The notes beneath the pieces were generated by a model. It did not search any database and had not been told where the DNA came from. It saw nothing but the letters and a program-made list of their open reading frames with translations. A program made the translations under genes and the position numbers. Below, one piece after another: positions 1-42,738 of a stretch of DNA of 42,738 nucleotides. How positions within the stretch are numbered: the first letter of the stretch is position 1; every line of letters begins with the position of its first letter. Origin of the DNA: a virus; IMG/VR virus record IMGVR_UViG_3300017917_002836, positions 1-42,738 of that record; one strand, given 5' to 3'.

Positions 1-141
1 CTGGTTCTCCTCCGCCTCCCCCCGAGATCGTCACACTAGCTACATAGCGTTACATTGAAGCGTGACGTATAGTAATCAACATTGGATCTTGTTTGGTTAC
101 TAAGCGTTATGTCTCTGGAGTCCCATCACTCTACGTAGACG
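1..141. other. Left-end noncoding region, possible cos-proximal/promoter segment
   Basis: No gene is seen here. It is clearly AT-richer than the rest of the window, notably at 30-120 (TATAGT at 79 is preceded by no convincing -35; TTGGAT and TTGTTT lie at 82-95). It precedes the packaging genes, where cos phages carry the cos site and a late-gene leader. A C-run (CCCCCC) sits near base 18. The exact cos cut cannot be defined from sequence alone. Confidence 0.4.
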
Positions 142-162
142 CCCTGAGCTGATCACTCAGGG
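142..162. other. Small hairpin in packaging leader
   Basis: CCCTGAG (142-148) pairs with CTCAGGG (156-162) across a 7-nt loop. It lies directly before the larger hairpin at 165-196, so the leader of the terminase operon carries two stacked stem-loops. Confidence 0.5.
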
Positions 163-164
163 AA

Positions 165-196
165 GGAAGGCCCGAGTCCCCCGGCTCGGGCCTTCC
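165..196. terminator. 12-bp stem-loop before the first HNH gene
   Basis: GGAAGGCCCGAG (165-176) and CTCGGGCCTTCC (185-196) form a perfect 12-bp stem with an 8-nt loop. There is no T-run, which is usual for high-GC actinobacterial terminators. It could end transcription coming around from the right end of a circular genome, or be a processing or attenuation structure ahead of the late operon. Confidence 0.55.
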
Positions 197-216
197 GCAC
201 TTCCGGGGAGACCTCG

Positions 217-819
217 ATGGCACGCAAGCCAGATACGCCATGCTCGGCGTGCGGGAAACCGATGTGGTCCGGGTCGACCAGCGCACCGGCTGGGAAGCGA
301 ACCTGCCGCTCATGTCGCTTGCTGGCCAAGCTCGACAGGTGGAGCTACGAGTGCTCGGTGTGTGGCAAGCCCAAGCCGCCGAACCTGAGAAAGACCTGCT
401 CTCGGGCATGCACCGCGACGGCTCGCCGCGATGGGCGTGCAAGCACGACGTTTGCCTGCGCCGGATGCGGTGGGAGTGCGACCGCTTTCGGTTGGCCGCC
501 TCTATGCCAGTCCTGCTCGCAGACTCGTCGCCAAACGCGACGCCACAGAAACGCCGCGTCTCGCCGCGGCGCCGCAGTTGTCGGGCGGGCACTGTCGCTG
601 CCGGAGCTCGGCTCACGCGACCGATGGCGGTGCCACCTTTGCCGCCGTCGAGTGAACCGGCGACGACGGCACCCGGATCCACTGGCACCGTCGTACGACC
701 ACCTGATCCCTATCGCTGACGGCGGAGACGACTCGCCGGCGAACCTTCGGCTTGCCCACCTGCGATGCAACGTCCGTCGTGGTACGGGCGGCACGGTGCA
801 ACTACTGCTCTTCGGGTGA
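217..819 (+). CDS. HNH endonuclease (packaging-associated)
   Basis: A 200-residue protein with two N-terminal Cys pairs (CSACGKP near 10 and CSVCGKP near 46), likely zinc-binding, and a C-terminal HNH nuclease core with the signature DHLIPIADGGD...NLRLAHLRCN. An HNH gene next to terminase is a recurring arrangement in HK97-like cos phages, where it assists terminase in cutting cos; that role is inferred here from position. The ATG has a good ribosome site (GGGGAG, 6-nt spacing). The terminase small subunit follows 12 nt downstream. A homing-type HNH is the alternative. Confidence 0.85.
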   Translation: MARKPDTPCSACGKPMWSGSTSAPAGKRTCRSCRLLAKLDRWSYECSVCGKPKPPNLRKTCSRACTATARRDGRASTTFACAGCGGSATAFGWPPLCQSCSQTRRQTRRHRNAASRRGAAVVGRALSLPELGSRDRWRCHLCRRRVNRRRRHPDPLAPSYDHLIPIADGGDDSPANLRLAHLRCNVRRGTGGTVQLLLFG

Positions 820-831
820 GGGGGCGCCACC

Positions 832-1155
832 TTGTCGCCCAACCTCGCAGCGACCGTCACGGGCGGCGACACCCGTGCCTCGCTCGAAGCGCTCCGCGAC
901 CTCATCGCCCGCACGCTCGACGCCTGCGAGGTGCGCCACCGCGCCAGCTGCCCGTGCGACTGCGGACCACCGCCACCTCGCGCCGCCGACGTCGCCGCGC
1001 TCTCGCTGCGCCTGGCCGACCTGCTCGGCCGCCTCGACAAGTTGCCAGTCACACAGAAGGACGCCGTCGATGAGGTCGCCGCACGTCGGGCTGCGCGGCG
1101 TGCCGCAGCCACGGATCAGAGTGGTCCCGCCGTACAACCGGAGCTCGGGACCTGA
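832..1155 (+). CDS. terS: Terminase small subunit
   Basis: A 107-residue protein starting at a TTG with a strong ribosome site (GAGGGGG, about 7 nt upstream). Its layout is typical of actinophage small terminases: an N-terminal helix (SLEALRDLIARTLDAC), a Cys-containing stretch, a second helix (LSLRLADLLGRLDKLP) and a basic tail with AARRAARRAA. It would recognise the packaging site and hand the DNA to the large subunit. Its 3' end overlaps the large-subunit start by 86 nt in a different frame, so the two are probably translationally coupled. The call rests on position and sequence style; no catalytic motif is expected. Confidence 0.7.
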   Translation: MSPNLAATVTGGDTRASLEALRDLIARTLDACEVRHRASCPCDCGPPPPRAADVAALSLRLADLLGRLDKLPVTQKDAVDEVAARRAARRAAATDQSGPAVQPELGT

Positions 1156-2614
1156 CGCTGTCGAGCTCGGCCGCAGTATCGGCCTGGTCGCCGACCCCTG
1201 GCAGGAAGGGCAGCTGTCCGACGCGCTCGGCGAGCAGCCCGACGGGCGCTGGGTGTGCAACGAGGTCGTCGAGATCCTCGGCCGCCAGAACGGTAAGGGC
1301 GGCGGCGTCGAGCTGCGCATCCACGCGGGGCTGCACCTGTTCGGCGAGCACCGGATCGTCTGGTCGCTGCACCGCTGGGACACCGCCTTGGAGATGTTCA
1401 AGCGCATCTCGGGCCGCTACACCGACTACGACTGCCTACGTCGCCAGGTCAAGCGCATCAACAACTCGCACGGCGAGGAGGGCATCGAGCTCCTCAGCGG
1501 TCAGGCGCTGAAGTTCTCGACCCGGAGCAAGGACGGCGGGCGGGGTCTCAGTGGCGACCTGGTCGTCATCGACGAGGCGTACGCGTTCAGTGACGAGCAC
1601 GCCGACGCCCTGATCCCGGTCCTGTCCGCCCGCTGGTGGTCCACTGAGGGCGGCCCGCAGATCTGGTACACCAGCTCGCCGCCGCTGACACAGATCGACG
1701 CCAGCAAGGACGACAAGCTGGCTAGGTCCGCCGGGCTGCCGCTGTACCGGCTCCGCCGGCGAGCTTTCGCCGGCGACGAGCCAGCCCTGTGTTTCCGTGA
1801 CTGGTCGGCCGTCGACAAGAGTCTCGCCGAGCTGGACGAGGTCGACCTCGACGACCGGATGCTGTGGCAGCGGTCGAACCCGGCGATGGGCATCCGGCTC
1901 TCCGCCGACTGGGTGGCAAACGTCGAGCGCAAGCAGATGTCCACGGAGGGGTTCGCACGCGAGCGGCTCTGCCTCTGGCCGCCTGAGCCGACGACCAGCG
2001 CCAACGACATCCTCGACCCGAAGCAGTGGGAACGCTTGACCGATCCGGCCTCGCAGGTCGTCGGGGACGTCTCGCTGATGGTTGCCGCCACACTCGACCG
2101 GCGCTGGTCGTCGATCGGGCTGTATGGCCGGCGCGCTGATGGCCTCGGGCATCTCGAACTGATCGACCACCGCGAGGGGACGGGGTGGGTGGTCGAGCGG
2201 CTCGTCGAGTTCCGCAACCGGTACCAGCCCGTCGGCATCGGCATCGACCTGCGCGGCCCGGCCGGCGCCCTCGAAACGGACCTGACCACGGCGGGCATCA
2301 CCCCGTCGGAGGATCCGGAGCGCCCGGCGCGCGGCGACCTGGTGCCGATGACGGCGACGGAGACGGCACAGGCGTGCGGTCAGCTGGTCGACGCGATCCG
2401 CCAGGAGTCCGAGCGTCATATCGACCAGGTGCAGCTCAATACGAGCGTGGCGGCGGCCCGCACCCGCAGGTTGGGCGGGGCGCTGGCGTGGGAGCAGCAG
2501 ATCGGAGCGGTCGACAGTCCACTGCCGGCCGTGACCGGCGCCCGGTGGGTGTATGTCACCCGGGCGCATCTGGTTGGTGCAGCGATCCGGGATCCGGGCG
2601 TGTGGGTGCTGTGA
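1070..2614 (+). CDS. terL: Terminase large subunit
   Basis: A 514-residue packaging motor. The ATPase domain shows a Walker A-like GRQNGKGGG at about 71-79 and a Walker B DLVVIDEA at about 163-170. The C-terminal nuclease domain has acidic candidates in ATLDRRW and GIGIDLRG. The ATG at 1070 gives a normal length for the family and lies inside the small-subunit gene; in-frame codons further upstream would add a low-complexity extension and are rejected. It pumps DNA into the prohead and cuts concatemers. Portal follows after 12 nt, in standard HK97-type order. Confidence 0.95.
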   Translation: MRSPHVGLRGVPQPRIRVVPPYNRSSGPDAVELGRSIGLVADPWQEGQLSDALGEQPDGRWVCNEVVEILGRQNGKGGGVELRIHAGLHLFGEHRIVWSLHRWDTALEMFKRISGRYTDYDCLRRQVKRINNSHGEEGIELLSGQALKFSTRSKDGGRGLSGDLVVIDEAYAFSDEHADALIPVLSARWWSTEGGPQIWYTSSPPLTQIDASKDDKLARSAGLPLYRLRRRAFAGDEPALCFRDWSAVDKSLAELDEVDLDDRMLWQRSNPAMGIRLSADWVANVERKQMSTEGFARERLCLWPPEPTTSANDILDPKQWERLTDPASQVVGDVSLMVAATLDRRWSSIGLYGRRADGLGHLELIDHREGTGWVVERLVEFRNRYQPVGIGIDLRGPAGALETDLTTAGITPSEDPERPARGDLVPMTATETAQACGQLVDAIRQESERHIDQVQLNTSVAAARTRRLGGALAWEQQIGAVDSPLPAVTGARWVYVTRAHLVGAAIRDPGVWVL

Positions 2615-2626
2615 GGGGGGTGGCCT

Positions 2627-4108
2627 GTGGCACGTGACCGGCGGCTGTATCCGCTGCAGCGGATACAGCGTCTGCAGGAGCGCCAGCGTCTGGCGCGTGC
2701 CGACGTCGAGCGTGCCCGGCCCGCCATCGCGAGCCTGTATGACCTGTACTCGACTCCGGATGCGCCGCTGACGACGTTCGACCAGTACGCCCGGCACGCG
2801 TTCGGGGCGATGGGCGAGCCCGGCAACGCGGTGGTGTTCGCGTGCGTCGTGCGGCGGATGAAGGTCTTCAGCGAGGCCGCGTTCAAGTGGCGCAGCTTCG
2901 CCACGAAGCGGCTGTTCGGCAGCGCCGAGCTGGCCGTGCTGGACGCCCCGTGGCCCGGGGGCAGTGCGGGGTCTCTGCTGGCGCGGGCCGAGCTGGACGT
3001 GTCCCTGGCTGGGAACGCGTTCGTGCGGTCGACGGGCGACGGCTTGGAGCGGCTGCGCCCGGACTGGGTGACGATCGTCAGCCAGATCGTCGAGGACGCA
3101 CTGGGTGAGCAGGTACGGCGACTGGTCGGCTACTACTACGACCCGGTTGGTGACGTCGACCGCGACCCGGCGTACTACCTGGCCGACGAGGTGGCGCACT
3201 GGGCGCCGATTCCGGATCCGCTGGCGCACTGGCGGGGCATGAGCTGGATGACGCCGCTCGTACGTGAGATCAACTCCGATGTGCGGATGGCGGACTTCCG
3301 CGAGGCGTTCTTCAAGAACGCGGCAACCGCCAACGTGATCATCACCTACAAGGACAAGGTCGTTCCTGAGCGGCTGGCGAAGATCCGGCAGGCGATGGCC
3401 GCGCGGCACGTCGGCGCGGAGAACGCGTTCGGGACGTTGCTGCTCGACGAGGGCGCCGACGTCACCATCGCCGGCGCGAACATGGAGGGTGCGGCGTTCG
3501 ACGCGCTGCAGGCCGCGGGTGAGACCCGCATCTGCATGGCCGCTGGCGTCCCGCCGATCGTGGCTGGCGCCCGTCAGGGCCTGCAGGCGTCGGCGATCGG
3601 CGAGTACGCCCAGGCGCTGCGGGCATTCGCCGATCTGGAGATGCGGCCGAACTGGCGCAGCCTCTGCGGCGCGCTGCAGACGGTCTGCCCGCCGCCGCCG
3701 GGTGCCCAGCTGTGGTTCGACACGACCGACGTCAGCGCGTTGCGGCAGGGCGAGAAGGACGCCGCCGACACGAACGCCCAGCAGGCGTCCACGCTGAACA
3801 CGCTGATCATGGCGGGGTTTGATCCGGCCTCGGCGGTCGCGGCCGTGACGAGCGGGGACATGAGCCTGTTGGTGCACACCGGGATGACGAGCGTGCAGAT
3901 GCGCCCGGCGACGGCGCCGAAGGCGCAGGCGGTCCAGGACCTGATCGACATGATCGCCAAGGGTGTTTCCGGGGTCGGCCCGGTACTGACCGCTGACGAG
4001 CTGCGCAAGCTGCTCAACGGGGCTGGCGCCGATCTGGCCGCGAACTACATCCCGGTGATGCCGAAGGTGAACGGCAAGCCGCCGTCCCTGGCCGGACTAG
4101 GAGGGTGA
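2627..4108 (+). CDS. Portal protein
   Basis: A 493-residue protein placed between terminase and protease. It has the helical, polar composition of HK97-family (phage_portal) portals, with segments such as AVVFACVVRRMKVFSEA and LAGNAFVRS in the usual early region and AAGVPPIVAGARQGLQ in the central region. It would form the dodecameric ring for DNA entry and exit. The GTG at 2627 has a GGGGGGTGG stretch upstream. The stop overlaps the protease ribosome site. Confidence 0.93.
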   Translation: MARDRRLYPLQRIQRLQERQRLARADVERARPAIASLYDLYSTPDAPLTTFDQYARHAFGAMGEPGNAVVFACVVRRMKVFSEAAFKWRSFATKRLFGSAELAVLDAPWPGGSAGSLLARAELDVSLAGNAFVRSTGDGLERLRPDWVTIVSQIVEDALGEQVRRLVGYYYDPVGDVDRDPAYYLADEVAHWAPIPDPLAHWRGMSWMTPLVREINSDVRMADFREAFFKNAATANVIITYKDKVVPERLAKIRQAMAARHVGAENAFGTLLLDEGADVTIAGANMEGAAFDALQAAGETRICMAAGVPPIVAGARQGLQASAIGEYAQALRAFADLEMRPNWRSLCGALQTVCPPPPGAQLWFDTTDVSALRQGEKDAADTNAQQASTLNTLIMAGFDPASAVAAVTSGDMSLLVHTGMTSVQMRPATAPKAQAVQDLIDMIAKGVSGVGPVLTADELRKLLNGAGADLAANYIPVMPKVNGKPPSLAGLGG

Positions 4109-4110
4109 CC

Positions 4111-5286
4111 ATGCCGGCAACCAAGTTCGGCAACCTGCCGATCGACGAGGATCGGGCCAGGCCGTGGTCGGATTCGGACGCCTCGGCGCGGGTGCGCGCG
4201 TGGGCATCCTCGGATGGCTCCGGCAGCCCGGGGAAGATCGACTATGCGAAGCTGCGGCAGGCGTACCTGTGGTACGACCCGGCCGCCGCGGACCAGGTAG
4301 GGGCGTACAAGCTGCAGATCGCCGACGTGGTCGACGGCCGCCTGGTGGCCGTGTGGCGGGCGGTCACCGCGGCGGCCGCCGCGCTGCAGGGCGCACGTGG
4401 TGGTGTCGACCTGCCCGACTCCGACCGCGAGGGCGTGAAGGCGGCGGTCGCGCGCTACTACGCGAAGGCCGCCAAGCGGTGGGGCGACCAGTCGATCCAG
4501 GCGCCATGGGTGAGCCAGGGCCGATCTGCGCAGGGTGACCCGTGGAGTGATTTCATCACCCGCGCCATGCCACTGGACGACCTGTCTGTGCGCTCTGGCC
4601 ATGTCACCTGTGAGCGGTGCGGCAAGGACGCCACGGGCCGAATGGTGGACGCCTACGCTGCGGTATTCAATGTCAGCGCGGAGATCCGTGACCGGCAGGG
4701 CCACTACAACGAGATCATCGACCCGGTCGCGTTCAACCGGACGATCAAGAACGAGGCGCACCGGACCGGCGTGTACTACCACCACGCGATGACGCTGCAC
4801 GGCACCCCGAGTGGCGAGGGGTCATTCCCGCTCGGGCATCCGTCGTCGATCCGTACCGACCAGCGCGGACTGCTCACCAGCACCCACTACAGCGCCAACG
4901 ACGTCGGCGACCGTGCCCTCATCTTGATCAAAGAGGGAACGATCACTGGCCAGTCGTTCTCCGGTCAGATCCGCCGCAGCGACCCGCAGCGGATCCGCAG
5001 TCCGCTCGGACCGCGCCCGGACGGGTCGCTGCCGACCGTGCGCAGGCTTGAGCTCGGCCTGCGCGAGTACGGGCCGACACCATCGCCGGCCTACACCGAG
5101 GCCCAGATCCTGGCCACCAGGGCCGCCATGGGCCTGCCACCCGACCAGCGCTCCGCGGGACTCGCTGGCTGGGCACCCTCGCTTCCGCCGGACGTGGAAT
5201 TCGAGGCCGAGGCTTCGCGCGACGCGCGCGCCGGTCGGCAGAGACTGCTGCGCCTGCGGGCACAGCTGCGCGCGAGAGGCATGTGA
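4111..5286 (+). CDS. Prohead maturation protease (HK97/S78 type) with N-terminal extension
   Basis: A 391-residue protein. The C-terminal half has the features of prohead serine proteases: an HH pair in YYHHAMTLHGTP, GQSFSGQI and a terminal EYGPTPSPAYTEA. The first ~130 residues form a separate domain (KLRQAYLWYDP, YKLQIADVVDGRLVAVWRA) of a kind seen fused to or beside actinophage capsid proteases. A Cys-x2-Cys pair (CERCGKD) links the two. ATG at 4111 is preferred because AGGAGGG lies 6 nt upstream; GTG at 4105 is the alternative. It would cleave the capsid N-terminal scaffold encoded next door. Confidence 0.88.
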   Translation: MPATKFGNLPIDEDRARPWSDSDASARVRAWASSDGSGSPGKIDYAKLRQAYLWYDPAAADQVGAYKLQIADVVDGRLVAVWRAVTAAAAALQGARGGVDLPDSDREGVKAAVARYYAKAAKRWGDQSIQAPWVSQGRSAQGDPWSDFITRAMPLDDLSVRSGHVTCERCGKDATGRMVDAYAAVFNVSAEIRDRQGHYNEIIDPVAFNRTIKNEAHRTGVYYHHAMTLHGTPSGEGSFPLGHPSSIRTDQRGLLTSTHYSANDVGDRALILIKEGTITGQSFSGQIRRSDPQRIRSPLGPRPDGSLPTVRRLELGLREYGPTPSPAYTEAQILATRAAMGLPPDQRSAGLAGWAPSLPPDVEFEAEASRDARAGRQRLLRLRAQLRARGM

Positions 5287-5287
5287 G

Positions 5288-6784
5288 ATGGCGAAGCGGC
5301 GGAGCGACGAGCTCAAAGCCGAGATGGAGGCCATGCGGGCCGAGGTCCAGCTCATCGAGGAGATGGAGGAACCCACCGACGAGGACCTGGCCCGCGCCGA
5401 GGCCCTGCTGACCGAGTGGGACGGCAAGAAGGACGAGTACGACAAGGCCACCACCCGCGAGGCGAAGGTGGCCGAGGTGCTGCGGGCCAGGCTGGAGTCC
5501 GAGGGTGGTGGCGCCGGCGGCGAGTCCGGGGACGGCGCCCGCCGCCAGGCGCCGAACATCAACCGGACAGTCGACCCGTTCGAGGCGGACACCGAGTTCG
5601 CCCACCTGATGCGGTCGGCCTCCCAGCCGGAGGTCGCGAACTTCGACACCGACGTGATCATCGAACGGGCCAGGCACGCCGCCGACCAGTTCCCGCCCGG
5701 CACCGTCGAGCGCAGCCGCCGCGAGAAGGTGTCCGAGCAGCTGCACGACCTGCTGGACCGCAACGACAAGCACGCTCCGCTGATCGCCAGGCACATCCTG
5801 CTGACCGGCTCGCCCCGGTACCTGGAGGAGTTCCACGAGTACGCGCGGGTCAAGGGCGGCTACATCCCGGAGCTGCTGCGGACCGCGATGAGCCTGACCG
5901 CCGGCAACGGTGGCGTGCTCGTACCTCACTACCTGGACCCGACGATCATCCTGACGGCCGCCGGCGTCTACGGCGGGACGATCCGCAGCGTCTCGACGAT
6001 CAAGACGATCGCGACGAAGACCTGGGAGGGCGTCAGCTCGGCCGGCGTGACGGCGCACTGGACCGCGGAGGCCACGGCCACCACCGACAGCACGCCCACG
6101 TTCTCCGCGCCGAGCATCACCCCGGCGAAGGCCGACGCCTGGGTGACCGGCTCGTACGAGGTGTTCGAGGACACCGGGTTCTCGGGCGAGCTGTCGCGGC
6201 TGCTCGCCGACGCCAAGGTGATCCTGGAGGAGAACGCGTTCGCCACCGCGGCCACCAGCGCCGGGTACCCGATCGGTGTGGTCGGCGCGGTCCGCGCCGT
6301 CACCGCCAGCATCGTCACCTCGGCGACGACCGGCGCGTTCGTGGTCGGCGACGTCCACAACGTCTCCGATGCGGTCAACCCACGCCAGGAAGAGAACATG
6401 GCGTGGCTGGCGCACAAGCACATCTACTCGCTGATCCGCCAGTTCGACACCTCCGGCGGCGGCGGGTTCTGGGCAAACCTCGGCGTCGGCAAGCCGCCGC
6501 TGCTGCTCGGCGCCCAGGCCCTGAAGAGTGCCGCGATGACCAACGTCGTCGGCAACGGCACGAACATCCTGCTCGCCGGCGACTTCAGCGAGTACTACAT
6601 CGTCGACCGGATCGGCATGTCGGTGATCTACGACCCGCTGATCAAGACGACGGCGTCCGGGGCCGCACCGACCGGCCAGGCCGGCTGGTACGCCCACTGG
6701 AGGGTCGGCGCGAACGTGGTCAACGCCGACGCCTTCAGGCTCCTGCAGCTCAACCAGGTCGCCGCGGCCACCGCGCTCGCCTGA
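5288..6784 (+). CDS. Major capsid protein (HK97 fold) with N-terminal delta/scaffold domain
   Basis: A 498-residue protein directly after the protease. The first ~75 residues are a charged coiled coil (ELKAEMEAMRAEVQLIEEME), typical of the delta domain that scaffolds assembly and is then removed. The rest has HK97-capsid features: a hydrophobic TAGNGGVLVPHY start of the fold, a Thr/Ala-rich middle, and a terminal segment with DRIGMSVIYDP and a domain near GWYAHWRVGANVV. No frameshift or stop is seen. A hairpin follows the stop codon. Confidence 0.95.
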   Translation: MAKRRSDELKAEMEAMRAEVQLIEEMEEPTDEDLARAEALLTEWDGKKDEYDKATTREAKVAEVLRARLESEGGGAGGESGDGARRQAPNINRTVDPFEADTEFAHLMRSASQPEVANFDTDVIIERARHAADQFPPGTVERSRREKVSEQLHDLLDRNDKHAPLIARHILLTGSPRYLEEFHEYARVKGGYIPELLRTAMSLTAGNGGVLVPHYLDPTIILTAAGVYGGTIRSVSTIKTIATKTWEGVSSAGVTAHWTAEATATTDSTPTFSAPSITPAKADAWVTGSYEVFEDTGFSGELSRLLADAKVILEENAFATAATSAGYPIGVVGAVRAVTASIVTSATTGAFVVGDVHNVSDAVNPRQEENMAWLAHKHIYSLIRQFDTSGGGGFWANLGVGKPPLLLGAQALKSAAMTNVVGNGTNILLAGDFSEYYIVDRIGMSVIYDPLIKTTASGAAPTGQAGWYAHWRVGANVVNADAFRLLQLNQVAAATALA

Positions 6785-6798
6785 CAACCAACCGAACG

Positions 6799-6819
6799 CC
6801 CCACGGTCGCGCCGTGGGG
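6799..6819. terminator. Hairpin after capsid gene
   Basis: CCCCACGG (6799-6806) and CCGTGGGG (6812-6819) form a perfect 8-bp stem with a 5-nt loop, 14 nt past the capsid stop. It may reduce read-through from the highly expressed capsid gene into the sugar-modification cassette. The remaining gap to 6872 shows no gene but carries the ribosome site GGGAGACGAG for the next TTG start. Confidence 0.5.
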
Positions 6820-6872
6820 AGGCGGGGTCCGCGTCTCCCGGCGCGGGCCCTGCGCCTACCCGGGAGACGAGA

Positions 6873-7637
6873 TTGAGAGACCCGCGAGAGACCGTCGTCG
6901 TCGCGTACCTGCGCCCCGCGCTGGTCCACGGCGCGTTCATGGAATGCCTGATGGACCTCGTGCAGTACGACGCGTCCCTGCACAGGCGCATCGCAGCGCC
7001 CGGAGGCCGACTGTCCTACCAGGCCGGATGCAACCTGAGTACCCCACGCAACGAGGTGGTGCGCCAGTTCCTGGCCTACGGTCAGGCGGACTGGCTGTGG
7101 ATGGTCGACTCGGACATGACGTTCGCGCCGGACGTCGTCGAGCGGCTGCTGGAGTACGCCGACCCGCAGAAGGCGCCGATCGTCGGGGGCCTGTGTTTCG
7201 GGTTCGACGGGCACGGCGACGTGCAGCCGACCCTGTACGGGCTGGTCGAGCATCCCGACCATCCGGGCAACCTGGAGCGGCTGCAGGTGGTCCGCTACCA
7301 CGAGTGGAAGCCCGATGCGATGTACCAGGTGGCCGGTACCGGCGCGGCCTGCCTGCTGATGCACCGGTCGGCGCTGGTGCGCATCCGCGACTTCGAGCGC
7401 CCGTCCGGTGAGGTCGGGTTCAACCCGGCCTACCCGTGGTTCCAGGAGTCCCAGCACGACGGCCGCCCGGTCGGCGAGGACATCACGTTCTGCTGGCGGG
7501 CGATCCAGGCCGGCCTCCCGGTCTACGTCAACACCGCCGTGCAGTGCGGCCACGTCAAGGACCGCGTGCTGACCATGGATGCCTACTTCCTGGCGAGGGG
7601 CCTGCTCTCGCCCACTCATCAGGGAGCGTCGTCATGA
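6873..7637 (+). CDS. GT-A fold glycosyltransferase
   Basis: A 254-residue enzyme with a family 2-like nucleotide-sugar transferase layout: a first beta strand (VVVAYLRPA), TPRN before the long helix, and the metal-binding DSD at 79-81 in WLWMVDSDMTF. An acceptor-side GEDITFCWRA lies near 205. TTG start with GGGAGACGA upstream. It is the first gene of a five-gene cassette inserted between capsid and head-tail connector genes, so the acceptor is probably a virion protein. The donor sugar and linkage cannot be read from sequence. Confidence 0.85.
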   Translation: MRDPRETVVVAYLRPALVHGAFMECLMDLVQYDASLHRRIAAPGGRLSYQAGCNLSTPRNEVVRQFLAYGQADWLWMVDSDMTFAPDVVERLLEYADPQKAPIVGGLCFGFDGHGDVQPTLYGLVEHPDHPGNLERLQVVRYHEWKPDAMYQVAGTGAACLLMHRSALVRIRDFERPSGEVGFNPAYPWFQESQHDGRPVGEDITFCWRAIQAGLPVYVNTAVQCGHVKDRVLTMDAYFLARGLLSPTHQGASS

Positions 7638-7882
7638 CCGCCATCTGCCGCATCACCGGTTTCCTCGGCTACACCACCGCCGACGACCGTCCGGCGCACC
7701 TGCGGGTCGAGGCCGGCCAGGCATTCGCCGACGACGACCAGGTCGTGGTGTCCCGCCCGGACGCGTTCGATGTCCAGCCGGGTCCGGCCACCGACAGCGC
7801 CCCCCAGGAGCAGGAGGCTGTCGAGCCCCGCCGCGGCACCGCCCGCCCCGCCACCAAGAGGTCGAGGGGTGGCAATGGCTGA
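7634..7882 (+). CDS. Small conserved-type phage protein
   Basis: An 82-residue protein whose ATG overlaps the preceding stop (ATGA). The N-terminus contains a beta-rich segment (MTAICRITGFLGYTT) and a DDDQVVVSRPDAFDV motif resembling small head proteins found after the capsid in other actinophages. The C-terminal third is Pro/Arg-rich and disordered. Its last 8 nt overlap the next gene. It may be a head accessory protein left inside the glycosylation cassette; function unknown. Confidence 0.65.
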   Translation: MTAICRITGFLGYTTADDRPAHLRVEAGQAFADDDQVVVSRPDAFDVQPGPATDSAPQEQEAVEPRRGTARPATKRSRGGNG

Positions 7883-9176
7883 CCTGGTCGTCATCGTCCC
7901 GTCCCGCGGCCGGCCGCAGGCCGCGCGGGAGCTGGCGCAGGCGTTCGTCGAGACCTGCACCGCGGATACGCGGCTGGTGTTCGCCGTCGACGACGACGAT
8001 CCGGACCTTCCCGGGTACCGGGAGGTGCTGTCCGAGTACCGCACCGCGCCGATCGCCGTCGAGGTGTGCATCGCCAACAACGACGACCACACGATGGTGT
8101 GCGCGCTCAACAAGGTCGCCCTGGCGCTGGTCAACATCTACCGCCCGGCCCCGTACGCGCTCGGTTTCCTCGGCGACGACCACCGTCCGCGCACCCGCGG
8201 TTGGGACCAGCGATACCTGGATGTCCTGCGGGAGCTGGGGACCGGCATCGTCTACGGCAACGACCTGCTGCAGGGCGACCGCCTACCGACGCAGGCCGCG
8301 ATGACGGCCGACATCGTCGCCGCGCTCGGATACATGGCGCCGCCTGGGCTGCGGCACATGTACGTGGACAACTTCTGGCGCGACGTCGGCCAGGCGGCCG
8401 GGTGCCTGCGGTACCTGCCGGACGTGATCGTCGAGCATCTGCACCCGGTGGCCGGCAAGGCCGCCGTGGATGAGGGCTACGCCCGGGTCAACGCCCCAGC
8501 CGTGTACGCCGCAGACGAGGCGGCGTACACGGTGTACCGCAGCACCCGGCTCGCCGCCGACGCCGCGGTGGTGGCCGGGCTGGCCGGCCGCCACCAGCAC
8601 GAGTGGCGGCTGTTCGAGCCCAACACCACGCCGGAGTGCACCACGCCAGAGTGGTACGCCGACCGTGAGCACGCCCCACACCTGGAGGACGGGCACCGCC
8701 CGCGACTGCAGGCCGCGGCCTCGCTGGTGGCGCAGGCGGCGATCACGCTCGACGCCGCCACGGTGGTCGACCTCGGGGCGGGTGACGGCGGCCTGCTGAG
8801 TCTGCTCGGGCCGGCCCTGACGGCATGGGGCTACGACCTGCAGCCGACCAACATCGCCGCCGCCGCGGGCCGCGGTGTCGACGTGCGGTACGGCGACGTG
8901 CTCGCCGACGACGTCGAATGGGGCCAGATCGCGGTGTGCACGGAGATGCTGGAGCATCTCGTGGACCCGCACGGCCTGGTGCGCCGGATCGGTGAGCGCG
9001 CCCAGGCGCTGGTGTGCTCGTCGCCGCGGGACGAACGGCCCGGTGCCGCGTACGAGCATCACTGCTGGGCGTGGGACATGCCCGGCTACCGGGCGATGGT
9101 CGAGGCGGGCGGCTGGAGCGTCATCCGGCACATGCCGGTGGGCCGGTTCCAGGTTCTGCTGGCAGTGCGGTCGTGA
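7875..9176 (+). CDS. Bifunctional glycosyltransferase-methyltransferase fusion
   Basis: A 433-residue two-domain protein. Residues 1-230 are a GT-A-like transferase (LVVIVPSRGRP start, GDDH at 100-103 as the likely metal site, EHLHPVAGKAAVDEGY near 187-202). Residues ~255-433 are a class I SAM methyltransferase with motif I VVDLGAGDGG at 297-306 and a conserved VCTEMLEHL at 354-362. The second domain resembles the separate methyltransferase encoded next. The fusion suggests that one protein both adds a sugar and methylates it, or is coupled to a methylation step. The start overlaps the upstream gene by 8 nt. Confidence 0.85.
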   Translation: MADLVVIVPSRGRPQAARELAQAFVETCTADTRLVFAVDDDDPDLPGYREVLSEYRTAPIAVEVCIANNDDHTMVCALNKVALALVNIYRPAPYALGFLGDDHRPRTRGWDQRYLDVLRELGTGIVYGNDLLQGDRLPTQAAMTADIVAALGYMAPPGLRHMYVDNFWRDVGQAAGCLRYLPDVIVEHLHPVAGKAAVDEGYARVNAPAVYAADEAAYTVYRSTRLAADAAVVAGLAGRHQHEWRLFEPNTTPECTTPEWYADREHAPHLEDGHRPRLQAAASLVAQAAITLDAATVVDLGAGDGGLLSLLGPALTAWGYDLQPTNIAAAAGRGVDVRYGDVLADDVEWGQIAVCTEMLEHLVDPHGLVRRIGERAQALVCSSPRDERPGAAYEHHCWAWDMPGYRAMVEAGGWSVIRHMPVGRFQVLLAVRS

Positions 9177-9727
9177 GGCGGGAGCGGCTTCGCCCGGCCT
9201 ACGGTCCGGGCGAGCTGGTGGCGCTGTACGCGGCCCCGTACGACCATCGCCGCTGGGTGGACCACATCCATCGGGTCAACGCGACGATCGCCGCCGGCCT
9301 GACGCTGCTCGACGGGGAGCTCGCCGGCACTGCGGCGGACCTGTCCTGTGGCGACGGGACGATCCTGCGGGCACTGCCGGCACAGCGGAGGATCTTCGGC
9401 GACCTGGTGTCCAGCTGCGACCTGGACCTGGTCGGTCCGATCGAGGCCACGATCGGCGAGATTGATCCGGTCGACCTGCTGGTGTGCACGGAGACGCTGG
9501 AGCACCTCGACGACCCGGACGGCGTGCTGCAGGCGATTGCAGAGAAGGCCCGAATGCTGCTGCTATCGACGCCGGTCGAGGCGTGGGGCGACGACAACCC
9601 GGAGCACTACTGGGCGTGGGATGCCGAGGAGGTCGAGGATCTGCTGACTGCGGCCGGGTTCACGGTGGTGGACTACCGGCCTCTGCCGCTGTGGTACCGG
9701 TTCGGCATCTGGGGATGTGTCCGGTGA
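9173..9727 (+). CDS. Class I SAM-dependent methyltransferase
   Basis: A 184-residue stand-alone methyltransferase: motif I ADLSCGDG at 55-62, VCTETLEHLDDPDGV at 104-118 and a WAWDAEEVEDLL helix. The VCTExLEH and xxHxWAWD blocks match the C-terminal domain of the upstream fusion, so the two domains are probably paralogues. Start and stop are coupled to both neighbours through GTGA overlaps. A sugar O-methyltransferase is the most likely role from context; methylation of a peptide or small molecule is possible. Confidence 0.82.
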   Translation: MRRERLRPAYGPGELVALYAAPYDHRRWVDHIHRVNATIAAGLTLLDGELAGTAADLSCGDGTILRALPAQRRIFGDLVSSCDLDLVGPIEATIGEIDPVDLLVCTETLEHLDDPDGVLQAIAEKARMLLLSTPVEAWGDDNPEHYWAWDAEEVEDLLTAAGFTVVDYRPLPLWYRFGIWGCVR

Positions 9728-10674
9728 GGGCCCTGGTCACCGGGTCGGCGGGGTTCGTCGGCCGGCACATGGTGGCCGAGCTGGTGGCGCGCGGCTGGGA
9801 CGTCGCCGGGGTCGACCTGCGGCAGTGGTCACCAGTGGCACCGCCGACCGCCGCCGGCGCGGGCCGGTACGCGCACGCCACCGGTGACATGCTCGACGGG
9901 GTCCGGCTTCCCGGCGTCGACACGTTCGATCTTGTGGCGCACTGCGCGTACCACGTCGGCGGCCGGGCCGGAATCGACGGTGAACCCCGCAACCTGGCCC
10001 ACAACCTGCAGCTCGACGCGGCCATGTTCGAATGGGCCGTCCGCACCGGGCAGCGGCGGGTCCTGTACTTCTCCAGCTCAGCTGCGTACCCGACCGTCCT
10101 GCAGACCGGCCACCCGCCCCGACAGCTCGCAGAGGACGATCTCGATCTTTGGGGAGTACGCCCAGATGCCCGGTACGGGTGGGCGAAGGTGACCGGCGAG
10201 CACCTCGCCCAGGCCGCCGCAGAGTCGGGCCTGCCGGTACACGTCGTCCGGCCGTTCTCCGGCTACGGTGAGAACCAGGACGACTGCTACCCGTTCCCCG
10301 CGATCGTGAGGCGCGCGCTGGCCGGCGATTTCACCGTGTGGGGACCACCAGGCCAATGCCGGGACTGGATCCACATCTCGGACGTTGTGCGCGGCGCCCT
10401 GGCCGTCGTCGACGCCGACGAGCGGCGGCCGGTCAACCTGTGCTCCGGCAGTCCGGTCGAGTTCGGCGTCCTCGCGCTCCGGGTCGCCGAGCTGGCCGCC
10501 CTGGTGTCGCCGGACAGGCCGTGGCCGGACGTCGAGTACCGCGAGGACCGGCCGACCGGGGTCATGTACCGGGTGGGCGATCCGGCCAGGATGCGCGAGC
10601 ACTACACCCCGGCCGTGCCCCTCGACGAGGGGATCCGGCGAGCGATCGAGCACGTCCGGGGAGGGCCGGCATGA
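9724..10674 (+). CDS. NAD-dependent sugar epimerase/dehydratase (extended SDR)
   Basis: A 316-residue extended short-chain dehydrogenase. The Rossmann motif TGSAGFVG lies at 6-13, the catalytic YGWAK (Tyr151, Lys155) is present, SSSAAYP near 117-123 supplies the Ser/Thr, and RDWIHISDVVRG lies at 213-224, as in GDP-fucose synthase and NDP-sugar epimerases. It would make the nucleotide sugar used by the adjacent transferases. It is coupled by GTGA upstream and ATGA downstream to the connector gene, so the cassette is transcribed with the virion genes. Confidence 0.88.
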   Translation: MRALVTGSAGFVGRHMVAELVARGWDVAGVDLRQWSPVAPPTAAGAGRYAHATGDMLDGVRLPGVDTFDLVAHCAYHVGGRAGIDGEPRNLAHNLQLDAAMFEWAVRTGQRRVLYFSSSAAYPTVLQTGHPPRQLAEDDLDLWGVRPDARYGWAKVTGEHLAQAAAESGLPVHVVRPFSGYGENQDDCYPFPAIVRRALAGDFTVWGPPGQCRDWIHISDVVRGALAVVDADERRPVNLCSGSPVEFGVLALRVAELAALVSPDRPWPDVEYREDRPTGVMYRVGDPARMREHYTPAVPLDEGIRRAIEHVRGGPA

Positions 10675-11528
10675 CCACCGTCGCCGCTGGCGCCAACGTC
10701 CCGATCGTGTGGTCTCCAGGTGCCGCCTACACCACCCCGGTAGTGACGATCACCCTGGTCGGCGGATCGGCCGCGGTCGGCCCGACCGACGATGGCCTGG
10801 GCATCAACGGGACCACCTACAGCTACGTCTGGTCGACCACGTCGGGAACGACGGCCGGCACCTACACGGCGACCCTGTCCGGGACGTCCGGCGGCAACCC
10901 GGTCTCGACGTCGGCGACGGTGTATGTGACGGCCGAGACGGTCTACGCGGACCTGGCCGACCTGAAGACGTCACTGGGCATCACGGACACCACCCGGGAC
11001 GCGCTGCTCTCGCGGGCGCTGTCGGCCGCATCCCGGGGCATCGACTCCCGTACCGGCCGCCCGACACCAGGTTTCGGGGTCGACGCGGCCGCTACCGCAC
11101 GCGTGTACACCGTCCGCGGCAACGTCGTCGACGACCCGGACGGGCAGCTGCTGCTCGTCGACGAGATCTCTACCGCGTCCGGGATCGTCGTCGAGGTCGG
11201 CGACGCCACCGGCGGCTGGACCGCGGTGACCAGCTACGAGACCGAGCCACCCAACGCCGCAGCGCTCGGGGTTCCCATTATCGGGCTGCGCCGGCCGCTG
11301 TCGTCGTGGACGACACGTCAGGTCCGGGTCACTGCCGTGTGGGGCTGGCCCGCGGTGCCGGTGCAGGTCGAGCAGGCATGTCTGCTGCAGGCTGGTCGGC
11401 TGTACAAGCGCAAGGACTCCCCGGAGGGCGTGCTCGGGTCGGCCGAGTGGGGCGTCGTTCGGGTGTCGCGCATCGACCCTGACGTGGCGGATCTGCTCGC
11501 CGCGTACCTGCCTGCTGGGGTCGGCTAA
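10671..11528 (+). CDS. Head-tail connector with N-terminal Ig-like domain
   Basis: A 285-residue protein. Residues ~1-88 are Ser/Thr/Gly-rich beta structure resembling an Ig-like fold (GTTAGTYTATLSGTSGG). Residues ~90-285 look like the gp6/adaptor family: a helical YADLADLKTSLGITDTTRD start, a central beta section and a long helix with VQVEQACLLQAGRLYKRKDSP. It should sit under the portal. The extra Ig-like domain is unusual for this small adaptor and may be exposed on the virion. Confidence 0.72.
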   Translation: MTTVAAGANVPIVWSPGAAYTTPVVTITLVGGSAAVGPTDDGLGINGTTYSYVWSTTSGTTAGTYTATLSGTSGGNPVSTSATVYVTAETVYADLADLKTSLGITDTTRDALLSRALSAASRGIDSRTGRPTPGFGVDAAATARVYTVRGNVVDDPDGQLLLVDEISTASGIVVEVGDATGGWTAVTSYETEPPNAAALGVPIIGLRRPLSSWTTRQVRVTAVWGWPAVPVQVEQACLLQAGRLYKRKDSPEGVLGSAEWGVVRVSRIDPDVADLLAAYLPAGVG

Positions 11529-11926
11529 TGGACATCGCCGCCATCCGCACCGGCCTAGCCGCCAATGCGGCCACCATCTCCGGGCTGACCTGCACCGCGT
11601 ACGCACCAGACGCGGTCGCAGTACCGGCGTTCTTCTCGGTCGAGATAGCGATTGCATTCGATGAGGCGAACGACCGGTCAACCGACGCGGTCGCGGTGAC
11701 CTGCCGGCTCCTCGTGTCCCGCGCTGACGATCGTGGTGGTCAGCAGGCGCTCGACGCGTATCTGTCTGGCACCACTGGCGGCCTGAAGACGGCGATCGAG
11801 TCGGATCCGACCCTCGGTGGAGTCTGCGACTGGGCAGTCCTGGTCGCGATCGACGGCTACGGCCAGTACTCCGTCGGCGAGGCCGTCTACTACGGCGTCA
11901 CTGTCCACGTGGAGGTGCAGGGCTGA
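11528..11926 (+). CDS. Head-tail joining / tail terminator-type protein
   Basis: A 132-residue protein whose ATG overlaps the TAA of the connector gene. It lies between adaptor and tail-tube genes, where tail terminator or minor tail U-like proteins are encoded. It has a helical start (IAAIRTGLAANAATI), a central beta region (VEIAIAFDE, VAVTCRLLVSRAD) and a terminal YYGVTVHVEVQG, a pattern common to these proteins. Assignment is by position, size and secondary-structure pattern. Confidence 0.6.
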   Translation: MDIAAIRTGLAANAATISGLTCTAYAPDAVAVPAFFSVEIAIAFDEANDRSTDAVAVTCRLLVSRADDRGGQQALDAYLSGTTGGLKTAIESDPTLGGVCDWAVLVAIDGYGQYSVGEAVYYGVTVHVEVQG

Positions 11927-12642
11927 TGGCCACCGCTCACAGCAAGGACTCGCGGATCCTCGTCAACGACCGGCACGTCTCCGGCGACCTGCGAGGCTGG
12001 TCGACGGCGAAGACGTGCCCACTCGCCGACGAGACCAACCTCCTGTCGGCTGGCGGCACAACCAAGCCTGGCATCGTCGCCGGATCGATCTCCCTCAAGG
12101 GCTATCTGGACAGTGCCACTACGTCGCTGGCAGCCGAGGCCGTCGCGGCGGCCGGAGCCGAGAACGCGTTGCTGGTCACGGCATGCCCGGACGGCACGGC
12201 GGTCGGCGCAACCGCGCTGATGGCCGTGTGTGACCAGACGGGGTTCCTGGCGGATGCCTCACATGACGCCGTGGTGCCGCTGGCAATCGAGGCCCTGCCG
12301 GACTCCGGAGTCGACTGGGGCGTGGTGCTGCACGGTCTGACGGCCGAGACCGCCGACGCGAACGCGGCCAGTGTGAACCACGGGGCGGCTACCGCGAATG
12401 GCGGCGTCGCGGCGCTGCACCTGTCCGCGTTTTCCGGGCTGACGAACGTCGTCGTCAAGGTGCAGCACTCCGCCAACAACTCGACATGGGCTGACCTCGT
12501 CACGTTCGCGACCGCCACTGGGCTTACTTCGGAGCGGGTGGTGGTCGCCACCGGTACCGCGGTCGACCAGTACCTGCGCGCGACCGTCGACGTCACCGGT
12601 ACCGGCACCTGCACCCCCGCGGTCGCGTTCGCCCGTCGCTGA
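11926..12642 (+). CDS. Tail tube-like protein 1 with C-terminal Ig-like domain
   Basis: A 238-residue protein. The N-terminal part (MATAHSKDSRILVND, SISLKGYLDS) resembles a tail-tube fold and shares its opening and a matching SxSLxGxxD block with the next gene. The C-terminal ~80 residues (VVVKVQHSANNSTWADL, QYLRATVDVTGTGT) look like the beta-sandwich add-on found on many siphovirus major tail proteins. It may be the main tube protein or a tube-associated decoration. Confidence 0.65.
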   Translation: MATAHSKDSRILVNDRHVSGDLRGWSTAKTCPLADETNLLSAGGTTKPGIVAGSISLKGYLDSATTSLAAEAVAAAGAENALLVTACPDGTAVGATALMAVCDQTGFLADASHDAVVPLAIEALPDSGVDWGVVLHGLTAETADANAASVNHGAATANGGVAALHLSAFSGLTNVVVKVQHSANNSTWADLVTFATATGLTSERVVVATGTAVDQYLRATVDVTGTGTCTPAVAFARR

Positions 12643-12656
12643 CCTCATCTCTGCGT

Positions 12657-12674
12657 ACCCGGCCTCGGCCGGGT
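12657..12674. terminator. Hairpin between the two tail-tube genes
   Basis: ACCCGGCC (12657-12664) and GGCCGGGT (12667-12674) form a perfect 8-bp stem with a 2-nt loop in a 61-bp gap. It could partly terminate or stabilise transcripts so the two tube-like proteins are made in different amounts. The GAAAGGAAGG ribosome site for the next gene follows. Confidence 0.45.
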
Positions 12675-12703
12675 GATCGGCATGATCAGAAAGGAAGGTC
12701 ATC

Positions 12704-13126
12704 GTGGCCACTGCGCACGGCAAAAGTTTCGTGTTCAAGCTCGACGATGCAGCAACGACGTTGCGGCAGCTCACCGGCGTCTCGAAGGTGACCGGCCTGC
12801 CTGGCGGGTACCCCACGGACGACGTCACGGCGTCCGGCGACGCGGGCGGGAAGACCGTGGTCGGCCTGCCGGACAACTCGTTCAGCCTGGAGGGTCCGTA
12901 CGACAACACCGCGGACACCGGCTCGCACACCGTGATCTCGGGGCTGCCCGGCCTGTCCACGACGCAGAGCTTCGAGTACTCGCCGCTGGGGACGGCGACC
13001 AGCTACCCGAAGTACACCGGCGAGTGCCGCTGTACGTCCTATGTGGTCGATGCCGACGTGAAGTCTGCCCTGCGCTACAAGGCAGACTTCCACGTCGAGG
13101 GTGCCGTCACGCTCGGCACGAACTGA
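12704..13126 (+). CDS. Tail tube-like protein 2
   Basis: A 140-residue protein with a GTG start and a strong ribosome site (AAGGAAGG). Begins MATAHGKSFVFKLDD and has NSFSLEGPYDN aligned with the same region of the preceding protein, suggesting that the pair arose by duplication. Its compact size, beta-rich sequence and clean ribosome site fit a highly expressed major tail (tube) protein. Which of the two builds the tube cannot be decided from sequence. Confidence 0.65.
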   Translation: MATAHGKSFVFKLDDAATTLRQLTGVSKVTGLPGGYPTDDVTASGDAGGKTVVGLPDNSFSLEGPYDNTADTGSHTVISGLPGLSTTQSFEYSPLGTATSYPKYTGECRCTSYVVDADVKSALRYKADFHVEGAVTLGTN

Positions 13127-13127
13127 C

Positions 13128-13589
13128 GTGCTCACCTACCGGGTCGGCGGGGCCGAGCGGCTCCGCAAGGCGGCGGCGGACCTGCGTGCCACCCCGGACC
13201 GGATCGAGGTTGCGGTCATCAGGGAGCTGCAGGGCATCCCGGCCGGGCTGCGGCCGCGGGTGCAGGTCGAGATGGCGCGGGTACTGCCGGCCCGGTACGC
13301 CCCGGTGATTGCGGCGGCGCTGCGGGTCGTGGCCACGGTTGGCCGTGGCGGCTGGATCCGGGCTCGCGTGCGCGGCTCGGCCCGCGGCCGCCGCAAGCTC
13401 CGCGACATCGGTGCCCTGGACGCGCGCGGGGCGCTGCGCCATCCGGTGTACGGGCAGGGGGCGGTCTGGTCCACCACGCAGGTGCAGCCCGGCCTGTGGT
13501 CGCGGCCAGTCGACGCCTACACGCCGACGATCATCAATGAGGTTGGTGCCGCCGTTGATCGGGTCGCCGACCAGCTGGAGAGAGGCTGA
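13128..13589 (+). CDS. HK97 gp10-like tail completion/connector protein
   Basis: A 153-residue basic protein, GTG start two bases after the preceding stop. It begins YRVGGAERLRKAAADLRA and has a long helix rich in Arg, then RPVDAYTPTIINEVGAAVDRV, resembling gp10/minor capsid-type joining proteins. Its place after rather than before the tube genes is unusual. An upstream GTG at 13101 would overlap the tube gene and lacks a spaced ribosome site. Confidence 0.5.
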   Translation: MLTYRVGGAERLRKAAADLRATPDRIEVAVIRELQGIPAGLRPRVQVEMARVLPARYAPVIAAALRVVATVGRGGWIRARVRGSARGRRKLRDIGALDARGALRHPVYGQGAVWSTTQVQPGLWSRPVDAYTPTIINEVGAAVDRVADQLERG

Positions 13590-13591
13590 CC

Positions 13592-13960
13592 ATGCCTGAC
13601 GACCTGACGGTGCGGATCCCGCTCGGGGGCGCCAACGCTGAGCTGCTCGGCCTCGACGTCGACGAGCTCGTGCTCGACCTGGGCGAGGTCGAGATCGGCG
13701 ACTCGGTCGAGATCCAGCGTCGGCTTGGACTCACGCCCCGCGGCCTGATCCTGGGGCTGACGCTGCCGCCGGCCGGGTGGGACGCGGTCGTCACCCTGTC
13801 GGCGGTGTGGCTGGCGTTGCGGCAGGCTGGCCGCCCAACCCCCTGGGGCGAAATCAAGATCAAGACGTATCTGCCGCACCTCACGCCCAGCGCTGATGGC
13901 GAGAGCGAGGGCGACGAGGGAAAAGCCTCGCCGACCACGCAGGAGCCGTCGAGCGCCTGA
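13592..13960 (+). CDS. Tail assembly chaperone, unshifted form (gpG-like)
   Basis: A 122-residue protein immediately before the tape measure gene, the fixed position of tail assembly chaperones. It begins with beta-rich DDLTVRIPLGGANAELLGLD and continues with a helical WDAVVTLSAVWLALRQAG. A slippery heptamer at 13918-13924 lies near its 3' end, so it is the short product of a frameshifting pair. It should coat the tape measure during tail assembly and not be in the mature virion. Confidence 0.8.
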   Translation: MPDDLTVRIPLGGANAELLGLDVDELVLDLGEVEIGDSVEIQRRLGLTPRGLILGLTLPPAGWDAVVTLSAVWLALRQAGRPTPWGEIKIKTYLPHLTPSADGESEGDEGKASPTTQEPSSA

Positions 13961-14112
13961 CCTTCAGCCTCGCCGAGGTGCACCAGTACGAGGTGCTCGC
14001 CTCCTACTGGCTGCACCTGCACCCGCACCACGTGCGCCGGCTGACCTGGTCACAGTGGGCCGGGTACCGCGAGCAGCTCGACGCCATCCACGACGCGCAG
14101 GGGGGTGAGTAG
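13592..14112 (+). CDS. Tail assembly chaperone, -1 frameshifted form (gpGT-like)
   Basis: After GGA-AAA the ribosome can slip one base back on GGGAAAA (13918-13924) and continue in the -1 frame from base 13924 to a TAG at 14110-14112. No stop interrupts this frame. The extension reads SLADHAGAVERLTFS...EVLASYWLHLHPHHVRRLTWSQWAGYRE...DAQGGE, about 62 residues, giving a product of about 173. The conserved-looking Trp/His-rich extension and its exact fit before the tape measure start support a real fusion rather than chance. Confidence 0.82.
13918..13924 (+). promoter_or_regulatory. -1 ribosomal slippery heptamer GGGAAAA
   Basis: The sequence G-GGA-AAA in the chaperone frame is a canonical X-XXY-YYZ heptamer, one base different from the lambda G/GT site GGGAAAG. 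Slippage joins the short chaperone to its downstream extension. It lies in an acidic Gly/Glu/Ser linker, as is usual for this gene pair. Confidence 0.85.
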
Positions 14113-14113
14113 C

Positions 14114-16141
14114 GTGGCGCGCACAGTCGGGTTCGACATCGACGTCGGCGATCGCGGAGCGACCACCACCCCGGTCAAGGCCGCGACCGCCCTCGAACGG
14201 CTCGCCGCCCGCCTCGACGAGGCCGGCCGGGCTGCGGCGAAGACGACGGCCGCGTCCGCCGTCGCCGGCGACGCGCTCGACGAGCTTGGCGACGAGGCCC
14301 GCGACGCGGCGGGGGACGTCGACGAGCTCGGCGACCAGATGGGCCAGGCTGCAGGCGGTGCCGGCCGGCTCGCGGCGGCGATCGACACGACCCGAGCCCG
14401 GCACGCCGACCTGATCCGCCAGCTCGACCGCACCGGCGACGTCAGCCTCATCCCGGAGATCCGCGGCGAGGCGTCCATGCTGCGGACCCTCAGCCGGATG
14501 CGCGGCGAGCTGAGCGAGACCCGCTCGGGGCTGCGCGGGCTCGCCGATGACCTGGCCTCCGGCACGCGCGGCCTCGGGTCGGCGCTCAGTGGTGGTGTGT
14601 CTGGGGTCGCTTCGCTCGGCCCGGGGCTCGGCGTCGCCGCAGCCGCCGCGGCGCCACTGATCGGCGCCGCTGTCACCGAGGGCATCATGCTCGGCGTCGG
14701 CGCCGCCGGGATCGCCGCCGGGATCGCCGGCGCGTTCCGGGCGCCAGAGGTCAAGGCGGCGTGGTCCAGTTTTGCCGAGACCGGCGGCGTGGTGCTGGAG
14801 CAGGCCGGCCAGAGGTTCCGCGCTCCGCTCATCGAGGCGCTCGACGACGCCGACAAGCGCCTGCGCGGCCTCGACCTCGCTGGCGCGATCGTCCCTCTGG
14901 CGGACGCGGTCGGTCCGCTTGAGCAGGGTCTGATGGGCCTGGCTGAGCGGGCCATGCCGGGCATCCGGACCGCCGCCGAGGCCGCGGTGAAACCGGTCGA
15001 GGCGCTCGCGGACGAGCTGCCGGACGTCGGCGAGGCGATCTCCGGCGCGCTGTCGGCGGCGTCGGTCGGCGCGGATGGTGCAGCCAGGGCAATGCAGGAC
15101 CTGCTAACCGCCGCCGAGGGTGCAGTCGTGTCGGTCGGCGCGATCGCCGGCGGGCTCGGCAAGGTCTACGAGCTGGCGGACGCCGCCGGCATGACCGGGC
15201 TGCTCGGCATGGCAGGCGACGCCGAGGGCCTGCACGGGACTCTGGTCCGGCTCAATGACGAGGTCCATCGCACGGACCCTGCAGCTCAGGAGGCTGTCGC
15301 CGGGCTGCAGGCCATGGAGGACGCGTTTGCCGACCTCGCCCAGCGCGCCGAGTCGACCCGGGCGACGATCAGTGGCTCCAACCAGACGCTGTTCGACTCG
15401 AACCTGGCACTCGCCGAGGGCTACGACCGGCTGAAGGGCTCCGTCGCCAGCCACGGTACGACCTTGGATATCAACACCGAGGCCGGACGCTCGAACATCC
15501 AGATCCTTGAGCAGATGATCGATGCGGCCGGGCGGTCCGCCGACGCGGAGTACGCGAAGGCCATCGCGACGGGCAACGCGTCCGGCGCCGAGGCCGCGGC
15601 GAACGCGACCAGGGCGGCGGCGATCGCGCAGATCCGTGACCATGCTGCCGCGGTCGGCATGGACGCCGGTCAGGTCAATGCGCTGATCGCGCAGTTGGCG
15701 GCGCTGCCGAGGGGGACGTTGGATTTCGCCTACCGGGTCAACGTCAGCGTGTACGGCGATGTTAATGCGGCGCGGGCCGTGATGGCGGCGGCCGGCGGCA
15801 ACACCGCCGGCATGACGGCCAGCCAGATCAACAACGCGCAGCGGATCATCAACAAGGGGCGCTCCGCCGGCGGGCCGGTGCGCGCCGGCGAGACGTACCT
15901 GGTCGGCGAGGACCGCCCGGAGCTGTTCGTGCCGAAGACCGACGGCGTGATCCTGCCCCGGGTGCCGACCCGGTCCGACCCGACCCCGTGGGGGACGCCG
16001 GCGTCGTCCAGCTCAGCGCCCGTGGTGCTGCGCATCGACTCCGGCGGGTCCCGCCTTGACGACCTGGTGGTGGACATCGTTCGGGCCGCCGTGGACGCCG
16101 CCGGCGGCGACGTCCAGTACGCGCTCGGGCGGTCAGGATGA
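14114..16141 (+). CDS. Tape measure protein
   Basis: A 675-residue, Ala/Gly-rich, largely helical protein, the largest of the tail genes. It has a charged coiled-coil start (RLDEAGRAAAKTTAASAV), hydrophobic membrane-like segments around 170-215 (GVAAAAAAPLIGAAVTEG, AAGIAAGIAG) and a C-terminal SAGGPVRAGETYLVGEDRPE motif commonly seen in actinophage tape measures. GTG at 14114 is chosen because GGGGGGTGAG lies just upstream; GTG at 14105 would overlap the frameshift product. The modest length implies a short tail, near 100 nm at the usual ~1.5 angstrom per residue. Confidence 0.9.
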   Translation: MARTVGFDIDVGDRGATTTPVKAATALERLAARLDEAGRAAAKTTAASAVAGDALDELGDEARDAAGDVDELGDQMGQAAGGAGRLAAAIDTTRARHADLIRQLDRTGDVSLIPEIRGEASMLRTLSRMRGELSETRSGLRGLADDLASGTRGLGSALSGGVSGVASLGPGLGVAAAAAAPLIGAAVTEGIMLGVGAAGIAAGIAGAFRAPEVKAAWSSFAETGGVVLEQAGQRFRAPLIEALDDADKRLRGLDLAGAIVPLADAVGPLEQGLMGLAERAMPGIRTAAEAAVKPVEALADELPDVGEAISGALSAASVGADGAARAMQDLLTAAEGAVVSVGAIAGGLGKVYELADAAGMTGLLGMAGDAEGLHGTLVRLNDEVHRTDPAAQEAVAGLQAMEDAFADLAQRAESTRATISGSNQTLFDSNLALAEGYDRLKGSVASHGTTLDINTEAGRSNIQILEQMIDAAGRSADAEYAKAIATGNASGAEAAANATRAAAIAQIRDHAAAVGMDAGQVNALIAQLAALPRGTLDFAYRVNVSVYGDVNAARAVMAAAGGNTAGMTASQINNAQRIINKGRSAGGPVRAGETYLVGEDRPELFVPKTDGVILPRVPTRSDPTPWGTPASSSSAPVVLRIDSGGSRLDDLVVDIVRAAVDAAGGDVQYALGRSG

Positions 16142-17466
16142 CCGGCACGGTGTGGCTCGACGGCATCACCATGTCGTTCGAGGCTGCACTCGCCACCGCC
16201 GGCGGCCCGTACGCGCAGTGGGGCGTCGAGGCGTACGGGTGGGGCCTCGGGCAGTGGGGCCCCGGCGCGAGCTACGTCGACCTCTCCAGCCGGTTGCGGC
16301 GCTGGTCGACGAGCCGCGTGTTCCGCGACGACTCCACCTGGGGCGGCGGTACCGGCCAGGTGTCCCTGACCAACCAGGACGGGTACCTGTCCGGGGACAA
16401 CCCGGGCAGCCCGTACGTCGTCGGTGGCCTGTCGAGCATGCTGCCGTGGCGGCCGGCCCGGGTCCGCATCGGCTACGCCGGCGTGACCTACGACGTCGCC
16501 ACCATGCTGACCGGCACGTGGCAGGACGCCTCGCCGTCACCGGCGCCCGCCAGTGGCGGCGCCGCCCTGGTCGGCCTGCCACTCAGGGACGAGTGGGCGC
16601 GGCTGGCCCTCGCCCCGGCACCAGGCGCAGCATCCGCGGGCGCCGGTGACCACTTCGGGCCGCGACTGCACCGGATCCTCGACGCGGCCGGGCATCGCGG
16701 GGGCCGCGACTGCGACGTCGGCAACACGACCATGCAGGCCACGACGCTCACGACACAGGTCCTGCAGGAGGTGGCGCTCACCGCGGCATCCGAGGGTGCC
16801 CTCGCCCGGGTGTGGGTGGACGCATCCGGCACGATCGTCGCCCGCGACGGGCGCTGCCTCATCGAGGACACACGGTCGGGCACCGTGCAGGCCACCTTTA
16901 CCGACCAGGTCGTACTGGGCGACGTCACACAGGTCCCGTACATCACGTACCGCAAGACACCGCCCGGCACGAGCCTGCACACCGGCGCGATCTATCAGCG
17001 GGTGGGCGGCGGCACGGCTCAGGCGTACCGGGACACGTCCGCGTCGGCCCTGGTCGGTGGCGGCGGGCTCTGGACGAAACGCAGCGACCTGGTCTGTGAG
17101 ACCGACGCGCAGGCCCTGACGTCCGCGAAGATGCGGGTCGCGCTGGACTCCGTCGCATCGGACGCGGTCACCGAGGTGACCGTCGCGCCGCGCGCCCTGT
17201 CGTGCACCCGGCTGCCGACGATCCTGTCGCTGCGCGAGCTCGACCTGGTCCAGCACATCCGGCATGCGCCAGGCGGCTACACCGTCACCCGGCCATGCCA
17301 CATCGCTGGGATCTCGCACGACTGGGACGTACGCGGCAGGTGGCGGGTCACATTCAAGCTGACGGATGCGACGGTGCCGTACTCGTACTCCGGATCGCTC
17401 TGGGGTTTTGGCACCTGGGGGACGTCGTCATCGGATCCGACGGCATGCAAATGGGTACCGGGCTGA
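16138..17466 (+). CDS. Minor tail protein (tail tip/hub)
   Basis: A 442-residue protein overlapping the tape measure stop by ATGA. It has a Trp/Gly-rich beta N-terminus (YGWGLGQWGPGASYVDLSSR, TGQVSLTNQDGYLSG), and a C-terminal section with LSLRELDLVQHIRHAPGGY and a final beta strand pattern, resembling distal tail or hub proteins. Only this and the next gene cover the tail tip, so one polypeptide may combine roles split between two proteins in other siphoviruses. Confidence 0.7.
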   Translation: MTGTVWLDGITMSFEAALATAGGPYAQWGVEAYGWGLGQWGPGASYVDLSSRLRRWSTSRVFRDDSTWGGGTGQVSLTNQDGYLSGDNPGSPYVVGGLSSMLPWRPARVRIGYAGVTYDVATMLTGTWQDASPSPAPASGGAALVGLPLRDEWARLALAPAPGAASAGAGDHFGPRLHRILDAAGHRGGRDCDVGNTTMQATTLTTQVLQEVALTAASEGALARVWVDASGTIVARDGRCLIEDTRSGTVQATFTDQVVLGDVTQVPYITYRKTPPGTSLHTGAIYQRVGGGTAQAYRDTSASALVGGGGLWTKRSDLVCETDAQALTSAKMRVALDSVASDAVTEVTVAPRALSCTRLPTILSLRELDLVQHIRHAPGGYTVTRPCHIAGISHDWDVRGRWRVTFKLTDATVPYSYSGSLWGFGTWGTSSSDPTACKWVPG

Positions 17467-17476
17467 GGGGGAAGCT

Positions 17477-18112
17477 ATGGCTGGCGGCGACTATTCGGCG
17501 TTGACTCCGGTCGTTCCGGGGGCCGTGACGGAGCAGTGGGGCCTCGATGTCCGCGACTCTGTGGTGCTGCGTTTCGCCTCTGCAGCCGCACGCTCCGCGG
17601 CACTTGCAGCGCTGGGTGCCGGCGACGAGGGCATGGTGTCGTACCTCAAGGACACCAACACGCTGCAGGTCTGGGACGGTACCAACTGGGTATCTCCCGC
17701 GTCGCTGAAACTAGGATCCTCGACCTGGACGTCTCAGACGTCCGCGACGACCACGGAGACGATCGTGTCCGGGTCGTCGACGACCGTCACGATGCTCGCG
17801 GGCCGCCGCTACCTGGTGACGGTGTCGAGCATGTACTCGTCCAACACGGCCGGCGACAACGTCGCGCTGCGGCTGCGCCACGCGGCCGGTGCCAGCGTCA
17901 CGAACACGGGGACGCTGGCGTACGACGTGACCGGCACGTCGGCCGGGAACTACGTGGTCCCAGCGACGTTCAGCTATGAAGCATCCGGTATTGCCGCAGG
18001 TCAGCGCACATGGGGCCTGTTTGTCGTCCGCTACGGCGGGTCCGGCACGGTGTCCGCCGGCAACGCTGTCAACTCCAACAACTCGCTGATCATCACGGAT
18101 ATCGGGGTGTGA
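17477..18112 (+). CDS. Tail fibre/minor tail protein
   Basis: A 211-residue protein with ATG and a GAGGGGGAAG ribosome site. The start contains a peptide usual in tail proteins (MVSYLKDTNTLQVWDGTNW around residues 50-70). The rest is Ser/Thr/Gly-rich beta structure (SGSSTTVTMLAGRRYLVTVSS) ending in NSNNSLIITDIGV, like receptor-facing trimer-type domains. It is the best candidate for host recognition. Confidence 0.65.
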   Translation: MAGGDYSALTPVVPGAVTEQWGLDVRDSVVLRFASAAARSAALAALGAGDEGMVSYLKDTNTLQVWDGTNWVSPASLKLGSSTWTSQTSATTTETIVSGSSTTVTMLAGRRYLVTVSSMYSSNTAGDNVALRLRHAAGASVTNTGTLAYDVTGTSAGNYVVPATFSYEASGIAAGQRTWGLFVVRYGGSGTVSAGNAVNSNNSLIITDIGV

Positions 18113-18115
18113 CAG

Positions 18116-18370
18116 GTGACTGGCTGGACATACGAGATCATCGATGATTGCGGCACGATGCGGGCCTTCGGTACAGCCGCCGCTGGCGACATCACCCATC
18201 ACGGTGACGACTGCGCCCGCGCAGCTGCGGAGCTCATGTCCGCCGGCCTGGTCCCGGCTGTCACCCAGTACCTGCCGGAGGACCGGATGGGCTGGCAGCT
18301 GCGCGTCTGGGTGGGCGCGGACGGTAGCCGCCCACAGCGGGCTCCGGACGTCACCGTGCCGGTCGCATGA
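18116..18370 (+). CDS. Hypothetical small protein between tail and lysis genes
   Basis: An 84-residue protein, GTG start three bases after the fibre stop, with a CAGG element upstream. It begins TGWTYEIIDDCGTMRAFG and has a Cys-containing HHGDDCARAAAELMSAG segment. No family recognised. Its stop overlaps the SGNH hydrolase ATG, so it belongs to the same operon. Confidence 0.6.
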   Translation: MTGWTYEIIDDCGTMRAFGTAAAGDITHHGDDCARAAAELMSAGLVPAVTQYLPEDRMGWQLRVWVGADGSRPQRAPDVTVPVA

Positions 18371-19032
18371 TCCGCCGTACTGCGGCGGTCCTCGCCGCAC
18401 TCCTGGTCGTGGCCATCGTCACCTCCGGTGCCCCAACCGCCGCGGCCGCGCCGACGCGCGTGGTCCTCGCCGGCGACAGCATCGCCGACGGAGGCTGGCA
18501 GGGCGGCGGTGTCCGCATCGCCGACCGGATCGCGGACCGAACCTGGGGGCAGGACCATGCCCGCATGTCCACGGTCACGGAGGGCGGCATGTGCCTGGTC
18601 GCGACCGGCTGCGCGGGTGCGCCGCTGGTGGGCCGGTGGGCCGGGATCCTCGCCGCGGACCCCTCGACCGTGATCGTCCTGGCGGGCACCAACGACCTCG
18701 GCCGGAGCCTCGGCGACGACGTGCTGCAGGCGGCGTACACCCAGCTCGTCGACCAGGCCGCCGCGGCCGGGGTGCGGATGCTGCTGTGCACGATCCCGCC
18801 GCGGACTGAGGACCAGTGGCCGTCCTACTGGTGGTGGGGACCACAGCGCGAGCGCGTCAACACCTGGCTACGGGCCACCTACCCGGACGACCTGGTCGAC
18901 GTCGACGCCGTGCTCCGCCGCCCGGACGGGTGGGCCGACCCGGCATGGATGCGCCCCGGCGACCCGGTCCACCCCTCGTGGGTCGGGGCCGTGCGAATGT
19001 CGGACGCCGTACCCCTCGGGAGGATCCAGTGA
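18367..19032 (+). CDS. Secreted SGNH/GDSL hydrolase
   Basis: A 221-residue protein with a clear signal peptide: MIRR, a hydrophobic core to about residue 22 and a likely cut near AAAAP at 25-29. The mature part has SGNH blocks: GDSIAD (Ser38), GTND at 107-110 (Asn109) and DPVH at 199-202 (Asp199, His202). It is expected to cleave esters outside the membrane, for example acyl groups on cell-wall polymers or lipids. It lies next to the endolysin, so a role in lysis or envelope opening is likely. The oxyanion Gly block (near GGMC or AGAPLVG) is less certain. Confidence 0.85.
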   Translation: MIRRTAAVLAALLVVAIVTSGAPTAAAAPTRVVLAGDSIADGGWQGGGVRIADRIADRTWGQDHARMSTVTEGGMCLVATGCAGAPLVGRWAGILAADPSTVIVLAGTNDLGRSLGDDVLQAAYTQLVDQAAAAGVRMLLCTIPPRTEDQWPSYWWWGPQRERVNTWLRATYPDDLVDVDAVLRRPDGWADPAWMRPGDPVHPSWVGAVRMSDAVPLGRIQ

Positions 19033-19754
19033 GCTGGCGCGTCGCGGCCAGCCTGCTGACGCTGCAACATCAGCTCGACGCCGCGTACCCAGACCGGTCC
19101 AGGGCGAGTGACGGCACGATCGGGGACGCGGCACACCAGGCGCAGGTTTCCGACCACAACCCCGACTCGGCCGGCGTCGTGCGTGCCCTGGACGTCACCC
19201 ACGACCCGGCGCACGGCTGCGACATCGACGCCCTGTCCGACGCGCTCGTGGAGAGCAGGGACGACCGGATCTCGTACGTGATCGCCAACCGGCTCATCAC
19301 GGGCCCGGAGCACGGGTGGCAGTGGACGGACTACGACGGGTCCGACCCGCACACCAACCACCTGCACCTGTCCGTGGTGGCAGACGCCCGGGCGGACGAC
19401 CGCCGCCCGTGGACCATCGGAGGAGACGTGGCACTCACCGACCAGCAGAATGCCTGGCTCTCGGAGACCATCGAGATCCTGCGCGCGCTGGCGCAAGGCA
19501 AGGAAAAGACCTGGAGCCAGCCGGTCAAGGCGCAGGCGCAGCTCAACGCGATGTCGGCCCAGGTCGCCCAGCTGGCCGCGCGCCCGGCCGCAGCGCTGTC
19601 CGAGGATCAGCTCGCCGCGGTCGGCGCCGCGGCGGCATCCCAGGCAGCCACGATCGTCGGCGAGCGCCTCGAAGAGGTCGAGCGCCGCCTCGACCTGCTC
19701 ATCGCGTCCCGGGTCGCGGCGGCCGGCGCGGAGTCGGATGCTCTGACGCCATGA
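19029..19754 (+). CDS. Endolysin, M15/VanY-type peptidase with coiled-coil tail
   Basis: A 241-residue protein. The first ~125 residues carry the zinc peptidase signature: SDHNP (His43), ALDVTHDP (Asp55) and NHLHLSV (His111/His113). This cuts peptidoglycan stem peptides or cross-links. The rest is a helical, charged tail (QAQLNAMSAQVAQLAARP, GERLEEVERRLDLLIASR) with no recognised wall-binding repeat. GTGA coupling to the SGNH hydrolase and ATGA to the next membrane protein define a lysis operon. Confidence 0.85.
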   Translation: MSWRVAASLLTLQHQLDAAYPDRSRASDGTIGDAAHQAQVSDHNPDSAGVVRALDVTHDPAHGCDIDALSDALVESRDDRISYVIANRLITGPEHGWQWTDYDGSDPHTNHLHLSVVADARADDRRPWTIGGDVALTDQQNAWLSETIEILRALAQGKEKTWSQPVKAQAQLNAMSAQVAQLAARPAAALSEDQLAAVGAAAASQAATIVGERLEEVERRLDLLIASRVAAAGAESDALTP

Positions 19755-20065
19755 CACCGCTGGAGATCGTCGGTGCGGCGTCGGCGGCCGCCGGCGCGGT
19801 GACGTCCGTCTCCGGTCTCGCGCTGCTGATCGTCCGGGGCGAGCGCCGGACTCGGCGGGCAGTCAACCGCATCGTCGGAGACGGGGTGACGCCGGCCGCA
19901 CTCGACCGCCTGGACGCGTTGGAGATCGGTATCGAGGGGATCAGGCGGCAGCTGTCGCCCGACCATGGCGGCAGCCTGCACGACGTCGTGGTGGAGATCC
20001 GGACCCTGGTCCGGGACCAGGGGCGCCGCCTCGACGATCACATCGCGAGCCCACACCTGAGATGA
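19751..20065 (+). CDS. Single-TM membrane protein, holin/spanin-type candidate
   Basis: A 104-residue protein with one N-terminal membrane segment (residues ~4-28, EIVGAASAAAGAVTSVSGLALLIV) followed by RGERRTRRAVNRI and a charged helical tail ending DQGRRLDDHIASPHLR. The topology resembles DUF2746-like proteins found beside actinophage lysins. It could be a holin or a lysis regulator; one membrane span alone does not decide this. Confidence 0.65.
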   Translation: MTPLEIVGAASAAAGAVTSVSGLALLIVRGERRTRRAVNRIVGDGVTPAALDRLDALEIGIEGIRRQLSPDHGGSLHDVVVEIRTLVRDQGRRLDDHIASPHLR

Positions 20066-20073
20066 GGAGCATC

Positions 20074-20352
20074 ATGCAGAAGCCAAGCCTCGGTCGAATC
20101 GTGATCGTCCCGGTCGACCGGACGTGCAACAACGGCGCCGACGTCGCGCCCGCGATCATCACCCGCGTGTGGTCAGATGAGCTGCTCAACGTTCGGGTGC
20201 TGCTCGACGGCGACGTCATCGACTGGAAGACCTCGATCAAGCTGTACGAGTCGCCCGAGGCTCTCGCCGAGGCGCACGTACAGCGTGACGAGGCGCACCC
20301 TCACATGGTCGGCACGCCGTTCTTCGGCGCGTACTGGCCGCCGCGGGTCTGA
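20074..20352 (+). CDS. Conserved small phage protein in lysis region
   Basis: A 92-residue soluble protein (MQKPSLGRIVIVPVDR, APAIITRVWSDELLNVRVLLDG, a terminal FFGAYWPPRV). I recognise the pattern as a recurring small protein of actinophages with a compact beta fold, function unknown. ATG at 20074 follows GAGGAGC; ATG at 20062 overlaps the upstream stop and is the alternative start. Confidence 0.65.
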   Translation: MQKPSLGRIVIVPVDRTCNNGADVAPAIITRVWSDELLNVRVLLDGDVIDWKTSIKLYESPEALAEAHVQRDEAHPHMVGTPFFGAYWPPRV

Positions 20353-20594
20353 TGTACACCGCGATCTGGGTGATCCTGGCGCTCGTTGGCGGCGGTACCG
20401 AGCTGGTAGCCCTGCTGAACAAGAAGTCCGGCGACACCCTGTCCGAGCACGTCTGGAAGATCGCCCGTGTCGACGACCCGCGGCCGACCCCGCTGGTGTG
20501 GGCGATCCGGGCCGTGATCGCGCTTGTCATGATCTGGCTGGCGGGGCATTTCTCGCTCGGTTGGTGGACGCCATCCGATCCGTGGCCTGGCTGA
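20352..20594 (+). CDS. Two-TM membrane protein, holin candidate
   Basis: An 80-residue protein with two hydrophobic segments, residues ~4-23 (AIWVILALVGGGTELVALL) and ~48-68 (LVWAIRAVIALVMIWLAGHF), separated by a charged loop with SEHVWKIARVDD. Size, topology and position after the endolysin fit a small class II holin. It is the last gene of the rightward late operon before a double terminator. Confidence 0.7.
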   Translation: MYTAIWVILALVGGGTELVALLNKKSGDTLSEHVWKIARVDDPRPTPLVWAIRAVIALVMIWLAGHFSLGWWTPSDPWPG

Positions 20595-20625
20595 CCCCCG
20601 TAGACAGCTGTCCCCGCAGTTGGAC

Positions 20626-20658
20626 GTCTCCCATCCTCTGACCCCCGGGATGGGAGAC
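20626..20658. terminator. Terminator hairpin 1 at end of late operon
   Basis: GTCTCCCATCC (20626-20636) and GGATGGGAGAC (20648-20658) form a perfect 11-bp stem with an 11-nt loop. It lies between convergent transcription units, the rightward late genes and the leftward accessory genes. Confidence 0.75.
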
Positions 20659-20672
20659 ACCTCCGTAGTGAT

Positions 20673-20707
20673 GCGCCCCCGTCCCGGTGATCCCGGGGCG
20701 GGGGCGC
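20673..20707. terminator. Terminator hairpin 2, strong GC stem
   Basis: GCGCCCCCGTCCCGG (20673-20687) pairs with CCGGGGCGGGGGCGC (20693-20707): 15 pairs, one of them G-U, around a 5-nt loop. Works in either direction and forms a double terminator with the hairpin 15 bp upstream. An almost identical copy occurs at 21594-21627. Confidence 0.8.
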
Positions 20708-20727
20708 CTCGTCGTTGCTGGGGTAGG

Positions 20728-21528
20728 TCACCATCCGGTGGCCGCCGCCCGAGGTCGAGACAGCCGCCACGCGTCTACGGTGGCAACACGCCAGCGCCTG
20801 TCCTCGTCTGCCACTGGACCTTCGCCGCGGCTGACGTGGGAGCGCCAGCCAGACGCCGAGAGGCGGGCCCGCTCGGCGGCCTGCTGCGCGTCCAGGAGTG
20901 CGCCGCCCCACTCGATGTCCTGCTCGCTGAGCGTGGCAGCGATGGCGTCGCGTCGGTCGAGGTACATGCGGGCGATCTCGGGCGGGTCGTAGTCGGCGAA
21001 CGTAACCCGGTAGATGTCCCGAGCCTTGATCAGCCGGGTGTCGGGGTTTGGCTGGTCAAGGAGGCGCAGAGCCGAATCGCGGGCGATGCGGAGTGCCGCG
21101 TCCGCCACGGTCTCCCCTGTGTCCCATGTGATCGTTCCGGCAGCGATGCCGAGTCCGAGCGTGGCGGCGATCATGGGAGCTGCCGCCCATGCCGCCTGAT
21201 GGAGTGCCTCGGCGCGCTCGTGTTGCCCGGCCACGCCGGCGAGCTGGAGCGCGAGCTGCTCGGCGCCACCGCGGGCGGCTATGGCGTAGTAGCCGACCTG
21301 GCCGACCAGGTGTCGGCTGTCTTCGGAGGTACCGACGTACCGCCAGGAGCCGGGGGCGGAGACCTGGTAGACGCCTTCGTCGGAGTCGCCGTTGAGGTGC
21401 TGGTGCCGGCGGATTGCGGTGGCGGTGTTGGTCCAGCGCTCGATGGCGCGCTTGCGGTCGAGGGCGACGCGGCGGGTGTGACGGACGAAGGGGTGGATGG
21501 GGCCGGTGATCGTCATGTCGCTTGTCAT
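20728..21528 (-). CDS. Hypothetical protein, accessory block
   Basis: A 266-residue protein, family not recognised. It has a basic N-terminus (HPFVRHTRRVALDRKRAIERW), a short hydrophobic AAPMIAATLGLGIAAG segment near residue 120, and a helical Asp/Arg-rich C-terminal half. ATG at 21528 is chosen because a TATGCT -10-like hexamer lies 7-12 bases upstream with no ribosome site, which fits a leaderless message; GTG at 21534 is the in-frame alternative. It is bounded by two nearly identical terminators, so it forms its own transcription unit. Confidence 0.6.
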   Translation of the reverse strand: MTSDMTITGPIHPFVRHTRRVALDRKRAIERWTNTATAIRRHQHLNGDSDEGVYQVSAPGSWRYVGTSEDSRHLVGQVGYYAIAARGGAEQLALQLAGVAGQHERAEALHQAAWAAAPMIAATLGLGIAAGTITWDTGETVADAALRIARDSALRLLDQPNPDTRLIKARDIYRVTFADYDPPEIARMYLDRRDAIAATLSEQDIEWGGALLDAQQAAERARLSASGWRSHVSRGEGPVADEDRRWRVATVDAWRLSRPRAAATGW

Positions 21529-21532
21529 ACTC

Positions 21533-21576
21533 ACAGCATACAGCAGAAACGCTGTAATACATCAGACTTGCTGTAG
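21533..21576 (-). promoter_or_regulatory. Promoter/operator region with ACAGC repeats
   Basis: TACAGC (21539-21544) and GCTGTA (21551-21556) form a dyad with a 6-bp spacer, flanked by an additional ACAGCA at 21533 and GCTGTA at 21570. A leftward -10-like TATGCT (21540-21535) lies inside. The AT-rich stretch stands out from its surroundings. This looks like a regulated, leaderless promoter for the leftward gene. Confidence 0.5.
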
Positions 21577-21593
21577 TGTCACCCGAACGAGTA

Positions 21594-21627
21594 CGCCCCC
21601 CGTCCCGGTGATCCCGGGGCGGGGGCG
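21594..21627. terminator. Near-duplicate of terminator hairpin 2
   Basis: CG, a bulged C, CCCCCGTCCCGG (to 21608) pairs with CCGGGGCGGGGGCG (21614-21627). It differs from 20673-20707 by one extra C and the flanks, and the adjoining bases (CTTCGTCGT against CCTCGTCGT) also match. It ends the leftward ribbon-helix-helix gene. Confidence 0.72.
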
Positions 21628-21645
21628 CTTCGTCGTGTGCGGGGG

Positions 21646-22560
21646 TCAGGGCCGCAGGGTGTCCGACGGCCACCGCTCGGATGACCACCGCGCTACCCAC
21701 TGCGCGGCCTGCATCGCTGCGTCTACCAGCTCCTGGTCGAGATCCGAGTATGGCCCCAACGGGACCACGACGTCCGCGAGCCGGTACCGAGGTGACGCAC
21801 TCCAGCGCGGGAGTGTCTCCGTGTTCGCCAGTACCCAGCTGGCCAGCTGGGCGGCGTAGTCCTCTATCTGACCACGGCCCGGTCGGGAGCCATGGTCCTC
21901 GGAGACCATTTTCGTGAGGACGTCGGCGATGACATCCTCACGGCGCACAGCGCCGTGAGAGGCGAGGAGCTGTGCGTAGGCGAGGATCTCCGTGCGCTGC
22001 TCCGGGCCCAGTCCTTCCGGCTCCTGTGTGAGTCCGGCCGTCACGTACCTGCGGATCAGCTCAGTCCGGTCGATGCCAGCCAGCTCGGCGCGGCGTGTCA
22101 GCTCGTCGAGCTGCTCTTCGGGGATGCGGACCTGGATCTTCGGCCCGATCGAGGGACGGCCGGTGCTGTGGCGTACCTCGGCGGGAGCGCTGGTGCGGCT
22201 GGCTGCCAGGGTCCGGATCGCACTGACGGCGTCCTGGCCGATCACCTTGGCGTTTGTGCAGCCACGGTCCGTGTGGGCCTGGAAGGCCGCCTGCAGCAGG
22301 CCGCTCGCGGCGACGCGCTCGCATACGTCCCCAGCCTCGCCCTTGGTGATAGGGCCCAGCGGGATGACGATCTGCGTGTCGCCGGCCGGCACCTCGACCG
22401 GTGGGACCAAAGCGGTGGCGCGCACGTCGTAGATGTCGACGTGCGCGCCCGACTCGCGGGTAGCGTGCTGGCTGACGCTGACGCGGGCGCGGAGGACGAG
22501 GTAGTACTCGTGGCCGTCTGGGCGGTTGGTGACGCTGATGTCGGTGCGGCTGCCAGTCAT
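21646..22560 (-). CDS. Ribbon-helix-helix DNA-binding protein with large flanking domains
   Basis: A 304-residue protein. A central segment at about 155-195 (IGPKIQVRIPEEQLDELTRRAEL...RTELIRRYVTAGL) has the strand-helix-helix pattern of CopG/Arc repressors. The N-terminal ~110 residues (YYLVLRARVSVS, IVIPLGPITKGEAGD) are beta-rich and unrecognised; the C-terminus is helical. ATG at 22560 has GGAGGA 5 bp upstream; longer starts are rejected because they read through the operator. The 13-bp inverted repeats in its promoter suggest autoregulation. It probably controls the transfer-like genes nearby. Confidence 0.75.
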   Translation of the reverse strand: MTGSRTDISVTNRPDGHEYYLVLRARVSVSQHATRESGAHVDIYDVRATALVPPVEVPAGDTQIVIPLGPITKGEAGDVCERVAASGLLQAAFQAHTDRGCTNAKVIGQDAVSAIRTLAASRTSAPAEVRHSTGRPSIGPKIQVRIPEEQLDELTRRAELAGIDRTELIRRYVTAGLTQEPEGLGPEQRTEILAYAQLLASHGAVRREDVIADVLTKMVSEDHGSRPGRGQIEDYAAQLASWVLANTETLPRWSASPRYRLADVVVPLGPYSDLDQELVDAAMQAAQWVARWSSERWPSDTLRP

Positions 22561-22580
22561 CGTGTCCTCCGTCGTTCGTT

Positions 22581-22624
22581 GTTTCGTACGTCCAAAATCT
22601 AGCACAGTTTCGGACGTACGAAAC
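22581..22624 (-). promoter_or_regulatory. Operator-promoter with 13-bp inverted repeats
   Basis: GTTTCGTACGTCC (22581-22593) and GGACGTACGAAAC (22612-22624) are perfect inverted copies, 31 bp centre to centre, or about three helical turns. A leftward extended -10-like TGCTAGATT lies between the arms. A dimeric regulator bound to both arms would cover the promoter. The adjacent ribbon-helix-helix gene is the likely source of the regulator. Confidence 0.7.
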
Positions 22625-22677
22625 TCCGTCACCCGATCACGACCAGCGCGAGCCACCGCGGTCTCCTATCTCCTGTC

Positions 22678-22695
22678 GTACCGTGCCGGTACTCT
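22678..22695 (+). promoter_or_regulatory. Putative leaderless promoter with dyad
   Basis: GTACC (22678-22682) and GGTAC (22688-22692) form a small dyad that overlaps TACTCT (22690-22695), a -10-like hexamer 7 bp before the ATG at 22702. No convincing -35 box. It would drive the small rightward gene in the opposite direction to the ribbon-helix-helix gene. Confidence 0.4.
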
Positions 22696-22701
22696 GTGTG
22701 T

Positions 22702-22899
22702 ATGCCAACGCAGCAGGAGGTCGACGCCGCGGTCGCTCGCTATGTCGACCGGTGCGCGGATTTTGCGATGCTCGCAGCAGCTGCGGGTGTCGACCCGGCT
22801 GAGATTCGTCGTCGGGTCGACCTCGGGATCGCCGAGGGGCAGCGCTCATATGAGCTGCGCAGCTCATATGAGCGTGACTTCGGCACCCAAGCTGCCTGA
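22702..22899 (+). CDS. Small helical protein, convergent with the translocase gene
   Basis: A 65-residue protein (MPTQQEVDAAVARYVDR, DFAMLAAAAGVDPAEIRRRVD) with a helix-turn-helix-like central pattern. The last third is encoded by a 32-bp perfect palindrome and reads SYELRSSYER. It lies between two leftward genes and is the only rightward gene in this block. Function unknown; a small regulator is plausible. GTG at 22696 is an alternative start. Confidence 0.5.
   Translation: MPTQQEVDAAVARYVDRCADFAMLAAAAGVDPAEIRRRVDLGIAEGQRSYELRSSYERDFGTQAA
22843..22874. repeat. 32-bp perfect palindrome made of two 12-bp palindromes
   Basis: The left arm is CGCTCATATGAGCTGC and the right arm is its exact complement. 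It contains GCTCATATGAGC twice, each itself a perfect palindrome, 18 bp apart. It lies at the 3' end of the small rightward gene and 26 bp past the stop of the FtsK-like gene. It could be a bidirectional terminator, but the internal double palindrome is more like two protein-binding sites. Confidence 0.75.
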
Positions 22900-24900
22900 T
22901 TACGGCCGATGGACGTACGTACTACCATCGCCGCGGTCCAGGGCACCCACCTCGACCAGCTGGCGCAGCAGGTCCTGCCGGGTCTGACGGGCGACGTCAA
23001 CACCACGCTCCGCCAGCTGCCGGCCGATCTGACCTGACGTCAGACCGGCCGGGTACGCGTCGCGGACGATCCCGATGATCCGCTCTCTCGTGGTCTCCTG
23101 TCGGGTCTGCGTCGCCACGACGCCCGCCACCTGCTGCGGGTCCACGGTTGACGGGCGGTCGGCGACGATGCCGGTACCGAGGAGCAGCGCCTCACGGGCG
23201 CTGCCGGCCGGGGCCACGGTCGGCTGGTCAACCGCCGGCGGTGCAGCAACCGGCGCCGGCGCCGGCTCCTCGCCGCGCATCTCGGCCAGCTTCGGCGCGT
23301 ACCGGTCCCACCGTCCGGCGTACGCCCGGCCGGCGGCGACATCCCGCATCGTCGGATGCCGTGCGATGTCGATGTGGTCGCGCGGGTCGCGGCCACCGAG
23401 GACCGCGGACACGGTGAGCTGCGCCGCGACCTGCTGGGCACGTGCGTCGAGCCGCGGACGGTACCGCGCTGTGGCAACCGCGTGCCGTTCGAGGATCTCC
23501 GGCGGCACGTCCGCGGACCGGGCGAGCCGCGGGCGCTGACCGATATTCGTGATGATCCATCCGGATCCTCGGTGCCGCAGCCGGGTCGACGGCGGGGTGA
23601 CCCCGAGAATGTGCGCGTACTCGTCCTGCTCGGTCATCGTCAGACAGACCCTGATCGCTGCGACGATCCGCAGCCCTTTGTCGAGCAGGTCTGCGGTGCC
23701 GCGCAGCACGCTGATGATGGCCCGGCCGCCGACCTCGCGCCCGATCTGTGCGTACGAGGACAGTCCGTCGCGGATGGCCGCGCCGAGCAGGGCTGTCGCC
23801 TTGCCGATCTCGCCGCCCTCGTCGCCGATCACGACGATCGCGGGCAGCTCCTCGTCGAGCGGCAGCGTGTTGGTGCGATGCTCCCGCCGCCGGCGGATGG
23901 CCTCGGCAGAGGTCTTGCGGTCCCGTGCGACCGCCAGCGCTGTCGCGATCATGACGGCGCCCTCGTACTCGTCGCCCGCCACCCAGTCCACGACCGGCTG
24001 GGTGGCGTCGCCGCGGGCCCACGGCTCGACGAGCGGGACGGCCAGGCCGCCACCGTTGAGGTCGATGACCCAGACGAGGGCGTCCCGGCACCGGGCGAGG
24101 TGCATGATGACCCGCCGGAGCAGCGTGGTCTTGCCCATGTCCGGGGCGCCGCCGAGCACCATCGACAGCAGGCGCAGGCAGATCGTGACCGGGTTGCCGC
24201 GGGCGTCGTGCATCACCGCGAACTCGTCGTAGATTGATGCCGGGCCGGTTGGCTCCTCGACGGTCCGGGTCTCTGCGAGGCAGTCGCGGAGCATCACGTC
24301 GAGGACCGCCGCCCCCTGGTGCGGGCCCTCCTCGGCGCTCACGGTGCATCCGGGCGGCAGCTTCAGCGCTCCGGCGATGGCGTCACAGCGCAGGCTGAGC
24401 GCGTGCAGTGTCATCCCGTTGAGGTCGAGGTGGTACCTGACGCCGTCCCTCTTGCGGCCCGGCCAGGGCTCGATGTCCGTGAGCTCGATCTTGCCGCCCG
24501 CGGCCGGCTGGAGTAGCGACTCAACCTCCTGGATCCTCCGTGGCCGGGCCAGGTCGACACCGTCCGCGCGGGGCAGCAGCATCGACGCGACCGCGGCGAC
24601 AAGGGCGGAGACCGCCAGGTCGGCGACGGCCTCCCGGGTCCATCCGTGGGTGACGACCCACGATGCCCACAGTCCACATCCGGCCAGCCACGCGGCGAGA
24701 CCTGTGGCACGCCACCGGTGGGCACGGTTGCGGACGGCAACGAGCGTCAGGACACCGGCGACTGCCAGCCCGGCCGCGGCAGGCCACCACCAGGGCAGGG
24801 CTGCGATATCGGCGGCGAGCCCTACCGCGACCGCGGCGAGCATCGTCGCACCGACCACATACGGCGCGTTCCATCCGGGCTCGTGCTGATGCTGATGCAT
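22900..24900 (-). CDS. Membrane-anchored FtsK/TraB-like DNA translocase
   Basis: A 666-residue protein. Four membrane segments occupy about 14-34, 38-56, 67-84 and 92-110. The ATPase core has Walker A GAPDMGKTT (251-259) and Walker B-like IVVIGDEGGE (355-364). A Pro/Ala linker around 525-545 leads to a C-terminal winged-helix domain (RERIIGIVRDA...LTSGQIGRQLAERG) similar to the DNA-reading gamma domain. This is the layout of the septal translocases that move double-stranded DNA between mycelial cells in Streptomyces plasmids and AICEs. GAGGTGA precedes the ATG. It could instead help phage DNA segregation. Confidence 0.88.
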   Translation of the reverse strand: MHQHQHEPGWNAPYVVGATMLAAVAVGLAADIAALPWWWPAAAGLAVAGVLTLVAVRNRAHRWRATGLAAWLAGCGLWASWVVTHGWTREAVADLAVSALVAAVASMLLPRADGVDLARPRRIQEVESLLQPAAGGKIELTDIEPWPGRKRDGVRYHLDLNGMTLHALSLRCDAIAGALKLPPGCTVSAEEGPHQGAAVLDVMLRDCLAETRTVEEPTGPASIYDEFAVMHDARGNPVTICLRLLSMVLGGAPDMGKTTLLRRVIMHLARCRDALVWVIDLNGGGLAVPLVEPWARGDATQPVVDWVAGDEYEGAVMIATALAVARDRKTSAEAIRRRREHRTNTLPLDEELPAIVVIGDEGGEIGKATALLGAAIRDGLSSYAQIGREVGGRAIISVLRGTADLLDKGLRIVAAIRVCLTMTEQDEYAHILGVTPPSTRLRHRGSGWIITNIGQRPRLARSADVPPEILERHAVATARYRPRLDARAQQVAAQLTVSAVLGGRDPRDHIDIARHPTMRDVAAGRAYAGRWDRYAPKLAEMRGEEPAPAPVAAPPAVDQPTVAPAGSAREALLLGTGIVADRPSTVDPQQVAGVVATQTRQETTRERIIGIVRDAYPAGLTSGQIGRQLAERGVDVARQTRQDLLRQLVEVGALDRGDGSTYVHRP

Positions 24901-24925
24901 CTCGGGTCACCTCGCGGGTTGTTGG

Positions 24926-24957
24926 CCGGCCCCGGAGTGTCGACACTCCGGGGCCGG
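24926..24957. repeat. 32-bp perfect palindrome between SpdB-like and FtsK-like genes
   Basis: The left arm CCGGCCCCGGAGTGTC is followed by its exact complement with no loop; the centre is GTCGAC. It lies 25 bp before the translocase start and 13 bp after the upstream stop. It may be a terminator or attenuator that sets translocase levels, or a cruciform-type binding site. Confidence 0.75.
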
Positions 24958-24970
24958 TGGGGGGACTGGC

Positions 24971-26275
24971 TCAGGTGTCCGCCTGGCCGGCGGCGACGTC
25001 GGCACGCTTCTCTGCGTCAACGCCGCCCCGGCGACCGGTGAGCCGGGCCTCGTCGTCGGCGTGTGCTGCCCGGTACTTGCCGGGTAGGGCCTCAGCCTCG
25101 GCTGCGAGCCGTGCGAGCTTCGCCGAGTATGGGTTGGACAGGAGAGTGCCCAGCTTGGACTTGATCGACTCGATCTCGGCGACAAGGGCCTTGTCCGCGG
25201 GCAGCTCGGAGTCTGCCTGCGTGGCGAGCTGCTGCAACCCTCTGACCGTCGCGGCGAGCTGCTCTTCGTGCCTGCGGACCTCGGCTGCGTGCTCGCTGAG
25301 CGCCTCGGAGACTTTCGGTAGGTTCCGCCCAAATCGGAACAGTGACGCACCTTCGGTATACATGCTGTCTCCCTTCGGCCGCCCTGCCGGCGGCGGTTGT
25401 ATGAACGCGGCCTGCTGGTCGCGCGTGCTGGTCGCTGATGCCGGTTTGTCGCCGTCGCGGCCCGGTTTCGGTTTCCCATCGGCGGACCGGGCGCGCTTTC
25501 CGTCGGCAGCCTGGGCGCGCCTCTCGGCGCGGCGCCGCTGCCGCTCGGCATCGTCATCCATCGCAGCGTCGAGGCCCGCCCGACCTTGGTCCCACAGGGT
25601 CTTCCACCACGGCTGGCCGGCCTTCCCGCTCTTGCTCTTGGCGTTCTTGCCGCGACCGCCGCCGAACGGCCACCAGGAGCCGCCGGTACCCCAACCGCCT
25701 TTCAGCCCTTTTCCGCCGCCACCGGTGCCCCGGCCGCCGAGCAGCTTGCCGAGCGGTCCGCCTTTCCCGGTCCTGCCGCCGCCACCGCCGGCGCCAGCGG
25801 TCCTACCGGCACCCTTGCCCCGGCCGCCGAGCAGCTTGCCGAGTGCGCCCCGCCCGGGACTCCCTGACCCTCCACCTACGCCCTTGCCGCGACCGCCGCC
25901 GAGCAGGCGCGACAGCGGACCACCCTTGCCACCACCGGCCGGGCCGGTCCGGCTGGTCTTGCTGGACGTGCGGCTCGCGGTGCCGCCACGCCCGGGGAAG
26001 AGCGCGCCGAGGATCCGATCGAGCAGGCCGCCCTTACCTTTGCGGCGCCACGCGAGGATGCCGCACCACGCCACGATCCCGAGTGCGGCGTTGGCGACGA
26101 GCCACCACAGCCACCCGAGCAGGGCATACGCGGCAAGCTCGACAACGACCACCAGGAGCACGGTGCAGACGACGACCGGGGGGCGTTGCAGCCATGCCGG
26201 GGTACGTGGCCGGCGGCGCCGCGGCGCTGGCGGCTGGGTGCCGCCGGGCTGCTGCTGGGTGGTTGGCTGCGCCAT
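24971..26275 (-). CDS. SpdB-like Gly/Lys-rich membrane protein
   Basis: A 434-residue protein. It begins with a Pro/Arg-rich cytoplasmic tail, then two membrane segments (about 34-54 and 56-75). A long Gly/Lys/Arg region from ~80 to ~215 contains at least three copies of a unit like KGGPLGKLLGGRG. The C-terminal ~120 residues form a coiled coil (SEALSEHAAEVRRHEEQLAATVRGL). This is the style of the spread proteins that accompany TraB in actinomycete plasmids and help intramycelial DNA spread. GGAGGGAGC precedes the ATG. Confidence 0.72.
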   Translation of the reverse strand: MAQPTTQQQPGGTQPPAPRRRRPRTPAWLQRPPVVVCTVLLVVVVELAAYALLGWLWWLVANAALGIVAWCGILAWRRKGKGGLLDRILGALFPGRGGTASRTSSKTSRTGPAGGGKGGPLSRLLGGGRGKGVGGGSGSPGRGALGKLLGGRGKGAGRTAGAGGGGGRTGKGGPLGKLLGGRGTGGGGKGLKGGWGTGGSWWPFGGGRGKNAKSKSGKAGQPWWKTLWDQGRAGLDAAMDDDAERQRRRAERRAQAADGKRARSADGKPKPGRDGDKPASATSTRDQQAAFIQPPPAGRPKGDSMYTEGASLFRFGRNLPKVSEALSEHAAEVRRHEEQLAATVRGLQQLATQADSELPADKALVAEIESIKSKLGTLLSNPYSAKLARLAAEAEALPGKYRAAHADDEARLTGRRGGVDAEKRADVAAGQADT

Positions 26276-26304
26276 GATGCTCCCTCCGTCGTGACGCTGC
26301 GTAA

Positions 26305-26420
26305 TGTCAGGTGTCAGGTGTCAGCCCCCTGACTGTCAGGGGGCTGACACCTGCGTTGACCACGGCGAGACTCCGGGGGCGGTTATGGCGTCAGGGGGTG
26401 TCACCCCCTGACACCTGACA
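26305..26420. repeat. TGTCAGG tandem and inverted repeat cluster with 18-bp hairpin
   Basis: TGTCAGG occurs in tandem at 26305 and 26312 (third, TGTCAGC, at 26319); two inverse copies CCTGACA lie at 26407 and 26414. Between them CAGGTGTCAGCCCCCTGA (26315-26332) pairs perfectly with 26336-26353 over a 3-nt loop, and TCAGGGGGTG (26391-26400) pairs with CACCCCCTGA (26402-26411). The cluster overlaps the 3' end of a small leftward gene. It may be a terminator, but repeat number and symmetry resemble a cis-acting locus beside spd and tra genes. Confidence 0.75.
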
Positions 26421-26671
26421 CCGCTTCCGCTACTCGCAGTGACCGCGGCGGGGGGTGCTGCCCACGGGCTGACGCGTTCGGCGAGCAGCTCACCGAGGCG
26501 CTCACCGAACGCGAGCGCCTGCTCGTCGGGCAGGCCGAGGATGCGCGCCGCGCCGCATGTGCGAGTAATGGCGGCGGCAGCCTGAGCGGTCTCCTCGAGA
26601 TCCGTGAAGGTCACGGGCGTCACGCTTGCCAGCTCGACGTCGTCGCGCTGGGCGATGGCGGTAAGGGACAC
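26336..26671 (-). CDS. Small hypothetical protein in the transfer-like operon
   Basis: A 111-residue protein, GTG start with GAGGAG about 7 bp upstream. N-terminal region SLTAIAQRDDVELASVTPVTFTDL is followed by a helical LEETAQAAAAITRTCGAARI...ALAFGERLGELLAER; the C-terminal ~35 residues are low-complexity and coincide with the repeat cluster. Family not recognised. It lies between the DUF2637 and SpdB-like genes and was probably extended into the repeats. Confidence 0.6.
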   Translation of the reverse strand: MSLTAIAQRDDVELASVTPVTFTDLEETAQAAAAITRTCGAARILGLPDEQALAFGERLGELLAERVSPWAAPPAAVTASSGSGVRCQGVTPPDAITAPGVSPWSTQVSAP

Positions 26672-26737
26672 TGGGGGCTCCTCTTGTAGGTGGCGGGGGC
26701 GGCGGTCTTGTCGGGCGCGACGCCCCCGCATATCGAG

Positions 26738-27637
26738 TCAGTTGCTGGCGGCTACCGCTGTGCCGTTGATGCGGTCGTGCGTAGTGGCGGTCATCTGTCG
26801 AGCACGGCGGGCGGCGGGCAGGTACCGCTCGACGGTCCGCACCGAGCGGCCCGCCATCTCGGCGATCTGCTCGGCTGTCGCGTCGGGATGACGTCGATGA
26901 AGGTCTGCCACGATGTCGGCGGTCGACCGACGGTCCGCTAGGTCGCCATGCGTACCGGCGTGGCGGCCGCCAACCGGGTGATGCGCGCCGGCGCCTGACA
27001 GTGTCGGGACGGCCGCTAGCGCGACGGTAGGGCGCCACTGGGCTGTCGGAGCAACGGCGTGACTGGCGTCCTCTGCGGCGTCCGCCTCGTCGTCGCCGGA
27101 GGCCGTTTCGTCCCGTCGGTCCGCCACTTCCGCCACCGACACGGGCGGTGCCTGCGCTGCTAGAGCCATTTCCGGGCTGGCGGCGCCAACCGTGGCGGTC
27201 ACGCGGTCCGCCACGGCGACCGCCAGGACGACGAGCAGGTGCACCGACAGGGCGAGCATGACGGGCGGGATGGCAGATACCGCCATGGCAGCCCGCTCGC
27301 CGAGTGGGTGACCGCCACGTGCGTGCAGCGCGTTGCAGGCGATGGAGATCGCGGCGCCCGACAGGACGACGAGCCACGGGTACGCGGGGCGGCGGCCGAG
27401 CCGACGCAGGACGACGGCCGCCACGGTGGCGACCGACATTGCACCGTCGACCGACAGCGGCATGAGCCATGCCCATGACGGTCGGACGTGCGCGGCGACC
27501 GCCACGGCCCGGATCGCGTCGAAGCTGAGCGTGAATCCGGCGACCGCCACGGCGACGGTTCCGAGGCTCGCGACGGTCCCCGCGACGATCCCCAGGGTGG
27601 TCGTCGCGACCTGGTGCCAGTCGATGCGCGTGGCCAT
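26738..27637 (-). CDS. DUF2637 membrane protein with C-terminal HTH
   Basis: A 299-residue protein. About four membrane segments lie between 10 and 147 (TLGIVAGTVASLGTVAVAVAGF, WLMPLSVDGAMSVATVAAVVL, YPWLVVLSGAAISIA, VMLALSVHLLVVLAVAVA), with the LSFDAIR and PLSVDGAM features of DUF2637, a family common in Streptomyces plasmids and AICEs. The C-terminus (STADIVADLHRRHPDATAEQIAEMAGRSVRTVERYL) is a helix-turn-helix. ATG at 27637 has GAAGGGA upstream; the longer frame is rejected. It may couple membrane location to DNA binding in transfer or plasmid maintenance. Confidence 0.82.
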   Translation of the reverse strand: MATRIDWHQVATTTLGIVAGTVASLGTVAVAVAGFTLSFDAIRAVAVAAHVRPSWAWLMPLSVDGAMSVATVAAVVLRRLGRRPAYPWLVVLSGAAISIACNALHARGGHPLGERAAMAVSAIPPVMLALSVHLLVVLAVAVADRVTATVGAASPEMALAAQAPPVSVAEVADRRDETASGDDEADAAEDASHAVAPTAQWRPTVALAAVPTLSGAGAHHPVGGRHAGTHGDLADRRSTADIVADLHRRHPDATAEQIAEMAGRSVRTVERYLPAARRARQMTATTHDRINGTAVAASN

Positions 27638-27653
27638 ACCGATCCCTTCACTG

Positions 27654-27678
27654 TGTGGGTAATGTGGGCTATGTGGGT
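27654..27678. repeat. Three 9-bp-spaced TGTGGG repeats in divergent promoter region
   Basis: TGTGGGT (27654), TGTGGGC (27663) and TGTGGGT (27672) recur with an exact 9-bp period, 17-41 bp upstream of the DUF2637 start. They lie between that leftward gene and the rightward HTH gene. A regulator of one or both genes, possibly the HTH protein itself, may bind here. Confidence 0.6.
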
Positions 27679-27774
27679 TACACGATAGCGCGTCGAGCCT
27701 CGATCCAGCGAGTAGCCACGATGGTCTGCAACCATGGATCAATCCGTGGGGTACGTGGGCTGGGAGGACTATCG

Positions 27775-27984
27775 GTGGTCGGCAGTGGCAAGTGGCTCAC
27801 CACCGGCGAGGCAGCTGAGCGTCTCGGCACCAGCGACGAGACGATCCGTCGCTGGTGCGTTAGCGGCGAAGTGTTCGAGCACCGCGAGGTCATGAAGACC
27901 GCCGGGCGAGGTGGGCGCGGAGGGCACTGGCGCGTGCTCGCCGAGGCCGTCGAGCGGATCGTCGCCGAGCAGCTCGGGGAGTAG
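27775..27984 (+). CDS. Excisionase-like/MerR-type HTH protein
   Basis: A 69-residue protein, GTG start with GGGAGG at optimal spacing. KWLTTGEAAERLGTSDETIRRWCVSGEVFEHREV is a typical DNA-binding domain of excisionases and short MerR-like regulators; the tail (GHWRVLAEAVERIVAEQL) completes the winged helix. It lies about 1 kb from the integrase gene, divergent from the DUF2637 gene. It could be the phage Xis or the regulator of the transfer-like operon; sequence does not separate these. Confidence 0.72.
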   Translation: MVGSGKWLTTGEAAERLGTSDETIRRWCVSGEVFEHREVMKTAGRGGRGGHWRVLAEAVERIVAEQLGE

Positions 27985-28034
27985 TCACCCTCACGGGTGG
28001 TGATCGACTCGCTCCACTGTGGCACCCTGCCCGC

Positions 28035-28481
28035 ATGACGGAGCAGACCACCCCACAGTCCAATGTGCCCATCCCCGCGCAGCCAGTGCCTTTCGAGCCG
28101 TCGATCGAGGCTGCGACACCAGCCACACCGCCGCGGCGCAAGCATCGCCGCGCCATATGGATCTCGATCACCGTCGCCGTAGTCATCATCCTGGCCAGCG
28201 CACTCGGCGCCATAGTCTGGGCGGCGACGGGACCAACCAAGGGCAAGCTGGTAAAGGTGTGCCGCACGGCCGTGACTGAGCTTCTCAAATCTCCGGGGTC
28301 CGCACAGTGGCCGGGCGACGAGTCCGTCAGTCACGGCAGTGGTAAGCAGCTGTGGACCGTGACCGGGCACGTCGACGCGCAGAACGGGTTCGGGGCACTG
28401 CTCCGTGGCGAATGGGAGTGCGACGCCGAGCGGCGCGGCCGGTCCTGGCATGTCGTGGACGCCAACCTCTACACGAGATGA
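28035..28481 (+). CDS. Membrane-anchored exported-domain protein
   Basis: A 148-residue protein: Pro-rich cytoplasmic start, basic PPRRKHRRA, one membrane segment (~41-64, WISITVAVVIILASALGAIVWA) and an outside domain with two Cys (VCRTAVTELL, GEWECDAE), an SPGSAQWPG motif and VDAQNGFGALLRGEW. Similar SPxxAxFP-type domains occur in secreted phage and bacterial proteins. Its place in the lysogeny region suggests expression from the prophage, perhaps in superinfection exclusion; that is inference. No clear ribosome site. Confidence 0.6.
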   Translation: MTEQTTPQSNVPIPAQPVPFEPSIEAATPATPPRRKHRRAIWISITVAVVIILASALGAIVWAATGPTKGKLVKVCRTAVTELLKSPGSAQWPGDESVSHGSGKQLWTVTGHVDAQNGFGALLRGEWECDAERRGRSWHVVDANLYTR

Positions 28482-28588
28482 TGTCGGATAGGTCCGAACC
28501 GGGCTCACAGTCCAGCCCTGCCAGGACAGATGGATGATCGCCGGCCGGGCTGAACGCTCGTTAGACAGGTCGGCGAAGGGGGTCAACC
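28482..28588. other. Short gap without a gene
   Basis: No gene or strong dyad is seen here. A GAAGGGGG ribosome site for the next ATG lies at its 3' end. Confidence 0.4.
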
Positions 28589-28978
28589 ATGTCCGCGGCG
28601 CTGCACATCTGCCCGACATCCGACCGCCGGCTGGCCGCGATGCTGGACTACTGCCGCGAGCGCGGCTGGCGGCCCGTCGCCGTCTCCGAGGACATCACCG
28701 CACTGGCAGCACTGGTAGAGGCCGGCATAGTCGACGTCGTCCTGACGCCCGTTTGGCGTCAGGACCTCGCCGCCGCCGTCCAGGCCGTGGGCGGCCGGCT
28801 GGAGGCGCTGCGGCGCCCCTCGCGACCGACTGCCAGTCATGACCTGACGGCCCTGGTCGACGCCCTGGTCGCCACCGGACAGCTCACGTCCGGTGGGGCT
28901 GCGCAGCTGCTCTCGGCGCCCGGCCCCGCAGCCTCGGCGCAACCACAGCCGTACCGCCGACCCCGTCGTGCCGCCTGA
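28589..28978 (+). CDS. Hypothetical protein, weakly resolvase-like
   Basis: A 129-residue protein with a good ribosome site. Residues ~5-60 (LHICPTSDRRLAAMLDYCRERGWRPVAV, LVEAGIVDVVLTPVWRQDL) recall the order of strands and helices of a serine-recombinase catalytic domain but lack the conserved catalytic Ser and Arg signature. The C-terminus is low-complexity. It ends 5 bp from the convergent integrase gene. May be a degenerate relative or an unrelated nucleotide-binding fold. Confidence 0.5.
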   Translation: MSAALHICPTSDRRLAAMLDYCRERGWRPVAVSEDITALAALVEAGIVDVVLTPVWRQDLAAAVQAVGGRLEALRRPSRPTASHDLTALVDALVATGQLTSGGAAQLLSAPGPAASAQPQPYRRPRRAA

Positions 28979-28983
28979 CCTGG

Positions 28984-29820
28984 TCATGGCAGCTCCACGT
29001 GGGCGACGTCCGGCAGAGCCGCCACCCATGTGGCGAGCTCGACGAGCGTGACCTCGGTGTAGACCTGGGTGGAGGTCAGGGACGCGTGACCGAGGGCCTC
29101 CTGGACATGTCGCGTGGAGGCGCCCGCCGCGAGCATCCGGGTGGCAAAACGGTGGCGGAGGCGGTGCAGGCCGCCGGTGACGCCGAGCCGGCTGATCCGG
29201 TACCGGGCGGTGCGCGAGATCCAGTCGGCGTCATCTCGGCCACCGGTGGAGCGCATGACGCTGCCGGCCGGCAGGTCCGCCACCTCTCGCCAGACCGTCG
29301 GATGCATCGGCACGAGCCTGGTTTTCCCGCCCTTTCCGTGCACGAGCAGCGCCTGGTCGGTGATGTCGGCGCCGCAGAGTCGGGCGATCTCGCAGCACCG
29401 CAGTCCTGCCCACGCGGCGAGCACCGCGGCGAGCAGGCACCACCCGGTCGTGCCGCCAATGATCGTGTGCAGCTCGTGCTCGCCGACCGGATGCGGTATG
29501 CCCCGGGGCACGGATGGGGCATCGAACCCGGTCATCGGGTTCCAGTCGAGGTACCCGCCGTCGACTGCCCAGCGGAAGAACCCTGTGATCCGGGCGTGGT
29601 AGGCGCCCCTGGTGGCCTGCGACCACCAGGGTTGGCCGTTGCTGCCACGGCGGCCGAACAGCGTCACGAGCTCCGCCTGGCTGGCGCACTCCAGGCCGAG
29701 GCTCAGCTCCGGTGAGCGGTCCGCGGCGCGGAGGCTGCTCTCGATGCTGCGTAGGGAGCCGCGCCCGAGGGCGCGCAGGTATGCCACGTAGGTGCCGATG
29801 AGATCGTCGTCGTTACCCAT
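28984..29820 (-). CDS. int: Tyrosine recombinase (phage integrase)
   Basis: A 278-residue XerC/D-size integrase. Residues 1-95 form the core-binding SAM-like domain; the catalytic set is complete: Arg141 (AGLRCCEIARL), Lys163/166 (GKGGKTR), His219 and Arg222 (HRLRHRFATRM), His245 (LGHASL) and Tyr254 (TQVYTEV). No N-terminal arm-binding domain. It starts 6 nt after the stop of the repressor gene, with no ribosome site and a hairpin just upstream, so translation is probably coupled. It integrates the phage genome and, with a Xis, excises it. Confidence 0.95.
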   Translation of the reverse strand: MGNDDDLIGTYVAYLRALGRGSLRSIESSLRAADRSPELSLGLECASQAELVTLFGRRGSNGQPWWSQATRGAYHARITGFFRWAVDGGYLDWNPMTGFDAPSVPRGIPHPVGEHELHTIIGGTTGWCLLAAVLAAWAGLRCCEIARLCGADITDQALLVHGKGGKTRLVPMHPTVWREVADLPAGSVMRSTGGRDDADWISRTARYRISRLGVTGGLHRLRHRFATRMLAAGASTRHVQEALGHASLTSTQVYTEVTLVELATWVAALPDVAHVELP

Positions 29821-29821
29821 A

Positions 29822-29854
29822 GCCGATCATGCCGCTACCGTCTGCATGATCGGC
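29822..29854. other. 11-bp inverted repeat at repressor/integrase junction, candidate attP core or translational hairpin
   Basis: GCCGATCATGC (29822-29832) and GCATGATCGGC (29844-29854) are perfect inverted copies around an 11-bp spacer. It covers the last codons and stop of the repressor gene and reaches to within 1 bp of the integrase ATG. Short integrases without an arm domain bind 11-13-bp inverted core arms, though the usual spacer is 6-8 bp. A stem that blocks int translation is the alternative. Confidence 0.5.
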
Positions 29855-30249
29855 ATCGACGGATGGCACCGCGCGGCCCGGCGCGGTCGCCGGTGCGGAT
29901 CCATCCGGACGGCTGAGCTGTCGCCCGACGGAGGTCGTCCGAACGTACCGTCGCCATCGGTACTGGCGGCCGGATCGCGATACCGGGCCGTAACGCGACT
30001 GGCTTGACGGACATCCTCAGGCAGCAGATCGACCACTGCGACGCGAAGCACGCCGGCGATACGCTCAAGGTCATCGGTGTCGAAAGCCGTCTCCCCGGAG
30101 AGTCGGCGCCAGACGTAGGTCTGGCTCTTACCCAATGCCCTAGCCAGGGCGCTCGCACTCATCCGCCGTCGCGCCAGAGTTGCGCGGATCTCCTCGGCGA
30201 CCGCCTCACTGAGGGCGGTCCGCTCACCAGACTGGTCCGTCATGCTCAT
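29827..30249 (-). CDS. Xre-family immunity repressor with ssrA-like C-terminus
   Basis: A 140-residue protein. Residues ~12-77 are a lambda repressor-type HTH (RRRMSASALARALGKSQTYVWRRLSGE). About 33 of 64 residues are identical to the Cro-like protein encoded divergently. Residues ~80-140 are an Arg/Pro/Asp-rich tail ending MQTVAA, which resembles ssrA-type degradation tags. The integrase gene follows on the same strand. This is the gene order of integration-dependent immunity in mycobacteriophages, where integration cuts off the tag. ATG at 30249 or 30243. Confidence 0.85.
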   Translation of the reverse strand: MSMTDQSGERTALSEAVAEEIRATLARRRMSASALARALGKSQTYVWRRLSGETAFDTDDLERIAGVLRVAVVDLLPEDVRQASRVTARYRDPAASTDGDGTFGRPPSGDSSAVRMDPHRRPRRAARCHPSMPIMQTVAA

Positions 30250-30261
30250 GGCGGCATTGTT

Positions 30262-30276
30262 TCCCGCTGAGCGTGT
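30262..30276. promoter_or_regulatory. Operator O-L near repressor start
   Basis: CGCTGAGCGTGT at 30265-30276 matches the operator consensus CGCTAGGCGTGT in 10 of 12 positions. It lies 13-27 bp upstream of the repressor ATG, where binding would repress leftward expression. Centre bases differ (TGA for TAG), suggesting a weaker site. Confidence 0.6.
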
Positions 30277-30288
30277 GATTGCAACAGT

Positions 30289-30301
30289 ATCCGCAACGGA
30301 T
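30289..30301. promoter_or_regulatory. Central dyad ATCCG-N3-CGGAT
   Basis: ATCCG (30289-30293) and CGGAT (30297-30301) form a dyad between the left and right operators. It differs from the Xre operator sequence, so it may be bound by another regulator or be part of the leftward promoter region. Confidence 0.35.
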
Positions 30302-30320
30302 GTGCCAGATTGGCTCTCCA

Positions 30321-30338
30321 GTTACTCGCTAGGCGTGT
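30321..30338. promoter_or_regulatory. Operator O-R1
   Basis: GTTACTCGCTAGGCGTGT, with internal symmetry ACnCGC-TAG-GCGnGT. It is repeated with one change 23 bp to the right. It ends at the first base of the rightward -35 box, so bound protein could block or contact RNA polymerase. Confidence 0.75.
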
Positions 30339-30366
30339 TGACTGTTACGCGCTAGGCGTGTAGAAA
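30338..30366 (+). promoter_or_regulatory. Rightward Cro-gene promoter, leaderless
   Basis: TTGACT (30338-30343), a 17-bp spacer and TAGAAA (30361-30366) make a consensus-like promoter. The ATG at 30374 lies 7 bp past the -10 box, where transcription should start, and no ribosome site is present. The whole spacer is filled by the second right operator. Confidence 0.78.
30344..30361. promoter_or_regulatory. Operator O-R2 between -35 and -10 boxes
   Basis: GTTACGCGCTAGGCGTGT, 17 of 18 bases as in O-R1. It lies exactly between the rightward -35 and -10 boxes, so occupation by the repressor or Cro-like protein should shut off rightward early transcription. Confidence 0.78.
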
Positions 30367-30373
30367 CGTCGAC

Positions 30374-30631
30374 ATGGGCAGGAACGCTTCTCTCGGCGAA
30401 ACATCAAATCGGCAGACGTCGCTGACGGCAGCCGTCGCCGCTGAGGTAAGGGCGGAGATGGGGCGCCGGCGGGTCACTCAGGCGGAACTCGCTGGCGCGC
30501 TCGGTCGGACCCAGCAGTTCGTGAGTCGCCGGGTATCCGGCGAGGTCGCAATGGATACCGACGATATCGATCACATCGCCAGCCATCTCGGAATCAACGC
30601 ACTCGACCTGCTGAGGCGAGCCGCCGCCTGA
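30374..30631 (+). CDS. Cro-like Xre-family regulator
   Basis: An 85-residue HTH protein (RRRVTQAELAGALGRTQQFVSRRVSGEVAMDTDD). About half the HTH-region residues are shared with the divergent repressor, so the pair arose by duplication and should see the same operators. It starts on a leaderless message and ends shortly after the HTH domain (DLLRRAAA), without the tail seen in the repressor. It is the first gene of the early rightward operon and is expected to favour lytic growth. Confidence 0.85.
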   Translation: MGRNASLGETSNRQTSLTAAVAAEVRAEMGRRRVTQAELAGALGRTQQFVSRRVSGEVAMDTDDIDHIASHLGINALDLLRRAAA

Positions 30632-30639
30632 CGTGCCGG

Positions 30640-30672
30640 CCGGGCGGCGCCGCTGCGATCGCCGCCGCCCGG
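30640..30672. terminator. Hairpin after the Cro-like gene
   Basis: CCGGGCGGCG (30640-30649) and CGCCGCCCGG (30663-30672) form a 10-bp stem with a 13-nt loop, 8 bp past the Cro-like stop. It may be the first early terminator that separates regulatory from replication genes. The rest of the gap to 30754 shows no gene. Confidence 0.6.
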
Positions 30673-30754
30673 TCCTGGCCCCCTACGCACACCAGCGCCC
30701 CCACAGTCGCCGCGAAACGTCGGTGGGAGCGCCAGTCACCAGAAAGGCTACCTG

Positions 30755-31390
30755 ATGAAACGAGCCCCAAGCGTATCAACATCGACCGATGATCGGGATG
30801 ATCAACAGTCCTCGATCTTCCGGGTCGGCGAGGTCGTCGACGTCGCAATCAGCGGCGCGACCGTCGTCGACACGACCGACACGACGATCCTGGTTCGTAC
30901 CGGGTCGCAGGCTCCGGTCTGTATCCCGGTCAACGCCGCCGGGGTCACGGTCGCCCGCGTCGCGCCGGCGCAGTGGCCGCCCATGGTGGGCGACCTGTGG
31001 GAGGACTGCCGGGGTGACCGCTGGCTGTGCCAGCAGTACAGCGACCATTGGGACAACCTCCAGCTGCGGATGGTCCCCACCGACGCGGACAGCCACCCCA
31101 CCGTGGATATGACGCAGGCCGGGCTGCTCCACAGCTACGGCCCGGTCACGCTGCTCAGCCGTGACCCCCGGCTCTCCAAGGAGGCCGGCGAGGCCACGCG
31201 CCCGATCCTCAGCCTGGACGGGCCCGAGGAGGACCACTACGCCGCATGCCAGGCCGAGACGTTCGCCAGCCCGCACACCTACACCGGGGTACGTGAGGTC
31301 GGCCCGGACTGGGAGGTCTGCGGATGTCCTGTGGACGACCCGATCCACCAGTTCGGCGACGAGGACGTCGAGCGTGGTGAGCGGTCGTGA
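30755..31390 (+). CDS. Hypothetical early protein
   Basis: A 211-residue protein, family not recognised. The N-terminal half is beta-rich (FRVGEVVDVAISGATVVDTTDTTILVRTG) and may form a small barrel; the middle has VGDLWEDCRGDRWLCQQY; the C-terminus has CGCPVDDPIHQFGDEDVERGE. ATG with AGAAAGG upstream. It opens the long run of overlapping early genes. Confidence 0.65.
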   Translation: MKRAPSVSTSTDDRDDQQSSIFRVGEVVDVAISGATVVDTTDTTILVRTGSQAPVCIPVNAAGVTVARVAPAQWPPMVGDLWEDCRGDRWLCQQYSDHWDNLQLRMVPTDADSHPTVDMTQAGLLHSYGPVTLLSRDPRLSKEAGEATRPILSLDGPEEDHYAACQAETFASPHTYTGVREVGPDWEVCGCPVDDPIHQFGDEDVERGERS

Positions 31391-31752
31391 TGCTGTACCG
31401 CAAGTTGACCCAGGACGAGCTTCACCAGCTCGCCCGCGAGCGCTTCGGCGACGACCCGATGCAGTGGGCATTCCGGTGCCCGAACTGCGATGACGTCGCG
31501 ACGCTCGCGGAGTTCGTGGCCGCCGGCGCCGACCCCGGTCGGACTGGCCAGGAGTGCATCGGCCGCAGCCTCGGAGCGCTGACCAAGCCCAGTGCGACCA
31601 ACAGGCGCGGCTGCGACTTCTCCGCGTACGGCCTGATCCCCGGGCCGTGGGAGATCGTGTTCCCGGCTGATGTTCGCCGCGACCGGCCGGAGCCGTACTC
31701 GGTCCGGTCGTTCCCGCTCGCTGACGCCCGCGAGGGCGGTGAGCCCCAGTGA
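31390..31752 (+). CDS. VVA0879-family protein
   Basis: A 120-residue protein with the pattern of this phage family: helical start (LTQDELHQLARERFGDDP), a CPNC pair in FRCPNCDDVATL, GQECIGRSLGAL, RGCDFSAYGL and GPWEIVFP near the end, finishing in RSFPLADA. The four Cys suggest a bound metal. Function unknown. ATG overlaps the previous stop (TGATG); GTG at 31387 is possible. Confidence 0.75.
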   Translation: MLYRKLTQDELHQLARERFGDDPMQWAFRCPNCDDVATLAEFVAAGADPGRTGQECIGRSLGALTKPSATNRRGCDFSAYGLIPGPWEIVFPADVRRDRPEPYSVRSFPLADAREGGEPQ

Positions 31753-32762
31753 GCGCCATTCTCGCCACCGCCACCTGGGAGCCCCTCCCGGGCGACCCGT
31801 CCGCCACCGAGCGGGGCCGGTGGGTCGTGAAGTCCCTGGACGTCGGGGTACTCGGCCTGCTCGCCGCAGGCCAGGACGACGTCGACCGGGTCGGCGAGCT
31901 GCTGCGCGAGCTGCTCGCCGACGCCGGGTACACCGTCGGCGTCGTGGCCGTCTCGCTGGGCGACCACACGGTCACCGCCTACGCCCCCGAGGACCGCACC
32001 CGCCTCGACGCTGCGGTCGACGAGGCTATGACGGCGATCGCGGACACCATCGGCTCCGAGCCTGGGGGGGCGGGTCCGGTGGCGGCGAGGTCAGAGCCGT
32101 CGCCCCCGAACCCGGACCATGATCTCCCTGCGCCATCCGTTGGCCCGGGGAATGAGGCGGGCTCCGTTGCCGCGGAGCCCGCCACGGTGCGGGGGCAGGT
32201 CGCGCCCGGCCCCCGCACCGAGCAGCTCCCGGACCGGGCCGAGATGCTGCAGCGCATCGCCGCCCTTGTCGCCGGCGGCCTGCCGGTACCGGGGGGCATC
32301 CAGCTGTGGAGCCACTGCCGCGGCGTGGATCTGTCCTGGCACGAACGTGCGGTCGCGGCCGCCTCGGTCCGCGCGTGGGCGCAGTACCTCGGCCTGGCAG
32401 ACCCGGCCTACAGGTCGATTGGCGTGTCCGCCGACGTGCCGTACCGGGCGCTGAGGGCCACTGGCGTCTGGCTCGGCTACGACATCGACCTCATCGGCTA
32501 CGTCGACGTTGCTGACGACCCGGCCGGCCTGGACGGTACGGGCTGGCTGGTCGACGTGTGGGTGGCCGTGGCCCGCAAGGGCGTGGCGGCACACCGGCCG
32601 GTGGGCGACGAGCGCACCGCGTGCGGCAGGTCCACGCGGACCGGGGAGCGGACGACGGCCCGGCAGGCGCAGGACCGGTGGTCTCCGTCGTGGTCGTGCC
32701 ACAGGTGCTGGCCTGACGGCTCGCCGATCACCGCACCTGAGGGCGGTGACGACCGTGGCTGA
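31749..32762 (+). CDS. Hypothetical protein with Pro/Ala linker and Cys-rich C-terminus
   Basis: A 337-residue protein, family not recognised. Residues 1-105 are a compact mixed domain (RWVVKSLDVGVLGLLAAGQDD). A disordered Pro/Ala/Glu linker covers ~105-160. The C-terminal domain has Trp/Tyr-rich segments (GIQLWSHCRGVDLSWHER, GVWLGYDIDLIGYVDVAD) and ends with TACGRSTRTG...SWSCHRCWPDG, a possible zinc knuckle. GTGA coupling to the upstream gene; the 3' end carries the recurrent GACCGTGGCTGA junction. Confidence 0.65.
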   Translation: MSAILATATWEPLPGDPSATERGRWVVKSLDVGVLGLLAAGQDDVDRVGELLRELLADAGYTVGVVAVSLGDHTVTAYAPEDRTRLDAAVDEAMTAIADTIGSEPGGAGPVAARSEPSPPNPDHDLPAPSVGPGNEAGSVAAEPATVRGQVAPGPRTEQLPDRAEMLQRIAALVAGGLPVPGGIQLWSHCRGVDLSWHERAVAAASVRAWAQYLGLADPAYRSIGVSADVPYRALRATGVWLGYDIDLIGYVDVADDPAGLDGTGWLVDVWVAVARKGVAAHRPVGDERTACGRSTRTGERTTARQAQDRWSPSWSCHRCWPDGSPITAPEGGDDRG

Positions 32763-33585
32763 GATCAAGACCCCGACGGTGGAGGAGATCCGGGCCGCGG
32801 CGCTGACGCTGATGCGCGCATGGGCGCCATCGGTGATCGCTGAGCGCCAGCGGTCGACCGGCGACGACTACGACCCGTATTACAACGGTTGCGGCTGCGC
32901 CGGCGAGGACGAGGACGGCGAGCCGTACTGCAACTGTGCCGGCGGCTGCAGCTGTCCGTGGTGCGCGCACACCATGCACGCAGAGGCTGCCCGGTGTGGG
33001 CTGGTGGTGCCGACGTCCGACCAGCCGTACGCCCGGTGCGGCAGGCCGACCGGGTACCGCATCGTTCCGTTCCACCCGACCCACGACGGAATCTCTCGGC
33101 CGCCGTCGGACGGCGACGACGCGGTCGACGAGTACGGGTACGTCAAGCTCGGCGACACGAACAGCTATGGCATGACCCGCTACGCATGCTCGACCCAGCA
33201 CGCCCGGGCGGTCATCGAAGCGGACCGCGCCTACCGGGCGCGGTTCGACTCGACGAGCGCGCTGTCTGCGGCGAACACGTTCTACGAGGTCGAGCGGTGG
33301 CGTTACCGCCCCGACGACATCGGCCTGGAGCGCAAGTTCGGCGACCCGACCGCCGGGCATCTCACCACGATTCTCAGCGTCGTCCGGTCGCTGGAGTGGG
33401 CGGGGCCGGGTCTCGTCGTCGAGCGCTGGCACGGCACCCATCCCGATGGCGCCCGTCTCCCGGAGCTCGCAGAGAGCCTTGACTGGACGGTCCTGTTGAG
33501 AAGTGCCGCCATGCTCGCCGAGGCGATCGCCGAGCTCGACACGGAGACCCTCTCGCGAGGACTTCGTGAGGACGGTGACGACTGA
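32755..33585 (+). CDS. Cys-rich hypothetical protein
   Basis: A 276-residue protein. A dense Cys cluster lies at about 44-65 (GCGCAGED, YCNCAGGCSC, CPWCAH) and further Cys at RCGRPTGY and YACSTQHA, suggesting several zinc sites. The second half is helical with DWTVLLRSAAMLAEAIAELD. No family recognised. The GTG start lies in the GACCGTGGCTGA junction and overlaps the previous gene by 8 nt; GTG at 32746 is also in frame. Confidence 0.65.
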   Translation: MAEIKTPTVEEIRAAALTLMRAWAPSVIAERQRSTGDDYDPYYNGCGCAGEDEDGEPYCNCAGGCSCPWCAHTMHAEAARCGLVVPTSDQPYARCGRPTGYRIVPFHPTHDGISRPPSDGDDAVDEYGYVKLGDTNSYGMTRYACSTQHARAVIEADRAYRARFDSTSALSAANTFYEVERWRYRPDDIGLERKFGDPTAGHLTTILSVVRSLEWAGPGLVVERWHGTHPDGARLPELAESLDWTVLLRSAAMLAEAIAELDTETLSRGLREDGDD

Positions 33586-33761
33586 TGGAGATCCGTCTCA
33601 TTGGCGACCAGGGCGAGGTCGACGACGCCGTCCAGGTCGTGCGCGAGGTCCTCAACGTCACATCGGTCAGTGACGGGTATTCGGCTCGCGACCGCCACGA
33701 CGTGCGGGTGTATCTGCACGTCGAGCCGCGCCTGTACAGCGCCGCGGTGGTGGACCGGTGA
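33585..33761 (+). CDS. Small conserved-type protein
   Basis: A 58-residue protein (MEIRLIGDQGEVDDAVQVVR, VLNVTSVSDGY, DVRVYLHVEPR) with a beta-alpha-beta-beta pattern. I recognise similar small proteins (IRITG..DEV..A...LR) in Streptomyces and its mobile elements, function unknown. ATG overlaps the preceding stop (TGATG) and the stop overlaps the next GTG, so it is embedded in the operon. Confidence 0.65.
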   Translation: MEIRLIGDQGEVDDAVQVVREVLNVTSVSDGYSARDRHDVRVYLHVEPRLYSAAVVDR

Positions 33762-34141
33762 CGGCCGCGGCTGCGGTGTGGTCCGCACCGGGCGGCAGTA
33801 GACATGCTCCGGCGGCATCCCAGGTCGCCGCTGGAGCCCAGGAGCCGGAGGGGACGGCCGGCTCCACGGTGGTGGGGGGCCCGCATGGGCACAGCGGGTC
33901 CCCCACCACTGCGACGTCCGTCGCGGCGGGCGGTGCCGCGGCGGACCGTGGGGGCCCCGGCAGGGGTGGCGGGGTCCCCACCGCAGACGCCGCGACCACC
34001 GGGCCGGCGGGGGTTGCAGCCCCTGCCGGTGCCACACCGGCGGTCGCGGCTGCGGCCGGGACGCATTCTCCCGGACCGGCCGTAGCGGAGGGGCCGGTTG
34101 GTCCGGGCCCCTCCACCCCCGCAGCCGGGGGCGCGTCATGA
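33758..34141 (+). CDS. Low-complexity Ala/Gly/Pro-rich protein (doubtful coding)
   Basis: A 127-residue frame, GTGA-coupled upstream and ATGA-coupled downstream, which supports translation. But the product is almost only Ala, Gly, Pro, Thr and Val (GAQEPEGTAGSTVVGGPHG, ATPAVAAAAGTHSPG) with no predicted fold, and its DNA holds six strong hairpins. It may be a disordered linker-like protein or a translated structured spacer. Confidence 0.45.
   Translation: MTAAAAVWSAPGGSRHAPAASQVAAGAQEPEGTAGSTVVGGPHGHSGSPTTATSVAAGGAAADRGGPGRGGGVPTADAATTGPAGVAAPAGATPAVAAAAGTHSPGPAVAEGPVGPGPSTPAAGGAS
33841..34131. repeat. Array of six strong hairpins
   Basis: Stems: 33841-33848/33858-33865 (8 bp); 33869-33884/33894-33909 (16 bp, one G-U, 9-nt loop); 33948-33958/33971-33981 (11 bp, one G-U); 34004-34013/34020-34029 (10 bp, one G-U); 34087-34095/34106-34114 (9 bp); 34116-34121/34126-34131 (6 bp). 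The second and third share GTGGGGG-CCC type arms. Such density exceeds what GC content alone seems to give in neighbouring genes. Possible roles: RNA processing, attenuation or a single-strand origin. Confidence 0.6.
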
Positions 34142-34869
34142 TGCCGGCGGTTGGACGCCGTGCTGCGCGCCAGCAGCAGGAGTGGCGGCAGGCCGGCCGG
34201 ACAGCCGTCCGGATGCTCCGGGCGACCGCCGTGGACCTGGCCGCCGAGCGGGCGGCCCACGCGGCGACCCGTGAGCAGCTCGCCGAGGCGCTGGCGGCCC
34301 TGGCCAGTGCGCGGGCCGACCTGGACGTCGACCCGCTCACCGGCCTGTACACCCGCCGGTGGCTGACAGCGGTCTGGGGCAGCAGCCGACCGCCTGGTCT
34401 GCTGCTGCTCGACCTGGACGGCTTCAAGGCGGTCAACGACCGGTACGGGCACGCCGCCGGCGACGAGGTTCTGGCCACCACCGGCAGGCGCCTGGCGGCG
34501 CAGGACCGCTCTACCGCGGTCCGGCTGCACGGCGACGAGTTCGTCGTGCTGCTGCACGACCGGGCCGATGCCGGTCCGCGACATATCGCCGCCGCCGCAG
34601 CGTGGGTCGCCGGCCTGGTCGCGGCGCCGGTCGCGCTCGCAGGTGAGCGCCTGGTGACCGTCACCGCCTCGGCCGGTGCCGTCATGGTCACCGCTGACGA
34701 CCAGCTGGCGGAGGTGCTGGCGCGGGCCGACCTGGCGATGTACGCGGCCAAGCGGTCCTCGGGCCGGCCGGTCGTGTGGACGGCGAACCTGGAGCCGCCC
34801 GCAGGCGCCGTCTGCGCCCGCCGCGGGGTGAGGGATGCACGGAGAGGAGACGGTAGTAGTGCTGCATGA
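34138..34869 (+). CDS. GGDEF-domain protein (diguanylate cyclase type)
   Basis: A 243-residue protein. A basic, helical coiled-coil start (~1-62, ATREQLAEALAALASARADL) leads into a full GGDEF domain: DPLTGLYTRRW (65-75), LLDLDGFKAVNDRYGHAAGD (90-109), signature HGDEF (131-135) and AMYAAKRSSG near 205. The first Gly of GGDEF is His. The RxxD inhibitory site five residues before it is absent (QDRS). It could make or sense c-di-GMP in the cytoplasm. No membrane segment. Start/stop coupled to both neighbours. Confidence 0.9.
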   Translation: MMPAVGRRAARQQQEWRQAGRTAVRMLRATAVDLAAERAAHAATREQLAEALAALASARADLDVDPLTGLYTRRWLTAVWGSSRPPGLLLLDLDGFKAVNDRYGHAAGDEVLATTGRRLAAQDRSTAVRLHGDEFVVLLHDRADAGPRHIAAAAAWVAGLVAAPVALAGERLVTVTASAGAVMVTADDQLAEVLARADLAMYAAKRSSGRPVVWTANLEPPAGAVCARRGVRDARRGDGSSAA

Positions 34870-35152
34870 CCTGCTGACGGCGCTGGGGATCCTGGCGCTG
34901 CTCGCCGCCACGTTTGGCGTGATCTGCCTCGCGTGGGTGGCGACGTGGCTGACGTCCACCTGGCGCAGCCGCCGACGGGCGGCGGCCGAGTCCCGGGCCG
35001 TGGTACTCCGGGCGGCGCGCCGCTGCGGCGAGGCGGTCACCGCAGCCCATCAGGCCGAGCGGGACCGCGAGTACACCCTGACCGGTCATGGGCGGACGTC
35101 GGACGCACACCTGCGCCACCTGTACGGCCTGGCGCACGGATGGCGCCGGTGA
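34859..35152 (+). CDS. Small membrane protein
   Basis: A 97-residue protein with one long hydrophobic region (~3-35, LHDLLTALGILALLAATFGVICLAWVATWL), then a basic helical tail (SRRRAAAESRAVVLRAARRCGEAV) and LTGHGRTSDAHLRHLYGLAHGW. GTG at 34859 follows GAGAGGAG; ATG at 34835 is the longer alternative. It overlaps the GGDEF gene, so the two may act together, but the link is only by context. Confidence 0.65.
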   Translation: MLHDLLTALGILALLAATFGVICLAWVATWLTSTWRSRRRAAAESRAVVLRAARRCGEAVTAAHQAERDREYTLTGHGRTSDAHLRHLYGLAHGWRR

Positions 35153-35406
35153 TGCGCCGTCTCCGGGCTCGCCCGGCAGACGAGGGCCCGGGGCTGGTCC
35201 GCCGGCACCGACGCCGCGGCGGGGCCTGGCCGGTCGACACATCCGCGGAGACCACGGCGATCATCGCCGCGATCACGGTTGCCCGCCACGTGCTCACGTC
35301 AGACACGGACCCGCGCGACCAGGCGTCCAACTACCTGGACACCGCCCCCATCGACGCGGCCGCTCTGGCCGCGATGCTGGACGAGGAGCAGCCATGCAAC
35401 GCCTGA
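35152..35406 (+). CDS. Hypothetical small protein
   Basis: An 84-residue protein with an Arg-rich start (MRRLRARPADEG, RRHRRRGG) and a helical C-terminus (TTAIIAAITVARHVLTSDTD, IDAAALAAMLDEEQ). No family recognised. TGATG overlap with the membrane protein gene and 13-nt overlap with the next gene. Confidence 0.55.
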   Translation: MRRLRARPADEGPGLVRRHRRRGGAWPVDTSAETTAIIAAITVARHVLTSDTDPRDQASNYLDTAPIDAAALAAMLDEEQPCNA

Positions 35407-35855
35407 CGACCTGGCTCTACCGGGTCGTGTCCGCCGAGAACCGGCGGCTGCACCACGACCTCCGTGTGGAGCGTGCCGCCCGGTATGAGGTCACGGTCCG
35501 GCTTGAGCAGTGCGAGCGGATCGCGGCTGTCGTGCGCCGCGACCTGGACGCCGCCCAGCGCAGGCTGACGGCCGGCCGCCCGGCTGCGGCGGCACCGGAC
35601 GGCCAGGACGGCCAGGACGTGCAGACGCTGCGCCGCGAGGTGCGTCAGCTGCGCGCCACGTGCGCGGCGATGGCCGACCGGCTCGCCGCGTACGAGGGCC
35701 GGCCGGTACAGGCGGAGCTGCCGCCGACGCGGGTCCGTCGGCTGGGCACCGCCGGCGAGGCACTGACGGAGATCATCAGCCAGGTGCCGGGGGACGCCAC
35801 GGCGGTCCTGGACCGGCACCGTACGGCGGTCATCCCGGCGGTGCGTGATGCGTAG
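35394..35855 (+). CDS. Coiled-coil hypothetical protein
   Basis: A 153-residue protein. Two helical charged regions (VSAENRRLHHDLRVERAARYE, QTLRREVRQLRATCAAMADRL) flank a short Ala/Asp/Gln linker. A likely dimeric coiled coil, with no catalytic motif and no family recognised. Overlaps both neighbours. Confidence 0.6.
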   Translation: MQRLTTWLYRVVSAENRRLHHDLRVERAARYEVTVRLEQCERIAAVVRRDLDAAQRRLTAGRPAAAAPDGQDGQDVQTLRREVRQLRATCAAMADRLAAYEGRPVQAELPPTRVRRLGTAGEALTEIISQVPGDATAVLDRHRTAVIPAVRDA

Positions 35856-36288
35856 GCGCCTGCCGCTGCGTCGGCGTGCTCCGCTGCGCACGGCCGCGGC
35901 CCGGCGCACCTCGCGCCGCCCACGTCACCCAGGGTTCGCGGCCGGCGTGGTGGAGCTGGCACTGGAGCGGGCGCAGTACTCGTGTGAGATCTGCGGCCGC
36001 CAGCTCAGCGACCGCCGCGGCGTGGACTGGTCGGCACATCATCGCCGTCCGCGCGCCGCCGGCGGCACCGCGGACCCGGCCGCGTCGACCGCCGCGAACT
36101 GCCTGATCATCTGCGGCGGCGGTACCACCGGTTGCCATGGCGTGGTCGAGGCGCACCGGGGCGCGGCGTACGTGGCCGGTTGGCTGGTGTGGCAGGGCCA
36201 GGACCCGGCAGAGGTGCCGGTACTCCTGGACCACGGCACCCGTCCGGTGCTGCTCACCGTGGACGGCCGGTATCGGGAGGTCTCGTGA
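35848..36288 (+). CDS. HNH endonuclease-like protein
   Basis: A 146-residue protein. After an Arg-rich start it has CEICGRQLSDRRG, HHRRPRAAGGT (the first HNH His pair) and ANCLIICG...CHGVVEAHRG, the second and third motif parts with two Cys for zinc. The last ~45 residues (AGWLVWQGQDPAEVPVLL) form a small beta domain often found after such HNH modules. Its role in phage DNA or host DNA cutting is unknown. ATG at 35848 or GTG at 35845. Confidence 0.8.
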   Translation: MRRRLPLRRRAPLRTAAARRTSRRPRHPGFAAGVVELALERAQYSCEICGRQLSDRRGVDWSAHHRRPRAAGGTADPAASTAANCLIICGGGTTGCHGVVEAHRGAAYVAGWLVWQGQDPAEVPVLLDHGTRPVLLTVDGRYREVS

Positions 36289-36833
36289 GCCTCGACCAGA
36301 TCAAGCGATGCCCGTGCGGCTGCGGTACCCAGGTGCCGCGGCGGACGCTGGTGTGCCCGGACGGCTGGGCGCGCGTACCCGAGGCGCTGCGCATCACCCT
36401 TGTCGAGACGCAGCGCGTGCGCCGGCTCGCGCCAACGGATCCTGAGGCGGTCGCCGAGCACCGGGCCGCGGCCGCCGCGGTAAAGGGCTGGCTGATCGAG
36501 CACCCGCCGCCGCGGCCGTCGCTGGTGACTGCGGACGTCACACCGGAGCCGGTCGCCGGCCCGGGGCGCTGCGACTCGTGCTCGGCGCCGGTCGTCTGGT
36601 GTGTCACGGCCACCGGTGCGCGGGTGCCTGTCGACCCGGATCCGGTGAGGGTCGCGACCGGTGCCGCTGACTGTGTCGTCACCGAGCGGCTCGGCAGGGA
36701 CCCGCTCGTGCGGCTCGTGAGGTCTCAGGGCGAGCTGTTCGGCCGCGCCTGGGCGCACCGTCGGCACATGACCACCTGCCCGTTCGCGTCGCGGTACCGG
36801 GCGCGCGCCCGCCGGAGGGGGACGTCGCCGTGA
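36285..36833 (+). CDS. Protein with two zinc-binding modules
   Basis: A 182-residue protein. The start KRCPCGCGTQVPRRTLVCPDG is a small Cys4-like module. A second module CDSCSAPVVWCVTATGARVPVDPDP near residue 95 is a recurring phage zinc finger, completed by MTTCPFASRYR at the end. A helical linker joins them. A role in nucleic-acid binding is likely but not shown. GTGA coupling to the HNH gene. Confidence 0.65.
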   Translation: MSLDQIKRCPCGCGTQVPRRTLVCPDGWARVPEALRITLVETQRVRRLAPTDPEAVAEHRAAAAAVKGWLIEHPPPRPSLVTADVTPEPVAGPGRCDSCSAPVVWCVTATGARVPVDPDPVRVATGAADCVVTERLGRDPLVRLVRSQGELFGRAWAHRRHMTTCPFASRYRARARRRGTSP

Positions 36834-37114
36834 CCGATGACCTGACGGCCGCCCAGATGGTCGGCATGAGTATCTGCAGCGCGCAGTGCCTGACGAGTAC
36901 GGGAACCGAGGCGCGCCACTGCGGCTGCACGTGCCACGGGCAGTGGCATGGCGTGCTGGCTGGTCAGAGGGTGCCGGGTACGGCGGATGCCCGCCCGGCT
37001 CCTCCGGATCCCGTCCCGGGCCAGGAGGACGCCCTGGCGCATCTGGGGCTCACGGACGCGGAGGCGGCAGGCATGGGCCTGGGCCTGCCGGTCGAGACGG
37101 GAGAAGCAGCGTGA
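36830..37114 (+). CDS. Small Cys-rich hypothetical protein
   Basis: A 94-residue protein: helical start (TDDLTAAQMVGMSICSAQC), a HCGCTCHGQWHGVLAGQRV segment with closely spaced Cys and His, then a Pro-rich tail. A small zinc-binding fold is plausible. GTGA overlap with the previous gene; last gene of its run before the replication promoter. Confidence 0.6.
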   Translation: MTDDLTAAQMVGMSICSAQCLTSTGTEARHCGCTCHGQWHGVLAGQRVPGTADARPAPPDPVPGQEDALAHLGLTDAEAAGMGLGLPVETGEAA

Positions 37115-37230
37115 GACGAAGACCTGGCTGACCTCTCATAAACGCTTGGCGCGGCCCGCTGTCACGGTGCCGCGCCACATCACTACCCAAGCAAGATCCA
37201 CATAGATCAATACAAGATCGGAGTAGCTAA
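37115..37230 (+). promoter_or_regulatory. Replication-gene leader with phased AGATC repeats
   Basis: A 116-bp gap without a gene. GGCGCGG (37148-37154) pairs with CCGCGCC (37170-37176), a possible terminator of the upstream run. An AT-rich stretch follows with AGATC at 37194, 37204 and 37215, on one face of the helix (10-11 bp apart). GGAG near 37220 serves the GTG at 37231. The phased repeats may bind a regulator of the initiator gene. Confidence 0.5.
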
Positions 37231-38385
37231 GTGACCTACACCGATGCGCGAACGATAACGGAACCCTCCGACACATCGCGACCCCGCGACCACCCGGACG
37301 GGGGACATTCACGCGACTCACTCACGGACGGCGGCCGTGAGCTGCGCCCCGCCGGACGGTACGAGTGGGAGCAGATCATCAGGCGCGCCCGGCTCGGCGA
37401 CCTCATCAAACCCAGCATTCGACGGGGCAAGGATGGACGCCCAACCAAAGGCGGCATGGCCGGGCTGAGCGTAACTGGCATCGCCCTGTGTCTGGCGACC
37501 TTCGCCAACGACAAGGGCGCCGAGGTGTTTCCGGGCGACGCTACCGTCGCGATCTGCATGGAGACCACCATCAAGGCGGTCGCGGCGGTCCGTAGGGCGC
37601 TGCTCGACCTCGGCATGATCGAACTCGTCCGGGGTAGTCGGGGCCGGTGTGGCGACGAGTACCGGCTGACGCTGCCGAGCGACCTGCTCGACCGCCTGGA
37701 CGTGCTGACGCCGGCGCAGCTCGAACTCGCAGCCGCGCGGCTGCGCGACAGGGCACGTGGACGCGACCGCTGGGGTGGTCCGGCGGACCACCCCAAGCGC
37801 ACTGACGGAGATGACAGCGTGGCTCGGGTAGGCCCGCCGGACCACCCCAAGAATGTGGACATAGGGGACCGGGTAGGTCCGGCGGACCACCCCAAAAACG
37901 CGACCGACTTGGGCCTGGGGTGGTCCGGCGGACCCGCAGAAACCGGCTTGGGGTGGTCCGCCGGACCCACGTGGGGTGGTCCGCCGGACCCGCGTACCGA
38001 CCACTACCGCACCAGTACTACTACCGACCACCCTGAGATAGATCTCCGTACGGCCGTAACTGGTCCGCGCGAGCCGGCCGCCGCAACAAAAGATCAAGAT
38101 TCCATCGGTGAGTTACGGGTGGGCGGCACGGCTGCGCCGGCCGCCGAGCGCTGCCCGGACCATCCGGACATGCGCGGCGGCGAACGGGACGACGGGACCC
38201 CGCGCTGCCCGGTGTGCCGCGCCGCGGCCGTGCCGCGCGGCGTCCCGGTGTGGCTGCAGGACCAGCCGGCCCGTGACCGTCCAGCCGCGGGCCCGGCACT
38301 CGCCCCGGCTGTCAACGGCACCGCCGCACCGAGCAGGGGCGCCCATCGTCGCACGGTCTTCACGCTCATCCAGGGCGGTGGCTGA
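37231..38385 (+). CDS. Replication initiator with internal origin (lambda O-like)
   Basis: A 384-residue protein. Residues ~45-150 form a winged-helix DNA-binding domain (WEQIIRRARLGDLIKPSIRRG, GLSVTGIALCLATFAND, VRRALLDLGMIELVRGSRGR) of the type in phage and plasmid initiators. Residues ~180-255 are repeats of GGPADHPK-like peptides encoded by DNA iterons. The C-terminal part has a Cys cluster (ERCPDHPDM, CPVCR) and Pro/Ala linkers. An initiator gene that contains its own iterons matches the lambda O/ori plan. No helicase or polymerase gene is seen, so the host replisome would be recruited. Confidence 0.75.
   Translation: MTYTDARTITEPSDTSRPRDHPDGGHSRDSLTDGGRELRPAGRYEWEQIIRRARLGDLIKPSIRRGKDGRPTKGGMAGLSVTGIALCLATFANDKGAEVFPGDATVAICMETTIKAVAAVRRALLDLGMIELVRGSRGRCGDEYRLTLPSDLLDRLDVLTPAQLELAAARLRDRARGRDRWGGPADHPKRTDGDDSVARVGPPDHPKNVDIGDRVGPADHPKNATDLGLGWSGGPAETGLGWSAGPTWGGPPDPRTDHYRTSTTTDHPEIDLRTAVTGPREPAAATKDQDSIGELRVGGTAAPAAERCPDHPDMRGGERDDGTPRCPVCRAAAVPRGVPVWLQDQPARDRPAAGPALAPAVNGTAAPSRGAHRRTVFTLIQGGG
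37771..37995. other. Putative origin of replication: six iterons
   Basis: The 12-bp core TGGGGTGGTCCG or its complement occurs six times. Complement forms: 37784-37795, 37838-37849, 37883-37894. Direct forms: 37771-37782, 37916-37927, 37949-37960, 37972-37983. The first site is a perfect 12+1+12 dyad; the others have one intact and one decayed arm. Repeats point toward the middle from both sides. Downstream, 38030-38115 is less GC-rich (GAGATAGATCTCC, CAACAAAAGATCAAGATTCC) and could melt first. Confidence 0.75.
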
Positions 38386-38855
38386 TGGGCATCACCTGGC
38401 CGACCCGACCGCTGACCGACCGTGAGCTGCAGGTGCTCACCGGCGCCGCCAACGGCCGGAAGAACCGGGAGATCGGCGACGAGCTATACGTCGCCGAGGA
38501 CACGATCAAGACCAACCTTCGGCACATCAACGCCGTCCTCGGCACCCGCGACCGTGCCCACGCGGTCGCCGTCGCGCTCACCACGGGCCTGCTGCCGGCG
38601 ACCGCGGTACGGATCCCGGGCGCCCGCGCCCGCGTCATGCAGCAGCGTGAGCAGCAGCTGCTCACGCTGCTGCTGAGGTGCCTCGGGCAGGAGGTGTGCC
38701 TGCGCCTGGTCGGCGGCCAGCTCGTGCCCTGCGAGGTCGCCGCGATCATGCCCGGCGACGCGGTCGGCGTCTTCGTGGCGCCGCTGCGGGAGCAGCGCCG
38801 CTACCGGCTCTGCGAGATCGACTCCATCATGCGAACGGAGACCGTCAATGCCTGA
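38385..38855 (+). CDS. LuxR-type HTH regulator
   Basis: A 156-residue protein. Residues ~8-66 are a LuxR C-terminal HTH (LTDRELQVLTGAANGRKNREIG, VAEDTIKTNLRHINAVLGTRDR), with the usual TxxE and hydrophobic core residues. It lacks any receiver or sensor domain. The C-terminal ~85 residues (LLRCLGQEVCLRLVGGQLVPCEVAAIMPGD) form an unrecognised beta-rich domain with Cys. Coupled to the initiator gene (TGATG). It may time early or late transcription. Confidence 0.82.
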   Translation: MGITWPTRPLTDRELQVLTGAANGRKNREIGDELYVAEDTIKTNLRHINAVLGTRDRAHAVAVALTTGLLPATAVRIPGARARVMQQREQQLLTLLLRCLGQEVCLRLVGGQLVPCEVAAIMPGDAVGVFVAPLREQRRYRLCEIDSIMRTETVNA

Positions 38856-39198
38856 CCATCTAGAACAAGTGTTCGACTCGTGGTGCATCGTCGAGCAGCT
38901 CGGCCACCGCCGCCTTGCCGGCAGGCTCACGGAGCAGACCATCGCCGGAGGCGGGTACCTGCGCCTGGACGTGCCCGCCCTCGACGGGCAACCCGCCACG
39001 AGCCACCTGCTCGCCCACTCGTCGATCTACGCCATCCACCCGGTGACGGAGGAAATCGCGCGGCAGGTAGCCGCGCGCTGCCGTCCCGAGCCCATCCAGC
39101 GCTGGGAGCTGCCTGCGGCAGAGCTCGCCCGACACGGCACCGACGACGGGCCCGAGACCGGCGCCACGCCCGACTACGACGGAGAGGGGCCGTTCTGA
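38848..39198 (+). CDS. Conserved-type phage hypothetical protein
   Basis: A 116-residue protein (WCIVEQLGHRRLAGRLTEQTI, GGGYLRLDVPALDGQPATSH, SSIYAIHPVTEEIARQVA). I recognise this as a small beta-rich protein common in actinomycete phages and elements (GHR.LAG.V.E...AG...LRVDVP), function unknown. ATG overlaps the LuxR-type gene by 8 nt. Confidence 0.7.
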   Translation: MPDHLEQVFDSWCIVEQLGHRRLAGRLTEQTIAGGGYLRLDVPALDGQPATSHLLAHSSIYAIHPVTEEIARQVAARCRPEPIQRWELPAAELARHGTDDGPETGATPDYDGEGPF

Positions 39199-39428
39199 TG
39201 GCGACCACGACGCGCTGCCAGATCACCGAGCTGCTCACAACGGAGTGCGCCCACTGCCGGCGCATCCCGGATCCGGAGCCACTGCGGCTCCGACCGGCGT
39301 TCACCGCGGCGTACGCGGGCGAGTGCTACGTCTGCGCCATGCCGTACCCCGCCGGCGAGCGGATCCGTGCGACCACCGTGGACGGGGAGACCGTCTACGT
39401 GGCCGAGTGCTGCTGGGAGGACCGATGA
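39198..39428 (+). CDS. Zinc-ribbon-like small protein
   Basis: A 76-residue protein with two Cys pairs (ECAHCRR, ECYVCAMPY) and a terminal YVAECCWED, close to a treble-clef or zinc-ribbon plan. TGATG coupling upstream and ATGA downstream. Function unknown; nucleic-acid or protein binding is possible. Confidence 0.6.
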   Translation: MATTTRCQITELLTTECAHCRRIPDPEPLRLRPAFTAAYAGECYVCAMPYPAGERIRATTVDGETVYVAECCWEDR

Positions 39429-39925
39429 ATGCCGCCGACCTGAGCGCTATGACGCTCGGCGAGCTGCTCGCCGAGCTGGAGCGGGTCGACGCCGAGATCG
39501 CGGTACCGCCCGTCGCCGGTACCGCGATGCAAACCGTCTGGCGGCAGCTGTACGACCTCGCCCTGCACGCCTGCCACATCCAGGTCGAGATCACCCGCCG
39601 CTACGCCGCCCAGGCCGCGGAGGCGTGCTCGGCGCGCGCTGTCGGAACTGCGGGGTGCGGGCGATGGCAGCCTCCAGGAGCCGGAGGCGGCGCGATGGAT
39701 GAGGCGCACGCTGAGGTACGCCGGATCGGGCGATGGACCTACCTCGTCTCGATCCACGACGGCTGCATGGTCTACGGGCCGGGAGGCCACGGCTGGCACG
39801 TGTGGGGACAGCGCCGTGCCGAGCGCAAGGCCCGCCGAGTCCTGGCCGCGTACGGACGAGACGAGCAGCGCCGGACGAACCCCACCATCGTCCGAGCCGT
39901 CGTAGGGGAGGCCGACCGTGGCTGA
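39425..39925 (+). CDS. Hypothetical protein, probably two fused small genes
   Basis: A 166-residue protein. Residues 1-70 are helical (DLSAMTLGELLAELERVDAEI, LYDLALHACHIQVEITRRY). A Gly/Cys linker (GTAGCGRWQPPGAGGG) leads to MDEAHAEVRRIGRWTYLVSI...GWHVWGQRRAERKARRVL, which looks like a separate small protein with its own possible ATG at 39695. The frame is continuous, so either a fusion or a missed internal start. Ends in the GACCGTGGCTGA junction. Confidence 0.6.
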   Translation: MNAADLSAMTLGELLAELERVDAEIAVPPVAGTAMQTVWRQLYDLALHACHIQVEITRRYAAQAAEACSARAVGTAGCGRWQPPGAGGGAMDEAHAEVRRIGRWTYLVSIHDGCMVYGPGGHGWHVWGQRRAERKARRVLAAYGRDEQRRTNPTIVRAVVGEADRG

Positions 39926-40016
39926 GATGAGACCTTGGGCGATCGTCGCGGGTCTGCTCATCTGGACCGGTCTGCCGATCGGGCTCCTCGCTGGGCGGGA
40001 GGCGGGACGTGGCTGA
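39918..40016 (+). CDS. 32-residue membrane peptide
   Basis: GTG start with GGGGAGG 6 nt upstream. The peptide MAEMRPW then IVAGLLIWTGLPIGLLAG is one short hydrophobic helix with a charged end (REAGRG). Both ends lie in copies of the recurrent GTGGCTGA junction and overlap the neighbouring genes by 8 nt, which supports translation. Function unknown. Confidence 0.5.
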   Translation: MAEMRPWAIVAGLLIWTGLPIGLLAGREAGRG

Positions 40017-40275
40017 GCCGCGCGAGGTTCACATCGAGTTCGGCCCGAACGGCATCGCTCAACGGCTCGATGTCGGCGGCATCGACATGGCCAACGTGGC
40101 AACGGCTTTCTCATTGAGTGCGAAGGCCCGCGAGATCCCCTGGCTCATCCTGACACTGCCCGTCATGCACGGCGGCACCATCCATGGCGAGCGGGTGTAT
40201 GTGGAGGTGGACCGGCTCACTGCCGAGGCGCTCAAGGCCCTCGGATGGACTCCACCAGGGGGCGACCGTGGCTGA
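40009..40275 (+). CDS. Hypothetical small protein
   Basis: An 88-residue protein starting MAEPREVHIEFGPNGIAQRL, with VGGIDMANVATAFSLSAK and VYVEVDRLTAEALKALGW. The pattern suggests a small alpha/beta fold, possibly a phage-encoded accessory protein common in actinophages; no family is named. Starts and ends in the repeated GTGGCTGA junction. Confidence 0.6.
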   Translation: MAEPREVHIEFGPNGIAQRLDVGGIDMANVATAFSLSAKAREIPWLILTLPVMHGGTIHGERVYVEVDRLTAEALKALGWTPPGGDRG

Positions 40276-40495
40276 GGGAATCCGCGTCGTCGCGACCGAC
40301 ATCGACACGGGCGAGACCGGCGAGGTAGTCATCCAGCCCGGAAGCTACGTCCTCACCGCCGCCGCGCCCTGCCGCCTCGCCAGCGAGCAGCACTACGCCA
40401 ACGGCACCGTGGTCCTCACCCTCAAGGGAGCCACGCCACGGTACGGCAGCAACGTGACGATCGATCACCACGAGCAGGATGGCGACCGTGGCTGA
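40268..40495 (+). CDS. Hypothetical small beta-rich protein
   Basis: A 75-residue protein (GIRVVATDIDTGETGEVVIQPG, YVLTAAAPCRLASEQHYANG, TVVLTLKGATPRYGS) that appears to be a single beta-sandwich or barrel. Begins MAE and ends GDRG in the recurrent junction. Function unknown. Confidence 0.6.
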   Translation: MAEGIRVVATDIDTGETGEVVIQPGSYVLTAAAPCRLASEQHYANGTVVLTLKGATPRYGSNVTIDHHEQDGDRG

Positions 40496-40673
40496 CTACG
40501 TGGGCGGCCACGAGAGCATCGACAGCCTGATCGCAGCTGCCCGTCGGGAGGCGATCCGACGCGGCTCCCGGCTGTACATCTACGCCGTGCCGCAGCCGCA
40601 CGGCTGGCTGTATGCCCCATTCAGCGTCCGGCGGCCATGGAGTATCGGGCGCGCCTGGCCGAAGGAGGAGTGA
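40488..40673 (+). CDS. Hypothetical small protein
   Basis: A 61-residue protein (MADYVGGHESIDSLIAAARRE, LYIYAVPQPHGWLYAPFSV). GTG in the repeated junction is taken as start; ATG at 40479 is in frame three codons upstream. Function unknown. Confidence 0.55.
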   Translation: MADYVGGHESIDSLIAAARREAIRRGSRLYIYAVPQPHGWLYAPFSVRRPWSIGRAWPKEE

Positions 40674-40677
40674 CCCC

Positions 40678-41568
40678 GTGGCTGACTGCGCGATGTGCGG
40701 ACGCCAGCAGGCAGACACGGCCGTCGTCTGCGCCCTGTGCGCCGGGCGAGCCGCACAGGAGCTCCACCAGCTGGCGGAGCTCGCGCCAGAGCTGGACGTC
40801 ACGATCGCGCGACTCGGGCGTACCGGCAACGGTGGCGGCGGCGATCGGGATCCGCTGCCCGTCAACCTCGGGGCGAGCGCCGACGCGTGGGCCGTGGTCA
40901 ACACGGTCACCACGTGGATCCGGGACATCGCGCGGTCACGCGGGATCAGGGGCCTGCTGTTCCCGCGCTCCTCCGGACCGGTCTGCCGCACCAACGCCGG
41001 CGTACCGGCGTGTGCACACCTCAGCTGCCTCGCGATCTGCCGCAGCGGCCAGCCCGTCGACGTCCTCGCCGAGGCAGTGCGGTGGCTTGCCCGGCAGATG
41101 GACGAGGTGCGCCACTGGCCGGGCGCGGTGCAGATCCTGGACGAGCTGGGAGACGCGTGCGTCGTGGCAGTACGCATCGTCGACCGGCAGACGCCACGCT
41201 GGTACGCCGGCCCGTGTGGATCGGTCACCTCGGACGGGCTCACGCTGTGCTCGCGGGACCTCTACGCCCGAGCGGGAGCGTCTACCGTGACCTGCCCAGC
41301 ATGTGGGGCGCGCCACGAGGCGCGGGCACGGCGGGAGTGGCTGCTCGCTGCCGCCGAGGACACCCTCGCGTGGGCCGAGCTGGCTGCCCAGGCGCTCGCC
41401 GCGCTCGACCTGCCCTGTACTCGATCGCAGATCGCCGGGTGGGCACACCGAGGCCGGCTCGCAGCGCACGCTCCGGATCCTGCCGGGCGGGTGCTGTACC
41501 GCGTCGGGGACGTCATCGCGCTCGCCAGGGAGGCGGCAGCGCGCGGGACTGAGAGGGTGGGCGCATGA
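40678..41568 (+). CDS. Zinc-finger and HTH domain protein
   Basis: A 296-residue protein. N-terminal CAMCGRQQADTAVVCALC is a Cys4 module; more Cys lie in the middle (VCRTNAGVPAC, LSCLAIC) and a CPACGARHEARAR zinc finger near 210. The C-terminal ~60 residues (LPCTRSQIAGWAHRGRLAAHA, RVLYRVGDVIALAREA) look like a MerR-like winged helix, so DNA binding is likely. Similar proteins are common in actinophage early regions. GGAGGAG makes the strongest ribosome site in this run. Confidence 0.72.
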   Translation: MADCAMCGRQQADTAVVCALCAGRAAQELHQLAELAPELDVTIARLGRTGNGGGGDRDPLPVNLGASADAWAVVNTVTTWIRDIARSRGIRGLLFPRSSGPVCRTNAGVPACAHLSCLAICRSGQPVDVLAEAVRWLARQMDEVRHWPGAVQILDELGDACVVAVRIVDRQTPRWYAGPCGSVTSDGLTLCSRDLYARAGASTVTCPACGARHEARARREWLLAAAEDTLAWAELAAQALAALDLPCTRSQIAGWAHRGRLAAHAPDPAGRVLYRVGDVIALAREAAARGTERVGA

Positions 41569-42032
41569 GCGACGTTGACGACCTGGTGGTGTGGCTCCGC
41601 GCGCAGCTCGACGATGACGAGCAGCTCGCCCTGGCCGCCGATCCTGGACCGTGGGTCGTGGGATCGGAATGGGGCGCAGCGACCACCAGGGTCTACGTCA
41701 AGGCGGAGTACAGCCCGCTCGACACTGTCGGGACCTGCGTGTTCGCCGCGCAGATCGCGAGCAAGGATGGCGGCCGGGAGAACGCCGCTCACATCGCCCG
41801 CCACGACCCGGCGGCGGTGCTCGCTGACATCGCTGCCAAGCGATGCCAGCTGGAGTACTGGGAACTCACGAGGCGCCGGCTGGTCGAGGTATGTGACGTG
41901 CAGGGAGTGTCATCGCCGCGAAGCGCGGAGGCTGCGGCTGCGGCGCTGGATGACGTCGTGACCGCACTTGGTTCTGCCTATGCCACCCGCCCCGGATACC
42001 GTGACGACTGGCGCCCGAGCGAGTCGGCTTGA
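41565..42032 (+). CDS. DUF6221-family protein
   Basis: A 155-residue protein with the family pattern: VVWLRAQLDDDEQLALAA at the start, NAAHIARHDPAAVLADIAAKR in the middle and a terminal ATRPGYRDDWRPSE. Known only as a conserved actinomycete family of unknown function, frequent in phages and integrated elements. ATGA overlap with the preceding gene; a promoter begins at its stop codon. Confidence 0.85.
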   Translation: MSDVDDLVVWLRAQLDDDEQLALAADPGPWVVGSEWGAATTRVYVKAEYSPLDTVGTCVFAAQIASKDGGRENAAHIARHDPAAVLADIAAKRCQLEYWELTRRRLVEVCDVQGVSSPRSAEAAAAALDDVVTALGSAYATRPGYRDDWRPSESA

Positions 42033-42058
42033 CAAACGCGCTGAGCTGCGCGAACACT
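42029..42058 (+). promoter_or_regulatory. Promoter candidate at the end of the early operon
   Basis: A consensus TTGACA (42029-42034) overlaps the stop of the DUF6221 gene. An AACACT -10-like hexamer follows at 42053-42058 after 18 bp; TAGATC is 5 bp further. It would drive the last HNH gene and, in a circular genome, transcription toward terminase. The gap to 42141 shows no other gene. Confidence 0.55.
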
Positions 42059-42141
42059 AGATCCACCGGTAGTACAGCTGTGCCAACCATCCAGTCCCGA
42101 GCGTCGATGCGCCGGGACTGTCGCATGTCCGGGGGTACGAC

Positions 42142-42507
42142 GTGGCTGCCCGGCACCATCGCAGCGGCAGACCGTGGCGCAGGGCACGCGTCGAGATGTT
42201 CGCGGCGTGGGGCTGCCCAGCCTGCTCTCAGCTGGTCGAGCGGCAGCGTGTCACCGAGGACCACGCGCACATCTGCGCCATCTGCGGGCACCTGGGTGCA
42301 GGCGAGGCGGACCACATCGTGTCGCTGGGTCGGGTGCCCGACCAGCCCGTCACGCCGTACGGCATCCGCCCGGCGCACGGCACGTCCTGCCGCTGTCCGA
42401 CCTGCCCACCCGGGCGCAACGGCCGGGCCCGTGCATGCAACCAGGAGCGAGGGGCTGGCAGGCATCAGCCAGTGCATGCGCCGTTGGTCACGTCGCGTAC
42501 ATGGTGA
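42142..42507 (+). CDS. HNH endonuclease-like protein at right end
   Basis: A 121-residue protein. GRPWRRARVEMFAAWGCPAC at the start, CAICGHLGAGEADHIVSLG (the first HNH part with a zinc Cys pair), then HGTSCRCPTCPPGRNGRARACNQERG, where the Asn and Cys fit the second half. It lacks a clear final His after Asn, so activity is uncertain. With the HNH gene at the left end it would flank cos in a circular genome. GTG at 42142 with GGGGG upstream. Confidence 0.72.
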   Translation: MAARHHRSGRPWRRARVEMFAAWGCPACSQLVERQRVTEDHAHICAICGHLGAGEADHIVSLGRVPDQPVTPYGIRPAHGTSCRCPTCPPGRNGRARACNQERGAGRHQPVHAPLVTSRTW

Positions 42508-42738
42508 CCACGCGTAGTGATATCACAGTGAGTGGTGCTCATGTGTTACGCATGGTGATGTGATCACGCTGGGTGTGCGGACAGTGAGTCACCCGGTTGT
42601 GTCATGATCGAAAGATCTACCCTGGCGCAAGCGGGTGATGACCATGCACATAGCAGTGCACGCATGAGAATGTGGCTCTGAGCTGGGCAAACTCATAGGG
42701 GGGCGGGGTGCCATATGGTATGGATCATGACGGACGAC
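42508..42738. other. Right-end noncoding region, presumed cos/late control segment
   Basis: No gene of convincing length is seen. The 231 bp are AT-richer than the genes and hold GTGATATCAC (42517-42526), GTGATCAC (42560-42567), a TGCAC/GTGCA hairpin (42645-42660) and a G-run GGGGGGCGGGG near 42699. CATGGTGA occurs at both 42500 and 42551. Such a mix of short dyads and a G-run next to packaging genes suits a cos and terminase-binding region, but no cut site can be set. Confidence 0.45.

Follow-up and report, generated by a model that had tools for sequence, protein, structure and literature searches.

Why does a tailed phage carry, between its lysis genes and its integrase gene, a leftward block of genes that resemble the DNA transfer genes of actinomycete plasmids? 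The window, i.e. the whole stretch of 42,738 nucleotides that was analysed, looks like a complete siphophage genome of 42.7 kb, and its host is probably a filamentous actinomycete. The portal matched those of Gordonia, Rhodococcus and Mycobacterium phages at about 42%, and a near-identity DNA search against phages found no match for the window.

Gene content of the leftward block

The earlier note had placed the block between the lysis genes and int, and, indeed, the lysis genes lie to its left and the tyrosine integrase gene to its right (Table 1). The three membrane proteins named there were all found: an FtsK/TraB-like translocase, an SpdB-like Gly/Lys-rich protein and a DUF2637 protein. 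The DUF2637 protein has four predicted transmembrane (TM) segments and probably starts with the ATG at 27634. The small protein encoded next to it matched no Pfam or PHROG family; its start is probably the GTG at 26671, which is preceded by an RBS-like AGGAG, and the 3' end of its gene overlaps a repeat array. The SpdB-like protein contains 19% Gly, and its C-terminal domain (...YRxxHxxD...) is also present in plasmid and phage proteins encoded at the same operon position. It matched its counterparts in two relatives (L008 and L027) at 33–34%, and a profile derived from alignment A2 detected counterparts in the plasmid-phage pZL12 and in the phage G003. The SpdB-like and DUF2637 genes stand in plasmid-like order: a gene for a DUF2637 or other multi-TM protein, then the SpdB-like gene, then ftsK, is the arrangement also found in linear plasmids, in the AICE-type locus L041 and in the phages Keanu, G003 and pZL12. 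An NCBIfam search of the core block proteins gave no match.

The earlier note had also proposed dedicated regulators. This holds for the ribbon-helix-helix (RHH) protein, which is probably a regulator, whereas the protein encoded by the last gene of the block, with its weak HTH matches, is a possible one. The divergently encoded HTH_17/MerR-like protein is probably an excisionase or a regulator. Two features had been absent from the earlier note, the repeat array and an opposite-strand ORF that abuts the 3' end of ftsK; ORFs similar to the latter were seen by eye in the relatives G001 and G002 (compared with L060:6064-6363 and L057:13988-14215).

Table 1 Features of the window discussed in the text
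Feature	Position	Strand	Evidence
Virion genes (terminase, portal, major head protein, major tail protein, tape measure, minor tail)	752..17466	+	PHROG matches
Weak C-terminal HTH protein, last gene of the leftward block	20728..21534	-	HTH_17 E=0.008, phrog_597 E=0.001, both weak
RHH DNA-binding protein	21646..22656	-	PF01402 E=6e-6
Small opposite-strand ORF abutting the ftsK 3' end	22696..22899	+	comparison by eye
FtsK/TraB-type dsDNA translocase	22900..24900	-	phrog_31069 FtsK/SpoIIIE E=3e-45
SpdB-like Gly/Lys-rich protein	24971..26275	-	two TM segments near the N terminus; conserved domain at the C terminus
Candidate cis-acting transfer site (clt/TRS-like), just upstream of spdB	26305..26422	.	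six TGACACC/GGTGTCA copies
Small protein, function unassigned	26336..26731	-	ORF and codon bias
DUF2637 membrane protein with C-terminal HTH-like segment, first gene of the block	26738..27742	-	PF10935 E=7e-14
HTH_17/MerR-like protein, divergent from the block	27655..27984	+	PF12728 E=8e-11; phrog_66 excisionase E=2e-6
Tyrosine integrase	28984..29820	-	PF00589 E=2e-15
Replication-initiator-like ORF with five palindromic iterons (GGTCCGSCGGACC) at 37767-37991	37231..38385	+	

Fold and family of the translocase

The translocase had no Pfam match. Its AlphaFold model (mean pLDDT 85.9) comprises four N-terminal helices (residues 12-108), an FtsK/SpoIIIE-fold motor with intact Walker motifs (Walker A, GGAPDMGKT) and conserved catalytic motifs, and a C-terminal winged helix at residues 604-663, which is built from helices 604-615, 622-631 and 638-650 and a strand with a pLDDT of about 90. 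The top fold matches in the PDB were FtsK motor domains (E 8e-18) and the conjugation protein TcpA. Single-sequence searches of viral and genome contigs returned no translocase relatives; these were recovered with alignment A1, and a broader profile search gained no further virus loci. In the tree, the phage translocases interleave with those of plasmids and AICEs, and branches with 100/100 support separate all of these from chromosomal FtsK and EccC; the placement is not the one that the earlier note had named as refuting its reading. A second tree also set chromosomal FtsK apart. Tree and fold together rule out an origin of the translocase from a packaging ATPase or from chromosomal FtsK. 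The block is almost certainly homologous to the transfer modules of plasmids and AICEs.

The repeat array upstream of spdB

The array holds six copies of TGACACC/GGTGTCA, as compared to one elsewhere in the window, and all five copies of CTGACACC that the window contains. GGTGTCAGGTGTCAG and CTGACACCTGACACC form inverted tandem pairs, and two perfect GC-rich hairpins lie within the array. A comparable array was not found in any of 300 and 200 Markov control sequences (0/300 and 0/200). At the same position, the phage relative G002 carries an array of GTGTCAGG. None was found near spdB or ftsK in G001 (L008), and no comparable array is present in L008 and L027, whose translocases are the nearest relatives among those with flanks that could be read. 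Downstream of the ftsK stop of the window there is no array but only two palindromes, GCTCATATGAGC. In plasmid pWTY27, the 7-mer TGACACC makes up the footprinted, transfer-essential clt, which is bound by TraA (PMC3583192). With repeats in the 7-9 bp range of clt/TRS arrays, close to a tra-type gene, the array is a candidate clt.

What such arrays may be bound by was seen in AICE-clade relatives, which lie outside the subfamily of the window and in which the array comes after ftsK. There, the predicted recognition helix of the translocase is of the class RRPV[IL]Q or [TS]R[QP]T, the repeat is correspondingly GTGACAG or GCGACA/ACGACA, and both classes agree in 13/13 loci. Helix and repeat class switched together three times independently (sign test on the three pairs, p=0.25; significance is out of reach at n=3). 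The motors of L045 and L053 are 91% identical, but their classes are opposite. For pSVH1, PMC3583192 cites experiments which established that TraB recognises the TRS via helix alpha3 of its winged helix. Position and co-switching indicate that these arrays are probably translocase binding sites, and the pairing can serve as a rule by which the transfer origins of actinomycete elements are predicted. By analogy with these relatives, the translocase of the phage may bind its own array, which probably represents a loading site.

Possible functions of the module

On the basis of the gene content, the domain architecture, the family placement, the array and the helix–repeat covariation in relatives, the block is probably a plasmid-type module for transfer or spread of double-stranded DNA that is carried by an integrase-bearing tailed phage, and its net function is likely to be intercellular or intramycelial spread of DNA. 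Since a plasmid-type set of genes for a dsDNA pump is combined with an array that resembles a loading site, the phage may, besides using virions, spread through the mycelium; the passage of DNA into another cell is what we infer from this combination. In the proposed mechanism, the N-terminal TM helices would fix the translocase to the membrane of septa or hyphal tips, the C-terminal winged helix would load the hexamer on the array upstream of spdB, and the motor would drive circular or replicating phage DNA, without prior processing, into the adjacent compartment or into a hypha that is in contact. The passage through the membrane would be made or stabilised by the DUF2637 and SpdB-like proteins, and the RHH and HTH proteins would regulate the operon.

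Since the array is located upstream of spdB and not after ftsK in both the window and G002, it could also be an operator or attenuator of the spdB-ftsK operon to which the RHH or HTH regulators bind. RHH proteins are known to bind tandem repeats, and the inverted layout and the hairpins fit such a role, but related arrays follow ftsK in plasmid and AICE relatives and in the phage G003, the repeat type tracks the winged helix of the translocase, and the 7-mer is that of the TraA-bound clt of pWTY27. We consider this rather unlikely; it concerns the array alone, is compatible with transfer genes and would leave the translocase with another target or with nothing specific. Also unlikely is a segregation device, in which the translocase moves an extrachromosomal prophage or replicating phage DNA over closing septa, e.g. 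into spores, with stability within one lineage, rather than transfer to new cells, as the benefit. The FtsK/SpoIIIE fold is in line with segregation, a tyrosine integrase was not seen in most of the module-bearing virus records, and spread genes of Streptomyces plasmids also influence stability (PMC4170104); against it, the translocase groups with plasmid and AICE transfer proteins, apart from chromosomal FtsK, and is accompanied by SpdB-like and DUF2637 partners and by the clt-like array. The same machine could serve both segregation and transfer.

The family is filed by PHROGs under "moron, auxiliary metabolic gene and host takeover", and the module is present in phages such as Hiyaavirus in which no integrase was seen, as would suit a moron that acts against competitors or the host (superinfection exclusion or a block of host septal DNA pumps) without DNA transfer. 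Such a moron leaves the conserved three-gene plasmid module and the clt-like array unexplained and is improbable. Functionless, decayed or passenger plasmid cargo would agree with the scattered distribution of the translocase relatives among phages, but none of the ORFs is disrupted, their GC3 is of the coding type, the catalytic motifs are conserved and several phage lineages retain the module, which makes this explanation very improbable.

If the module of the phage indeed works as a transfer module, the division between transduction by virions and conjugation by cell contact fails, as both routes are found on one genome, and the recurrence of FtsK-like genes called "DNA translocase" or moron in phages of filamentous actinomycetes would be explained. 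In a wider sense, it is possible, and tentatively proposed here, that tailed phages of mycelial actinomycetes, some of them without a recognised integrase, encode a dsDNA conductor with its loading site and that their genomes spread between hyphal compartments without lysis or virions; if true, a virus would be spreading vegetatively through a multicellular bacterium. With a predicted recognition helix and an array at hand, the module is open to direct testing.

Comparison with AICEs, plasmid-phages and TraB/clt systems

The earlier note had described the element as a conjugation-type phage-AICE hybrid with a plasmid-style iteron origin. The tree and the clt-like array support the conjugation type. 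The iterons are located inside the rep ORF, as in lambda-O-type phage origins, and thus give no evidence for a plasmid origin; the ORF matched no Pfam (including RepAM) or PHROG family, and its role is deduced from iterons and gene position. An integrase and an FtsK-type Tra protein are present, as in AICEs, but a RepSA, RepAM or Prim-Pol module was found neither in the rep candidate nor in the other ORFs scanned, and terminase, portal, head and tail genes, which an AICE should lack, are present. "Phage-AICE hybrid" is therefore too strong. AICEs with RepAM/DUF3631 (L041, L045 and relatives) share the SpdB-like and FtsK genes with the window, and L041, which has a GntR regulator, and L045, which has an integrase, both contain an 8-bp array; they differ in that RepAM takes the place of a phage rep as the replicase, and no virion genes were recognised in their flanks. 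RepSA was present in the genomes with the AICE loci, but without a link to the same elements; RepAM was found instead.

Related modules are carried by Hiyaavirus and P1312, and an equivalent three-gene set by pZL12. The precedent for a phage that is also able to transfer is already known: pZL12 (phage ZL12, NC_013420), a Streptomyces plasmid-phage, is described as transferable (Zhong et al. 2010, as cited in PMC3583192 and PMC7157519). Like the window, which combines virion genes with a three-gene transfer module, it is a tailed phage with adjacent genes for a membrane protein (73c), an SpdB-like protein (72c; family profile E=1e-17) and an FtsK-family protein (71c; E=2e-91), which are presumably the transfer genes of the literature. 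Whereas the phage of the window has 42.7 kb, an integrase gene and a clt-like array, pZL12 is a 90-kb plasmid prophage with ParAB; its translocase is only 25% identical, 73c has no DUF2637 match and no array was seen 3' of 71c. A non-exhaustive look at the window noticed no ParA/ParB. The isolated tailed phages of Hiyaavirus (Streptomyces phages Hiyaa, Keanu and others) and Thermobifida phage P1312 also have SpdB-like and FtsK-family genes, at about 30% translocase identity and with a terminase of a different PHROG family; Keanu has a weakly matching DUF2637 gene too. Their module genes are annotated merely as "DNA translocase" or "hypothetical". Arrays lie 3' of ftsK in G003 and directly 3' of it in P1312.

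With regard to the TraB/clt systems, pIJ101 Tra falls outside the translocase clade of the window, and the spd genes of the window have no recognisable homology to, and no Pfam family in common with, pIJ101 SpdB, in which DUF2637 was not recognised and which is thus ruled out as a DUF2637 homologue. The window shares with these systems (pSVH1, pWTY27, pJV1 and pIJ101) the single FtsK-like motor with a C-terminal winged helix and the repeat array, and with the clt of pWTY27 the identical 7-mer.

Layout of the genome and genes of the block

The window is the entire IMG/VR virus record (42,738 bases), and its portal protein is ~42% identical to portals of Gordonia, Rhodococcus and Mycobacterium phages. 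The contig ends fall between an HNH gene and the terminase, as do those of the related virus contig G003 (42,748 bases), and this shared position fits cos-ended linear genomes. An excised chromosomal slice fits less well, because the integrase gene is internal.

The translocase had no family match in Pfam. In an AlphaFold model (39 related sequences, mean pLDDT 85.9), four helices at the N terminus precede a RecA-type motor, and a winged helix lies at the C terminus; among solved structures, those with the best-matching fold were motor domains of FtsK and TcpA, a conjugation protein of pCW3. The C-terminal domain of the SpdB-like protein aligned with plasmid and phage proteins encoded at the same operon position. 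A DUF2637-related membrane protein of cluster A mycobacteriophages (e.g. LHTSCC gp35) is named 'excisionase' in RefSeq and PHROG, which looks doubtful for a multi-TM protein.

Features of the window
Feature	Position	Strand or direction	Remarks
Head-tail-lysis cluster		rightward	PHROG matches: terminase (phrog_9), portal, major head protein, major tail protein, tape measure
Glycosyltransferase-like and NAD-epimerase-like ORFs	6873-10674		inside head-tail gene cluster, read by eye
40-base direct repeat	20676-20715, 21597-21636		98% identical, 3' of two consecutive leftward genes; probably a hairpin terminator that was duplicated
Leftward block	20728-27742	minus	between head-tail-lysis cluster and integrase
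RHH protein			follows ftsK
67-aa ORF		opposite	adjoins ftsK 3' end, likewise in two relatives
Palindrome GCTCATATGAGC, two copies	22844-22873		within the small ORF adjoining ftsK; may be bound by a regulator
Translocase (ftsK)	22900-24900	minus	phrog_31069, FtsK/SpoIIIE-like, E=3e-45
Gly/Lys-rich SpdB-like protein (spdB)	24971-26275		two TM segments
CTGACACC cluster	26310-26422		all five copies, within 113 bases; directly upstream of spdB
DUF2637 protein	26738-27742		clear Pfam match
Tyrosine integrase			after leftward block; rightward early region follows
Two 21-base repeats	30321-30364		90%, between divergent repressor-like and cro-like genes; probably operators
GGDEF (diguanylate-cyclase) protein	34138-34869		Pfam E=4.5e-27
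Palindromic iteron GGTCCGSCGGACC, five copies	37767-37991		within rep ORF; resembles lambda-O-type origin

Distribution and phylogeny of the translocase

The earlier note had proposed a conjugation-type module in a phage-AICE hybrid, and had suggested looking for the block in other actinophages; searches of phages and viral contigs recovered the translocase in Hiyaavirus-type phages, P1312 and the plasmid-phage pZL12, and FtsK with an SpdB-like protein in G002 and G003. By tblastn, only six records of isolated phages matched, namely Hiyaavirus-related Streptomyces phages and Thermobifida phage P1312; the more distant pZL12 copy was found by profile. No Gordonia, Mycobacterium or Rhodococcus phage was among the tblastn matches, whereas 63 of the 66 phages sharing the portal family of the window infect these genera, which fits, without proving, use of the module only in mycelial hosts. 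With a profile, 19 loci were detected among viral contigs and 29 among genomes. Among 20 virus records with the translocase, a large terminase was present in 14, DUF2637 in 12 and a tyrosine integrase in three. G003, whose terminase, portal and head protein are 38-41% identical to those of the window, encodes FtsK, an SpdB-like protein and, in DUF2637 position, a multi-TM protein with no Pfam match. In phage G002, leftward SpdB-like and FtsK genes come after minor tail, endolysin and holin genes (34, 44 and 65% identity to the window). The order DUF2637/hypothetical/FtsK was found in linear plasmids of Streptomyces longwoodensis, S. uncialis and strain NBC_01178, among others; AICE-type relatives encode RepAM/DUF3631 (E=2e-65), and locus L045 also has an integrase. 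GGDEF genes lie near the FtsK module in plasmids/genomes (L006, L030, L037, L049, L050, L099) and in phage G002, which suggests a recurrent linkage.

In a tree of 53 proteins, all plasmid, AICE and phage translocases formed one group, and chromosomal FtsK, EccC and pIJ101 Tra were outside it on 100/100 branches. A placement with phage segregation or packaging proteins, which the earlier note had named as refuting its reading, was not obtained. In a second tree, which included pZL12 71c, this protein also joined the group, but its branch was long and uncertain. Phage translocases are spread over several positions among those of plasmids and AICEs; neighbours of the window's translocase are L008 and L009 (G001 and G002) and Micromonospora L027.

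Repeat arrays and the winged helix

The strongest exclusive 8-mer cluster of the window, CTGACACC, includes inverted tandem pairs GGTGTCAGGTGTCAG ... CTGACACCTGACACC. In Markov-shuffled windows, neither pairs nor clusters of this kind arose (0/300 and 0/200). The counterpart at the same place in G002 is GTGTCAGGGTGTCAGG. TGACACC is present six times in the array and once elsewhere in the window, and the same 7-mer is repeated four times in the clt of pWTY27, which is essential for transfer and footprinted by TraA (PMC3583192). TraB of pSVH1 reads 8-bp repeats via helix alpha3 of its winged helix (PMC3583192).

In AICE relatives, arrays are located after the ftsK stop codon; their usual core is GACCWGC, present at 22 of 49 loci where 5.1 would be expected. 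Phage P1312 likewise has an array after ftsK. Within the AICE clade, seven loci have the helix RRPV[IL]Q, all with GTGACAG arrays (4-7 copies), and six, including phage G003, have [TS]R[QP]T[IV], their arrays consisting of GCGACA or ACGACA and lacking GTGACAG. When the tree was computed from the motor, leaving out the winged helix, it showed three switches of helix class, each accompanied by a switch of repeat class; L045 and L053 share 91% motor identity, yet differ in both classes. A phylogenetic sign test gave p=0.25, the sample being too small for significance. Nevertheless, this AICE-clade pattern suggests that the array is read by the translocase. The pairing of helix class with 8-bp repeat class after the ftsK stop (L030, L032, L036, L038-L041, L044, L045, L048, L049, L053) may represent a recognition code. 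Furthermore, dense CCCGTACG repeats lie near the module of phage G002 (L009:7161-7503), and Hiyaavirus-type phages carry GGGGTAACAG arrays, possible candidates for a clt or origin, ~8-9 kb downstream of ftsK (L003:23690-23960, L020, L021, L015).

Proposed function and known systems

With moderate confidence, we regard the block as a putative plasmid-type module for transfer or spread of double-stranded DNA. The translocase would load at the 26.3-kb array, and the module would move phage DNA across septa or from hypha to hypha. The main rival, segregation of DNA within one lineage, is considered unlikely. For the array taken by itself, a purely regulatory role is possible, if rather unlikely.

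A literature search, with most subscription papers outside its reach, found none in which the module is called a transfer system, be it for Hiyaavirus, for P1312 or for phages with an integrase. Phage/transfer-module hybrids already have a precedent in the Streptomyces plasmid-phage pZL12 (phage ZL12), which carries a three-gene set equivalent to that of the window and whose transfer is attributed in PMC3583192 to a tra gene together with two adjacent genes.

Follow-up and report, generated by a model that had tools for sequence, protein, structure and literature searches.

A repressor-integrase cassette in an IMG/VR virus genome is probably another case of integration-dependent immunity

We propose with moderate confidence that the cassette located at 28984-30631 of the window, by which we mean the whole stretch of DNA analysed here, a 42,738-base IMG/VR virus record, works by integration-dependent immunity (IDI), with the attachment site attP in a putative position. 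The repressor and integrase genes would be read from one leftward transcript, and the phage form of the repressor, with its disordered tail and ClpXP-type -VAA end, would be degraded. The arm-less integrase would then recombine a core lying in that tail with a chromosomal site of non-tRNA type, an event that would remove the end of the tail, stabilise the repressor and part int from its promoter.

The layout of the cassette is that of known IDI phages. A 140-residue Xre-type immunity repressor (29827-30249, minus strand) is followed after a gap of only 6 bp (29821-29826) by the co-directional gene for a tyrosine integrase (Int, 278 residues, 28984-29820, minus strand), and a gene for an 85-residue Cro-like HTH protein (30374-30631, plus strand) diverges from the pair. 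Judged by 48% identity over the HTH and assignment to the same PHROG, the Cro-like protein is a paralogue of the repressor, and the first-pass annotation, which had described two adjacent genes on one strand with a divergent paralogue, is confirmed in this respect. On its other side int is separated by 5 bp (28979-28983) from the convergent open reading frame 28589-28978; this frame matches no known family, yet its composition is coding-like. Gene order, the 6-bp spacing and the boxing in of int by 5 and 6 bp all favour IDI. BPs/Angel (cluster G) and Brujita (cluster I) likewise carry the repressor directly before a tyrosine integrase, a divergent Cro and a repressor end of the -AA/-AS type, and the mycobacteriophage Charlie (cluster N) has the same IDI architecture as BPs and Brujita.

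The remainder of the window contains siphovirus genes (terminase, portal, protease, capsid, connector and tail), which start at 752; its GC content is about 70% and the relatives of its terminase are mostly actinophages, and no phages near-identical to it were found. Between the capsid and connector genes lie genes for a glycosyltransferase, a glycosyltransferase/methyltransferase-like protein and a nucleotide-sugar epimerase (6873-10674, plus strand), which are kept beside the capsid gene in the related contigs L086-L093 with up to 69% identity and perhaps serve capsid glycosylation. An FtsK/SpoIIIE-like ATPase (phrog_31069) and a DUF2637 protein are encoded together at 22900-27742 (minus strand), in a block that lies between virion genes and int and is possibly a module that conjugative elements also have. 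Between genes 24971-26275 and 26336-26731, a perfect inverted repeat of 18 bp around a loop of 3 bp (26315-26353) would form a strong hairpin and is a probable terminator or regulatory site. Finally, a 243-residue protein with a GGDEF (diguanylate cyclase) domain (34138-34869, plus strand; Pfam E 4.5e-27, signature HGDEF) is an unusual phage cargo, and a sigma-factor-like protein is encoded at 38385-38855 on the plus strand (phrog_3282, E 1.8e-9).

The integrase provides the second line of evidence. Int matches Pfam Phage_integrase, has the conserved catalytic residues R141, K163, H219/R222, H245 and Y254, and appears to be arm-less, as its length and alignment would leave no room in 278 residues for an N-terminal arm-binding domain. 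The solved structure closest to it is 5vfz (E 2.7e-26), the chain of which proved on checking to be Brujita gp33, with a match that spans the full 318 residues, and its best phage matches are the integrases of the Gordonia phages Walrus, TillyBobJoe and YungMoney, followed by those of cluster G mycobacteriophages. Both Brujita gp33 and the cluster G integrases are homologous to Int. By length, by its relation to Brujita gp33 and by its position in the tree it appears to be an arm-less tyrosine integrase akin to those of IDI phages. The searched collections yielded no close relative of Int; closer cassettes were found by scans with the repressor HTH and with Int. In the tree Int forms a clade (support 96/97) with L104, L194, L203, L011, L191, L192, L193 and L198, all from environmental viral contigs, and this clade lies among IDI-type integrases, although the root was set at the midpoint and the nesting is thus not proven. 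Seven of these eight other members encode a long-tailed HTH repressor within 80 bp of int (within 20 bp in six of them); L194 has a gap of about 80 bp, L011 one of 940 bp. Kinship to the Brujita, Gordonia and cluster G integrases, the place of the clade and the company of long-tailed repressors each argue for IDI.

The repressor itself is recognised by its HTH (Pfam HTH_3, E 9.5e-6; PHROG 4583 'transcriptional repressor', E 1.3e-14), and the translation of its reading frame agrees with the 140 residues and the MQTVAA end that had been noted at first sight, the C-terminus reading MPIMQTVAA. In the AlphaFold model the fold ends near residue 89, and residues 90-140 are of low confidence (pLDDT about 46-60); the unstructured tail that had been claimed for it is thus supported by predicted disorder, but its length is about 50 residues and not some 60. 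Searched against phages and plasmids, this tail gave chance-level matches only. The repressor-cro gap contains two 15-bp near-palindromes, ACTCGCTAGGCGTGT and ACGCGCTAGGCGTGT (30324-30361, plus strand), at a distance of 23 bp from each other; they have no other strong copies in the window and are candidate operators.

But is the -VAA end of this protein a tag? It resembles an ssrA-like or ClpXP-type tag and may act as a degron. On its own it is weak evidence, since -AA/-AS C-termini also occur in 8/122 background genes, among them 5/56 genes of the window, a rate of 5-9%. Against this background, -AA or -AS ends are found in 20 of 21 related repressors that contain a tRNA-derived segment, which together with the predicted disorder of the tail favours IDI. 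Such ends also occur in eight of ten other relatives that have no tRNA segment and lie outside the window's clade. Within the clade the tags are patchy: -VAA, -YAA, -PAA and -VAS are found in 4/9 members (P 0.004 against background), and L191, L192, L193, L198 and L203 have none. Int, which ends in VELP, carries no ssrA-like tag either, and in this it differs from the integrases of the BPs/Brujita-type IDI phages. The untagged Int and the missing tags in the clade speak against IDI. The rival reading is conventional lysogeny, in which repressor and int would merely form one operon, attP would lie elsewhere, for example at 28482-28588 or in the repressor-cro gap at 30250-30373, the intergenic gaps nearest to int, and -VAA would be either an unremarkable C-terminus or a permanent signal for instability, uncoupled from integration. 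We regard this reading as rather unlikely: the background rate of such ends in the window and their patchiness in the clade are in its favour, whereas the high proportion of -AA/-AS ends in tRNA-lacking relatives outside the clade and the kinship of Int to IDI-type integrases are not.

Where attP lies bears on both readings. Because the gaps on either side of int measure only 5 and 6 bp, an attP beside int must fall within a gene, and this absence of intergenic room counts against conventional lysogeny. The repressors encoded beside related integrases contain a peptide derived from a tRNA 3' end (SPLTGSNRRPLAYKV, RPEGFEPPTF, GESNPRPIHYQ) in addition to their -AA/-AS end, and in Brujita (GESNPRPIHYQ) and Angel (RPEGFEPPTF) the tRNA 3' end in the repressor tail is attP; the repressor of contig L031 ends in TFC and looks like a truncated prophage form. 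A structural T-arm scan (TTCRA loop), which as a control found the tRNA fragment at all tRNA-type loci except L009, yielded a single match in the whole window, within the portal gene, and none near the cassette, nor did it find a T-arm at any cassette locus of the clade. The window therefore probably has no tRNA-type attP, which makes a site of the BPs or Brujita kind unlikely. Rfam gave no match on the cassette, but since the tRNA fragments of the control phages escaped it as well, it constitutes no test. By hand, the start of the T-arm in the tRNA-type relatives was placed 58-171 nt before the repressor stop, and attP would by analogy be expected at 29887-30000 (minus strand) in the window; no core was identified inside this interval. 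A search of 84,980 genomes of bacteria and archaea gave no close relative for either Int or the capsid protein, so neither host nor attB was found. The lack of an attP/attB pair and of a T-arm in the cassette counts against IDI, and the want of a core in the repressor suits conventional lysogeny. An excisionase-like HTH_17 gene close by (27655-27984) may point the same way, given that IDI systems have been reported to be without a recombination directionality factor (2022 review, PMC9262239). According to the same review, all IDI phages use tRNA attB sites. The IDI switch of the first-pass annotation is consequently supported in part, by layout and by integrase kinship with Brujita and cluster G, but not by an attP of the known tRNA type near the cassette. 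In a different group of integrases, L083 (2331-2400) and L085 (2541-2620) have CCGTCTACCAAATGGTATTCGCC in common at the repressor C-terminus and differ in their repressor N-termini, and CCGTCTACCAAATGGTATTCGCC is possibly the attachment core of that group.

Comparison within the clade offers a hint of a core that does not derive from a tRNA. Over tail and int, L192, L193 and L198 have their longest common identical stretch, 50 bp (L198 4404-4453), in the last repressor codons; a further identical run of 39 bp follows the HTH. In the 50-bp block 16/16 codons are identical, compared with a codon identity of 69% at conserved residues of int, and shuffled codon columns attain 50 bp in 53/5000 trials. 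This suggests a constraint on the DNA, such as an attP inside the repressor of these three phages, and in that regard favours IDI; it could also reflect a constraint from coding or from regulation of int, and since the window has no equivalent of the block and shares no such block with the three, the finding also weighs on the other side. The tail of the L198 repressor, too, had chance-level matches only among phages and plasmids. L192 and L198 differ in the DNA of their HTH (62% identity) yet share tail (93%) and int (90%), and an attP in the tail would link the HTH to a conserved module of tail plus int. From this we derive a more speculative and rather improbable extension, namely that a clade of uncultured actinophages with arm-less integrases uses a non-tRNA core in the repressor tail and that attP also serves as a joint at which repressor specificities are swapped.

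The 11-bp perfect inverted repeat that had been noted at the repressor's 3' end does exist, with arms at 29822-29832 and 29844-29854 around a spacer of 11 bp, and it covers the last repressor codons, the stop and the gap before int. An arm of 11 bp was reached in 2/300 dinucleotide shuffles of the repressor region. The window holds 20 perfect repeats of such size (spacer 3-30), which corresponds to about 0.2 expected per 430 bp, and none of the relatives examined has an equivalent; for these reasons the repeat is weak evidence for an attachment core. Moreover, it occupies the extreme 3' end of the gene and thus lies 3' of the interval in which attP is expected by analogy, the tRNA segment of the tRNA-type relatives beginning about 60-170 nt before the stop. 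In IMG/VR the centre of the palindrome was found at two loci, both in unrelated phages, and its arms matched three loci. We rejected an intrinsic terminator, as the terminator scan did not find the repeat and no T run follows it.

The position of the repeat suits an mRNA hairpin as well as it suits an attachment core. Such a hairpin, coupling translation of int to that of the repressor, would concern the repeat only and fit either view of attP. The fold of the transcript does show the 11-bp stem, whose 3' arm contains the repressor stop, and the int start comes shortly past the stem, 6 nt from that stop; the stretch as a whole, however, folds no better than shuffles (z -1.06) and the hairpin is absent from the relatives examined, so that we see in it a possibility somewhat on the doubtful side. 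Alternatively, 29822-29854 can be read as arms of 13 bp, 12/13 matching, around 7 bp, and an arm-less recombinase might resolve a plasmid-like prophage at this 13-7-13 palindrome, in the manner of Cre/lox or dif. The geometry of the site, the short integrase and the FtsK/SpoIIIE-like and DUF2637 genes downstream would be in keeping with such a role. Yet the palindrome is missing from the relatives examined, some 20 repeats like it occur in the window, and a ParA or RepA family was recognised in none of the proteins scanned, which makes this explanation very improbable.

If IDI is the right reading of the cassette, its departures from the best known systems have precedents. IDI with a non-tRNA attB is already published for Mycobacterium abscessus prophages, in which four such sites (attB-8, -12, -13 and -14) were described; attP lies within the repressor, the cores measure 3-25 bp, and some repressors or integrases have no -AA tag (2021 survey, PMC8092301). 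The window is akin to these prophages in its untagged Int, a likeness drawn from their published description; they differ from it in having mapped attL and attR. In the Gordonia phages Bowser and Schwabeltier the IDI layout is present and attP was not found (PMC4982277), and with Nyceirae (PMC5559632) they resemble the window in having an IDI-like repressor and integrase and no attP that could be located; in them repressor and integrase bear -AA tags. The integrases of Bowser and Nyceirae fall outside the window's clade, and they are tagged whereas that of the window is not. Taken together, the cassette fits the range of published IDI exceptions and is probably another case of IDI, with a putative attP in the repressor. 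If true, it would add to the exceptions published for M. abscessus and not found a new kind. IDI would then also cover environmental phages that form a clade of their own and have no tRNA-derived attP, the switch by truncation of the repressor would need no tRNA site, and arm-less integrases of small size would be at hand for new target sites.

Follow-up and report, generated by a model that had tools for sequence, protein, structure and literature searches.

A probable product-insensitive diguanylate cyclase with an HGDEF signature in a temperate siphovirus of high-GC bacteria

Described cyclases of phages and mobile elements

Described phage counterparts of the gene reported here are the GGDEF proteins of Bordetella Vojvodinavirus LK3 and FP1, Pseudomonas phage Y10, and Bacillus phages G and SP-15. 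Lysogens of Bordetella LK3 form more biofilm, the cause of which is not proven (PMC8471281), and the plasmid gene pcdgG of S. venezuelae provides a precedent for cyclases carried by mobile elements (PMC6205966). With regard to the signature motif, the active cyclase VCA0965 of Vibrio cholerae has a degenerate first residue, and Ala (wild type), Gly, Met and His at this position all yield an active enzyme (Hunter et al. 2014; PMC3974145). In cells, its HGDEF form increased c-di-GMP roughly threefold and repressed motility; which residues this position accepts varies by cyclase, and the authors caution that each enzyme follows its own rules (PMC3974145).

The window, i.e., the whole 42,738-bp virus record analysed here, encodes a 243-aa protein with one GGDEF domain. 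It shares phage origin with the cyclases named above, which differ in their hosts and mostly match it at 28-44% over part of the domain, while VCA0965 differs as a chromosomal inner-membrane protein that keeps the RxxD motif. The survey of the first signature residue in phage GGDEF proteins gave GGEEF (Y10, SP-15), GGEEM (MaAM05), GGDEF (phage G) and AGDEF (Bordetella FP1), with RxxD retained in Y10, G and SP-15. One viral contig (L010) likewise carries HGDEF and has retained RxxD. Among the named-phage hosts listed, there was no actinophage with a relative of the window protein, and when named phages were searched with a Streptomyces member, the names listed included no actinophage, two further names with one record each lying outside this listing. 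Among actinophages, the gene thus seems to be an uncommon one of a familiar type.

The GGDEF protein and its active site

The gene and the parts of its product are as follows.

34138-34869, plus strand: GGDEF protein; its ATG at 34138 overlaps the upstream frame by ATGA, and a second ATG stands at 34141
34147-34317, plus strand: predicted N-terminal helix, residues 4-60 (AlphaFold2), which could form a stalk or coiled coil for dimerisation
34327-34758, plus strand: GGDEF domain, residues 64-207 (PF00990), with D92, N100, D109, D133, E134 and K205 conserved
34501-34512, plus strand: missing I-site position, with QDRS in place of RxxD in the sequence
34528-34542, plus strand: HGDEF signature, residues 131-135, preceded in the sequence by RL (RL-HGDEF)

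The frame has coding-type bias (GC of 0.81/0.59/0.86 at codon positions 1/2/3), and Pfam recognised PF00990 as the single domain of the protein (E=4.5e-27; 95.2 bits versus a curated cut-off of 23.8), as did NCBIfam with TIGR00254 (E=5e-26; 91.4 bits versus 37.4). The initial annotation of a phage-borne single-domain GGDEF protein with HGDEF and without RxxD is borne out by the frame, the domain and the QDRS at the I-site. Compared with relatives, the usual offset of this feedback-inhibition site holds Q122-D-R-S125 with no RxxD, and the I-site loop has two residues fewer than that of RxxD proteins. In many GGDEF proteins, a missing RxxD is of no special meaning.

In alignment A2, residues D92, N100, D109, G132, D133, E134 and F135 are invariant and K205 is nearly so; by PleD, we take them to make the metal, base, catalytic and phosphate contacts. 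The metal ligands, the catalytic D/E, the base-binding N and D, and the GGDEF fold are all present in the phage protein, and its signature departs from canonical GG(D/E)EF. The base-binding Asp is kept as D109 and not replaced by Ser as in Hypr enzymes, which presumably indicates a GTP enzyme rather than a Ser-bearing cGAMP-type one. The K205-R210 spacing is one residue above the commonest spacing of the relatives.

An AlphaFold2 model built on a 24-sequence alignment (mean pLDDT 86) consists of one helix over residues 4-60, with pLDDT of 79-96 in 10-residue blocks, followed by the GGDEF fold. No membrane helix was detected in the protein (Kyte-Doolittle maximum 0.45), and neither the domain search nor the predicted structure revealed a sensor domain. 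The closest PDB folds to the model were PleD, DgcZ, Dcsbis, SiaD and SadC. SiaD of Pseudomonas aeruginosa, likewise a compact cyclase, aligned over nearly the whole model (228 columns) with a large rmsd of 6-7 Å; it differs in acting together with an activator, SiaC.

By analogy with VCA0965, the HGDEF signature is compatible with activity and does not prove it. The earlier suggestion that His may abolish activity or make the protein a sensor is weakened, because the HGDEF version of VCA0965 is active, the catalytic and binding residues are intact, and there is no I-site for sensing. We consider it unlikely that the protein is degenerate and non-catalytic, a GTP- or c-di-GMP-binding receptor or scaffold partnered by the neighbouring small membrane protein: the first signature residue is altered, and roughly one in four GGDEF domains is degenerate, some being receptors (cited in PMC3974145), but here a single position has changed to a residue that is functional in VCA0965, the metal- and base-binding residues are retained, and the RxxD often used by receptor-type proteins is missing. 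Judged from the sequence, the structural model and the VCA0965 analogue, the gene probably encodes an active single-domain diguanylate cyclase, insensitive to its product and captured by a temperate actinophage. In such an enzyme, the helix 4-60 would bring two subunits together with their GTP-bound half-sites opposed, the His of HGDEF would be tolerated as in the VCA0965 mutant, and the lack of an I-site would keep the cyclase from being shut down by its product.

Position in the phage genome

The source of the record is a phage with TerL, a portal (PF04860) and an HK97-type capsid (PF05065), whose TerL matches actinophage TerLs at ~30-34%, and it is a temperate siphovirus of high-GC bacteria. 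The features that bear on the setting of the GGDEF gene are given below.

22900-24900, minus strand: FtsK/SpoIIIE-like protein (phrog_31069; Streptomyces plasmid FtsK ~29%)
26738-27742, minus strand: DUF2637 (spread-protein-like) membrane protein (PF10935, E=7e-14)
28984-29820, minus strand: tyrosine integrase (PF00589, phrog_1)
29827-30249, minus strand: Cro/C1-type HTH protein, likely repressor (PF01381)
30374-30631, plus strand: Cro-like HTH protein, divergent, at the start of the rightward early region (PF13443)
33762-34137, plus strand: stretch without coding-like codon bias directly upstream of the GGDEF gene, holding an inverted repeat
34835-35152, plus strand: small membrane protein with a single helix (hydrophobicity 2.4 over 19 residues), whose frame overlaps the GGDEF gene

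The GGDEF gene lies in the rightward array, on the same strand and side as the Cro-like gene and opposite the likely repressor and the integrase; therefore, it is fairly taken for a probable early gene, as initially proposed, with strand and side observed and the timing itself deduced from the layout. Should the gene be part of the Cro-side operon, then it would be silent in the lysogen and expressed in infection or induction, and any effect of the GGDEF protein would therefore fall within these phases. The 376 bases 5' of the gene have no coding-type bias (GC of 0.80/0.83/0.77 by codon position) and contain a near-perfect 16-nt inverted repeat (33869-33884 and 33894-33909, with a 9-nt loop), thus the GGDEF gene might head its own transcript. 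A promoter scan of the GGDEF region, which is poorly suited to GC-rich DNA, found none.

The small membrane protein noted earlier as a neighbour is present in frame 34835-35152 with one strongly hydrophobic helix, and the likelier start of this frame is the GTG at 34859, preceded by GGAGAGGAGACGG. The protein had no match above the cut-off in Pfam, NCBIfam or phage families, and no relatives were found in viral contigs.

A cyclase located among probable early genes could also make a product that feeds or fools a defence pathway and leaves host development aside, and cyclic nucleotides are traded by phages and defence systems, e.g., in Panoptes (PMC12657218). We consider such counter-defence highly improbable at this locus, where the PADLOC match to an oligonucleotide cyclase was marginal (E=0.013) and no linked defence gene was recognised.

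Elsewhere in the genome, the minus-strand block of the FtsK/SpoIIIE-like and DUF2637 genes (22900-27742) adjoins the integrase and resembles a plasmid- or AICE-like transfer-type module within a siphovirus. Between the capsid and head-tail genes, positions 6873-10674 hold frames that are glycosyltransferase-, methyltransferase- and NAD-epimerase-like by sequence, an odd cargo for a structural region. The host was sought via a tRNA end; there was no tRNA in the window and no match to a T-arm pattern at the integrase.

Compact GGDEF proteins of actinomycete elements

The plasmid matches from Kitasatospora, Verrucosispora and Streptomyces are short single-domain GGDEF proteins without RxxD. The genomes of 200 Micromonosporaceae and 249 Streptomycetaceae were searched with a profile made from eight compact proteins, the phage protein included, whose top matches were almost all short frames. 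At E≤1e-45, 99 of the 249 Streptomycetaceae genomes matched, an approximate count, as some multi-domain Micromonosporaceae proteins pass this threshold too. RxxD was present in none of the 68 compact mobile-element-type proteins versus 33 of 52 control domains (the other 19 also lack it); the controls were mostly actinomycete chromosomal domains with some viral ones, many of them chosen by similarity to the window. The Fisher value for this difference (2e-16) is overstated, as the sequences are related, all seeds lacked RxxD and many of the controls had been selected for their likeness to the window.

At least two AICE markers (FtsK, DUF2637, SpdB, RepSA and others were counted) lay within ~8 kb at 13 of 40 sampled Streptomycetaceae loci, and any marker was found at 0 of 14 control chromosomal loci. 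The usual gene order is FtsK - DUF2637 - SpdB - DUF6197 or another ORF - GGDEF - small ORF - RepSA - integrase, and the neighbour families were confirmed by profile, RepSA (NF041486) scoring over its cut-off. In many of the loci L232, L235-L245, L247 and L248, the compact GGDEF gene lies within a pSAM2-type AICE core, from FtsK/DUF2637/SpdB to RepSA/integrase. No paper naming both AICE and GGDEF was found in the open-licence literature searched, where this placement is apparently undescribed.

A tblastn search with one plasmid member matched 212 Streptomyces plasmid records at E≤1e-15, including the S. venezuelae plasmid gene vnz_RS37870, the sole place matched on that plasmid. This gene is very probably pcdgG (PMC6205966), and pcdgG appears to belong to the compact group. 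pCdgG and the Streptomyces plasmid and AICE proteins resemble the phage protein in their single GGDEF domain, length (~180-240 aa), mobile-element origin, and lack of both a sensor and RxxD. They differ in having GGDEF instead of HGDEF, with Gly at the first position throughout the Streptomyces clade, and many have a hydrophobic N-terminal segment in contrast to the soluble helix of the phage protein. On two Streptomyces plasmids (L100 8432-10262, L266 4675-6484), the compact GGDEF gene is followed in the same order by a small ORF, a WhiB-type regulator and an Lsr2-type protein, and genes annotated as 'Pycsar system effector family' occur near the compact gene on Streptomyces plasmids at L099 7341-7793 and L100 2481-2948.

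In one Micromonosporaceae clade of 19 compact proteins, the first signature residue is Ser in 16 and Ala in 3. These SGDEF/AGDEF proteins (most of L164-L183, and L101) share with the phage protein a non-Gly first residue and the lack of RxxD, and differ in having mostly an N-terminal membrane helix and, at 18 loci, a conserved 431-aa downstream partner without Pfam or NCBIfam match, which is absent from the phage. No AICE markers were found at the loci of this main clade, FtsK being present only in L173 and L177 of another lineage, and the conserved neighbours are unnamed proteins, so the mobility of these Micromonosporaceae compact loci is putative. Standalone short GGDEF proteins of ~210 aa and AGNNLVARLGGDEF type, without RxxD, are also encoded chromosomally at L256/L257 and other Micromonospora loci, and none of the mobile-element markers tested was found near the L257 gene.

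The phage protein fits the traits of the compact group, i.e., it is short, single-domain, lacks RxxD and resides on a mobile element. The free tree puts it among the chromosomal control domains at the end of a long branch (98/56 with L014); a small third lineage (L096, L173, L177) likewise stands apart. Constraining the phage protein into the main compact clade gave a slightly higher likelihood with an undiscriminating AU test (p=0.59), and its profile scores were 136 bits with the controls versus 108-109 with the compact clades, where the control profile is broader and hence favoured. We therefore do not claim its membership of the main compact clade, and the shared traits may be convergent. 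A match in L012, 17 residues long, was set aside.

The long branch and the control score also suit a passenger, a host cyclase domain gained by recombination, weakly expressed and without phage function, as does the lack of a match to the gene in two related phage contigs (L093/G003, L094/G004). However, both contigs are fragments, and the intact frame with strong codon bias, the complete domain with its key residues and the tight overlap with the downstream neighbour make such a passenger an even less likely explanation than a receptor.

In Streptomyces, BldD bound to c-di-GMP holds back sporulation. An active phage cyclase made with the early genes would raise host c-di-GMP in infection or induction and, if the host is an actinomycete, would plausibly favour effectors of c-di-GMP, e.g., BldD, and delay sporulation during phage replication; compact GGDEF proteins may serve the actinomycete plasmids and integrative elements that carry them likewise, by common descent or convergence. 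More tentatively, several kinds of actinomycete element (pSAM2-type AICEs, linear and circular plasmids, Micromonosporaceae islands and at least one phage) could have acquired or retained, time and again, short cyclases that lack a sensor and feedback control, and could use them routinely to raise host c-di-GMP, delay sporulation and spread through the mycelium. An element or phage that sets c-di-GMP without feedback would steer the timing of host differentiation.
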